Assembly: GCF_014633365.1 (NCBI RefSeq)
Contig: NC_068346.1
Location: 12,359,030-12,423,029 of the forward strand
Reading direction: 5' to 3'
Length of the DNA stretch: 64,000 nt
Source: Diospyros lotus
Taxonomy: Eukaryota > Streptophyta > Magnoliopsida > Ericales > Ebenaceae
The translations under genes were made by a program, and so were the position numbers. The notes below the pieces were generated by a model. The model was given only the letters and a program-made list of their open reading frames with translations. It did not search any database and was not told the DNA's origin. Positions 1-64,000 of the stretch are shown here, one piece after another; position 1 is the first letter of the stretch; the number at the start of each line of letters is the position of its first letter.

Positions 1-145
1 GGGTGTGGGTCTTTTGTTGAGATCAAGTGCTATGGAGTTTCATCCGAACAGAAATTTAGAGGGACTAGATGTGACTATGCATATAAAATTTTATAAATGG
101 AATCTAAAACTAATGGTAAGTTTTGGGCATGTTAGAAAATTTTAC

Positions 146-1692
146 CTTCCTTGAAGACAAGTCCTGTCAATGCTGCAAAGAGCGGGCCAACAAACCAGAC
201 AGCTGTTGGGTTGTCAACAACATATTGTATCAAGTTCTCACCAGCTGGTTGAGCAAGGCTTATATATGTTGCTGAGGACCCTAAAACACCAAGTGCCCAT
301 AATGCTTGAAGAGTGCGCTTAATCTCTGTTACATAGATGTGAATCAACAACAATGATAAGCCTAGCCCACCGGCTCCAAAGGCATAAAGCCAATCCAGAT
401 TGTTTTTTATTAAGCCACTCAACGAAGAGTCATCAGGAAGAAAGGCTGTAGAAGCAGCAATAACAAATGATGCAGCAGCAGTGACCAAACCTGACCTATA
501 TAAGATCACCTGTTGCAGCAAGAGAACAATCACTTCAACAGTGAAACGCCAATGAAAATTGAAGCTGCTTGAAAAGTATGCCATTAAGCTGTATTTAGAT
601 GAATATATTAATCTAACTAATCCTGTACAGCATGCCTTAATATATGTTTTTAGGATGGACTAAATTTCTTTAACACCTATACACTTCCAAAAGTAATACA
701 GATGCGAATTAAGTAGCTCCAGAGGAAGATGGGGCTTTAAAATTTAGTACTCAATTATATGTTCGTGAGCTTCCATAAATCAAACACAATTGCAGGCAAA
801 CTCTCAGTTCTTCCTTCAGTTGGAACATGCGAATTTAATTTTACAAACATCTGTTCTGATGCAGTCTCTGATGATTGAGGACTTATGCACAAATAATGCT
901 CAATAAAATTTCCCAAAAACTAATCTTTTGTGGAAAAATTACATTTAGACTAAAATACAGCCAATCAAAGAGAACAGGTAATTTGCCCTTTTTGTTTTCA
1001 GGTCATAGCCACCAATTTCTATTGGCAAGAGGCTGCTTAAATACGAACGCAACTGATTTTGGATTGCTCAAGTGAAGAGGGTCGAAATAAAGCCCTTGCA
1101 GTTCTAAATAAAAGGCGATACCTTGCAGCAGACTCACGGAAACAATCAAACCTAGAATGTTAGAAACTGCCAGCAGCTAGCAAACTTTGATAGGATTCTA
1201 ACACAAATGTGGGTTCCGGTTTTCGTATGTCCCAAAATTAAACAACGGTTTCCCCTGTCTCAATCCTTATCCTCAACGAATGGAAACACACAATTAAAAT
1301 TCTCAACGAATTGAAACATATCCACATATAGCATATATATATATACATATATATGTATGTATGAATGTATGTAACTGTATACGAACAGTGGGTACCTCTC
1401 GAACGTCGGACGATTCGACACTCCAAGGGCCATATGCTCCTTCATATACCACTGTCTGGTCCGGAGACGAACTCCCGGAGCCTTCTCCGAGGGCCAGGGA
1501 TTTGAAGGAAGAAGGCGGTCCATTCCCGATGGGAGACGACCCATGCAAACTACCGGCACGATGGGGGAGAGAAATAAGAATTCTCCCACGGGGCGAGGGG
1601 GATTTGGGTTTGAATTTGGAAGGGGAAGTTGCTGGTTTAGGAGCAGCCGAGAAGGCGGCTGCAGACAACGCTACTGGTATAGCGGTGGTCAT
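146..1692 (-). CDS. DUF2301 integral membrane protein, plastid-targeted (5' part, runs off left edge)
   Basis: Two exons are visible: 1396-1692 (99 codons, phase 0, donor GAG|gtaccc) and 146-509 (acceptor gcaacag|GTG, donor GAAG|gtaaaa, 121 codons plus one base). The joined protein reads ...SSDVRE-VILYRSGLV..., which fits the plant/cyanobacterial DUF2301 family. The first ~70 residues are rich in Ser, Ala, Pro and basic residues with few acids, a typical chloroplast transit peptide. The motif YEGAYGPWSVESSDVRE precedes the membrane part. Exon 2 encodes several hydrophobic helices (LVTAAASFVIAAS, LYAFGAGGLGLSLLLI, ALWALGVLGSSATYI, AVWFVGPLFAALTGL). The biochemical role is unknown; a plastid envelope or thylakoid location is inferred. 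The intron is 886 bp. The final exon(s) would lie before base 1, so the protein is incomplete here. Exon 2 read alone opens at an in-frame ATG at 584, which is intron sequence. Confidence 0.85.
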
Positions 1693-4600
1693 GCCGGGGC
1701 GACGGCGTCAAGTTCTGCTAATAAATTTGAAGCAGGCAGAGCTGAGATTGAGGCTGCCAAGTGCCGAGTACCGAGTGCCACGTGCCGAGTGCCCAACCAA
1801 ACCATTTTCTTGTATTTTATCGTATCTATCTGCCTGTATCCCATCCTATCCTATCCTATCACATAGACACGTTACGATTTAGGTTTTATTGTACCATCCA
1901 TATAATTGTTAGTCTGTTACAATCGGTCATTGTTTATGATGTTAAACTATAATTAACGATAAGATTATTTTTTTTACTCACTTAATTAGGTGTCTAGTTT
2001 CGACGGATTAATATTTAGTACCTCAAGAATAAATTCAGATACAAACACTATACATACTCATAACTAAATATTTAGTACCAATCTATGCGAGATTTACTTT
2101 TCAACTAAATGTTATCTTTTAATAATAATTCTATCTTTTAAATCGTCATACTAATTTGAATCTCAATACTTTATATAAAACCTCAAGTACTTGCATTATC
2201 TCTCGGGCACAATAAAATTGTTTTGATCAATGAAAACTCTAAAATCAGTAACATACGTATTTTTAGAAAAATATTAGATTGAGTCTTAAAAAGAAGTTTA
2301 GTACTTAAGATATTCTTACTAGAAAAAATTTTTGAAACACTAGAATTTGTAACATTTTTTATATTGAATATTCTTATTAGAATAGTGTGCAAATTTGCTT
2401 CTAATAGTTTAAATAAAAAAATCCATTATTTTAAAGTTCCAAAGTCTGTTCATTTGGAAAATAATTTAACAACTTATTTAAAATGCTTGCATGTACGATA
2501 CTAACTATATATATATATATATATTAGCGTATATGACTTCTACATTAAGAGAAAGAAATAAAAACAAAATACTATCACGCCGGCCATTAACAACACTACC
2601 CAACTTTAAAAGAAAAAAACTTAATAATTATAATGCCAACCCAACCGTCCAACAAACTTAACAAGTAACGCCTCATACATACATACATACATAGCCTCCA
2701 CTCCGAATCGACCGACAATCTGCATAATTAAAGTGCCAAATATGGGCCTAAGGTGGAAAGTTGTGGATGGGTAATCATCACTCACTCTAGCGTGCCATCG
2801 CCACCCACCCAAAAAAGAAACAAGAAATAAAAAATATCGCGAGTCATGACAGTCGCATTGTGACAGTCGCATTGTGAGAGTTTTATTTTTTTATGGGAGT
2901 AATTCTTTGTGGATATTATGCACTATACTTTCTACCTAGTATGTTATCGTGAACCGTGATTAACTCATTTCATGTGCGTAGGACAGTGCGGGAGCTCTTA
3001 AGGTGAGGAATTTTACCTTTTGTACCTAAGAAATAAAAGATATTCAAGTAATTTTGTGAGAGTTCTACTTGAAAGAGGGATGGTTTTTTTTTAATTAATA
3101 TAATATTTATTAATTAAGATATAAGATGAAAAAGATCAAATATGGAAAGTATTTCGAATATTTATCCTTTCTAATATATTTGTTAAATTTATTTGGTACT
3201 ATTTAAAAAAGAAATCACGTGACTTTTTATCTTAATTTTTTTAGATATGTTTATTTTTTCTCCCCTCAAGACAGCATATATTAGTCCTTACAGATAAAAA
3301 AAAAAAAAATACTTTTATCCTCTAGTACATTTTAAAAAAATTTAATAAATAATTTAATAAAAATTTTAAAATATTTTTTAGTCTTATTTTTATCATTCCA
3401 TATCTTGTTTCGAAAAATATTATAGTTTTATCTAGATATTCACTTATCTTATTCATTTTAATGAATGGTATCTAAGATGTTAGTACGATTTTTTTTTTTT
3501 TTTTTTTTGAGTTGATGAACATGCAAATGTAATACGTTATGTATTTCCTAGGAGGTCCTCTCTTGTGGGGGGTTCAATCTATAATAATTATGTAGGGAAT
3601 AGATTCAAATATAAAAATTTAAATTGCTCACCATTCTCTACTGATCACACAGGAGCAACCAAGGAACAAATCCCTTGTGTATTTGTGTATCCCATCCCAC
3701 AGTGAGAGTGAATGTTTGGTGGCGTGCATGATTAGTTCGGAAGGAACAAATATTAATAATGATGGAATCATGGAATAATGTGGGTGTACAAGCCAGCATG
3801 ACAGTGCATCAGAAGGAAGAAGAACTGAGAGAGAGAGAGAGAGAGAGAAGGTCGGTGCTCCGAATGCGGAACAGATTTTGGGGGGTGGCGGCCCAATCAT
3901 ATGCATGTGCGATGGATTCAGTGCGGGCGGGCCGTTGTGGGCCTCCCGAGCCGCAAAATTTGACGCATAAAGGGGGGAAGCCTGCCCTGCCGAAAGCATA
4001 AGCATTCCCTCAATTTAAGCAATTAAATAAATGATTACCTTTTTTATGTTTAAAATCAAAAATTGGTCATAAATAATTAAATACATACATAAATATTGAA
4101 TAGAGCAAACAAAGAATGAGGGGCCCCATTAGGCATTTACTTCATTGGAACCCAACTATATATAGCATCAGCAACGATCTCATCTTATTATCCAGATTTT
4201 GAAAAGAACCACTATTCTCACATAAGAAGTTACCTCCTTAAAGAATTGGGTTGGAGGGTTGTTGTTCTTGCTGTTGCTGCTGTTGTTTAAAATTGCAACT
4301 AAACATAATGAATTCTACTTGATGAGAGTCTGTCTCTCTCTCTCGTTATTAATATCTTTTGGCTTAGCCGCTTTCGCACATGTGATGTGGGACTGATTCT
4401 GTCTCGTAGGTTCTCAATTGAAGTTCATATTCCAAAAACGAAACAAAACAAAAAAGAAGTGGAAATCCAGCAAGAACAAGGAACTGAGTTCTAAAATCAA
4501 ATTGGATTTGATTGGAGCGCATAAGATGCGATGCGATGCGATTGCACGGTTGTCTTGTCTTTGTCTTTCTTGTCTTTTCTTTCTTTCTTTTCCTCCATTG

Positions 4601-4799
4601 CACCCCCCCATTACTACTAATATATCATCATTATAATTCATATAGAAACCCCTTTCATTCTCTCTTTTTCAAATTTTATAATTCTCTGTGTCTCTGTCTT
4701 TCTTTCTTTGGCAAATATTTTTGTTTAGATATTATTAAATTATCCTTTGTTTTTTTTCCCATTGCATGATTGGTGGGTACAGATTGAGTACTTAGGGTT

Positions 4800-4844
<45 letters not shown>

Positions 4845-5239
4845 TATTAATAATCCATGCGGGGTGCGGGGAATGTGGGCGTTGCGCATGCAGATGCAGC
4901 AGATGCTAATTTGTCCTTTTGGGCATTGGATGGACAGATCTCGCATTAAGATCTTCAATCCCAAAGATCACTCACTTTCCTGTCCTCTCTCTACGGCGGG
5001 GACTCTTCCTTGTCCTGTCCTTGTTAAGATTTTCAAGTGACCCCTCTACTTTCTAGATATGTGAACTTGGCTAATGTATATATCTATATATATATATATA
5101 TATTTTATTTTTGTAACACTTGACAAAGGCACTACTTGCTTGAGTAAGTGAGATAAATTTAATTAAATAAAGATGTATAAGTTAAATTTTAATTATAATT
5201 ATTTCATAAAACATAATATAATTTGAGCTCTCTCTTTAA
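1693..5239. other. Intergenic, no gene recognised; simple repeats
   Basis: This is the DUF2301 5' flank plus AT-rich intergenic DNA. Just upstream of the start codon (about 1758-1795) GTGCCGAGT-like words recur, followed by CCTAT repeats (1839-1859). Other simple tracts are (AT)n at 2506-2524, a CATA run near 2676-2692, A11 near 3300, T18 near 3490, (GA)n at 3826-3849 and a compound (CT)n(AT)n at about 4800-4845. Short open frames here are low-complexity and match no family I know. Confidence 0.6.
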
Positions 5240-6266
5240 ATGTGTGTTTGATTACATTTATTTTTCATGAAAAATGCTTATTTTCCACCCAAGTTCTAAC
5301 TTTTATGATGTTTGATTAATTAAATTTTTCAAGGAAATTAAATTCTCATTTTCGGTCACTTGAGGCACTTTTCTCGCTTTTGCTAGAAATGGTTTTCCTG
5401 GGGGTAATTTTTCATTTCCAAAGAATTCACTCACTGCGCATAGCACCTCTCTCGCTTCTGTCCACCTCAATTTCTCTAGAGTTTTCCTCTCTCATTCGAG
5501 CCGACTTCGTCCCATTCCTCTTCATCGCCATCCACCATTGAAGTCGAGCCCTGACTCGAGCTTCGTCGCCATCTCTGATTTCTTGTGAGTCATCATCCAC
5601 TGCCGAAGACGAGCTCTATATTAGGCTTCGTCGCCATCTCCATAGAAAAGAGAGATAGAGACTCATAGTGACGACGACAACATTGCAGTTGACCCAGATG
5701 GCGACGATGGGGTTGGAGGAGCAGATAGCGAGGATTTGGTTGTTGGGCACGCTGACGAAGACTTGGCGTCAGCGTCGTAAAGTCGGACATGACCGATCTT
5801 CTGCACCTTTAGAAACGCCGAGCAATGGCGATGGTAGGAGGGAGATGCGGGAGAGAGACAGAGAGAATGAAAGAGTGGGTTTGGGGGTGAGAAAGGGTGA
5901 GAGGGTAGGTTTTGTAATTTGTGATGAAGAATAAGAATAAACACTCTTTGTTTGATTGGGTTTATTTTTATTTTATTTTATTATTATTCTTCATCACAAA
6001 TTAATAAACAGAGAATGTTTATTGTTATTTTAATTTTTTTGTGATAAATATAAATGTATAGAAATAAAAAATAAAAATAATCAAATTTTATAAAAAATAT
6101 TACCAATCAAATAGTAAAAGATAAAAAATAACATCATTTTTTAGGTAAAAAATTATACCAAACAAACAGCTTAAATTTTTAATTTTCAAGAATTCATTTT
6201 ACCTGCAATTCAATTACCTGAAATTTATTTTTTTTTCCACCCAAATTCCAGCAATAAAACGCACCC
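5240..6266. mobile_element. Non-autonomous PIF/Harbinger-like element with GC-rich core
   Basis: A 1027-bp AT-rich element is flanked by TAA on both sides (5237-5239, 6267-6269). The left end ATGTGTGTTTGATT and the right end read in reverse, GGGTGCGTTTTATT, form an imperfect terminal inverted repeat. A 3-bp TAA/TTA duplication with G-rich TIRs is typical of Tourist/PIF-Harbinger MITEs. The centre (about 5430-5930) is unlike its ends: GC-richer, with a 65-bp-period direct repeat ending in CTTCGTCGCCATCTC (5561-5575 and 5626-5640). The open frames there have no recognisable domain. The TIR is short and diverged, so the class is inferred. Confidence 0.5.
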
Positions 6267-8164
6267 TAACACATTTACTTGGGGTGATTGAGTTGGAAAA
6301 TTTACTAAATAACCTATCTATCATATTTGATAAGGTGTAAATTCAGTGCAAAACGGGGGGCCAAAATTGGTATTCACTATTCACTACACGTTCTTGTGAC
6401 TGGGACTTATGGGTTTAAGGAACGATTGATTATATATCAGGACATTTTGTTTTTTTTTTTTCCTTTTAAATTACATTTTACAACAGTTATCCAAATTAAA
6501 TAATCATAAAATATATTACCTGGCATTTTTATTTATAATAAGTTAAATATATTTGTTCTGTTTTTACAAGTATTAATTAAAACATCAATTATTATTTATT
6601 AATTCAACCCAGTCATCATATTGGATGGCCTTTATTTAAATATTTTACTAACTCATAATTAGGGAGTTAAAAACATTTTGATGTTGTCTTTATATAAAAA
6701 TTAAAAAAAAAATAATATAAGAATATTATTATTTTAAAAAACTAATTAGAAATTGAAGGACAATAAGTTAAAAGAGTTCTAAGTGGTGGACAAACTGCTA
6801 CACTCAACCAACCAACCAATCCATCACAATTGGACAGAAAATCATTGTTAATTGCTGGTGGGTAATGACTAATGACTAATGACTAGTTAGATTGCAGGTG
6901 GGTTTACCACTGCAGGCAAAGTTACAAATCTATATCAAGTAACACTTTTTTTTTTTTTTTTTCTTTTTTGGTTTCAATTTTGTGTTTTTATTTCATTTTT
7001 AAATTGAATATGATTTTTTTAATTCTTTCTTTTTATATTTTAAAATAGTAAAAATGCACAGAAAAGTCTTTTACAATTAATTATTATTATTATTATTATT
7101 TCATCTTTCCTGTTTTTCCTGGCCCATCTCATCTGTCAATTAATTAATTAATTAAGTAGCGGATTGAGTTGATGCATTTGAGTATCCTGTACAAGAGTTG
7201 TCAATGTCAAGTAATTAACTCTCCACCTCTCAAGAGAGGAGAAAGGAGAAACAAAAAAATAAATAGATGCACAAAAATTTTAAAGTACTCAAAAAAGTTA
7301 AGTTACAATTATAATTAGCTCTACTTTTATATTAAAGTGTACGAAATTATTATGTTATTTACATAAGACAACAGAATATCATAGATTTATAAGGGTGAGT
7401 TTTTAGGTTACAATCCTATGAGTTCAAACCCTTCCTCCAATTTGTTTACATTGTCAAACACAAACAACATAACATCCTCGATAAATTACATTTTCTTTTA
7501 CATTAGATCACGTTTTCAATGCAAGGTATTGATGTGTCCCTTTGGGTAATGGGTATCTTAACAAAAAAAATAGTCCAATGTGAGAGTACACAACAAAAGT
7601 GAAATAAAAAGAAAGGTCAGGTCAGGTCAGGAGGGCGATAATTAAGTTGTATCCATGCGAGACTCGAAAAGCAGGGCCAGAGTCAGGAGTCAGGAGGCAG
7701 GAGGGCGATTATACAGCCGCCATGGAATCCGCGTGCAAATCAACACATATATATATTTCTCCTTTCCGATGCCCCGCAAGCAAGCAAGCAAACTTTAATA
7801 CAAATAAATAAAGCCAATTGAACAAACAGTTTCGGGTGGACCCGGATACATATATATATATATTCAAGCAGTACAAAGATAGATATGACAGGCAGACGGA
7901 AGTGGGGTTGAGAAGCTCTACTTCCTCCTCCTGCTGCATGCAGCATGATGATGCCTAATTAACACAAGATTACAACTCCATAAATTCACACACACACACA
8001 CACACTCCAAATATTTCGTTGATAACGTAGTTCAAAACACACTCAACACTAAGTAAAATAATGCATTGATCGCCCGTCCCCGAGTCTAGGTAGTGGAATT
8101 TGGATCCAGTTTGAGTCTACCATGAGGTCTAGACTGATATGTAACCTTACTTAAATGAAGAAAA
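6267..8164. other. Intergenic / 3' flank of the ERF gene
   Basis: AT-rich DNA with a T19 tract near 6947, (ATT)n near 7080, TTAA repeats near 7138-7155 and a CAGGTCAGGTCAGG run near 7616. The 3' UTR of the minus-strand ERF gene probably occupies the right end. No other gene is recognised. Confidence 0.5.
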
Positions 8165-10105
8165 TTATTCGTCACCTGGGTTACCGGAACCCGAGTACCG
8201 ACCGTGCTTGAGAATGTGATCAGCACTGGAGGAGGAGCTTTCGGACATGGACGAAAAACCCAAAAACTCATGCTGCGGCTGCTGCTGATGATGATGAGGA
8301 GGAGGAGCAGGAGGATTCGAGGAAAACGGTGCAGTTGAAGAAGACGACGAGTACTGTGAGGAGGAGAAGGCGGGTTGATTGTAGAGAGCCGAAGTGAAAT
8401 AAGGGAAATCGGCATCGTTGCTTGAGAGAAGCTGAGCGTACTGAATAAGGTTGGGATAAATAGTTCCTTGTGGTTGTGGAGGCATGTAATAATTAGGAAG
8501 AGGCGGAGTTGGAGGAGGAACAGTAGTCGACTGATCAAAATAATAGCCGCGGGGATTGGTAGTGTCGCTGGAGGGGAAGCCTTGGACTGCTACTCGTTCG
8601 GGAAAATTGAGCTTGGCTTTGGTGCCTTTGAACCGGAGAGCAGCTTCGTCGTATGCGATGGCTGCGTCCTCGGCTGTGTCGAAGGTTCCAAGCCAGACGC
8701 GGGCTGCTTTGTTGGGATCGCGAATTTCAGCAGCCCATTTCCCCCACGGCCTTTGTCTTACTCCCCTATAATGTCTTCTCGTCTGGTTTCCTGCTAATTA
8801 ATTAATTAACCATTCAAATCAGAAATCTAACTTCAATTTGTATCTATCTATATATATATATATACATATGCTTGTGCATGGTAGTCCAACATTAATATAT
8901 GATGGATGATCGATGCATGCGCTCATCAACAATGTGCTTCACATTAATAAGCTCATCTTTGATAGTGTCTAGACATGCATATGGACGTCCACATCTCATC
9001 CTGCATGTATAGCCCCCCTTTTTTTTATGAAGTTTAATTTCATCTTTTTCAAACAAAACCACTGAGTTTTGACACAGGCTATGACACGCACAAACGCATA
9101 TGAAACATTTTTTGAAGTGAAATGACAGACCAAAAATTCATGAATAACCATATATGCACCCACGCCACGGTTATGAACGTATGAATACAGAGTCAAAAAT
9201 AGTAGGTATCAATGAATTCAAACAAAAGGATTTCATTGGCAACCAGAGAAATATTGTCTTTTGGTTTTATCCTAAAGGCTATCCATAGTGATGTGATAGA
9301 AATGTATGTACATAAGAAGGCTAAGGGAGGAGGGAAACAACATTTAATTGTAGTGGGAAAGATGAGTCTTGACGTTAGAAGAAGCCCCATTCTCACACGC
9401 TACCTGTTTGGTTGGGCGAGAAGATTTGACATTCGACAAAGGTGCAATATACCTCGATATATATATTAAATAGGATGACTGCCTTCACAGATACACATAT
9501 GACTTGGTGGAATTTGGATGAGACATGATGATGCTTTCTTCCCTTAGAAAGAGAGAGATATTAAAGAGGGCCCCTAGTTTAATTTAGAGATGAATCCGTG
9601 ATCAAATTGACAAACTAAGAACATATATATGGTCAAAGCTGCACCCGTGTACATCTAGTACATATGCATACGTAGAGAGGGAGGTCGGGGGAGACGATGA
9701 GAGTCAGAAAGAGTTGAGGAGACATGATAGTCGAGATGCATGGAATTGGGTGCAAATCCTTGGAAGGTGTTCCGAGACTCAAAACTGATCACCAGCTAGC
9801 GTTACCATTAGCAGGTAGCTAGCTAGCTAGGTTATGGCCAGGTGGTTGTTACCTTGATGTTGGACGAGGCGAGATGGGTGGTGTTGGGCTTGTGTCTCCG
9901 TGGACGGTGCTTGACGAACAGGAGTACTACTAGTTCCGATGATGCGAGAGAGGCCCGAAACCATGGTGGCCGTGTCTTTCTCGGCCAGAACCGAGGTGTA
10001 GGGTTCAGGCAAGTACACATCGGGCTGCTCTTCTTCCTCCTGCTCCTCTTCCTCCTCCTCCTCCTCCCCCATGGGAAGTGCCCTCTTTCCATGCCAAGGA
10101 TCCAC
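8165..10105 (-). CDS. AP2/ERF transcription factor, ABR1/ERF110-like (group X)
   Basis: Two coding exons, 9853-10105 (donor CAAG|gtaaca, phase 1) and 8165-8790 (acceptor tagcag|GAAACC), give 292 residues. One AP2 DNA-binding domain spans about residues 92-149 ([18 protein letters not shown] ... [19 protein letters not shown] ... KLNFPE). The WAAEIRD segment carries the Ala/Asp pair of ERF proteins rather than the Val/Glu of DREBs, so GCC-box binding is expected. The N-terminus has an acidic Glu run (residues 14-26) and the [10 protein letters not shown] motif (48-57), as in ABR1/ERF110 relatives. An intron just upstream of the AP2 domain also fits that group. The C-terminal half is rich in Ser, Gln, Pro and His. 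Members respond to wounding, ABA and stress; a nuclear transcription factor role is inferred from the family. The 1062-bp intron shows no second gene. Confidence 0.95.
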
Positions 10106-10269
10106 CTTGTGAGATGTTCAAGGTTCCTGCTAGCTAGCTAGCTCGGCCTATTGGTGAAGCAAGCACACAAAGTTGATCGTTTTCCTAAAATACTTAGCCT
10201 AGGTAGGTTTCAGGATCTGTAAGTCTGTGGAGGAGAGGAGAGGAGAGGAGAAGTAGGGTTACAGACAAG

Positions 10270-10277
10270 GGCTTTAT
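10270..10277 (-). promoter_or_regulatory. Probable TATA box of the ERF gene
   Basis: On the minus strand the sequence reads CCAATTATAAAGCCC, about 165 bp upstream of the ATG at 10105. It is followed by a purine/pyrimidine-rich leader (GGAGA repeats near 10231-10250). Position and sequence suit a core promoter. No transcript evidence is available. Confidence 0.45.
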
Positions 10278-12299
10278 AATTGGTTTTGCAGTTGAGCTTG
10301 ATTATCTCTCCACTTTCTTTCTTTCTTTCTTTCTTTTCTTCTCTTTTTTCTTTTCTTTTTTTTTTTTTTTTTTATATATGCGTTGGAAAGAGGATCGGAA
10401 AAATGGGATGAAAAAAGGGCATCCACAGCCTACTACTACTGGTAATACTCACTCTTGGTATATAGAGTAGTACTGGAAGTTGAGAAACATTTGAGGAGGA
10501 CAAAGTCACAAAAAATAATTAATGTCACTTATAATTAGCCCTCTCAATTTAAACTACTCTTTTTTTTTTAACTGAAAAAAAAATTAAATAATAATAAAAA
10601 AAAATGATTGTTAGAGAATGGTAAACCTTATAATAATAATTTGACCCATGGAGGATCCCTAGCTAGCTAATAAACTAGTTTGATCCAATATTCAATTTAA
10701 TTTATACGTCAACAATCGACGAAATTAATATAATAATTTCGTGTAATGTGCTGCATGCCCCTTCCTATCTATCTAATTAAATTGGTAGACGACATCAACC
10801 TTTTTATCTTCTTGAGGCTGCTAACGATCACCCTCAAACACACCAAACCTCTTCGTCATCATGACAAAGAGCCTGCGCCCCAAGCCAGTGAGCACCAAAC
10901 CGCCCTCAATCTCAAGGCCCCCTCCCTCCTCCATCTACTCATCATCGGTACCCTTTGTCTAAGTTAAGTAGCAGAGAATAATGTTCTTTAATTCCCCATG
11001 TTGGACAAGCCCTCAACCAACACTCCCCCTTTGTAATGACACACATCCTTAACAAACAGTGATCACCAACAGTGGGTGGGGTGGGTTCAGAAATTATAAA
11101 AAAAAAAAAAAAAAAATACTCCTTTATCTTCTTCTTATTCTTCTTCTTTATTAAAGATGGAAATGAAGGAATTTTACGATGGGTTTCATCTGACAATCAC
11201 TTTTTAAAATGTTTTAATTTTTTCATTTAGTTAGATTTAATTAGCTTAATTAAGAGTTTTAGTAACTGTTGATCCATTTTTAAATCACAGATTCTTTATG
11301 CCAATGACTGAAACTACATCACTATAGGACTAATTCGTCTCTTTATAAAATTAAAATAAACATAAAGTTCAATATATATTATTAACAGTTTTGAAAACTC
11401 ATTATATAATTAAAACTAAATGTAAAAAATTCAGTATACAATTGGAAAGTTTAAAAGTTTATTATTATAGAATTAAAACAATACTAAAAGTTTTTAACAC
11501 TTTTCTTTTTGGTAATTTACCCTTGAAAAATCAATATCATTATAATATCTAAACAATTAATTAATGAACAAAGTAGTACAGTTTATATATAAACTTGTGT
11601 AAAAAGCATCCATTATCCAGAAGAAGAAGAAGAAGAAGAAGAAGACAATTGTAAATAGATAAAGCAGGCAGAATTAGATTATGAGATCAAAACAATAGAG
11701 ATAACTAGTTACATACAAAATCCAAAAACAGAGCATCTGCGTTTGGAAGAGAAGGCGATGGGAGGGCAATTAAGCAACCACTTTTTGCAAAGACACAATG
11801 CACCCTCGCTCCCTCCCTCCCTACCTAGTCCCTCCTCTTCAAACGCCAATCGCCCTTTGTATATACCATCATCATCATCATCATCATCAGCAACAGCTTT
11901 TCACTTCCAAAAAACTTCTGGTCACCGATCCATGTTTCTCGTCTCCATTTCTTAACAACAACAACATGAACAACAACAACAACAACAACAAAGGAGAAAA
12001 TCAAATTGCCAGAAAATATAGAAAGGGTAGCAGGTTTAGTGTTGGTCCTTCAAACCCCCCCATGTATCCACATATTCCAAAACTTCGAACGCTCCAAGAG
12101 TCGCTCCTTCACGTGTAATTGTTTTCGCATTTTTAAACGGAAAAAAACAATGTACTCGTTTAGCTTTGATCATAGCACCTGTTCTCTAGATTTCAGGATG
12201 CTTGCTTGCTTGCTTGCTTGCGGAAACGCTTCATCTGCTCTCAATTAACCACTCCTAAGATGTTCTGAAAATTTGGAGTGGTTACAACTAAATATATTC
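10278..12299. other. Intergenic: ERF promoter and 3' flank of the MEI2-like gene
   Basis: Contains (CTTT)n and T-tracts at 10313-10373, A19 near 11100, (GAA)n at 11621-11645, (ATC)n near 11869-11889 and (AAC)n near 11955-11990. Open frames at 11743-12118 on the plus strand are built from these repeats and show no known domain. The 3' UTR of the MEI2-like gene probably lies directly left of 12300. Confidence 0.5.
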
Positions 12300-13466
12300 C
12301 TATATAAGGTTAGTGCCATCAAAAAGGAAAACTGCTTGCTCACAGTCTGAATCTTTAGTAGGCCTTAAAGACAAATCGCTGGGGTCAGATTCCTCCCCAT
12401 TTGCTGAGCTTTCTTGATGGTTATCCTCACTGGCGATAGCTCGAGTTTTGCTGGGTCTAGATCGGACATTGACACCCATAGGAAAGGGCACCTGCAGATA
12501 GCAAAAGCCAAACCTAAGTTCTCTTTGTGCTTCCTATTGGTATAATATAATTGCTATTCCTATTTCATGTCTCCGACTTCACGTACAAAAGAATAGCAAT
12601 TATATTATACAAGATTTGGCAACAAGAATAGCCCTAAAGCCATGAAATAGGGCTATGAAATAGGAATAGCAACTCTTATTTCACGACACGTAATAGCAAC
12701 ATTTGGCAACAAGAATTTCACGACATGTAATAGCCCTAAAACCATAAACATCAGGCTTTGTTTTTTTCAACGTAAAACATTTTTTGGGAACATCTTTTAC
12801 TTGTTTTCTAGTATTTGGATGACAAAATATTTTACCTCAAAATGGAAAAAATGAATTACCAATTCAATTTCAGTAAATCATGTTTCCATTCACACCAACA
12901 CTAGTAAACTATCTTTCCTTCCATCATAACACTTTTTGATCATATGTATCTATCTATATATACATGAAAATAAATTTGTGCGTAAAATATTCTCAAGTAA
13001 ATTATGTACCAAACGAAAAATGTTTTATGTCAAAACAAACAGAGCCTAAATATTTGACAGAATGAACACCAACTTGACAAGGCATCATCATGTTAAGCTT
13101 CTGAACATGCTTTTGAATAAATTAATTTGGATAGCTCTAAAACCTAAGTCTTTCAAAATGATCATTTGCTAATGTCCGTACCTGATCACCTGCATTGGGT
13201 CCATCGGTGTTGAAGAGGATAGGACGGCATCGTTTATCCTCATTCATCAAGCTAGAGTTCTGGAAATGGGCAATTAGTGCAGCTTTTCCCTGTATGCGAG
13301 CATAAGCAAGTGATGCAACCTTTTCGCTGTTAAACTTCTCCCATTTCTTTCCATTAAATGCCTGTGAAGAGTGGATTTTCTTCTTGTAAACTAGTCTTCT
13401 CATCACTTACCAAAATTTATTTATATATTCCTCATTAAATTACAAACAACAAGTATTTGAAAAGAA

Positions 13467-13506
<40 letters not shown>

Positions 13507-16500
13507 AGGTATCCTTTAACCGTTAATAAAACAAACCTGGTAGAATGGGATAATCAAGGAAGGATCAGTCATATTGATGAATGCATAACCAACATTGCAT
13601 TTATTCTACACAAAAAGGAAAGGCAAACGGTTATTCAATTATTTGGAACCCAAAAATTAACTTAAAGAATCTACAAAGAATCAAATAACTCCTATAAAAT
13701 TCACTTGCCTTAAAATCAATGGGTAGATAAATGAAGTCATAAGTTCCCCGATGGCGTTCGTCAATTGCAGCTAACAGCATCTTTGAAGTATATCTAAGAT
13801 ATATTAACTTGTCAAGATAAGATAACAATTCAAAGAAATCCAATAAATAATATATATATTTAGGTACAACATACTTGTTAGGAATGTTCTTTATCATAAG
13901 CGTAGTCCGGTTGTCTTCCCCTCGCATTATGCGCTCAATGTCAAGTTCAAATTGCTTCTTGTTGTCAACCTGGTTAGAACCACCTTCATTTCTACGGCTT
14001 CTAGCCCGTTCATTTGGAGAATCAAATGAGCTCATCATGGGAATCATTTGGCCTCGGCCAGGAAACATCAGGCACCTCTGATGGGGGGAGTGCAATCCAA
14101 CACTGTTGGAGGGAATAGACAGTTCCATGCAGTTTCCACTGACATGTGGAAAGATGTTTGGGGAAATAAATTCCAAATGATGGGGTGAGTTACCAGAAAT
14201 TCTCACATTCCCAAGAGAACCCGGATGAAAGCCAGAAGCATCAGGGGATTCCCCAGCATAGGTATGTCGTCTGTCCCAGAGAGAAGGATTAACAGATGGT
14301 GCTGATCCTACGTGGTGATTATTTATGGGTAAAAGATTGTTCAGCATATGAGATGGTGCTCTGGGAAGTGCATGCAACCTGGGAGGGGGATGAACGCCAT
14401 TTACAAATGTTGGAGAATTTGGCCACATCAAGCCTTGAGGCTGAGGACGAGGTGAACTATTCCACATATAATGATGTCCAGCAGGTGGACAGCTCCCATT
14501 TCCAGGAGAACCAAAAACTGAGAGAGAAATTACAAGTAAAATTATAATGTCAGAAGATTGGCTTGGAATTATTCTAGAAAACCTTTTTTTCTTTATTGTT
14601 TTCTTGTATATTGTGTTATACAAAATGCCATCACTAGTATAAAATAACCTGAAAGCGACTCAAATAACAAAAAACAGATAGCTACAGAACAGAAAGATGA
14701 TATAAAGTTATCCATAGCACTTACCAGCATCATTCAGTTCAAATGGATGCCTGCCATTTGGGCTTAGTCTACAGAACTGCCAGTTCTCAATTCTTTCAGA
14801 TGGCCTTGCTTTAATATTTGCAGTCATGCCCGAAGAATTGGAGTTAACACCGTTAGTTAAACCATCATGATATTCTGGAAGTGAATGAGGATAAGTAGGA
14901 ATTCCCTGGAAATCAACTTTTAGCTGGCCCTGTGATTGGCCAGAGTCAGGGAGACTGCATTGGTTGCCAAGTGATTCAACTCTCACCAGGGAAGAGAACC
15001 CATTAGGAACACTAGATGAAATTCCATGTCTGGACATATTTTCCAGGGCTGAACTAACAAGGGCTCGAGTCGTAGAATGTACTCCTGGGACAATTCCATT
15101 ATCCATTCCAGAAGATGCGATTCCTCCATGTAAAAGTGGCCCTGTATACAAAATATTTTTAGGCAATGCAAAGGAATTGTCCTATACAATCTACACAGAG
15201 TAAACTCCATATCTATAATTTTCATTTTTATCCAAAGGTAACACAACATATTTACATTAACAGTAATCATACCAGAAAATCCTGTCATTGAGTTACTGGG
15301 TGAGATACTTTGCTGAAGATATGCACCAGACTCATCTTGTTCAGTTTCTGGAGGAAAGAGTGGTAACAACCTGCATTGGAAACAGGGCAATAAAAGGAAA
15401 AGAAAAGTTTACATAAAGCTCACAAAGTAAAATCAGCATAAAACAAAAATAAGCAACTCATATTTAATATCAACAGCATAAATCTGCATAAAACAAAAAT
15501 AGGCAACTCATATTTAATATCACCACATGCTGAGCTTAGCAGTGAGAGATCCGAATTTTTTTTTTTTTAGGGGGAGCCAATGGGCCAGATAACTGTTGAT
15601 GGGATTAGAAAACATCTTTGTTTCAGTATATTGGAGGTCCAAAGACCTAAAGGGAGGGGAAAGTGAGTTAAAAACAGAAACATTTCCATTTCCTTGAAAA
15701 CAACAGAAGATTTTACCAGAAAAACAAAATTCCTATCTTTCCAGCAAAACATGCCAGAAGTCACTGGAATATTATAAAACATTCAGAAAATAAAAAGCAT
15801 TTTTGTTTATTTATTTCTGCAGTATAAGAATATGGGTGAAGGGGGAAAATTAATAATGTATTAGAAAGTTAGAGAAAATGTAGAGGTGAGGTAGAAAGTA
15901 GAAGTTGAACATCACTTATTCTTCTCTCTGTTATTACAGGTAACTACCATTTTTCATACAACTGTTGTCATCAAAATGTTGGTTAACCTACTACCGCACC
16001 AATTTGTGAACCCTACCATACAACTAGTAAAACTTTTGGACTCCAAGTTTTTACAATTTATTGTGTTTCGTTGAACTTCATTCTTAATGTTATAGAGAAG
16101 AAAATTAAGAACCACCCAGGCATTTGGGATTTGATTGAAATATATTTACAATTTAATATCATAATTATTTGTTATCCTCATAAATTTTATTTCATTGGAA
16201 CCTTATTTATGTTTTAACATCTAAAATTGCAGGTACAAATAATTAACTTTTACCTTACTAATATAACAAGGTTGAATTTACTTCTGAACTTGTCATCTAT
16301 ATGAAAATCGATATTTGAATATAAAAATTATTCAATTACTTAATAATTAAGTTCACATTAGATTTAAGTTTTTCCAAACAATTTCTCACTTTTCCAATTT
16401 GTTTTTTACCATTTCAGTCTCTGTATGAGAAAAGATTTTGATCCTTGACTCATGACTACAATATGGGTCAGGGAGACCCGATCCAGAGTAGGCCAAGAAG

Positions 16501-19500
16501 AATAAAGAAAATGAACCAAGGAGTTGTAGTTAAAGAATAAGAAATCAAAGTTAATGAGGCAAAGCAGCAGGATTGAGATCGGAAACTACCACTGTCTAGC
16601 ACCCCCAGGACAGCTTGGTTCGAGCTTAATCCGCTTCCCAGCAATATCACTCCTGTTCAATGCACAACGAGCATTCTCCGCAGCCCTAATATCATAAAAT
16701 TCTATAAATTTGTGATGATTTCTGCGTGGATTCTCGCTGATCTGCAATTTTAAACAGGCATTGACAAATCATTGAAAGGTGAACGGAGCTTTTGATTCCA
16801 ACACAGAAAACTGGAAAACAATCTAACCTCCTTAATTTCACCATAGATGCCAAAAATTTGATGGAGTTCCTCATTTGAAACCGAAGAATCAAGGTTAAAA
16901 ATCACAAGAGTCCCTTGGTTAATATCTTTCTCTGAAGGGTTGTCCTGTCAGAAGAAAGCCAGAAGAAGCTGAGCAACAGAGTTGGTAGTTACAAGAGAAG
17001 AAAATCAAAACCTAATGGATGCATTCATAAGGATGAATGGAGAAGAATGGTACCTTCGGAATTGAGAAATGTATGTCAAGCTTCCTACGTCTCAATGGTT
17101 TGTTCTGAAGCTCTCTCATAGCACTTCTGGCTGCTCTAATGTCATAATATGATATCATTACAAAGCCCCTATGCTTGCATGCTGTATAAAGTGTACGGAT
17201 ATTGCCATATTGCTGAAAATAACATGATAATAGAAATCAACAAGTGTGCAAAATACTCAAGACATGTACGAATTGTGAATTACAACATCAGAATAAAGAT
17301 ACCAAAAGAGCACACCTCAAAGAGAGCCTGTAACTCAGAATCTTCAACATTGCTATTTATATTTCGAACAAAAAGTGTTCGAGAAGGATGTTCTGCAGCA
17401 AATGAACCAACTGATTCCCCCAGCTGAGGATTTGCTCCAGAAAATTCAGAATCTCTCTGTCCACGAGGGAAGCTGTCTTCTCCTAAGTCCATCCCTCCAA
17501 CATTGCTGAAAAGGTCCAACTCTTCAATATCTTCTCCAGCATTGGGTTGGCCCACATAGTCAAGCCCGTCAGTCACCCCAGAAAGCAAGTCATCATCATC
17601 AGGGAGGAGATTCCCAATAGTTTGTGCCTCAATTTCCTCAAGTGATTCGCAAGGTTCTTCTTCCTCATACTGGGCAGCAGAAGCACCAACAGAATGCCCA
17701 TACAGAGCCTGATTTGATGTTAATCTCACTGCATGACAGAACCCATATCATAATAAAAATAAGGAATCCTATCAATTAATCAGCAACTATCACTAGCTTT
17801 ACAAAACAGTTGCTGAAGAGAAATTTAAGAGTTCCAAGTATGTCAGCAAGCACAAGCTGAGAGATCTCTAAATAAATCAACAGCAATTAGCAGCGGGATT
17901 TTTCTTGTTTTTGGAGGCTTACACTTTCTGCTAAATAATTCTGAAAGTGAGCTTGAGAAGAGACCATTCTCATACTGAGTGCCCATAACATGTTGGTCAC
18001 GTGTCATGAAACAAGATTCTGGCTCTGTACTTAAATTAGATCTCATTCCCAGATCATGGCCAACAGGCTTTTGAAAGCTGCCGTGACTGGCTGCTCTCTG
18101 GGCCCCCACCACATTGTTTCTGAAGCTAACTTTCTGGTCCTTCACCATTTGAGATTCAAATGAAATTGGTTTCTCGGAAAAAGGTGACGAAGCAGCTGAA
18201 TTTCTACCTGCAGTTCCCAATACTGCATCCATCTTTATACCTGAACATAGATAGCATTTGCATGGGAAAAGATTAGTTCAAGGAACATCTCAAAAGGCCT
18301 GCAGGCTACAGCCTAACTTGTAGGCCTTTGAAATGCAGAAACACAATGAGAATTCATTCAGTATATCTTGCAGTTCATTGGGCAGTGCCACATTATGGTA
18401 TAAAAAAAAGAATTATAAATCTTTTACATTAAAACTAAAATTAAATAAATCTACATTAAAAAAATTCATTAAATGGTTTCCAAAAGGCTATGTCCTGACA
18501 GAAGGCAGGAGAATCTTACTGCCAACAAGCAAATGAAGAACATCACTGATTTAGTACATTCAGATTTTATGGATCAGCTGAACAGGTATAGTTAACTCCT
18601 GAATTCAACTTCTTCCTCTCATTTTCTATCCCATTTTTTCTCCCTCCATTTTTAAGATTTCAATCAGTTCAAATTATTTCAGAGTATCAATCTATTTTAT
18701 AAGACACCTATAAGATGGATATGTGGTCCCTATTGAAGATAACATGTGTAGGACATGATTGAGATTGTTTGGTCATGTGAGAAGAAGGCCAATAGAGGCT
18801 CCTATGAGGGTGGTGGGTGGCATGGAATAAGTATTTAGCAAAAGAAGCTGAGGAAGAGCAAGACAAACTTGGTGGGAGACAACTAGGTTTGATATTAATT
18901 ATATAGGTCTTAGAAAATATAAGGTGATAGATAGACATGAATAAAAAGTTAGAAATCATGTAGCCAACCCCGCATATAGTGGGATAAAGGCTTGGTATGT
19001 TGCTGTTGTTATCTATATATTTCCAGTTGTAGGTTGACCAACTACAGTTTGGTGCTCAGCAATTCTTCTGAAATTCTTCACTGCCTCAACTCAAATATAA
19101 CAACTGCATAAATTATGCTTTTCAGAGTGTCATTTCTTATTTCTCCCAGTAAAACCAAATCACTAAGCACAGTAGAAAAGGATTCCTAAATTAATCATTG
19201 GTTGCTAGTAGCAAGGATCATCTGATCAGGCTCAAAGAAAACAATGTTTAAGGAGAAAGTAACATTGGCAGCATTCAGTGCAATGCAATAATTGAACATG
19301 CTGCATTGGTGCAAAAATCAAATCAAAACATAAATATATATTTTTCAAGTCTATCAGCAACCCCACGAAGGGTTAACCTTCAGAGCAACAGTAAGGTTGC
19401 TCTATTGAGACTAGAAAGTCACGGCTTCAAGTTGTGAAAACAGATCTGCGGGGGAAGGTAGTTGGATACAAAAAATCACCCTCTGCCACCAAACCTTGCA

Positions 19501-21815
19501 ACGTAGGGAATATCATGCACTAGGACACTCTTTACTAGCAGCCCCAGCACTACCTTATCAGAGCCACGTAAAAACAATGCGGCTAAAACTGAGAAAAAAA
19601 TCCATAACCATAACTATGTCCGTTTCTCTCAGTTAAAAAGCGTATCTGTAACCACAATGATGGTAGGAGGTAAGTGTAGTGTTGCGCTTTAATCGTTGGT
19701 GCTGCTTGGGTAAATTTAGAAGGATAATTGACTATCATCTTCATGAAGAATGAAATGCCCTACTAATTCAGGAAGTACATAATTATGTAGGAGCAAAAGA
19801 AGAAAATTGGTTTCATATTATAAATATGTTTCACACAGTAACATGATGTGCACGGCATAATTAAGATAGCTTGGACATGTAAAAACCAGCAGTTAAAATC
19901 GTAATCATATATGTTTCTCAAGTTTCATATTACAACAACAACAACAATAACATATCCAGCTTTTATCCCACTATGTGGGGTCGGCTACATGAATTCTAGA
20001 CTTCCATGTGGGTTACGCCCCAACAGATAGTTTGTCTAGAATTCATATTTGGATCCGACTAGATTTTACGCTAGTTGTCGGCTACCTAACGCAACCCTCC
20101 TCCTTTATCCGGGCTTGGGACCAACAGTGGATAACATCCCCTAGCGGAGTAATGAGGAAATGAAGTTTCAACACCATCTTCATATGAAGAAGTTTCATGA
20201 GATGGCGATGAATGAAGATAATTGATATAGTTGTGTTCCATCACTTAGTTGACATGGTGAAACCAACAAGGCGGCTATAGTTACGGTTACAATTATGAAA
20301 AATTTATTCATAACCATAACAAGAAAACCGTAACTGTAACCTAAATAATATTAGTTACTATAATTTTATTTATTTGTTGTAGCACATAAATTGTTGTATA
20401 ATTTTGTTTATACGTTAATGTTGTTTAGATTATTATTTATCTATTTTTGGTGTTTAAGGTCCTTGTTTTTTGGTAATTAATGCTTTGTTAAAAGGACAAA
20501 AAAACTATACAGAAGAAAGACCCAAAAACCAGCTGGGAATTGCCCAGGCTAAACAACCACGTCCAGGCTGCATATGGCCAGAGCAAGAATCAAGACCCAG
20601 CCCCATGGAAGAACACTAACAAGACAACAAAACAAACTTGATGGAAGGGCGCTAACAAAACTAGTTCCAATCTCAAGATACACTGACAGAACCTCTGTCC
20701 ACTGGTAACCGTATGCATCAAACCATAACCGTTATTGTTTCTTTTAAGTTATTATCCACTGCCAACTGTAAGAAAAGTTTCTTTTTAGTTATTTTTTGTA
20801 TTATTTTATTTGTTGTTAGAATTTTATTTATGTAGCACGGTTATGGATAATTCTGGCAGTTAGGGTTATCAGTTGGTTATGAACAAGGCTATGGAGGTTA
20901 CGTCACAGCTATGGTTATGATTACAATTATCCTAAAAGTTGTAACCAATCCGATCCATGCCCATCACTAATTTGTCACCTAGTACAGGTAACCTGTATTC
21001 ATGTGAAGAACGGGCATGTCATTGACCAACTATTACTAGCTAAATTTCTAAATTAAACTATAAAAATGATTGCTCTGAGTTTAAGTAACAAAATAAAAGG
21101 CTAAAATCACTCCTCTCTAATAGATTAATGGTTTAAATGAGTTGATGCGAAAGTTTTTGTGTTCAAACCCAATGCCAACCCAATATTTGAATAGTTCTTC
21201 TACATACTTGGCCCCGTTATACAATAAAATATGATGAGTATATTAACAATAATATAAAAAGATAAAATTACTCTTCTCTCCATCAGAAATTCTTCCATGG
21301 GCTTACCCCCAAACCATTTATTTAGACACCATAGTTACCCGAAACTATTTCTTTTACACCATAGATAGTATGTCTCATAATTACCTAATGTCTCCAATTC
21401 TTGTTGGTAGAACAGCATTGTTCCTGACCCATAGAATAACTATTCCGCTAAGAGCACAAGCATTGAAATTGAATAGATCAGACATGCTACTCACCAAATT
21501 GATCGTGCATTGTTTCTGACCTCCAAAACCCAATCTGTCTCTGCCAAGTATGAAAATAGAAGAGATAAATGATAACTGGAATAAAAATATGCTAAAGCAA
21601 AAATGTAATGACAGAATTTAAGAAAGTCAGTCTAAGAACTGAAGGCTGAACTTGAAGAAAAATTGAGTTCCTCACTATAAGCTTACACATGTGATATAAC
21701 TACTCATAGAGAATATAATTTATCTACATATCACTACCTCATTAGGAACACCTACTTCGTTGGAGAAGAAAGATGATGATGACAAGCCAGTTGGGTGCAT
21801 TTTTTTGGATGGCAT
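12300..21815 (-). CDS. MEI2-like RNA-binding protein (AML1/AML4 type), 14 coding exons
   Basis: Coding exons: 21738-21815, 21495-21540, 17923-18240, 17316-17728, 17054-17212, 16828-16944, 16593-16741, 15273-15370, 14725-15141, 13875-14517, 13709-13793, 13537-13605, 13182-13361, 12300-12491. All phases agree, giving 987 residues. The N-terminus MPSKKMHPTG and RQIGFW are MEI2-like hallmarks. RRM1 is about 263-338 (RTLFVRNINSNVEDSELQALF), RRM2 about 348-422 (GTLVIFNLDSSV). The C-terminal MEI2-type RRM3 starts near 802 (RTTLMIKNIPNK) and extends to about 925. The tail DQVPFPMGVN supports AML1/AML4. MEI2-like proteins bind RNA and act in meiosis and vegetative growth. The family role is known; this gene's own role is inferred. 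Intron 2 (18241-21494) holds RTE and SINE pieces, and the last intron holds a MITE. The 5' UTR is probably split and pyrimidine-rich (about 22550-23440). Confidence 0.95.
12540..12610. repeat. Perfect 20-bp inverted repeat in the last intron of the MEI2-like gene
   Basis: GTATAATATAATTGCTATTC at 12540-12559 is exactly complementary to 12591-12610, with a 31-bp loop. Just downstream, GGCAACAAGAAT and CACGACA.GTAATAGC words recur (12617-12735), suggesting a decayed or compound MITE. Confidence 0.7.
12753..13047. mobile_element. Short MITE in the last intron of the MEI2-like gene
   Basis: The left end AGGCTTTGTTTTTTTCAACG and the inverted right end AGGCTCTGTTTGTTTTGACA match, and both run into TAAAACATTTTT. 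The AT-rich 295-bp element has no coding content. A clear target duplication was not found, so the superfamily (hAT-like or other) is open. Confidence 0.6.
13606..13708 (-). other. GC-AG intron inside RRM3 of the MEI2-like gene
   Basis: The exon ends ...IDFK as AAG|gcaagt and the next exon starts tgtag|AATAAATGC (NKCNVGYAFIN). The family protein continues across this join in frame. No GT donor nearby keeps the frame: using gtgaat four bases on gives an immediate stop. The donor matches the extended AG|GCAAGT consensus of plant GC-AG introns. Confidence 0.85.
15431..15525. repeat. Tandem duplication of about 50 bp in an intron of the MEI2-like gene
   Basis: The word GCATAAAACAAAAATA.GCAACTCATATTTAATATCA occurs twice in direct orientation, about 50 bp apart, differing at one base in the core. 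It looks like a recent slip duplication within the 15371-16592 intron. Confidence 0.75.
18690..19015 (+). mobile_element. 3' fragment of an RTE-type LINE in intron 2 of the MEI2-like gene
   Basis: The plus strand encodes RLFGHVRRRPIEAPMR at about 18758-18805, the conserved end of plant RTE reverse transcriptases. The terminal GTGGGATAAAGGCTTGGTATG and a GTT-rich tail follow near 18978-19010. Frames are broken and it is not autonomous. It lies antisense to the host gene. Confidence 0.65.
19378..19535 (+). mobile_element. tRNA-derived SINE (Au-SINE-like)
   Basis: GCAACAGTAAGGTTGCTC (box A region, about 19384) and CACGGCTTCAAGTTGTG (box B region, about 19419) keep the spacing of the plant Au SINE family. 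They are followed by TGCGGGGGAAGGTAG and the 3' TCATGCACTAGGACACTCTTT. Several substitutions show age. It sits in intron 2 of the MEI2-like gene, antisense to it. Confidence 0.7.
19930..20150 (-). mobile_element. 3' end of a second RTE-type LINE, minus orientation
   Basis: Read on the minus strand, this carries GCCGACCCCACATAGTGGGA followed by a GTTGTTGTTGTTG tail (plus-strand CAACAACAACAACAA at 19932). That is the typical terminus of plant RTE elements. Farther in, the CTAACGCAACCCTCCTCC and TTATCCGGGCTTGGGACC words are common in this repeat. Its tail faces the tail of the plus-strand fragment at 18690-19015. Confidence 0.6.
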
Positions 21816-22549
21816 TGTGCAGCCAGAATCAAAAACAAAAACACAAACGTGGTAGACTGTTCATCAATTGTATTGAAATTGAAAAGTTTCCAGCTTTGGG
21901 GCAGAAATCCTGAAGAGTGCACATAAAATCCGTTAATAGGATCTAGAAAGTCAAGATTCTCTCAATCAACAAAATGAAAGATAAATAGTCAGAACAAAAA
22001 GAAATCTACCTGAAATTTTCTATAAGCCATACTCACAAAGATATAAATGGGCTAAAAATGTTAGATATCTTCACCATGTTTTGATCTAGAGAAGAACGGT
22101 AAATAAGCATACCCAATATAAGGGTGGGGAGGGTGGCAGAAAATAAGCAAAGGAAATCAAATATTCATGGTGAATTTAATTTCTTTTTACAACACAAGAA
22201 TCATAGTAAAAAAAGAAGCCTAAATTCCAATAAGAAGGCAGCTTGAGCCCCAGAAAATTGTTTGCTGAAATATAAGCATCCTAAGAGAATTGAGCTAAGG
22301 ATTTCAAGTAGTTAACATAGAGTGGAATAAATATTTCTGAAAGCTGCCAAACTAATTTTTCGTTTCTGAGAAATGCGAATGCAGGTGCTGTCCTAATCTT
22401 ACATTTTTGTTTATTAATTTTTCTTGCGAGAAAAATTAGAATCAAAGCGTCCAAGAAGGAAAATTCAGCCTTAAATCGATGAGACAAGGAAGAGACCCCA
22501 ATTCAATAGGCAATGGCCACAGAATCCATTGCTAGATAAAGTAAAGCTA

Positions 22550-23242
22550 CCGACACCAATCTCAACCATTCAAAGGATCATCGACTCGTAAAATACCTGT
22601 AGGATCAAAAGCAAAGAGAATTCAAGCAGAAAAAAAGCACGCACCTTTGGATTCAAATTACGATCACGAACGCCATCTCTGGTAGACTCAGAACTTAAAG
22701 ACAAAAAGACATGGAGAAGAATTTATACAAGGAAAAGGCAAGGAGGGCAAAGGGCGAGAGAGAGAGAGAGAGAAATCAGAATGGATTATAGAGGAAAAGG
22801 CAAGTAAAGCAGGAAATTGGAATTGAAAAAGAAGAGATCTAGGCATCTGTGGCGTGCAAGAACCTCCAAAACGACGATGCCTTGTCTCTCCTGTAATTTT
22901 TTCCCACATTGCACGTTAACCACATGTGTTCCCCCATTTTTTTAATTCATCATAATTTCCCTGCATGTATCTGAGCGTCTCGGCCTCCCTCCCTCCCCTC
23001 GCCGGACGATTCAGACGGTCCAGGCAGAATTCATGGAGCCTCCGGCGAGCGACGCCGCTCTCCGGCGAGCCTCCGAAATGCTAGAGAGAGAAACAGATCG
23101 CCCAGCCCCTGCCTTTGCAGAACGCAAACCACCAAAAGGGAAAATTAAAAGAAAAAAAAAAGAAAAACGGAGGAGGAGGAGCAAATATAGGGACCAGAAA
23201 ACCAGACCCGATTCTAAAATTACGCGGCCACCGACGAGTATT

Positions 23243-23273
<31 letters not shown>

Positions 23274-23440
23274 CGCAGAAATGATGAGAGAAAGACGAGG
23301 CCACAGATGAGGAGAGAGAGAGAGAGAGGGGGTGGGGATCCGCCCTAATCCGTTGCTTTGTTGGGGTGTCGCCAGTAAAAACAAGCAAGTCCCGATTGAT
23401 ATTTCTTCTTCGCCATTGCCGAGGACACCCTGGCACTCCA
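22550..23440 (-). promoter_or_regulatory. Likely 5' leader and promoter of the MEI2-like gene
   Basis: Upstream of the first coding exon the minus strand is rich in CT tracts (complement of GA runs at 22757-22770, 23246-23270 and 23310-23327). It also has GC-rich direct repeats CTCCGGCGAGC (about 23040-23072). CT-rich leaders are common in plant 5' UTRs. The exact transcription start and any noncoding exon boundary cannot be fixed from sequence alone. Confidence 0.4.
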
Positions 23441-23740
23441 CAGCCGGTTAGTTAACGCATTTCCTCTTGTTTGTTTATTTGTTTATTTATTTATTTACAG
23501 TAATAATTATAAATAAATAAATAATAATCATAGGCGCTAATTTAATTTTGTTCATGACCTCGAGATCGTAAATGTCATCATTGAATTGAATATACTTTAA
23601 AATTCTTTTTCCTTTATTATCTATCATCGCTTCTTTAATGTTCATTTCATTTCATTCCAAAAACAACAATAATAATTTTGGGTCTTACATTAACACTTTA
23701 CTTACTTTTTATAATTTTATATATATTGTTGCTTTAAGAC

Positions 23741-23773
<33 letters not shown>

Positions 23774-26700
23774 TATAATTATATACATTACAATAATAAT
23801 AATGATCAGGAATACTTTATTTATTCTTTAATACATTAATTAATTAAAGTGGTTTCTTTCTTTGTTCAAAATAACATTTTTGTGCTATAAAATGATTTTC
23901 AATTTAATTTACTCAAAAACCACAGCAACAAGTACAGGTGGGCAGTTGTTGGTATCATCTCAAACACACACACTCTCTCTCTCTCTCTCTCTCTCTCTCT
24001 AACAAAATTAGGTTGCGCTGCTGCTGCTGCTGCTGCTGCGTGTACGATTTGTTCGCCAAATTGAATGAAAATTGTGGTTTATGTATGTATGAGGATATAT
24101 ATATATATATATGATCTGGTGATGCTGCTGCGGGCTCGCTTCGCGATGCTACGTGTCTTGACTAGACTGGTGGATGTCCCACCTTAGCTTAGCTAGCTAT
24201 GCCCGCAAGAGGACGAAATCCGGAAGGTTCCTTGCTGTTTTGATTATTAGCCCCCCAATTTAGTTTAATCATATTTCTTAATTATTATTATAATCACCTA
24301 ATAATACGATGAAATGTCTTATTAGAGATTCCCCCTTATATTTTGGTCACTCACTTCGGAGGGAGGGTTAAATTGGCCCATAAACTTTTGAAATTATTTT
24401 AATATATATTTATTATTTCTCTTCTATACATATGGCATATAATTTTTTATATTTGGTACAATATCTTTCCCTTAAAGATACTTAACTTAAAAATATTTTA
24501 TATCGTAACAAATAGAACTTTAGTTTAAGATAATTATTTAAACGCTTAATGAATAGTAATTTTCATTTTTGTTGTCATTTTTGTATGTTTGCAGGGATGA
24601 TAAAAAAAAATATTAACCAAATATTTATTACGTATTTTTAATATTAATAAGCACATTACTAACTTAGTTATAAAACGTTATTTTTATTAACACTACTTTC
24701 ATGACATAATGATATAACAACCATAGCACAAGACTAACACCAAACAAACCCTATAGTTAGTACCAAACCCAATTGAACAAATCAATCTTGATCAATTGAT
24801 GGATATAAGTTGGTCAAAATCACCTCTAGAATTATATACACCTAGATTTAGGCTTGATTTTAACGTGTTTTCATTATTTAGTCAAGTAAATAAAATAAAA
24901 TAATTTGATAAAAGTTTTAGCATTAAATGATTTAATTTTGAACTTTTTAAAATGGACTAATTTTATACCTATTGTGAGTCAATAATTAGGGCGAACATTC
25001 GATCGATTTGGACTTAATAACTTAATCAATCAATTAAAGTTTCTTACTTATTAAAGAGATTAAACTTTTAAAATATGCATATTTTTATATTTTGACTTGA
25101 TCAAATTAAATGAAACTTATTTGGTCAATAATAATTCAAAATATTAACAATTCTAGAAAAAAAAATCAAACAAATTATATCATAACATTTTGTTCACATT
25201 TAGACAATTTTGATTAAATGGGTTTGTTTGTCAAACTAACTAAAATAATCGAAATATATAATTAAACTAGATCATCCTACAAACTAACTGAACTGAACCA
25301 AATCGACATTTCCATTGGTTTAATTTAGTTAGTTCAATTTAATTGAACTTTTACTCACTCCAACTAACAATTAATTAACAATAGATACTAAATTAGTGAA
25401 AGTTCAAATACTCAATTGACAAAAGAAAATACTAACGATTAATTGACTATAAACACTAAATTGGAACACTTGTGAAAGTTTAATTACTTAATTGATAAAA
25501 AAAAAAAAACCAACGATTAATTAACAATAGGGACTAAATTGTTACAATCATAAAATTTTAAATACTCCATTGACAAAAAAAAAAAATACATTAAATTAGA
25601 TATTAACATAAGAACAAATTAATCTTTTAACCTAAATAGTATTACTTTTGATAAATATATAAATGAAGTACCAAATAAACTATTGTAATTTGGCTCTTTT
25701 TTGTATGGTTTAGGTATCCGGACTTCACCCGTCTAATCTTAAAGGAGATCAGCCTTCTCGTCTAATTTAATTTCAGGATAAATCGGATGTGATTGCAAGT
25801 TTATATAATTTTAAACGGATACACGGTTAATTCTTACTAAACAGACATTTATAGATTCGTCAAAAATTGATTTTTCACACCTCTCAAAAAAATTTAAGAA
25901 GTTGACCACTTAGGGGCAATTTGGCCATCTCATTAAAAAGAGTGCACGTAGGCACAACACAACCATTTGATCCTTCTGTGACCATACCTCATACACCGAA
26001 CTAGGAATAAAAGAGAACAGTATTTCATACTGTCCTTCGTTAGTTATTGAAGTTGTACTTTAAGAAAAGTTAAATAAGTAATTATATTTTTAAATTAGAG
26101 ATTAAAACTAATTTGATCTTTAAACTAAAATATAATGATGCCTTATTTGAGACTCCATCCACGAATATATGTACCTATATTTTTCTGTGTTACAAGACAA
26201 CATAAATTTTTTTTTCTAAACTATTGGGTGTAGTTTCGATATAAAATAATATAAAGAGTTATGATTTATGTCGCATTTTTATTAAAAAAATATTAGATAG
26301 AGGAGACAATAATACATAATTTATTTAATTTATTTTTAATAAAAAGATACAACATAATTAATGATATTATTAATAATATAATTATTAATCATAATTTCTA
26401 ATATTATTCTCTGATATAAATGCGTGAGAGCCGTAATTTTCCCAAGAAGTCAATCGGTGTGGTAACTGCTCACTAGCCTACTGGGTGAAGGTTGGCCATG
26501 TAGCCGCCTTGCAAGTCTCCAAGCCCAACTGATGATATTAATATCATCATCATCATCATCGATTGATTTTGGTTAAAGCGTCGACCGAATTTATGAGCTG
26601 GCTCAGTAAAATTACACGTTTACCCCTGCTGTTGTCTAGACGTTAAGAGTGTTGAATACGAACCTCCATTCAACGACGGAGGTAAACATGCAACCGACCC

Positions 26701-27020
26701 ACTGACACTTGCAGTTGCATCGCTATCTTTCATCTCAACAACACATCCTCGAACCCTTTCAACACTGGGGAGTGACCAAGTAATGGCTCAACTTCATAGT
26801 TCAAATCTGCACGACAATGATACTACTGATAATATTTACACAAGAATTACATGAAATTATACCAGGAACTCTCTAATTCCCCATTATTCTACTGTATCTC
26901 TAATGCCAAAGAAGCCCTACCAAGGCAAAGAAGAAGAAGAAGAAGAAGAATCATGTGAAAACCCATCCAACTCTGATGTAATTTTTGTTGCTATATACAC
27001 TCTGCTCTGATGCCAATTTA
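23441..27020. other. Intergenic between the MEI2-like and ASR3-like genes
   Basis: AT-rich, with (AAT)n near 23746-23775, (CT)n at about 23970-24000, (CTG)n at 24018-24039 and (AT)n near 24096-24112. It includes a three-copy diverged tandem array at 25375-25595. An 18-bp palindrome GATGATATTAATATCATC lies near 26532-26549. No protein gene recognised; the right end is probably the 3' UTR of the ASR3-like gene. Confidence 0.5.
25375..25595. repeat. Diverged tandem repeat, about 3 copies of ~90 bp
   Basis: Each unit reads roughly ACTAAATT, a GTGAAAGTTnAAATACT-like stretch, CAATTGACAAAA, an A-run and AACGATTAATTnAC. The copies differ by substitutions and poly-A length. No coding content. Confidence 0.6.
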
Positions 27021-29638
27021 CTATAACTTATCAGCAATTCTGCCCAACGCATCCGCCAGTTTATTTAGAACTGAAACTAAGCTATCCTGATGGTCTTTGC
27101 GCTGAGCCCTATCTAGTTGAAAGTTGGTGTTATGCGATTCAAGTTGGGCGCTCAGCATTCTGCCATTCCTTTCTAAGACGTCTATCAACTGGCTTTGCAG
27201 GGTGTTCGTTTCATCGTCTCCATCTGCAGCAAACCGTTTCTTCTTACGTCCTTCCTGAGAAGTCGCCCCCGTCTCAGGGTAGCTGTTTTTTTGTTTCCCA
27301 TGTGTTGCACCTATAAACAACATCGAAAACTTGAACGGGCGAGGTGATAATTAAGACAACATCTAGGAACCCATATACCAACTGCCGAAAATTTATGAGC
27401 GCTTGTATTCAGGTAAAACATTGGCAACTTAGGACAGGATGGATGTGTGTTGGAAAAACAAGCCAACTCCAGATTATTGAAGTACATCTTTGTGGAACAC
27501 AAAGAAAAGAGGTATATTCAAGAGCATTTCGCCAGTTTCAACACAACCACAAGATTGATGTGTAAACTAGACTAAAAGCATGGCATAACAATGGGAGATA
27601 AAGGAAGCCTGTGGCTCGGGTGTCATAATGATTTGCAGATAACTTATGAAGATGAGGAGGTCAATCTGGTCCTGCGACAGGCTAGAAACCTGAAATGACC
27701 TGGTCCCATGAAATCATTTGCAAACCATTATGCACACTGTTATATGTTCTAATGACTAAAGAGATCCAATTACCCCCCAAAAGAAAAAAAAAAAAAAAAA
27801 ACTCAAGAATTTCCAATCCCAAAATGCCCACTCACGTCAACAAACAATGATGGCAGTCGCGCTGGCAGTCATTCGTTTGGAAAGCTTGGATGGGTGGCTT
27901 CTCACTGTTGTGTGAAGAAAATGTCTTGGGTTAAAATGAACCCAACAAAGAAACGTCATTTTCGAAGTTTTCAGAAATTTTCAAAATTTTGCATGTACTG
28001 ATTTTTAACAGACACAAATATAAATAATGTTTCATGTGTTCGTTTCCAAAATTTTTAAAACAAAAATAAAACTTTGAAAACAACTAAATCAAACAGGCTT
28101 GAGTTATCAATTTGTACATATAGTGTTCAAGACCGCTACCCAAATGCAAGCAAAGGGAGTGGACACCTAGCTGAGTTCACTCACACGAGGAATCGCACAC
28201 AATATCTATGATCCATTGTTGGACACAATTTAAAACCCAAGCTTCATTCTATATAAAACAATATATTTTTTAAGGCAGGGGATGTAGTGCGTAGGAAAAT
28301 TAAACTACTTGGTTTAGGAAAAACTGAGCCAATCACCCATTCGTCTAAGAAGGTAGTTTGAAAGCACAGCACAGGAAGTCGATGTCCCTATCTTTCTCAA
28401 CTATAAATGACTAATGCAGGGAGTATTTTGCAGTCTCGAGAAAGAATAAGTAAGGCCTGAACCATCAAACTACTGAATTTTATGTTTATGTTCAGGAAAA
28501 TGATCCTTAAACAAATCAGCTACGGATTTTAAGCTGTAACAGGTAGAATTGGCATCATCAAGATCACCAAAGAATCGGCAAATAAATATATCGTTGGATT
28601 TGGATAAAGTCATTTGACCCTATATTTTGCCAAACTCCAATGACTTGTTTGTATATATTATTAGGCAGGAAACATTTAGATTTGGGTCCAAATCCTTTGA
28701 AATGACACTTATAACATAGGTTTGGAGTCCTTCCATCCAAACGCCAACATAAAGGTATAGAGATTTGCATGTAAAGTTCCTACAATTCGGCCAGAATAAT
28801 GTTACCTTGAGACGGAGAGCCTTGAGCAAAAGGTTGAGATTGTTTTCCTGTAAACCAAACATCCAATTGGGAATCAGAATGAGATCGGCCCAATTTGATA
28901 ATCGGATTATAAGCCATATAAGCATGCAACCATATACAGCAATATACGAATTTGTTAATCCAAATTACCTGAACTTGGAGCATGCGTAGATACGGTCATC
29001 GCCGAAACCTCCTGAGCCGCCGGAGACTCCTTCTCCGGAGGGGTTCTGCCACCACCAGCCTCCTCCTGCGCCGACTGCTCAAAATCCGAAAACAACCCAT
29101 CCTCCACGGCCGCACTCCGCCCACTGTCAAACACCGCCTCGGCCTCAACCTCCTCCGCCGTCGACGGCGGCGGAGCCACCGTGGACCCACCGTCCAGTAT
29201 ATTGTACACCTCTCTGTCAAAGAATCCCGGCAACTTCTTCTCCCTCCTCAAATCGCTCCTCATCACCCAAAACGACTCCCCCTCGTCCCTCGCCTGCGAT
29301 TCCCACTCTTTGATCTTCTTATAGTCTCCCGCCAAATTGCTCCACCTCTTCCGGCACTGAACCGGCCCCCGGTTGACCCCGTTCCGCCTGCAGTACGACG
29401 ACACCGAAGCCCACTTCGGCTCCACCATGCCGGTCCCCAGAGCCAGCCCGCCGGTCCGGCCCCTACGAACCCGGCTCTCCGCCGCCCTCTTGCCCTGTAT
29501 TAGCACCAGAATCTCCTGCCTCGTCCAACGCGGCAGCCTCAGCGTCCTGCTTCCGTCGTCTCCGCCGCCGTTAGCAGCGGCGTCTGGGTCGGCGTCGACC
29601 GGCGAGGGGTCGAGAGTCAATCGCTCCTCCAGCGCCAT
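27021..29638 (-). CDS. ASR3: Trihelix transcription factor, ASR3-like
   Basis: Three exons, 28969-29638 (donor TCAG|gtaatt), 28806-28847 and 27021-27310, join in consistent phase to 333 residues. The ATG at 29638 starts MALEERL, which matches the ASR3 family start; the longer frame upstream is not used. The trihelix Myb/SANT-like domain covers about 36-125 with the three conserved tryptophans W38, W76 and W99 (LPRWTRQEILVLIQGKR, KWASVSSYCRRNGVNRGP, QCRKRWSNLAGDYKKIKEWE). LPGFFDREVY follows. A basic RKKKRF (about 259-264) may be a nuclear signal. The C-terminal ~59 residues form a predicted coiled coil (LQSQLIDVLERNG ... LNKLADALGRIADKL). In Arabidopsis, ASR3 is a MPK4-phosphorylated repressor of immune genes; function here is inferred by family. 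No LxLxL EAR motif is visible in this copy. Confidence 0.94.
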
Positions 29639-32150
29639 ACACAGGACAGGACTAGACCAGCGCCAAGGCACGTGACTTAACGGCGTTTTCAGGAACGGAG
29701 GCCCGTTTACAAGAAGAAGAGGGGATTACTGATTACTACTGATTAAGAGCGATTGAATGTAAAGAAAGGGCAGAGGAGGGCTAGTAAGGGTCTGTTTGGC
29801 TTTCTGATTTGGCCTTGCCTTGGGACTGGGCGCTGGCTGCCCTTTGTTTTGTGTTTGTTGCTGCTATATAGTAGGCTATAGGCCCCTTCCCCTTGGCTTT
29901 GTGGGTCTTTAATGTGACTTTCCCCAAATCTTCTTTATTTATTTTGGGAGATTTCCTTCCACCAACTAAAGGATTATCGCATCATTAACATATTTATTTT
30001 TCTTTTTATTGTTTGCCAATATGATTTGCTTGCTTCCATTTTTCAACATTAAATTAATTAAAATACTTTTAAGGGTGGCTCATTTCATTTTGCTTACCAC
30101 TTCTCGTACGCCATCTCTGTCACTTTCCTTCAGCTGCCATTCCCAACTCCTCCCTTCATTAACCTTTCCAACTTTTCTTTTCATCAAAATCGCCTAACCT
30201 CTGTTTGCTTTAATTTTTCATAAAATTACTTTTATTGGATTGTAAAAATACCAAAAAATAAGATTACGGAAAGATAAATACTTACTTTTATATAATTCGA
30301 TATCAGTCTAAGTCAATATTAAAAATAACCCTTAATATAAATATTTATGAATTTAAGGACTACCCTAGCAATTGTATCATTTACTATTCAAAACAATTTT
30401 TAAACTAATCCCATACTTATTCTTCTTATTACAAATACTATTGAGAATTGAAAAGGTATATCAGTCATAGTCATGAAAATATCTCATCTTATTTAATTTT
30501 AATTAATATCTCTCTCAAAAGATCGCATATATTAATAAAATATCTAAAAAAAAATTATCAAGTATTACTCAAAGAGATTTAGTTCAGTTGATGATAAGGG
30601 TTGCTACCCCCACCAAGAAGTAAAAAGAAACCTTCTCCACCATGTATTCAAATGTGACTGGAATCATTAAGCCTAATGATCTTACACATAATAATGCAAT
30701 GCTTAGGAAATGGTCCCTTACCTTACCAAAGGGGGCCACCGCCCACCTCCCTCCCTCCCTTTGGTTGCTTGCTTTGTGAACACTGACCAAGTGAAATCCT
30801 CACCGTGCATCTAATTAATGGGGTTGGCTGTTTGGCTTAAGTGTCGTTTTTTTTTTTTTTTTAATAATATATTGCTACTTTTAAAGAGTGAGTAAATGAA
30901 TTAACTAATAGATATTAAGAAGGGTTAATAAAATAATATATATTATTAAGTCCTATATATCCTATGAATGAATTATGTAATATATATATATATATATATA
31001 TATGGTCGTCCTCCACCACCACATTATGCCTAAACCTAACTTATTTGTTGTGAGAACAACAACAATAGCAACAACAACACTCCTTAAATCATATGAAATC
31101 AAAGGATGAAACGAACGAGGCAGTGAAAACAAATCACGGAAGAAAGCTTGGAAAGATGGGTTTGGAAGCACATGATGTCCCATGGGCATGGACATGGGGT
31201 GGGTTGAGACTTGAGAGAGGGTTTGTCAATTGGGGTAGGGGGTAAAGGTTAGTAGGGTGTCACAGTCACATTCAGCCTGTGATACACAAAGGGCCCTCAC
31301 TCCATGCCACATACACAACCGGACCCCCACCCCTTACAATATGTTAAAGAAGATGGATGCACTTACAATAATGCAACTTTAATTACTATACGTTTCCACT
31401 TGTTGTTTACTTGTTGATATATAGTATCTATCGTACACTATGCCTATGCTTATGCCTGTATTATGATTCAATAGGAGTAGGGCCTCATCACACTATTAAC
31501 AACAAGGGCTTGGGGATGATTAGGATTTGTCAACCAACAATTCCCTTTAATTAAAATGAGCGTTTGATATATAGAGTGAATTGAGTCATTTATATATATA
31601 TATATTATAATATTATTATTCCAAATACATTTTACGTATATTGCTTAAAAAATAAAAATTAATTGCACTAATAACACTTAAACTCATGCTTTTGAATAAT
31701 AAATAATTTTTCAAACAAATAATTTACTACTACGTCAGAGTTTATTTTATTTAAATTTTTATCTAAAAAAAAATTAACAAATAAACTATAACTAATTTTT
31801 ATTTAAATGTTTCTTTTCACGTACGTGTGTAAGACACATCACCTCTCTAATTTTTTAGTAAACGAGACTTAAGAAATATATATATTATTTTTTTATATGA
31901 AAATTTCAATCAAATCAACTCAAACTTGAGAAATAGTGATAGCCTCTACACACCCTTTATTATGGGTTTCTCCCATTATTATTCAAAATAGTTTTTAAAT
32001 TTATTATTCATAATTAAACATATCCATAAGTACAATATATTAAAATTAATTTTTATTTTAAAACTAAAAAGAGCCATGAGCTATTAATTTTTATTTGTAA
32101 ATGAATAAGAATAAAGAGAATAAAATAGAGATGACATCGACATTTATAGT
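29639..32150. other. ASR3 promoter side and intergenic DNA
   Basis: The ASR3-like leader and promoter should lie just right of 29638. Beyond it the DNA is AT-rich with T17 near 30848 and (AT)n at 30980-31002 and 31592-31604. Short frames (for example 30962-31195 minus) have no recognisable domain. Confidence 0.45.
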
Positions 32151-32171
32151 AGTTCAACAATTTATCTAAGA

Positions 32172-32323
32172 GTGTTTTTGAAATAGATAAACACTATTCT
32201 CTAAATCTTGTGCTTTTTTCACAAGTTAAGTACAAATCTTACAAATGTGTTTTTTGGAATAGCCAAGCACTATTCTCTAAATCTTGTGCTTTTTTTCACA
32301 AATTAAGTACAAATCTTATAAAT
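32172..32323. repeat. Tandem duplication of ~76 bp
   Basis: Two adjacent copies share ACTATTCTCTAAATCTTGTG, then a T-run, CACAA.TTAAGTACAAATCTTA and AAAT. They differ at a handful of bases. Confidence 0.8.
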
Positions 32324-32604
32324 ATTTTTCCGAACCAATAACCTTACACACTCAGTATTACGATTTAAGAAAAATGATTTATGAGATATATTCATATTAT
32401 AATTAAGAAACCTTCATAAAAAATAACACTTAAAGTGTTTTACAATACGCACTGTAAGAGTTTTCAAATTTGTAACAAGACTAGATTTTGGATAGTGAAG
32501 GTTGCAAAAAAAAAAAATTGTAGAAGAAAAATGAAGGCGAAACTTTCTTGTTCTTTCATATTGTTTTGGCTTAAGCTCTCTTTCTTCTTCTTCTTTTTTT
32601 TTTT

Positions 32605-32820
32605 GAAAAAATTTTACTTGCACATCTTTATTGACATTCATTAATCAATTACTAATATACCCCTTCCTTAAACTCTAATTTACAATCTATGATACTTTAA
32701 TAATGAGGGGTATATTGATAATTGTAAATTAGAGTTTAACTTAGGGATATATTAGTAATTGATTAATAAGATATCAATATAAGTGTCAATAAGAATGTAC
32801 AAGTAGCATTTTTTTTTTTC
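32605..32820. mobile_element. Foldback MITE of ~216 bp
   Basis: The element is palindromic over most of its length. TTAAACTCTAATTTACAAT (32668-32686) is perfectly complementary to 32721-32739. The outer arms (ACTTG-ACAT-TTATTGACA ... TTAATCAATTACTAATATA) pair with 32745-32810. It can fold into a near-complete hairpin. No clear target duplication because both ends are homopolymeric. Confidence 0.7.
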
Positions 32821-33425
32821 ATGTCCTTGTATAAACCAAATAATCAGCAGAACAACTACACTTGTTATAAAGAGTAATAGTTGTCATGCTCATATTAGCT
32901 ACTAATAATCTCAACTTATTCTTTGAGTTGAAATAAGCAAGTTGAAGTCTGCAATAATCAAAGAAAAGTTAGATACACATTAAGAAATGTATTAGAATGA
33001 ATCAATTGCATTCCAACGGGCCCGAAATTTAAATTTTCAAATGCGAGATACTAAATACTCGAGTATTGTAAATAGTGTAATTAAGAATCGTGCAGAGAGA
33101 ACATTATTTCATATTTTTAAGTGTAAATTTCATATACTCAAAGTAATTTTTTTACCAATACTAGAGTATTTTTTGTTATTGCTTAAAACTCTCTCGGTGT
33201 TCCAATACAATATTTGAGTATTACTTTTTTATACTCAATTATTTTTAGGTTACATAAAAATACTCTCAAATTTTGTTTTCTTCATCTCATGCTTGATTAT
33301 CTTTCTTCTAAGCCTAAAGACACTTCATAAATTCAATTTTATAAGAGATTATCATCTATATTTCCATGATTTGTTTTATTAAGTATCAAAATGATTAAGA
33401 CTATAATGTAAAGGATTTAACAAGA

Positions 33426-34625
33426 TTGATGAATATTTTTGAAACTTCCGTCCATGGCTATAATAATCTTCATTCAAATCAGCTGAAATTACTATCCAAT
33501 ATTTTGGTTATGTTAGGAAGGAGACAATCCTTGGAATTTCTCTCAAGTATATGGAAAATACTAACCAATATTCATGAGAGTGATCTAGTCATTAAGCCAC
33601 TCAACCATATGCCTCATCTTGGTATCTCTTGGAAGCAAACAACTCTTGTGGGCTGTTTTGTAGACAAAAAGATACCATTTCCTGTGGTTTGACTATGGGC
33701 ATAAGGCATAAATATGCATTCAAATTATTCCTTTATAGTCATTTGACCCCCCTACCTTGAAAATAAACTTATCATATCTCTGAGTTTTTAATTTTACTAC
33801 AATTACACCTCATCTCTTAAATAAATACGCATGAGATACACATGCATTGTCAATGGACCGTCAGTGAGGGAGGGGGGAGAAAACAAAAAAGTTAATATGA
33901 GCTTCCTCGCTTCATTCTCCAATTCCATGAAGCTCCAGATCTAGAAACTTAGCTACCACCTCTAAAATGCTTGTGTTGATCTTGTCAATACTATCGGAGT
34001 ACGATCCTCCTCCAACACCAAATCTGGAAAGAAAAATGCTAAGCTCTGGCCGATCTTCGCCACAACTGTGCCCAACTTTCAAGGTCGTTGTTTCTTCCAC
34101 CATCCTTCACCGACAACTTTTATTTCCTCCTTTTTAGTTCGTCAATGACTTGCTGACAAAGGTATGTGTATCTCACGTGTACTTATTTGGGAGATGAGGT
34201 GTGTAATTGTAGTAAAATTAAAAATTTAGAGACATGATAGATTCACTCTTAAGTTGGAAGGGTCAAATGGCTATAAGAGAAGAGTTAGAAGGCATATGTA
34301 TGCCTTGTGCCTTAATATATTGCTAATAAGGTATGTGCTTGTTTTCAGTGAGAGGAGGTCTTAGTCAAAGCCAATGGTTTTTACTTTTTAAGATTGCCCA
34401 ACAAGCTACAAATGAGGAGTCTTCCCTTTGATTTCAACAGGAGGACTACTCTTTAAACAATGGGTCCTTGGTATCACATTAGCTAAGGAGCACCATTGTT
34501 TAATTTCAATATTGGTCAAGTTTTATAATGTTTCTCAAGAGTTTTGGACTGACATAGGTTTAAGCCACATTGCAAGTGCGATGGGCAAGTCGTTACATGC
34601 TGGTAAATGAATGGAGCAATTATTC
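33426..34625 (+). pseudogene. DUF4283-type retroelement ORF fragment, split by an insertion
   Basis: Two open pieces belong together. 33426-33692 ends WKQTTLVGCFVDKKIPFPVV, and about 34370-34607 encodes NGFYFL...GGLLFKQWVLGITLA, ISILVKFYNVSQEFWTD and GLSHIASAMGK. These are signatures of the DUF4283 domain found in plant retroelement ORF1/gag-like proteins and related repeat proteins. A TIR element (33697-34312) separates them almost exactly at the end of the first piece. There are stops and frameshifts, so no functional protein. No reverse transcriptase was recognised alongside. Confidence 0.65.
33697..34312. mobile_element. TIR element (~616 bp, TIR ~150 bp) nested in the DUF4283 fragment
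   Basis: The left end GGGCATAAGGCATAAATATG pairs with the right end (inverted: AGGCACAAGGCATACATATG). Similarity continues for about 150 bp, including CATTTGACCC, TTTTTAATTTTACTACAATT, ACACCTCATCTC and GAGATACACAT. The long TIR suggests a Mutator-like non-autonomous element. The core (33900-34105) has an open minus-strand frame of 63 codons without a known domain. A target duplication was not evident. Confidence 0.6.
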
Positions 34626-34863
34626 CAGATTGGTTAAGCTCGCCTGTATATTGAGGGGCCAGTAGGGGTAAGAATTATCAAATAAGGACAATTTTATTGT
34701 GATGAGTAAATCCCATAACTGGCTTAGATAATCATGTTGAAAATGAGGTTGAATAGCACTGAGGAGCATAGGCTTGTACTAGGTCTGGTGTTTTTGGACG
34801 TACGATTGAGGACTGTCTTGGTACTAGTGAAAGATTAAAAAGATAAACGGAGCATTTAAAATT

Positions 34864-35313
34864 ATTGTTTTAAAAATTAGATCAGATCGACGGATCGAAC
34901 CGATTTAATCGGGCATCGGTGGCTTATTCGGTCCTATTTGACATAAAATATCAAATCTCCTTCAACCCAGTCAAAATTCGATCGGACCGGTAAATCGGGA
35001 ACCGAGTTGACCCCGATTTTTTTCACTTTCTCACTTATTTTTAAATTTTTAATTATTAATTAATTCTTTAATAGCATATATAATAATTATATATAAAATA
35101 TTAATTATATATTAGTTAACAATAGCATTTCTCATAATGATAATATATAGAATATTAGTATCTTAAATATATATTTAATATATATATTATTTAATTATAA
35201 AATATATATATGACATCATCCAGTCGGACCACTCCAGTCTAATCGGTCGGACCAACTGACCTATGACCCAATTAATAGGCCGGTTCGCTCTCCAGTCTAG
35301 TTTTTAAAACATT
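34864..35313. mobile_element. TIR/MITE-like repeat with GTTTTAAAAA termini
   Basis: The left end GTTTTAAAAATTAGATCAGA and the inverted right end GTTTTAAAAACTAGACTGGA match. Inward come GGATCGAACCG and CGGTTCG-type words and an AT-rich centre. GC-rich CCGGTTCGA-type ends flanking an AT core are common in plant MITEs. No coding content; class uncertain. Confidence 0.5.
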
Positions 35314-35982
35314 GTTTAAAATATAAGTTGAGTAGTTGAATCATGATAAATTGAGATCCACACTAATAAATCATAGGTTTGATTCATTGTCTTGAGCAGT
35401 GAGATAAAGTCTCTACTTGCGATTTAATTTTTTTGTCAAAATCAAATATACGAGTGATGAAAAATCACACAATTACGTTAATTCCAAAAAGATAAACCCA
35501 AAAATATGGAAGCAGCTATTTGGGATCCCAGGGAAGTAATTGTCCTTCCATCCGAATGATGCCAAATAATGCAATCCTACGTAAGTAATAAAAGCCAATC
35601 TCCAAACTAGGGTTGTGTCAAGGAGGTTCGTCAACTGACGTCACAGAGGACAAATCTGGATTGATTTACTCTTATTTGATGAGTTTTTTGGGATAGTGAG
35701 GATGTTAATTTTATTAATGAAACGTGACAGAAAGGTTAAGAAAAATAACATAAGAGTTTATTTCTTTCCAGTTATTTGGACACATGACATATAAATGATC
35801 CCTTCTCTTCCCTTTCTATTTAGAACTCTCCCCCAAAACAACACGGAAATAATCTCCATTCCCAAACATGGCGTAAGGGACCAACAGCATTTGCATAGAC
35901 TATGACAAAATAAGTTGAACACAATCGTTTCTCTTCTATTTAACACATCTTAAAAGCACTTTTCTTTCTTTTAACCCATTAA

Positions 35983-36752
35983 GAGGCTGTTTGGCTTAGT
36001 AATTTGACCACTTTTAAGCTGTTTATGCAGCGTATAAGCTATGTGGTGTTTTAGTGCGAAGTGTTTGACAATAACAATCAGCTGAAAAGCTATGTAGTTT
36101 AAAAGTTATTGTAATAGCGTTTTACAAAAGTTGGTGCCTCCAACTTCGACAAAAAATGCTGCACTGTTGACCAACGAAAATACTATTCTGCCCTCATCTT
36201 TTCCCATCATCTTTCCTTTTTGCTCTTTTCTCCATCTTCCCTTTACTTTTGGCGATTGCTACCGCTGTTGCCACCGTTGTCGCCCCTTCTCCAGCTGGGC
36301 TGCTGCCATCGCCCTCTCTTCCAGATCCGCCATTGGCCGCTGTTCTTCTCCTTTTCGCTATGCAACGCTGTTCTTCTTGTTGTTCTTTGTGCAACGTGTA
36401 TATATATACATATATATATTATATGTTATATGTATATATATAACACAAAATAATATATATTATTATTATATACAACATATATAATATATAGTAATATTGT
36501 ATTAATATATTTTTAATAATTTTGTATAATTTATTAACTTTTAATAATAAAAATTTATATCATGTCTATTTTAGTCTTTTTGTCAAGTTTTAATAACTTA
36601 TCAGTTATTTCAAATCAAATACATAAATATTAATTGATAGCTTAAAAGCACGTTTATCCAAACACATTATCAACTTAAACCCTATCTAACTTTTAACTTG
36701 AAAGTTAAATAACTTAAAAGCTGTGAAAAAAATCGATAAGCCAAACAGACTC
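35983..36752. mobile_element. Non-autonomous PIF/Harbinger-like element with GC-rich core
   Basis: Flanked by TAA on both sides (35980-35982, 36753-36755). The left end GAGGCTGTTTGGCTTA and the inverted right end GAGTCTGTTTGGCTTA form a 16-bp TIR with one mismatch, followed by weaker similarity. The core at about 36130-36395 is GC-richer and pyrimidine-rich (TTGCCACCGTTGTCGCC) and reads open in several frames with no known domain. An (AT)n tract follows near 36400-36490. Confidence 0.65.
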
Positions 36753-36755
36753 TAA

Positions 36756-37656
36756 AAGATGCATTACACTAATTCAAATCACATCCAAATTAAAAATTTA
36801 TTATGTCATCCTCAAAAGTTCATTAAAAGTTTCAAAAAAACTTAAAAGCCCAAAATATTATTTTGAGCTAAAAATGTGTAAATTTTTAATTTGATTGGGG
36901 TCTCACGTTACACGCAAATTGAATAATTCTAATATTTGTAAATTTTCTCGAGAGTCTTATAAAAAGGATAAACATTATTATTTAAAAATTTTAATAAAAT
37001 CTTAGTACAAAATGAATAAATATTATTTATTAAAAAATTTAATTCTAATAAATATTAAATATTAAGATAAATATTATTTATAAAAAAAATCTCAAATCGA
37101 TGAGATTTAGAATTGTCCTATTTTTCTCTATAAATAAGTAAATGTTTATTCCAAAAAGTATATGTTTTTTATATTGGTGTGAATTATGTTTTACAGTTCT
37201 TATAATTTTTAATGTCTAATTTAAGTATCAGAGTATTTGTGTAAGGACCTTTCTGTGTCCTCTGACTATTTTCTTTCTTACAAACTTAAGTAAGTAGACG
37301 ATTATGTTCTCAATTAAATAAATTTATTATTATATTTTTATAACAACTCAATTAGTTTTGAAATATTTGATAAGATGATAAAGGAGTAATCATGAATCCA
37401 AAAAATCTAGGATTTGGATTAAAAATACAAGAATCTAATCTTATCACCATTCCTTTAAGAGGTTAAAGGAATTTAAATTTGAAACAGTCCCAATTCAACA
37501 ATTTATGGAATGGAAGAAAACAAAGATACACAAGAGGTTGAAAAGCCAGCGCATCTTAGTTCACCGCTCCGCAGGCGTACGGAATCCTAATCCTTTCCGG
37601 ATTGCTCACGTGTACGGCCCAGATTCATCCTCATCCCGCGTTCAACGTTTGAGTCC

Positions 37657-37707
<51 letters not shown>

Positions 37708-38043
37708 CACACACATACCCCTATTTTCTCTTCTATTGTTCTCATTATTCTCAGGCTTCAATTGGCGTCTCCCTCTCTCTCTCGCTCGCTCACGCTGTCA
37801 AAGGGTTGCTGGTTCTTACGCTGCGCCGTCGGTGCAGTTGGAATATAAAAAATCATCTCCGACCGTCAAATTGATAGATCCGGGATCAACGATCTGGTTG
37901 TATAACAACATTGAATATCTTACCGTATAAGCTCGTTTAGATCTAGGGCAAAAATTTATACAAAACCCTAAATTTAAGATCGCCTTTGTATTTAAATCTT
38001 CTGCTCTTATAGACAGATATAGATTAGGGATTTTGTGTCACAT
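36756..38043. promoter_or_regulatory. Upstream region and 5' leader of the CPL3-like gene
   Basis: AT-rich up to about 37500, then GC-balanced DNA leading into the gene. A compound (CT)n(AT)n(AC)n microsatellite at 37661-37715 lies about 340 bp before the start codon, probably in the promoter or 5' UTR. No separate gene recognised; the frame at 37505-37930 is repeat-derived. Confidence 0.45.
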
Positions 38044-41000
38044 ATGCTCGTCGAAGCCGGTTTGGAGCGATTTGTAGTGTTTAATAAGGATCGAGAACGA
38101 ACCCTAATGGGCAGGGAGGAATGTCAGTCGGCGGAGGATATAGAGGAAGGTGAAATCTCTGATTCGGTTCCGGCCCAAGGGGTTCGTGAAGGGGGCTTTA
38201 TTAAGCAGGAGGATACTGTTAGGGCTTCGCAGAATTTTAACAGCCACCAGAAGAAGCAGTCTCCTAGGGTTTGGATCCAGGATCTGTACAAGTATCCGAT
38301 GTCCCGTAATTACGCCTCTGGTCTGTATAACCTTGCCTGGGCGCAGGCCGTACAGAACAAACCTCTCGATGAGGTTTTGGTTAGGGACCGCAAATCCAGT
38401 GATCACGACTCCAGCTTTAAGTTGAAGCGATCGTCTTCGTCGCCGTCGATGACTGGCAAAGAGGACAATAAGGCCAGTCAGGGTAACAAGGAAGTGATGG
38501 ATAAAGATGTAATTGATTTGTGTGCTGATGAGGATGAGATTGTTCCAAACATTGAGAAGGAGGAAGGAGAATTGGAGGAAGGAGAGATTGATATGGACGC
38601 TGAGGTTCTGAGTGAAGGTGGCGGATTGAAGATGAGTGATGAGGGTGTAGATGAAATGGACACTGAAGAGAAAGAGATTGCGTTGGCGGCTCGGGTTAAC
38701 TCAATTCGTGAAACACTTGAATCTATTGTAACCAAGAAAGACTATGTTGATGGGTAAGTTGATTGCTTTCTGGGTTGAAAATTGTGAGCAGTGTTTGATG
38801 AGAACAATTCAATTTGATTGTTTTTGACAATTTGTTGTGAAATGGGTAATTTGGGTTTACGTTGTTTTGGTTGTTTATTGTAGATCATTTGATCCGGCTT
38901 GTTCCCGTATACAGAAATCGTTAGACAGCTTGCATGAGCTGGTTTTGGAAAACTCAGATTCTACCACTGATTCTCTTGTTCTGCTTTCCGTTACTGCAAT
39001 AAAGGCCATGAATTCTGTAAGATATCACATAATTCTTCTTTGCATTGTAATAGGATCGTAGTGCTGAAGGCACTGTAATACTTTGGAGCCTAAATTTAAT
39101 GTCTTGCAGGTATTTTGCTCCATGAACCAAGATCAAAGAGAACGAAACAAGGGCACTTTTTTAAGGTTTCTATTACTTTTTTTTAAATAGGTTTCTATTA
39201 CTTGCCATATTGTTTATGAATCTTCACTTCCCTAAGCACACAATGATAAGGTCACATATCCACTTTTTATTCTCGATTTGTTTTCAGGTTATTGTCTCAC
39301 GCGAAAAGCCAAAAAGCTCCACTTTTTTCTCCTGAGCAGATGGAAAAGGTCTGTTTTTTAGCACCATATATCAGCATGCTGGAACTTTACCAGGCAAAAT
39401 TTAACATGATTTATGTTGTCACAGATCGAGTTTATCCATTTGTCCTTGGACTCTTCTACCACTTTTGGGACTTTGAAATGCAACAATGAGGAAAATAATG
39501 CACAGATCACTGAGAGGGTGAATCAGAAACACTCTGATGCTTCATCTGAAACTATTTCTCACAATTTAGTTGATTCAATGAGAAGAGAACCAGTATCAAC
39601 TTCTGTTGTATCTTTGCATCACAATGACACCGATGTGAATACAGAACCATTAAAATTAGGACCAAGTACTTGGGGTAGGGGGATCTTACTTCCCCTTCTA
39701 GATCTTCACAAAGATCATGATGAAGACAGCCTTCCATCCCCAACACGGGCAGCCCCACTGCTCTTCCCTGCGAACAATGCGCTTGCTGTTAGGAGTGTTG
39801 CTGTTAATGCAGAACTGGTACCTCAGGTAATTCATGAGAAAGAAGATGTTGTAATGCCTCCTTATGAACCTGATGCCCTAAAAGCTGTTTCTTCTTATCA
39901 GCAAAAATTTGGCCATAGTTCTTTCCTCAAGAGTGACAGACTTCCAAGTCCAACCCCTTCAGAGGAATGTGATGATGGAGGTGGCGATGTTGCAGGGGAG
40001 GTTTCTAGTTCTTCCATTGTTGGCAATTTCAAAACTGTAAATGCTTCAATTGTACCAGAACGAGTTTTTTCTTTTGGGCCACAGGTTGGCATTTCCAGTG
40101 GGCAAGGGCTGATAAATGTTAGGAATACTGGGCCGATGAGTTCAGGGCCTAATCCTACATTAAAATCTACAGCAAAGAGCAGAGATCCTAGACTTCGTTA
40201 TGCCAATTTTGAAGGAAGTGCTATGGATATTAATCAGCAGTCATTTCCTATTATTAAGAATGGGCCTACCTTGGACCCCATTGGGGAAGTGTCAGGCTTG
40301 AGGAAGCAGAAGACGGTTGAGGAGCTTAATTTGGATGGCCCTGCAATGAAAAGACAAAGGAAAGGGTTGACAGATTATGTCACTGGTGACATGCAGACTG
40401 TCTCGGGATCTGGGGCGTGGTTAGAGGATAGAGGAACTGCTGGACCTCTGCTCTCTAGCAATGTAAGCCAGATTGTGGAAAACACAGGAGGTGATCCCTC
40501 AAAATTTGGAACTTCCATAACTTCCACTGGTACTGACATCAGTACGCCTGATGTAATGTTTACCATAAATAAGCACTTGTCAGGGGCAGGTGCCAACACC
40601 ACAGCTTCCCTGCAATCTTTGTTGAAAGATATTGCAATGAATCCGTCCATGTGGATGAATATAATTAAGATGGAACAACAGAAGTCCATTGACCCTACAA
40701 AAAGACCTACCCTTACTCCTAGCTCAAACTCTATACTGGGAGCAGTTCCATCAATGAATATTACTCCAAAACCGGTAGCGACTGGGCAGAGAGTGTCAGG
40801 AATACTTCAGGCTCCTCCTCAATCAGCTTCAGTGGTGAGGATCTAATCTTAGGCCATTCTACAGAGCAAACTATATTTCTGTAATCATGCACGTAAATCA
40901 TTTTAATACGTATCCTTGATAGCTGGATGGTAATATGTTTTACTTTACTTTTGGTGCATCTAACTACTTTTTTTGGGGCAAGTACAACTAAATATTTTTA

Positions 41001-44000
41001 CCTCCTTGGCTTGAGTGTATTGAGTAGTTGATAGGAATCAAAACAAATAGAGAAAATAGTTATTGTCATTAGGAGTTTCAAATTTTATCCAAACATATTT
41101 TAGTTTCGTTAGGACTTTTAGTGGATTGTTTGATGGAATCTTGGTGGTTCTATGTTACCGTATTAGGTAAGAGTACTTCTGAAGAATTTTAGTTGTTTGT
41201 GTTTAAGGAGTTTTATCAATATATAGGGCTCATTAATGCAATATGAAGATATGTTTTTTTTTTTTTTTTTTTGATTTATTGATTGGATAAAAAATTATTG
41301 ATTCTTCTTTGCTGAAATCCCTCTCGTTTCTTTCTCTTTCTATCTGGCTTCCTTCTCCCGCTATACCTCTTCTTATCCTTCCTCCCCTGATTTCTTCTCT
41401 TCAATCTTCTCTAAGTGTCTTTGTTGTCCGGCATCAGATTTGGTATCAGAACAACTCCAGTTCACTGTCATCAAGCTATTGTAGTCACTGTTTCTGTTGC
41501 TAATTGCATGCGCTGTTCGCTCTTGCTGTTCATATACACTGTTACTGGTTGCCAGGACTGCTGCCTGTTATTAGTTTTTTACACTTCTACAATTGCTGTT
41601 GCTTCAAAGTAATTACGACAACAAGACAGCGGAAGACAATATGTCGAGTCTTCTCAATATAGAAAATTGACAAAAACTTGAGACTGAGTAAGCAAGAGTA
41701 GTTCTAAAAGAGTTTTAGTTGTTTTAAGAGTTTTTTTCAAACCCCTATTTATATATAAGCAAACACCAGAATGGTGTTCTGAAGAATTGTCAATAATTTG
41801 ATTTCCCAAAATGCTGTCCATGCATCCTGGTTAAAAAAATAAACACTAACAACAATATGCAACCACCAAAATTTATCTCCACAAATATCTTTTCTAATAT
41901 ATAAAAACAAACCCAGTTTTTGGTATTACATCTTAATGAAACTGTCATAATTTTGAATTCCTGGAAAGGTCTTCATCCTAACTGCATGAAATTCTATTAT
42001 CTCAACACCCTTTTTTCCCCTCAAGTTGGGGTCAATAAAGTAAAATCATCCAAAACTCTCTTATCTGCTTGTTTTTATCCTGTAAAGATTCTTAAACTTT
42101 GAATATGTTTTTTATTTGAATAGATCTATAGTTATCTATTTTACCTTTTAATCTCTGCTTCCTAACCTTTATTTCTTCGTGTAAAGATTCACAAATTTTT
42201 TAATACACACACACACACATATATATATCACCTTCCTTGTCTCTGTGACTATTTAATAGATCATGTATCTAAATAAGTAAAGACTTTGAAACTTCTCATT
42301 AATTTAATGTATAGATAATTAATTAATTTTACAAAATATGTTAGTCTATATTTATATAATTTTATAAAATTAAATAATAAATGTATTATGCATAAATCAA
42401 TTAACAATTTTGTGCATCGCATGGGCTGGATCATTAGTGTTTTTTAATTGATTGATTGAATAAGAAATTGTTAATTCTTCCTTGTTGGAATCCCTCTCCT
42501 TTCTCTCTCTTTCTCTTGGCTAGCTTCTCCCTCTATTCTTCTTCTCCTTCTTCCCCAAATTTCCTCTTCAATCTTCTCTGGGTTTCTTTGCTGTGCTGCA
42601 TCAATAGTCCCTATAACTCTTATCATTAAAGTGTTATTCCTCATCATAGCTGATCCCAATCCCAGATGAAGAAAGATGGTTGCATTAGGTAGTTAACGAC
42701 TAGTGGAAAAACCCTTAATCTTTTGTCATAGATTGTAAGCATAGAGGGATGATTGGTGAGGTAGAACTAATGTAGCTGACCAAATGGGATTAAGGCTTGG
42801 TGATCGTGCTTCATGGCCTGAGTGTGGTTACATCCTCTCTGAAATTGTTTAACAAGACAGGTTATTACCTTATTGGCTAATTTAAAGTTATAAGCATTTA
42901 ATATTACCATGAAACCATCAATTCCTCAATGCAGTCAAAGGTGAGTGGCTCACTTACCTAGGCACTCGAGCTCATCAAGGCTCATGGATGAGCCTCATCT
43001 ATCTCTAGGCAAGGTGGCTTCAATTAGGCAACACCTGGGCAATAGGTGTCAAAGGTGCTGACCTAGGCGTAAAGAAAGGTTAAAGAAAAATTGCCCCAAA
43101 AATAAAAAATGGCATGCAAGGAGGCATTTACAAACTGAAAATGAAAGAGGAAAGTAGAAGGAAATTGGAAAGTAAAGAGATTGTAGTTGCCTTTTCATTC
43201 TTGTCTCTTCTTTCTTCTTTTGTAGCTAGAAATATCACCAAGAAATTGATACCAGGAAGGTGAGTTAGAGAAGTCTCACCGGAGGTTGGCTGTTGATGGG
43301 CGATCCCTCTGATAGGCACATCCATCTATTTTTCTCCCTTTAATATGATATGGTGGGCCTAGTGATGTGGCAGACACCCCATCTCTAATTTTTTCTTTGG
43401 AATTCTAGTGTGCTGCTTTATTTGGGCTTATAGTTTGGCTTTCGACAGTTATACTAATTTTTTGTTCGTTCTCTATTTCTTTATAATATATCAAATTTCT
43501 TTTTGTTTTTCAGTATTATTACTGCCACCACAAGTGGCTTACAGATCTATTTCATTAAGTGGAGGCAGGAAAATATGATCTAGCTTCAAAATTTAAATTT
43601 TTGTGAGATCTCAAAGATGTTCACTTGAACATTATCCATTTATTGCAAGATCCTAATGTTATTTGTTTGAACATTATTAAAAGAATTTGTAGAGTATTTT
43701 AGAAGTCTTAGATCCATTATCTGATTATCTGTTCATGTTAGATATGTTACTAATTTTTTTTTGTCAATTTAGTGTCTTACTTAGGCCAGTGCATCCCCCC
43801 CCGCCCCGGCACCAGCACCTCAGTCAACGTAATGTCATATAGTGCCTTACCTCTGACTACCTTGCTTTTCCCTCCAGCTTGCAACTTTTTCTGGGTCAAT
43901 GGTTGTCTTTTATCATTAAAGTTTTTACAACGTCCAATCATTTACCAAACTCGCAGGATGTCTCTGGAAAAATCCGCATGAAGCCACGTGATCCTCGAAG

Positions 44001-46522
44001 AGCTCTACATTGCAAATCATTTGAAAAGAATGGGAGCTTGGGACTTGATCAATCCAACACATATGCAGCTTCTAGTCCACAGGAAATAACGGGCAATTGG
44101 AATTCTCAAAAGCAAGAAGACCAGTCAGATAAAAAGTCGACATCTTCTCAGTTGTTCATGGGACCAGATATTACCCAGCAACTCACCAAAAATCTGAAAA
44201 ATATTGCTGACATTGTGTCTGTTTCTCAAGCATCTATTACTCCAGTTTCTCAGATTTCTGCTTCACCACTGGTACAGGTTCACTCAAGTAGAGTGGACTA
44301 TAAAGGCTTAGTAACAGAGTCAGGCCACCTGCAAAATGGGTCTCTCTCGTCATCTGAAGTGGCTGCTGGCCCCTCTCGATCACAGAACACCTGGGTTGAT
44401 GTTGAGCATCTTTTTGATGGATTTGATGACCAGCAGAAAGCTGCAATCCACAGAGAGAGGGCTAGGAGAATTGAAGAACAGAAGAAGATGTTTGCTGCAC
44501 GGAAGCTGTGTCTTGTGTTGGATCTGGATCACACACTTCTTAATTCGGCAAAGGTATAATAATTTCATCAAGTGGATACAATTGTTCTTACTATTGAAGC
44601 CTTTTAAGATTAGAAACATGATAAGCTTATTCTTCTATCTGCTCTTTCAGTTTACTGAAGTGGACCCGGTGCATGATGATATATTGAGGAAGAAAGAGGA
44701 ACAAGATCGTGAAAAGCCACAGAGGCATCTCTTTCGGTTTCCTCATATGGGAATGTGGACTAAGTTGCGGCCTGGGATTTGGAATTTTTTGGAGAAGGTA
44801 CCGTTTATGCTTTTTTTTTTTTTTTTCAAATTTCCACAATTGCCTTTTGCGTTTGTTGTGAAAATCCTGATACAAATGTGTGTTGGCATTTCAGGCTAGT
44901 AAGCTTTTTGAATTGCATCTTTACACCATGGGGAACAAACTGTATGCTACAGAGATGGCAAAATTGCTTGATCCAAAAGGATCCTTGTTTGCTGGGCGAG
45001 TTATCTCTAGGGGTGATGATAATGATGTTCTAGATGGTGAGGAGAGGGTTCCTAAGAGCAAGGATTTGGACGGGGTTTTGGGTATGGAATCTGCTGTGGT
45101 AATTATAGATGATTCTGTTAAAGTCTGGCCACATAACAAACTAAACATGATTGTTGTAGAAAGGTAAAGAAATGGACATATTTTAGGGAAAAACTAGAAG
45201 TCCAGTTTCAATCTGCTTGTTTTACCAATGCTCTTTTTCATGAACTACTTGTTTTGCAGGTATATTTATTTTCCTTGCAGTAGGCGACAATTTGGGCTTT
45301 TAGGTCCTTCTCTCCTTGAGATTGATCATGACGAGAGGCCAGAAGATGGGACTTTAGCATCCTCTTTGGCGGTGAGATCATATAGCCATGAGAATTGTCA
45401 ACATGATTGTTTTTCTCCTCCCTGTTTATGTGTTTGTTGCCTTGAACAATAGGTCATTGAGAAAATACATCAGAACTTCTTTTCGCATCCAGAATTGGAT
45501 GAAGCTGATGTCCGAAACATCCTAGCCTTAGAGCAGCGGAAGATTCTTGCTGGTTGCCGCATTGTCTTCAGTAGGGTGTTCCCAATTGGTGAAGCCAATC
45601 CTCACTTACATCCATTATGGCAGACAGCTGAGCAGTTTGGTGCTGTTTGTACCAACCAGATAGATGAACAGGTCACTCATGTGGTTGCCAATTCACTTGG
45701 GACCGACAAGGTATTTGCTGCTTACTCTTTCCCTGCATTTTTTATGACTATTCATCTGGTATTTGTTTATTTTTTTCATCTACTAGCCTGGTTCGGAGAA
45801 GTTTATTGGCATTTATAAGGGTAGGTATAGAATTTATTTAGGATATAGAAGGTTAAGCATCCAATTGTCATATGTTGAAAGCGGAGGAGGAATGGAGGAT
45901 AGACATTGTTGGATAGGGATGGCAATTACAGCCCAATTTGACCGGTATCTTACAAATTCGGTCCATTTGGGGATGGTATGGACTTGAAATTTTCTTTGAT
46001 GGGGGGGGTGGATGTGGACTGGGAAATAAAAGAACCTGTGCTGGTACAGGTTGTGTGGGGGGAGGTGCCTCCAATTCATATCATCCTAACCCTCTATATT
46101 AACATAATTGTGGACGTGATGCAGTTTGATATGACACTGCCCTGCACAAATGTGATAAGTGGGGGGTGAAATGAAGAGAGTTGATTTCCTATAACATACG
46201 TATTATGATCATCGCGAGGGCTAACCTAAAAAATTCTTCCAAACAGGTGAATTGGGCTCTCTCAACTGGAAGATATGTTGTCCATCCTGGCTGGTAAGAA
46301 TTGAATTATTGCCTATAGTTTTGAAAATGTGACGGCAGTGGTGTCGTCTTTTATTACTTTTTTTTTTCTTTTTTTACATATTTGAATTTAATTTCTTTTT
46401 TTTTTGTGTGGTGTTTTTGTCATTTTTACGGCTAAAACAATTACAGGGTGGAAGCTTCTGCTTTGCTTTACCGGAGAGCAAACGAACAAGATTTTGCTAT
46501 AACTATAAACAACCACCATTGA
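38044..46522 (+). CDS. CPL3: RNA polymerase II CTD phosphatase, CPL3-like (FCP1 + BRCT)
   Basis: Twelve coding exons: 38044-38753, 38884-39016, 39110-39165, 39288-39348, 39425-40834, 43957-44553, 44651-44797, 44895-45163, 45260-45371, 45453-45710, 46247-46293, 46447-46522. They join in phase to 1291 residues. The start may instead be Met22 (38107, MGREECQ). The N-terminal region has acidic EEGEI repeats and the conserved VWIQDLYKYP ... LYNLAWAQAVQNKPL (about 75-113). The FCP1 phosphatase domain begins LCLVLDLDHTLLNSAK, with catalytic DLDHT at 979-983 and the conserved IIDDS near 1108-1112. A BRCT domain ends the protein (about 1188-1280; LAGCRIVFSRVFP ... VVHPGWVEAS). CPL3 dephosphorylates the Pol II CTD (Ser2) in the nucleus and dampens ABA and immune responses in Arabidopsis. 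Intron 5 is 3.1 kb and contains a candidate LTR element. Confidence 0.95.
41153..42600 (+). mobile_element. Candidate small LTR retrotransposon (TRIM-like) in CPL3 intron 5
   Basis: Two direct repeats, about 41153-41433 and 41682-42600, share ATCCCTCTC, CAATCTTCTCT and ends CCGGCA / CTGCA. Right after the first comes TTTGGTATCAGAAC (41440-41453), matching the primer binding site complementary to initiator tRNA-Met. The second repeat appears to carry an extra ~640 bp (about 41770-42420). The 5' boundary and target duplication are not clear, so this is a hypothesis. Confidence 0.45.
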
Positions 46523-48400
46523 ATCCCACCACCCTGATAAATATTTGACCGGATAAAGGGGATAAACAAAAGAGAAAAAGAAAACAAAAATCAAAGCCAT
46601 CGTTTTTGAAGTTGAGTCGGAGGGGGGAAGGCACAAGAAGAAGTTGATGCCTAGGCATCATGGGACATACATACATACATACATGGGAATGATGCCCTAA
46701 GTTTTGGGTTTGGGTTTGGTTTTGATTTTTCTTTGAAATTAACTTAAAAGTGCTGCCGCTGTGCCGTCGTTGCATTCCGCCGAGGAATGGATAAACTTAT
46801 GACCGGTTTTGAGGCATTCAAATTATGTGGACAACCGAAACATCTTTCACCGTCAGAGCGGATAGGAATTAGGCTGCTGAAGGTAACACCCAATACACTG
46901 GATGGATGGATGGTTCGGACTGCGTCACATCACGTCACTCAAATAATTTTGGATTTGGCTAATTTTTTTTTTTATATTTTATTTTTATGTGTGTGGCCAA
47001 ATCTAAAATGCAAATTTGAGAAGATACTCAAAATCCCAAGTAAAAATGCTGGAGTTGGAAGGAACTGAAGACGGAGGGAGCATTGCAAAATGTTGAGAGT
47101 TCGTGGGCATTAGATAGGGTAGAGAACGACCCATGAGCGGAGTGGGGCTCAACTGGGCTCTCTGTTGGGTGTTCAGCTCGAGTGAGAGTGAGTGGTTAAT
47201 AGTGAATGATAAAATTTTCAAATGTGGTGGTAAAGTCAATACAATTTTTGGATTTAACTGGGTGGGATTTATAATGTTTTTAAGAATATTGAAACAAAAA
47301 GTTTTTTTTTTTTTTTTTATAGTTAAGTGTAAGGAATGGATGGATGGATGGATGAATTGAATTTTTATGGTATTTGAAGGCAAATGGTTATTTATCGTCC
47401 TATAAATATATTAATTGAAGAGGTTTATCTAGTTAATCATATTTTTATTATTTTCTTAACTGAATAATAATAATAATAAAAATAATAATAATAATAATGA
47501 TGATGACGATGACTATGGTAGAGAAGTTGGCAGGCAGGCAGGCAGGCAGGCAGCAACCAGAGAAACGAAGAGAAAACGAAGGGGAAGGGTGTTGGCATTT
47601 TGGTAAATGCCTTTGCAAAGCCTCAGAAACCGTGTTAGTTGTTACCTCTTTGAAATTTAAACCCCCTCCCACCTACCCTGTCATTGATTGATGTGAGTTA
47701 AAATCTGTGGGTTTCACTTTCAGCAGCTTATTATTATTATTAGCTTTATTACTTTAACTAAAATTTCATTGACACATACACACAAATATTGTTTTGTTAG
47801 TGCGATGTTTTTATTTTAATTAATGGTTCTTTAATTAAAAGCCACCTAACTGCATCAAATGTATGATGACGGAACAGCCACTCCTCTCCACTGGGTCAAT
47901 TTAATTTCGGGCAAAAATAGCCCATAAGCTTGATGAGAGAGGGAGAGATATCTGTATATATACAAATATTTAGGAGATTTTTTTTTTTTTTAGTTTTTGA
48001 ATTTATTTATAATTTTATGTTTTAACTGTTTATTTTAAAATTGTTGAAAATGTATTTTTTTTTTGTCTGTAATGTTTTTTGTATTTTAAAAATTTTGAGT
48101 GTGATAATAATTAAAGTGAGTTTTTGTTATTTTAAGTTTTTTATGATTTTTTTTTTGTTTTGTTTTGGAAGATATGTATTTAAAAATGTGAAATTAAATA
48201 TGTTTTTATTATTTTAAAAAATTAAAAATTAAAAACGACCTAAAAACGGAGAACACAGATTTAAGTTTTACAATTCTGTTTTCAAATCAAGTGCTCTCAA
48301 GTTTCACTTTAACCAATTCCCAACGTTTTAACTTTGGTTGAACCTTAAAATCAGAGGTAGTACATATTAAAAATAAATAAATAAATTAACATATTATTTT
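46523..48400. other. 3' flank of the CPL3-like gene and intergenic DNA
   Basis: Contains (CATA)n near 46667-46684, (GGAT)n near 47337-47355, (AAT)n near 47464-47495 and (GGCA)n near 47528-47553. No gene recognised. Confidence 0.45.
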
Positions 48401-51400
48401 AAATTGCACTAATCACCTTTATAATTTTAAAAATAGCACCAACCTCCCTTTGAAGTTAGCTACTGTGTATAATATAATCCTCAGTTAATTTTATTAAAAA
48501 GCCCATAATATTCCTAAAATTGAAAAGAAAAAAAAACTAAAAATATTGGTGGCTGTCGGTGGCCACAAAAACCATCATTCTAGAGGTTGGCCATGGATGA
48601 AGTTGGAAAATTGCCAAAAAAAAAATTGCAATTGCAATTGGGTTCAATGTTGCATCTAGGTTTGAATCAAAACCTAGATACAATGGCTTTGATTGAAACC
48701 CTCTTAAGCAGCATTTGAGTTTCGATTAAAACTTAAAATATTTTTGAGAAAAAGAGAGAAAGTTACCATCGTATTGTCATCCTTCCCAACATCACAAATC
48801 TAATGCGACACTTTTACCATTTCTAGCAAACCGATCAATTGTTCAAACTATGAGGGTTTTGATCGAAATTTAGATAGGTTTGACTCCACAAATGATACAA
48901 AGATTAGAAGAGAAGATGAAGATGTAAACAAGTTGAGTCATGTTTAGTTTAGCTCTATTTAGGTTTGACTTGTTTATTTTTAAAGATATTTAACTCGTCT
49001 TGCTTATGAGTCAAGATTTATAAAAAAGTATTGAACTTGTTCTTAGACTATTTTTCATGTTTGAGCTACGTTTGAATAACATAAGTGAATTGATTTGACT
49101 TTGTTATCAAGTTTATTCTTGAACAAAAAGTTATAGAATTTGTTTATGAACAAGCATTTATAGATGAACTATTTTTTTTTAATGATAGTTTGTATAATTA
49201 TATTGTCACCAAAATCATAGATTTAGAAGCAAGAAAAAATCAAGATAAACCATAAACACATCTTAGAGATATTTATATACTCTTATTAAATAAACAAACA
49301 AATGAATTTTTGATGAACTTTAAAAAAATTATAAACTAGCTTGTTTATGAACATAAATGAGCTAAATAGTTTTCTTTTTTTCGAGCATGACTTTTTATTA
49401 AACTGACACTGAATTTTTGCTTGAATTTGTTTATTAATTTAATAAGTGAACATAAATGAACTCAAATCGAACTTATGAATAAGCTATTCATTAAGGGAGC
49501 GTTTGTTAAAATGAGTAAGATAAGAGATATCAAGATAAGTTTGGAATGCATTCCCAATCAAGATATGGAATGAAAAAAATAAGGTTTGAAAATATTCCAA
49601 GATTTCTATTAGTGTTTGTTAAATTTTTTGGAATCTATTGATAATTGTATTTTTTCTTTTTATATGTTTGTTAATATATATGATAAATATTAAGATAAGA
49701 GTTTTTTTTAGCAAAATATCAATATTATTAAATTTATGATTAAAATACTATTTTATGATTAATATGAATTGTCAAAAAAATAAAAATAATTAAAAATAAT
49801 ATTTTATTTTCTAAATTCATGTTCAAAAATAAATTTAAAAGGAGTTGAAAAGTATAAATAATTATTATTAGAATTACAATAATTTCACCTAGATAATTAA
49901 AAATGGCCAAAACATATTTTCATAATAAATAATAAAATATAAAATTAAATAAAATAATTTAAAAATTGGTGAAATGAATTATATTAGTTAATAATATATA
50001 TATAGAGAGAGAGAAAGAAATTTAAATTTTAAAAATCAATGAAATGAATAATGTCATTTAAATTTTAAAAATTGTCAAAACATATAACAATTTAAAAATA
50101 TATTAAATAATATAAATTATAAGACTTAAATAAATAATTTTTTTAATAAATTTAAATCTTTAAAATACATTAAATGACATTAACTATCCTAAAAGGTGCA
50201 TATAAGTAATTGAGTTTTATCTTAAAAGAGCCAGATAAATTTATCTGATGGGGGAGTTTGGATAAGTTTATCTTGAAAATGGGAGATAAGAGGTCACGTG
50301 AGATTTTTCGAAAATTGTCAGATAAATTTAACAAACACGTTGGAAAGACCAAACATCCGGGATGCTTCCCATATCTGACATTCTCTCCCTCTTATCATTT
50401 AATGTCTTTTCAAACGTGTTTGTTAAGCTTATCTGACCATTTTCAGAAAAGGTCTCACATGACCTCTTATCTCCCCGTTTCAAGATAAATTTATCCGATC
50501 TTCTTATCGGATAAATTAATCTGGCTCTTTCAAGATAAGCCTCAATTATTTATCTACCCCTTGTAAGATAGTTAATGCATTTTAAATATTTAAATTTATT
50601 AAAAAAAATTATTTATTTAACTCTTATAATTAATATTATTTAATATATTTTAAAATTATTATATGTTTTGACAATTTTTAAAATTTAAATGACATTATTC
50701 ATTTCATTGATTTTTAAAATTTAAATTTCTCTCTCTATATATATTTTATTAACTAATATAATTCCTTTCATCAATTTTTAAATTATTTTATTTAATTTTA
50801 TATTTTATTATCTATTATGAAAATATGTTTTGGTTATTTTTAATTATGTAGGTGGAATTATTATAATTCTAACAATTATTATTTATACTTTTCAACTCTT
50901 TTTTAATTTATTTTTGAACATGAATTTAAAAAATAAAATATTATTTTTAATTTTAATCTTAATTTTTTTGACAATTCATATTAATCATAAAATACTATTT
51001 TAATCATAAATTTGGTAATAGGGATATTTTAGTAAGAAAAACCCTTATCTTGGTACTTATCATATGTATTAACAAACACATCAAGAAAAAGTATAGTTAC
51101 CAGTAGATTCTAAAAAATTTAACAAACAGTCTGATAGAAATCTTGGAATGTTTCCCGACTTTATCTTGACCATTCTATATTTTGGTCCAGAAAGTATCTT
51201 AATCTTATATTGATATCACTTTATCTTGCTCATTTTAACAAACGTTCCCTAAATGTATTAGTTTGTTTATATCCCCAAGAGAGGATGAGAGAAAAACAAA
51301 TAATAGAAAAAACGATCTAGGATGGTTGGTTGGCAATTATCGTTGAATCATATGCATTTTTTATGTAACAGATGAGTTAAAGAAGAGTAATGGAAAGGGA

Positions 51401-51560
51401 GATGATAGATAAAGAGTAGAAAAATATTATTTTATATTTAAGGGCAAAATGGTCAATTTTAAGAGTTTGTTATAGCCAAGGGAGGTCGGTGTCATTTTAA
51501 AAAATATAGTGATGGATGGTATAGTTTAGATAGATCTTAAGGGTGACGGATGAAATTTAC
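48401..51560. mobile_element. Possible outer TIR element carrying the nested foldback
   Basis: About 48401-48470 (TCACCTTTA ... TTTTAAAAATAGCACCAACCTCCCTTTG) and the inverse of about 51475-51560 (TCACCCTTA ... TTTTTTAAAATGACACCGACCTCCCTTGG) are similar in inverted orientation. That suggests an older ~1.4-kb element into which the 1755-bp foldback inserted. Similarity is imperfect and no coding domain is recognised. Confidence 0.35.
49495..51249. mobile_element. Giant foldback (long hairpin) PIF/Harbinger-like element
   Basis: The whole 1755-bp element is an inverted repeat with arms of about 850 bp, centred near 50370. The ends GGGAGCGTTTGTTAAAATGA and inverted GGGAACGTTTGTTAAAATGA match at 19 of 20 positions. 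Similarity persists through the arms; ATTTAAATTTTAAAAATCAA near 50018-50045 pairs with 50710-50740. TAA flanks both ends (49492-49494, 51250-51252), a Harbinger-type 3-bp duplication. No transposase. Open frames near the centre (50170-50488) are mirror images of each other and not genes. Transcription through it would give a very long double-stranded RNA. Confidence 0.85.
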
Positions 51561-52060
51561 CTTAAAAAAATGTTAGAATCAAGTGTCATGGAACACAATG
51601 GATTATCAAACTGGTGGAATAAATAAATGGACTAATAACGGTGGCTTAATAATATAATAATTAAAATTATATTAGACATGACCAAATGTGTCACAATATA
51701 TGGCATCCTTATAAATTAAAGTATCAATGCTCCAACTTTCACACATTCTCAAGTGGAAAATAACGATATATGACAATAGATTTCATTATGAGATTGTTAG
51801 AGGACAGCAAGTAGTTGTGTTGCAATATGACATCATGGATCATTTGACAAAATCCAAACACATCTTAGCAAACAAGTTAGCTCAATCACAATTTACACAT
51901 GAGATAGATCATGAAATTTTCTTATCATTTTTGTTAGTATTGGTTAGGGTAAAGACTAAAGATTTATCATGAGATTGTGTAAAGAGAACCATCAAAAAAA
52001 TTTGGGAATATGTTCTTTGCATAATGGCCAGTTCAAGATTAGGTGAGGCATTAGGCGACA
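51561..52060 (+). other. Intergenic; possible degenerate copia tail
   Basis: A frame at 51727-51972 reads YDNRFHYEIVRGQQVVVLQYD then MDHLTKS, faintly like the end of a Ty1/copia RNase H (DRHF.RE...QLADI.TK). The match is weak and no other element parts were found. Confidence 0.25.
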
Positions 52061-52065
52061 ATTAT

Positions 52066-52665
52066 TCTAACATCTCACGTCGAGTTATAGGAAGAATCGG
52101 AACAACTTACCTTGATGGGCTTATACGAACTTTCTAGGGGGTCACCCATCTTTGAGCTCCCCACCTCAAACACGCTTAACTCTGGAGTTTTTTGTCTACA
52201 TTAAATCCAAAAGATATCCAGCTAGTGTTGTTTCCCTCATTATTTATCCTCGATATATACTACTCTTCTTTAGGTTCTTGGGGTATTACATTCTCTCCCC
52301 CTTAATCATATGACATCATCGTTATGCGACTTTATAACTGGTCTCAGCTCTTTCTCGTCTAGTGTCTCCGGTCTAGTACCTAGCCTTTGGTTAGTACACA
52401 GTCCCAACACACGGTCTAGGTTAGCTTTGATACCACTTGTAACATCCCGTATCGAATAATAGGAAGGATTGAAACAACTTATCCTGATAGGCCTATGCAA
52501 ACTTCTTAGGGGGTCACTCATCTTTGAGCTTTCCTAGCTTAAAACACGTTTAACTCAGGAGTTTTTTTACTTACATTCAGCCAAAAAAGTATTTAGCTAG
52601 TGTTGTTTCATTTCTTATTTATTCTCGATATATATTACCATTCTTTGGACTTTTGAGATATTACA
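52066..52665 (-). mobile_element. Complete Cassandra-type TRIM retrotransposon
   Basis: A 600-bp element with two LTRs: 52066-52290 and 52438-52665. The internal part is only ~147 bp. On the minus strand the 5' LTR ends TTACA, followed two bases on by TGGTATCAAAGC (plus-strand 52424-52435), a primer site for initiator tRNA-Met. A purine tract (AGGGGGAGAGAA, plus-strand 52291-52302) abuts the 3' LTR. A perfect 5-bp target duplication ATTAT flanks it (52061-52065, 52666-52670). Each LTR carries a 5S rRNA-like stretch (inverse of GGGGGTCACCCATCTTTGAG and ACACGCTTAACTCTGGAGTT), the hallmark of Cassandra. Non-autonomous. Confidence 0.9.
52143..52198 (-). ncRNA. 5S rRNA-like segment in the left Cassandra LTR
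   Basis: The minus strand carries the 5S rRNA internal-promoter region in degraded form (AACTCCAGAGTTAAGCGTGT ... GATGGGTGACCCCC; 5S: AACTCCGAAGTTAAGCGTGC ... GATGGGTGACC). A second, more diverged copy is at about 52510-52565 in the other LTR. Not a functional 5S gene. Confidence 0.75.
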
Positions 52666-52670
52666 ATTAT

Positions 52671-53779
52671 TTTAGCGGATCTTTACTAATATAAATAAAT
52701 AATAAAAAGTTATTAAAAATTTATTTTTTTTGTTTTTTGAGATGAAAACTATTAATTAATTTTTTGTATTCAAGTTTATAAAGCAAATGTTTTTCAATTA
52801 ACAATATTTCCAAATTACTTAATATTTTTTATAACGTAATTGAATGTAAATAAAATTTTATGAATTTTAATTTTGAAAAACTTTTTTCTCCTGAATCTAC
52901 AATAACAAGAAAGATTAGTAGTATTCTATAAGCTGTCAATGCATTTGGAAAAAAATTACTGTTTTTATAAAATTTAGTTTGACAAGTGGTGTTGCTATTT
53001 CTATGGTTATAATTTTTTTTAAAACTTTTAATTATGAAAATAAATCTAAACCATTAATATCATAGAGCATGTCATATTTTAGAAAAATTTTAAGATTTAA
53101 ATAATTTTTCTTCAAATTAAGGAGATATTTTAACTAAACTAAGTGTTACATGAACAATTGGTTCAGATTTATGGATAGATTATATTAATTTGCACCGAAA
53201 GTCAAATTAGACCTATTATCTGACAAATGGAGCATATAAATTGAAATTTGTTAAAAACTGAATATCTTATCTTATCTAATATTTAGAGGGAGAAAATATA
53301 TTATAATAAATTTAACTTATAAATGTAACATAATAGTAGTTTGTTTAATTATAACTCCAGATTTGTTTATTAATTTAGGTTGTTTACACCACCAATGATC
53401 ATGGCTATCCACTCTCATTTTTTATTTTTATATTGTTCTAGATTAGGTAGGGTGTCTTTTGCATTAAACCAAATTAATATAACAAATACACTATTTGATA
53501 CAATTTTTACTGATATGAAAAATACACTATTTGATACAGGTTACACCAAATTAAATCAATTTTTTCTTGCTTGCCTGCTCTTCTCATTTTTTTAGGGCCC
53601 TACTCTTTTCTCGTGGGTCTTAGGCATAAGCCTTGAGCTGACATTGATGAACATGTGTTATGAATTTTAAAGATAGCTGAGAAGAGCACTTATTTATTAC
53701 ATTTATCAAAGTAATTTGTCTACAAAGCATATTATGAACAAAGGTGTACCATCCTAATATGCTAAATTGGAATAAGAGA
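52671..53779. other. AT-rich intergenic DNA
   Basis: Contains a short direct duplication AATACACTATTTGATACA (53485-53502 and 53520-53537). Nothing else recognised. Confidence 0.4.
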
Positions 53780-54062
53780 AAGAAAGCTAATAGTGACCAA
53801 CATCATAATATATTTCATGTATCACAACTTAGGAAACACTAAACCTATCCCAAATAGTTTGGAAGGATGACACAAAAGTCCTAGATGATTTGATCTACCC
53901 TCAAAAGAAGAATAATAGAGATGTTGGTCCATTTAGACATGGTAGAGCAAAATTTGAGTAACAAAGTCATGCCATTAATAAAGAAACTAGAAGAAGATAA
54001 AATGAGGTGACTTGGAAGCATGAGGGGGACATGAAAAATAAGTATTAATCTCATATGTTTGA
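53780..54062 (+). pseudogene. Ty3/gypsy pol C-terminal remnant
   Basis: Frame pieces read QHHNIFHVSQLRKH (53798-53839) and, after several stops and shifts, SNKVMPLIKKL and NEVTWKHEGDMKNKY (about 53960-54046). This is the ordered tail of Ty3/gypsy integrases (HNVFHVS.LRK ... LRNK.IPLVKV ... EATWE.E.EM...Y). Highly decayed; no LTRs recognised. Confidence 0.65.
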
Positions 54063-55294
54063 AGTCTTGATGTAAATGATGACCTTGAGGATTCTTGTGG
54101 TGCCTCAGAAAATTTTAAGAATAAAATTGATCTAGGAGATTTAATGCCTTACCTTCGAAGTAAGCTTCTCGTGAATAAAGTATGGTTGGTTTAAATTTTA
54201 TATAAACTTAGATTTGAACAATTATGATTAGGTCTAGAATTTTGAAGATCAAAATAAAATTGAACTATTCTAACTTTATATAACCTATCTTAATATATTT
54301 AAAAAAACACAAAGATGTCCCTCGAGACATAGTTGAGTGGCAAAGGGGCAGGCTGAAAGTTTGTCTGGGGGCTCTCAGTGTAGGTTTGATTTTTGGGAGA
54401 AACAAAATGTTTCTTTTTGGGGAGAACTTTGAGAGTAATATCAGTGGTGTCAAGACCTATTACTCTGGTCACTTGGACACATTTTGTAATTCACCTCTTC
54501 AGTGTAGTTTTAAAAGTGGGGTGACTATGATGCTAATAATGAGACGTAATAAAAGAAAAAAACATTAAGATAGTTAGCATAAGTGGATGCAATAATTAGT
54601 GTAATTACAATGCTGGGGGAGAGAGAGGATGCAATAATTAGTGTAATTACAATACGGGGAGAGAGAGAGAGAGATTTTGAAAAATTTAGAAAAAAAAATA
54701 GGGATACTTTAAAAATAGTCAAATTAGCCATTGTATTTTCAGACTTGGCTAGAAAATGATTATTATATTTTAAGAATGACCGAGTTACACTTGCGGTGTG
54801 CGGTTCTTTGAATTTAAATTTTTGAGTTTTGACTTTAACATGTGCAATGGAAACATTTATTATAATAACTAATACAACATTAGGTCTAAAAAGTAAAATA
54901 TTTATTTGGTTGTTTTTAAAGTATAATAATGATTAAGTTGGCATCAATTTAAAATATAATAAATTATTTGACTTTTTAAAAATATAATGATCAATTTAAC
55001 AGACTAAAATATAATAATTTATTTAATAATTCACACACACAAAAAAAAGTAACAATTACTTAACCATAAAAGAGGATTTATTCCTAAATATATATATATA
55101 TATATATATAATGGATAGTCGGCACATTTGGGTCAACTTGGAACATAGTGTAATTACCAATCACCGACGGCTTTTGACGGCTTCTTCCGGACAATACTAG
55201 ATAGATTGATTACCCGCACCGCAGCGGGCAGCGAAAGTATGCCCAGAAATTGTGCTTTAACTGCGTTTGCGGTGATCTAGGCGACACATCATAG
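54063..55294. other. Intergenic and SCD2 upstream region
   Basis: Contains a ~43-bp tandem duplication (GATGCAATAATTAGTGTAAT at 54586 and 54628), GA runs, and (AT)n at 55088-55111. The SCD2-like promoter and leader occupy the last few hundred bases. Confidence 0.45.
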
Positions 55295-58200
55295 ATGGAT
55301 AGGAGACGAACCGACAGTCCGGTGTACGGCCGGCAGTGGAGCAGCGAATCCAGCGCCACCGGCGGCTCCTCCTCTCCGGCAATGTCGCCCTCGTCCTATC
55401 ACCCCCACCACGCCCGCTCCTCTTCTGCCACCGGCATTTCCAACATCAAGCGCACTCAGAACTTCGCCGCCAAAGCTGCCGCCCAACGCCTAGCTCAGGT
55501 CATGGCTTCTCAGGCCACCGACAATGCCGACGACGATGACGACGATAACGATGACCTCGGCTTCCCTCTCGGTGCTCCTCCGCTTCCGTCCTTTACCAGG
55601 CCTCTCAGTAACACTAATAAAGTCAACCTCAGCAGTAACATTATGCCTTCGATTCCGTCTACTAAGACCACTAGATCCGCTTCTCCTGGGGTAAGGAGTT
55701 TGTGTTTCCATTGCCTTTCTTTGAGGTTGGTGTTTATAAATGATGAATTTTCCTTTTTTGGCCCTTCTTCTTCTGGAGCAATTTTGGGAGCTCAATCACA
55801 TTGTGTAATTTGATTCATCATGGTTCTGAAATCCACATTAAATAACAAAGGGAATTGGAACTGCTCTGCTATAAACTCATAATTTCATATTTATGAGCAT
55901 GATTATATTGTCTTTGTTCTTACATTTAATTATAAATTGTTTATGGAAAACAAGTTTGAGTTCATGGAGCAATCTCAATGAGTCTAACTGGGTTTTCTTC
56001 TACTTTAATTAGGCAGCCAGAAAATTTGTAGAGGAAACGCAATCAGTTCGCTCAACATCAGCTGGAAGACCATCGGCGGCGATTCGTACAACTCCATCAG
56101 TACCATCTAGTAGAACATCATTGAAGACTCCAATTCCCATACCACCAATTGATCCTCCAACTAATAGGCAAAAAGAGAAAAGGTAAAAAAAAAGTAAAAA
56201 CAAACCCCAATTCCACTGTATTTTTAGGTACTATTGGGCAACGAAATTAGAGCTTTGCCTAAGCCAAAAAGAAAAAAAGAAAATGAAATTTGAGCTTTGT
56301 GAAGTGTTTGAATAGACTTAACTTTATTTATCACCATAAGAAATATATAGATGCGTGCATGCACTTGTATATTCTCATGTTCATTTTGTGAGCTGTATAG
56401 GATGGCTATATAGAGACATGCTGGTGTTTACACAGCATCAAATATTTGGTATAGCTGTTTGTTTGATCAACTGAATATAACCCCTGATATGTACAAATTG
56501 CAGATTTTCATCAAACTTGGGGCAAATGAACTTGAAGGACACAGGAGATCAACGGGAAGCTTCTGCCCTTTGTGATGAAGTATGTTATAACATGGATCAT
56601 TTTTTACATTTTTTTATTTCAGTGTGCTACTTGTTTCATCTGAATATGTGCCTTGATTTTGTTCTTTATAGATGCATGAAGAGGATTTATGCTTTGCTCT
56701 GGTTGTTGATTCTCTCATTAAGCTAATCTTGGCTTATTTTTGCAGCTTGATATGCTACAAGAAGAAAATGAGAATCTTCTTGAAAAGGTGCAGACCTTTT
56801 CTTTTCTCCTGCATCCCCACCAATTTTTTTTTTTTTTTAATCATGTATCTTGTCTAAACATGCTATTAAGAACTAACATTTAGTTGGGATTTGTTGTACA
56901 GCTAAGGGTTGCAGAAGAGGGTTGTGAGGAAGCAGAGGCTAGAGTTAGGGAGCTTGAGAAACAGGTGATGTATTTAAATAATTGTTCAGTACAATGGAAT
57001 GTAAGAATGTGGCCAAGACTCCAACAAGAAATTTATCGGTGGATTGTTTTACATTAGTGATTTCAGCTAGATATTTTGGTTCCATAAGTTAGTATGGTAG
57101 CTTCAAAATTTTGACAGACTTATTTGTTGTCTATGATTATGCAAGTGATTGATTTTCCTGATATTGCAGTATAAAGATCATCAAGTGCAATTTTGGACTT
57201 GTTTTATATGTATATATTTTTGATTTTACTATCTATAATGGTTTTTATGTTTTTCTTGTCTTGATTTTTATGGTTATCCATATTCTTTTGAAAATTTTGA
57301 GTTCGCTGCTGCTGACGCTTTTTCGCAACGCAGAGGAAATATTTGCTTGAGGTTATCATGTGAGTTTGTATTGCAAAATCATTTCAATATTATATTCTGG
57401 CTATATTCTATTGTGATCAAATACTTTTTTGTGGACTAGAGAGATTACATTTTGAAAATGCTATCTTTATTTCTTTCTTCCTTTCAAATTTACATACGTG
57501 GTATCCCGTGAATAACTAGCTCCTTCTGAATGTAACATGGGACTTTGCTGCTTATCTGTGATTATCAGGTAGCTGCTCTTGGTGAAGGGGTATCTTTAGA
57601 AGCAAAACTGTTGAGCAGGTATTCTAGAGTTATTAATCCATCTCATTTCTGCCTTTTTTTATTTTTTTATCAAATATTTCCTTGAAAGCCTTTTGAATTG
57701 ATTATGACATCTTGTGTTAATCATTTGTAGAAAGGAAGCTGCATTGCGTCAAAGAGAGGTATGTGGCACATTTGAATTGTTTCTGCCTTTCTTTCTTTTT
57801 AACTTTAATATTTGGTACTCAAACTTTCCATTTATTTCATTTGTCCCTAATTTTGAACTGGATCAACTAAGCTTTATACAAAAGCCATCTGCTTGACTAT
57901 AAAATCAGATTGATGTCTTCCATATTGTATATGGCATGGATTCTAATTTTCCTGTCTTCTGAAATTTAAGCATAATGGAGAAATGATTTATTATCACAGG
58001 CTGCACTTAGAGATGCAAAACAAACAAAAGATGGAGTAGATGAGGAGATTTCCTCCCTCCGCTCAGAACTTAAGGTAGGGTATTCCACCCCATGCAAGTT
58101 TACTTCTGTGTTGTTTATTTTCTGTACTTTTTTTCTAGGTTCTTCTACTACTACTGCATAATGTAACTGCATGCTTTTGAACTTTTGCTTGACCAGAAAG

Positions 58201-58444
58201 TCAAAAGTGAGGCCACAGCTGCTGTAGACCAGCTTCAGGGAACTGAATCTGAAGTTAGAGCTCTGCATTCTATGACTCAAAGGATGGTATTAACCCAGAG
58301 TGAAATGGTATGCACATCCATAGTTGTTTGGAACTTCATACTACGTTTCTTAAAGATTTATTCACTTGCATGCCATCTTGCAGGAGGAAGTTGTCCTTAA
58401 GCGGTGTTGGCTTGCACGTTATTGGGGATTAGCTGCACGATATG
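55295..58444 (+). CDS. SCD2: SCD2-like coiled-coil trafficking protein (first 10 coding exons)
   Basis: Exons 55295-55690, 56013-56182, 56504-56579, 56746-56787, 56902-56964, 57569-57618, 57731-57758, 58000-58074, 58197-58307 and 58384-58444 join in phase to 357 residues plus one base. The start [15 protein letters not shown] is typical of STOMATAL CYTOKINESIS DEFECTIVE 2. A Ser-rich region, [18 protein letters not shown] (56-73) and an acidic run (about 79-87) follow. A long coiled coil runs from about 212 to 337 ([54 protein letters not shown]). The last visible part is [24 protein letters not shown]2 works with the DENN protein SCD1 and the exocyst in cytokinesis and clathrin-linked membrane traffic. 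The donor G|gtaatc at 58445 is intact. The missing C-terminus must lie past 64000. Confidence 0.92.
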
Positions 58445-58676
58445 GTAATCTGCATGTTGTGATTATTTTTTTTTCAATATTTAGACTTAAAAGTTCATGT
58501 TGTGTAGATCTCCACAATCTCTCCTGGGGATCAATCTCTTTGGCAATCTTCAAATATTAGATCTGCATAATCTTTCCCTCTAGGGATTTAGTCTCCAAAT
58601 ACATCTCAAAATGCCAGCATGTTAAGGTGTCATGTGAATTTTTATATTCTTTTCTGCATGCCAGCATGTGAATTTT

Positions 58677-58787
58677 TATCTGGTCACAGCATCTACTTTC
58701 CTTTCACTTATTTGCCCTTTTCTTGACAAAATGTAACAAACCCACCCAAGAATTTGGTATGCATCAATCATATGCTGTGACCAGATA
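58677..58787. repeat. Perfect 16-bp inverted repeat in SCD2 intron 10
   Basis: TATCTGGTCACAGCAT (58677-58692) is exactly complementary to 58772-58787, separated by 79 bp. Direct GCCAGCATGT/TGTGAATTTTTAT duplications lie just upstream (58613-58679). Possibly a decayed MITE. Confidence 0.6.
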
Positions 58788-59248
58788 TCACCTCCTGTTA
58801 GCTAAGCTCTAAAGAATCACCCTTTTCCTTTATGGAGAAGTATTCCTCACCCCTACACTCCTTAGGGAGGAATAGATACAACAGTTATTGTGCAACGAGC
58901 CAAAAACCTTACCCCTTTCCACCTCTGCAAAGAACCCTCTTCCTCTATCTTCCACGTCAAATGTTTGTTTGATGTGAAATATCTTTCTTTTCCACATTTT
59001 CCCTATTTAGATGCTCAAAGTTGGGAATTTTATGCCAGGTACAAGCACCTCAACAACCATGCTAGGATACTCTGAAAACTTTGATAAAAAATTTGTTTTT
59101 GTATATTTTTCATTTTTGTAACATTTTTTTTTTGAAACTAGCAAAAATACTTTTTATTCCCAAAAACTAGGGTATTTTGTGATAAATTTCCTAAAAGTAG
59201 TTATTGGCACTGTGTCCTCCTCCTCTTGAGCTTATCTAGTTTCAAAAT

Positions 59249-59489
59249 TGTTGGTTCACGAAAATATGTCAAGGAAAAGATCTTTAGAAGTTTCCAAATC
59301 TGAAATAGGATATTTCCTAATTTAGACTTAGGAAACTTTCCTAAAAATGTTGATATGTATCTTTCCTTTCTGTTTTCCTTCATTTCTTGTAATTAGATTA
59401 GTTTCCTTATGTTGTATCTCTTTTCCTCTATAAGAGGATGTACTCGTATACATTGTTAATACAAGAGAGTTTTATTTTGATTTCCTACA
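59249..59489 (+). repeat. Probable 5' LTR of the copia element
   Basis: Begins TGTTGG and ends TACA directly before the primer binding site. It includes a TATA-like CTCTATAAGAGG (59426-59437) and TTAATACAAGAGAGTTTT near the end, as in copia LTRs. The 3' LTR is outside the window, so the left boundary is a best guess. Confidence 0.6.
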
Positions 59490-59502
59490 TGGTATTAGAG
59501 CC
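59490..59502 (+). other. Primer binding site (tRNA-iMet)
   Basis: TGGTATTAGAGCC differs by one base from the common plant PBS TGGTATCAGAGC and starts directly after the LTR. Confidence 0.85.
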
Positions 59503-59671
59503 TTCAATATCCTCTTGTCCATCCTAAAACCCTAGTGTGCCTTCATTGCACATTCTTTTTCCACTCTATCCAAGCCTTTGGTGCCTCCTCTTTGTCCAAC
59601 CATTTTTTTTCTCGATAACCATGTTTGAAATATCCGAAACAATATCCTTCCATGACCATGGCAGAGTCAAC

Positions 59672-60649
59672 CCCAATCGATTAGCCAACTGGAGCAGGAG
59701 AGTTGCCTGGGATGCACCATTCCTATTCGTTATACGATAGAAATTACTTGCAGTGGGCTCAACTTGTGAGGATGTTCCTCAAAGGTCGAGGGAAGATTGG
59801 CCAACTGGCCACTTGATTGGACCCCCTCCAAAGTTCTCATATCCCATATTCACAGCATGGGATATTGAAGACTCTTTGATCATGTCTTGGCTATAGAGTG
59901 CCATGCAACTAGAGGCTAGTAAGAATTTCATGTTTTTAACTTCAGCGAGAGATATTTGGGAGACTGTGAGGCAAACCTATTCTAAGGTTCAAGATGCCTC
60001 GATAATTTTTGAGATTAAAACTAAGATTAGTAGCACTAGACACGAAACCTTGACTATCACAGAGTACTACAATAAGATGAAAGGATTATGGCTAGAACTA
60101 GACCACTATCAAGACATCAAAATGGTGTGCATTGCTGATGCTACCACCCTCAATTGGATTTTTGAACGGGATAAGATTGTAGAATTCCTAGCATGCCTAA
60201 ATCAACAGTATGATCAAGTAAGAATTTAGGTGCTTGCTAGGGAGAAACTGCCTGCTCTTAATGAAGTATTTGCCATTATTAGAAGGGAAGAAGATAGAAG
60301 GGTAGCTATGCTCAATGAACATGGTGCCGAAAGTTCAGCTATGGTGTCAAGTAATAGAGAAGGAGCACGATTTAGAGCAGGAAAATCAGAGGTGTCAATG
60401 AAAAATTCAGGCTGTGAATGCCTGTGGTGTACCTATTGCAGGAAGCCAAGGCACACTGGGGATACATGCTTCAAACTCCATGGGAAAGAAGCTGTCTTGA
60501 GCAGAATGAGAGGTTTTAAGAACCTAACTCCCAAGAACCAGGTCTATATCTCCAACAAGGAGCAAGAGGAAGCTGGATCTGTAGAAAAGACAGATCCTAT
60601 TGGATTTGACCTTCCTCAATTGAATGTAGAGGAGATTAATAAACTCTAG
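59672..60649 (+). pseudogene. copia gag (UBN2-type) with zinc knuckle, broken
   Basis: The gag starts YLQWAQLVRMFLKGRGK near 59740. Then comes a frameshift near 59800, a TAG at 59894-59896 and another TAG at 60227-60229. Open blocks 59903-60229 and 60230-60649 carry ARDIWETVRQTYSKVQDA and the CX2CX4HX4C zinc knuckle CTYCRKPRHTGDTC (about 60427-60468). Confidence 0.85.
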
Positions 60650-60754
60650 AATTTCCTAAGGACAATCCGGGACGAGGCTTGCTCACTTGCTCAGCAAGGT
60701 AAATTCCTACATTCTAAGTCTTTTTCTGCCACTAAAACTGATAAGAGTAACATG

Positions 60755-61700
60755 TGAATCTTGGATTCAAGAGCCATTGATCATATGACCCCTAACTTGA
60801 ATATTTTTGAGACAAATAAGCCCCTTGAAACCCCTAAACATATAACCATTGCTAATGGAACCTCAGTTCCCATCACTGGCCAGGGCAAGGTTAAACTTAG
60901 CCCTATCTTATCTGCCAAGCAGGTACTTCATGTACCTAACTTGGCTATCAACCTTATCTCTATTCATCAATTTACCAAGGAATTAAATTGTCGTGCTATT
61001 TTTTATCCTCTATGTGTGGATTTCAGGACATGAGCATGGGGAAGATGATTAGTGTGGTTGAGGAGCATAATGGTCTGTACTTCTTACACAAGGAGACTGA
61101 TCCTAAGGGGGGGTAGCACACGGTTGCTTGCTCATCCCAGTCAAATTCTGGCCCTGCACCATTTGGCTCCATCATTATAGGCTACGTCACCCTCATTTTG
61201 CTTTGTTAGAGAGTATGTTTCCTGCTTTGTTTAAAACCCTAGATCCTAGTATGTTTTAATGTGATGTGTGTGTAATTTCAAAACACCACCGTGTGTCCTA
61301 TCCAGTCAGCAATAAAATGTCATCTAAACTTTTTTCCTTAGTCCATTCGAATGTTTGGGGACCATCCAAGATCCCCAATTGTTTTGGGGCTAGGTGGTTC
61401 ATCTCCTTTATAGATGATTGTACTTGAATGTGTTGGATCTTTCTATTAAAAGATAAAGTTGCCATTGGAACTGTCTTGCCCTATTTTTGCAAAATTATTT
61501 CTACTCAATTTGTCACTCCTATACAGAAGTTCTGAATTGATAATGCAAGGGATTATTTCAATAATCACTTGCATAAGTTTTCTTAGTAAGGAATTGTTCA
61601 CGAATCTTCCTGTATAGATACTCCATAGCAAAATGGAGTAGCTGAAAGGAAGACGAGACATATTCTTAATGTTGCCAGCTCTTCTCCATCACCACCATGT
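60755..61700 (+). pseudogene. copia protease and integrase, broken
   Basis: The protease block (60755-61033) has its active-site motif changed to DSRA (60764-60775) instead of DSGA, and a TGA where the family has Trp before ILD. The integrase follows with LFSLVHSNVWGPSKIP, FISFIDDCT then a stop, IDNARDYFN and QQNGVAERK. The acidic catalytic positions are still traceable but the frame has many stops. Confidence 0.8.
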
Positions 61701-61743
61701 CTCTAAAAATTACTAGGGAGAGGCTGTTCTAACTGCGGCTTAT

Positions 61744-63250
61744 GTGATTAATAGTGTTCCATCTAAGGTTTTAAATAATAAAAGTCCTTTCTGCTACCTG
61801 TCCTCATTCTTCCCAGACTTAAGTTTGCATACCCCTCTTCCACTTCGAGTGTTTGGTTGTGTGCGCTTTGTTCACATCCCTAAAATCCACCAAGACAAAC
61901 TTGATCTTAGAGCCCTTAGGTGTGTCTTCCTTGGTTACTCTCCAACTCAAAAGGGCTACAAGTGTTACAGTTCTACCTCTAGGAAATTCTATGTCTCCAA
62001 AGACGTCACCTTTGTTAAATCTCAACCATTTTTTAGCCCTCCTCAGATTGGTCCCCAGGGGGAGATTGGAGAATATGGGGACCAAAGCATTAGGTAAGAC
62101 TTTCATAACCTAGCACTAGCACCAACACCAACTAGCCCAAGTGATCTAGCCGACTCTCTAGTTCACACTAACCAGTCTCTGCATCCTAACTCTACTCCTA
62201 TTCCACCTACTTCCTTTGCTATCTCTCCTCAACCTGCAACATGCAATGAGCAAGCAGTCCCACGATTACCATCCCCAATTAGGTTTAAGGGCTCTTTTTA
62301 TGTGTTCAAAAGGAGGTAGCCCATTGTGGATTCTCAGCTTGCATCAATATCAGGCCTCAACCCAGGTATGGAATCTACACAACCATTGGATTCAACCCTT
62401 CCTAACCCTGTTTCTAATGACTTGGACCTGCCAATTGCTATAAGAAAAATGGGTCAGAAGTTGTACCTTACACCCTTTGTCTAATTACCTGTCCTACCGT
62501 CGTCTCTCCCAAAACCACAAAAGCTTCCTAACCTCATTGGATACCATTGTTATTCCTAAGTCAGTAGATGAGGCTCTAAAAGATCAGAATTGGAAGCAAG
62601 CTATGCTAGGGAAGATGAATGCTCTAAATAAAAATCAGACATGGGAATTGGTGTCTAGAATTTCAGGGAGTCACCCTAGTTGGCTACAGGTGGATATTTA
62701 ATTTAAAGTACAAGGCTGATGGAACTTTGGAGAGGTATAAAGCTAGGCTAGTGGCCAAGGGCTACACTTAGTCCTATGGCATAGATTATCTTGAGACTTT
62801 TGCCCCCGTGGAAAAAATTACCACTGTGAGGATTCTTATATCTCTAGCAGCTCATTTTGGGTGGAAGATGCAACAACTAGATGTGAGGAATGCCTTCTTA
62901 CATGGGGACTTGGAGGAGGAAGTGTTCATGGAGTTACTTATTGGATTTCAGGAAGGAGAGGCAAGTACAGTGTGCAAGCTTAAAAAGGCTTTGTATGGGC
63001 TCAAGTAGTCCCCATGGGTATGGTTTGGCAAGTTTTCTAAGGCCATGAAGTCTATGGGATACTACCAAAGTAGAGGGGATCACACCCTCTTCTTCAAACA
63101 TTCGGGAGGAAATGATGATGAAGAACATCATCATTTGAGATAATGATATAGTGGTCACAGGAAATGATGATGAAGAACATCAGATCCTCAAAGGGAATTG
63201 GCTAAGGAATTTGGGATTAAAGACCTTGGGGTTCTCAAATATTTTTTGGG
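61744..63250 (+). pseudogene. copia integrase tail and reverse transcriptase, catalytic loop lost
   Basis: 61744-62097 encodes the conserved post-integrase block (LRALRCVFLGYSPTQKGYKCY). The RT block begins near 62540 (VDEALKDQNWKQAM), then YKARLVAKGYT, ETFAPVEKITTVRILISLAA and QQLDVRNAFLHGDLEEEVFM. The region of the YVDD box near 63107-63182 is disrupted by a duplicated 24-bp segment and stops. GIKDLGVLKYFLGIEVA-type sequence resumes after it with a frame change. Confidence 0.8.
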
Positions 63251-63405
63251 AATAGAAGTTGCTTACTCTTAAGGCTGGAATTTTCCTATCCCAACATCAG
63301 TATGTGTTAGATTTGTTGACTAAAACAGGGATGATAGGGGGCAAAGGAGTCAACATACCTGTGGATCCTAACATTAGATTGTAGGAAAACCCAGAAGAGA
63401 AAGCA

Positions 63406-64000
63406 GTGGATAAAGGAGGGTTCCAAAGGCTTACTGGCAGGTTGATTTACCTCTCTCATACTAGGCCTGGCATAGCTTTTGCTGTCAGCCTAGTAAGTCA
63501 ATTCATGCACAACCCAACCGAGGAGTATATGCAGGCAGTGAGGAGGATCTTGAGCTACCTAAAGGCCACACTGGGTAAGGGCATCTTGTATAAAACTGGG
63601 GCTGAATTAAATGTATAAGGATTTACAGATGCAGATTATGGTGGTTCTCTAATTGATAGGAGATCCACAACTGGATATTGTGTGTGTTTTTTTTTTTTTT
63701 TTGGGGGGGGGGGGGAGGAATCTTGTGTATTGTAGGAGTAAAAAGCAAAGCATTGTGGTAAGGTCTACTGCAGAGGCAGAATTTAGGGCTATGGCCTTGG
63801 GTTTATGTGAATTGATGTGGGTACGGATTATTTTGAAAGATTTGAAGATCAAGATTCAAGGTACTATTGAACTATTTTGTGATAATCAATTAGCTATTAA
63901 TATTACTCACAATCCTGTTCAACATGACATGACAAAACATATAAAAATAGACCGGCACTTTATAAATGAGAAGTTGGATGCTGGTCTAATTCAGATTCCC
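63406..64000 (+). pseudogene. copia RNase H region, broken by a T16G13 run
   Basis: GGFQRLTGRLIYLSHTRPGI (from 63415) and FTDADYGGSLIDRRSTTGYC (from about 63620) are followed by T16 (63687-63702) and G13 (63703-63715) within the domain. Then AEAEFRAM, LFCDNQLAI and TKHIKIDRHF appear out of frame. The 3' end and 3' LTR lie beyond the window. Confidence 0.8.

Follow-up and report, generated by a model that had tools for sequence, protein, structure and literature searches.

The closest described systems fall into several groups, each of which shares some features with the element reported here. Tourist-like MITEs and other non-autonomous PIF/Harbinger elements, as described for the MtPH families of Medicago, resemble it in their TAA duplication, in their G(N)5GTT ends and in that a transposase gene was not found (PMC2213677). 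In that account of Medicago, the rule for the PIF/Harbinger superfamily is a G(N)5GTT end together with a duplicated TAA or TTA, and the autonomous members have inverted repeats of 14-25 bp (PMC2213677), whereas the present element is 1755 bp long, with about 850 bp in each arm. FARE1 of Arabidopsis and MuTAnT of Medicago are likewise plant elements that consist mostly of long palindromic arms made of modules, but they are of a Mutator-like class, and MuTAnT is described as located in TA microsatellites (PMC4486113). Galileo, a Foldback-like element of Drosophila, also has long arms, with several copies of a short motif that are THAP sites of its transposase (PMC3688188), and template switching during gap repair and arm extension have been discussed for it (PMC4168063). 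Galileo differs in that it belongs to the P superfamily, makes 7- or 8-bp duplications and lives in flies, and the repeat found in the arms here, GTTTGTTAA, is only a putative binding site. Finally, the OGI hairpin locus of Diospyros lotus is also an inverted repeat, but it is described as gene-derived and as acting on MeGI through small RNA (PMC7048303). No PIF/Harbinger foldback with such long arms appeared in the titles or abstract openings among the matches listed, which does not prove that none exists. A long foldback is an already known structural kind; what may be new here is a possible one-armed parent form, together with the motif in the arms.

A foldback element with PIF/Harbinger-type ends

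The element lies in a window of 64,000 nucleotides (64 kb), which is the whole stretch of Diospyros lotus DNA that was analysed and to which all coordinates refer. Its parts are the following:

49495-51249: foldback element, 1755 bp, flanked on both sides by TAA
49492..49494, no strand: left target-site duplication TAA, read in the sequence, with the boundary taken from the alignments
49495..50349, plus strand: left arm, 855 bp, starting with GGGAGCGTTTGTTAAAATGAG, from the arm alignments, with the inner limit set by eye
50350..50403, no strand: loop, 54 nt, joined to left-arm sequence in a decayed relative
50404..51249, minus strand: right arm, 846 bp, repeating the left arm in inverted orientation with 88% identity, from the arm alignments, with the inner limit set by eye
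51250..51252, no strand: right target-site duplication TAA, from the sequence and the alignments

A preliminary description of this DNA had reported an inverted repeat at 49495-51249, and the repeat proved to be real and correctly placed. When the two halves were aligned in inverted orientation (in an alignment whose first base lay 2 bp in from the left end), the score was 1206, compared to 160.8 (sd 13.4) in 50 shuffles and to 153 for the same halves in direct orientation. When the window was scanned without gaps for inverted pairs (seed 12, length at least 60, within 8 kb), five were found, four of them from this element. Foldback elements are defined by arms that make up nearly the whole element, and the arms account here for 1701 of the 1755 bp. 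Long reads that fold on themselves give chimeras that are generally known to create palindromes, and the preliminary description had itself raised such an assembly fold artefact. We consider it hardly credible that a read folded on itself, during assembly or library construction, produced the palindrome: its arms differ by 100 substitutions, 66 of which are transitions, with only nine gaps, a TAA stands directly outside each end, and a separate, diverged relative exists at 3113-3461.

The fifth pair is a smaller inverted repeat elsewhere in the window, at 33698-34311 (arms of 111 nt without gaps, or about 158 nt when gaps are allowed, with an identity of about 80%), and is possibly another decayed MITE.

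The element ends with GGGAGCGTTTGTTAAAATGAG on the left and GGGAACGTTTGTTAAAATGAG on the right, and its tips carry GGGARCGTTTGTTAA ends. Both GGGAGCGTT and GGGAACGTT follow the G(N)5GTT rule, and a 3-bp duplication of the TAA/TTA kind is present at both ends, although at one AT-rich locus the TAA alone could have arisen by chance. The PIF/Harbinger-type GGGA(G/A)CGTTTG ends and TAA duplications that had been proposed from the sequence thus fit the published rule of G(N)5GTT plus TAA (PMC2213677). When the 20-base end was searched through the 64 kb with up to three mismatches, there were two matches, both of them the element's own (0.02 expected). A 21-base pattern of the end had no match in viral_contigs, a result that says little about a plant element. 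Grapevine MULEs are described with a 9-nt target duplication (PMC2528002); a Mutator-like duplication of about 9 bp was not found here, as ATTCATTAA and TAAATGTAT outside the two ends agree at 2 of 9 positions (by eye). At position 29785, TAAGGGTCTGTTTGG fits TAA plus G(N)5GTT too, and it may be another PIF/Harbinger-type tip.

Of the stop-to-stop frames of at least 55 aa, we compared seven with Pfam: five lie within the element and one crosses its border (59-79 aa for these six), and the seventh lies next to it (85 aa). No family was found in them at E values up to 0.1. No transposase gene was seen among the window reading frames scanned, and a search of Rfam at gathering scores gave no match. 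Since no coding domain was found in the open frames, we took the element to be non-autonomous. Judged from its sequence, it is a decayed non-autonomous class II element with PIF/Harbinger-type ends and the structure of a foldback, and its insertion was very probably the work of PIF/Harbinger-type proteins made elsewhere.

The earlier remark that the element is unusually long for a Tourist MITE was upheld, as it measures 1755 bp while MITEs are given a typical length of 50-800 bp (PMC12550479). It thus lacks the short length of a Tourist MITE and, even though a 2025 review describes the upper size limit of MITEs as being without clear consensus (PMC12595863), it is better named a foldback element than a MITE.

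The rest of the window contains the following pieces of genes, each with the domain named:

8165-8797, minus strand: AP2 gene piece
13631-14659, minus strand: RRM_2 gene piece
16753-16947, minus strand: RRM_1 gene piece
28955-29725, minus strand: gene piece for a Myb_DNA-bind_4 trihelix protein
45453-45818, plus strand: BRCT gene piece

The trihelix protein (28955-29638, minus strand) was 99% identical over 99% to ASR1 of Diospyros kaki, with the next matches at 70%, and it was 65% identical over 95% to one Diospyros lotus protein, presumably a paralogue (among the best 120 of 758 matches in each case). This one protein suggests Diospyros as the probable genus of the host. Two direct repeats were also seen, one to the right of the foldback (52065-52290 and 52437-52665, about 229 bp, 77% identical, 372 bp apart) and one at 41267-41436 and 42440-42603 (about 170 bp, 82% identical). 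Open frames in 59897-63615 resemble, by eye, a broken copia-type retrotransposon; one of them matched Pfam Retrotran_gag_2 with an E value of 0.00083 but fell short of the cut-off of that family, and the frame at 62444-62698 matched nothing.

Divergence of the arms and predicted folding of a transcript

The arms had been described as near-perfect reverse complements of each other, which they are not. They are identical at 739 of 839 ungapped columns (88.1%; 28 gap columns in nine gaps), with 66 transitions and 34 transversions between them and a K2P distance of 0.131, in an alignment cut at 49495-50352 versus 50402-51249. The high identity had also been taken as a sign of young age or of ongoing correction between the arms. 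With a K2P of 0.13, young age is not supported, and the divergence of the arms provides no date for the insertion, since arms that already differ can be carried along when a copy moves.

This divergence is unevenly distributed: the outer 240 columns of the alignment are 80% identical, columns 240-700 reach 95%, and those beyond 82%. The middle of the arms is also very poor in G+C (3-16% per 75-column block, versus 19-37% in the other blocks), and this scarcity of C/G sites accounts in part for the 95% identity. Between limits for the arm middle that were picked after inspecting the data, transversions were fewer than elsewhere (11/440 versus 23/399, p 0.022), as were transitions per C/G site (12/56 versus 54/149, p 0.046). 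Ongoing correction is therefore at most hinted at by these two deficits, as some gene conversion between the arms that may have acted in their AT-rich middle. Sorted by context, transitions had changed 5 of 11 C/G sites in CG, 3 of 9 in CHG and 58 of 163 in CHH, and no clear methylation signature was found in these contexts.

If RNA were made from the whole element, it is predicted to fold back on itself, with all 782 of 782 predicted pairs joining mirror positions (within 40 nt). The minimum free energy was -881.5 kcal/mol, compared to -275.7 (sd 7.5) in 10 mononucleotide shuffles and to values from -353 to -450 for four further segments of the window with equal length. Only seven perfect runs reach 21 nt, the longest perfect duplex being 72 nt, and when G-U pairs are allowed a transcript could pair at 779 of 839 sites if made from the plus strand and at 765 of 839 if made from the minus strand. 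The suggestion that such a transcript would be a Dicer substrate fits the predicted fold. A transcript running through the element would form this long, interrupted hairpin, and it is possible that such folded transcripts feed 24-nt siRNA silencing, as inverted repeats are described to do in Arabidopsis, where 486 of 634 are near genes (PMC12595863). One may go further and see in the element a hairpin-RNA locus that the host has retained for its siRNAs, with a strong predicted fold and with OGI as an inverted repeat of Diospyros lotus that works through small RNA (PMC7048303). Such a role is very improbable in our view, considering that the arms have diverged by 12%, that no perfect duplex exceeds 72 nt and that the open frames lack any protein family.

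A decayed relative and a motif repeated in the arms

A sequence related to part of the element was found elsewhere in the window:

3113..3461, minus strand: decayed relative, apparently one-armed, which matches element positions 12-171 and the part from 790 through the loop to its end

The relative matches positions 12-171 at 75% and positions 790-884 at 73%, and then continues through the loop to 50403; its outermost tip is unrecognisable, and positions 172-789 of the element are absent from it. Under two of three alignments, the match stops at 50403, which is the last base of the loop, an end that is uncertain by some bases as the last few matched ones are AT-rich. Against the left inner arm and loop, the score of the relative was reached by 0 of 400 shuffles under all four scoring settings. 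When the sequence that follows in the relative (2999-3130) was compared with the right inner arm, 272, 131, 290 and 33 of 400 shuffles did as well, while the corresponding counts for an unrelated control (51300-51420) were 24, 233, 108 and 400 of 400. Since the control reached 24 of 400, the borderline 33 of 400, obtained with the strict global score of the flank of the relative, is within noise. One permissive alignment extended the match across the right inner arm as far as 50506, and it was not relied on in view of these same shuffle counts.

Because the relative joins the left arm to the loop, the loop may once have been the right-hand part of an element with one arm. A degenerate right end, or a third terminal repeat, was also looked for in the loop, where the resemblance was weak (12 of 500 shuffles versus the left tip and 120 of 500 versus the right tip). 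Scored for a hairpin of its own, the relative reached 24.5 versus a shuffle mean of 22.2, which 110 of 500 shuffles equalled; its comparison with itself by BLAST pointed in the opposite direction, with one match (97 bp, 69%, E 0.001, with the low-complexity filter off).

In a three-way alignment of the two arms and the relative (175 + 69 sites), the arms agreed against the relative at 42 sites, while the left arm agreed with the relative at 28 and the right arm at 12. Counted by transversions only, these last two numbers became 5 and 6, which is what sister arms should show. At 15 of the 28 sites shared by the left arm and the relative, both have A/T where the right arm has G/C, and the excess of 28 over 12 would probably reflect parallel decay in the left arm and the relative. 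All these comparisons concern a single relative, within the window, that is itself decayed and AT-rich.

The arms also contain short repeats, as is the case in foldback elements. The motif GTTTGTTAA has a single copy in the window outside the element and eight within it, four per arm, which are spaced rather than tandem:

49501..49509, plus strand: copy 1, within the terminal repeat
49614..49622, plus strand: copy 2
49666..49674, plus strand: copy 3
50328..50336, minus strand: copy 4, at the inner end of the left arm and in reversed direction
50418..50426, plus strand: mirror of copy 4
51069..51077, minus strand: mirror of copy 3
51119..51127, minus strand: mirror of copy 2
51235..51243, minus strand: mirror of copy 1

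The nine occurrences in the 64 kb compare with 1.59 expected, and 0 of 100 shuffles reached nine. Within the left arm and loop, the motif is the only 9-mer with at least two G/C that is present four times; 0 of 2000 shuffles of that sequence reached four copies of it, and 0 of 300 reached four of any such 9-mer. Three copies in each arm lie less than 180 bp from the tip and point inward, and one at the inner end points the opposite way. With these orientations, each arm resembles an element with oppositely oriented ends. The relative at 3113-3461 has no intact copy of the motif; it has six sites with up to two mismatches, the best of which has one. Considering that the ORF1 protein of PIF/Harbinger elements is described as binding element ends (PMC2836001), we infer that GTTTGTTAA is a candidate transposase-binding repeat.

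Possible origin of the second arm

The simplest reading of these comparisons is that the arms are sisters, which would have come from inverted duplication of a one-armed element. We thus consider it fairly probable that a non-autonomous PIF/Harbinger-type element turned into a foldback when its left arm and loop were duplicated in inverted orientation. The starting point would have been an ordinary one-armed element of 909 bp, made of what are now the left arm and the loop. It would have been inverted-duplicated near its right end, probably when a strand switch or a snap-back took place while an excision gap was being repaired, giving a product with two copies of the left end and without the right end. 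This product would then have moved as a unit to the present TAA, served in trans by the transposase and the Myb-like ORF1 partner of an autonomous relative, and would later have decayed, with transitions in excess. Several points stand against such a duplication: change is slower in the middle of the arms than a single uniform duplication predicts, the relative has no intact GTTTGTTAA, the loop resembles a right end only weakly, and the relative, the only one compared, could have lost a right arm through deletion.

That last point leads to the opposite order of events, in which the foldback is the ancestral form, long-armed and PIF/Harbinger-like, and 3113-3461 is a truncated and internally deleted foldback. 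Since positions 172-789 are lacking in the relative, either one side lost sequence by deletion or the other gained it by insertion, and one permissive alignment extends into the right arm. This longer alignment has no clear shuffle support, the other two stop at the border between loop and right arm, and a deletion would have had to strike at that border by chance, which makes an ancestral foldback unlikely. A little less likely still is a composite of two one-armed copies that inserted in opposite directions, adjacent or nested, and lost their inner ends, whether it then stayed in place or moved as one. The arms do differ at 12% of their sites, and unevenly, and the right arm departs from the relative more than the left one does (28 versus 12 sites). 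When only transversions are counted, the departure is even (5 versus 6), no inner TAA-GGG end is seen by eye at the loop, and the outer pair of TAA suits a single insertion.

If inverted duplication of a one-armed element is set aside, what remains is an ordinary decayed mobile element that is longer than usual MITEs. If it holds, a cut-and-paste element of the ordinary kind could become a long foldback by a direct route, and subterminal repeats, gap repair and the rise of new hairpin RNA sources in plants would be tied together in a testable way. A more specific version can be put forward only tentatively, as one that we do not yet favour: the foldback and its one-armed parent form would lie within the same 64 kb, a snap-back would have doubled the left end, and the two-left-ended product, with four probable transposase-site repeats per arm, could jump. 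If this is true, a single step is enough for the PIF/Harbinger superfamily to build foldbacks, and an element with two like ends is able to transpose.
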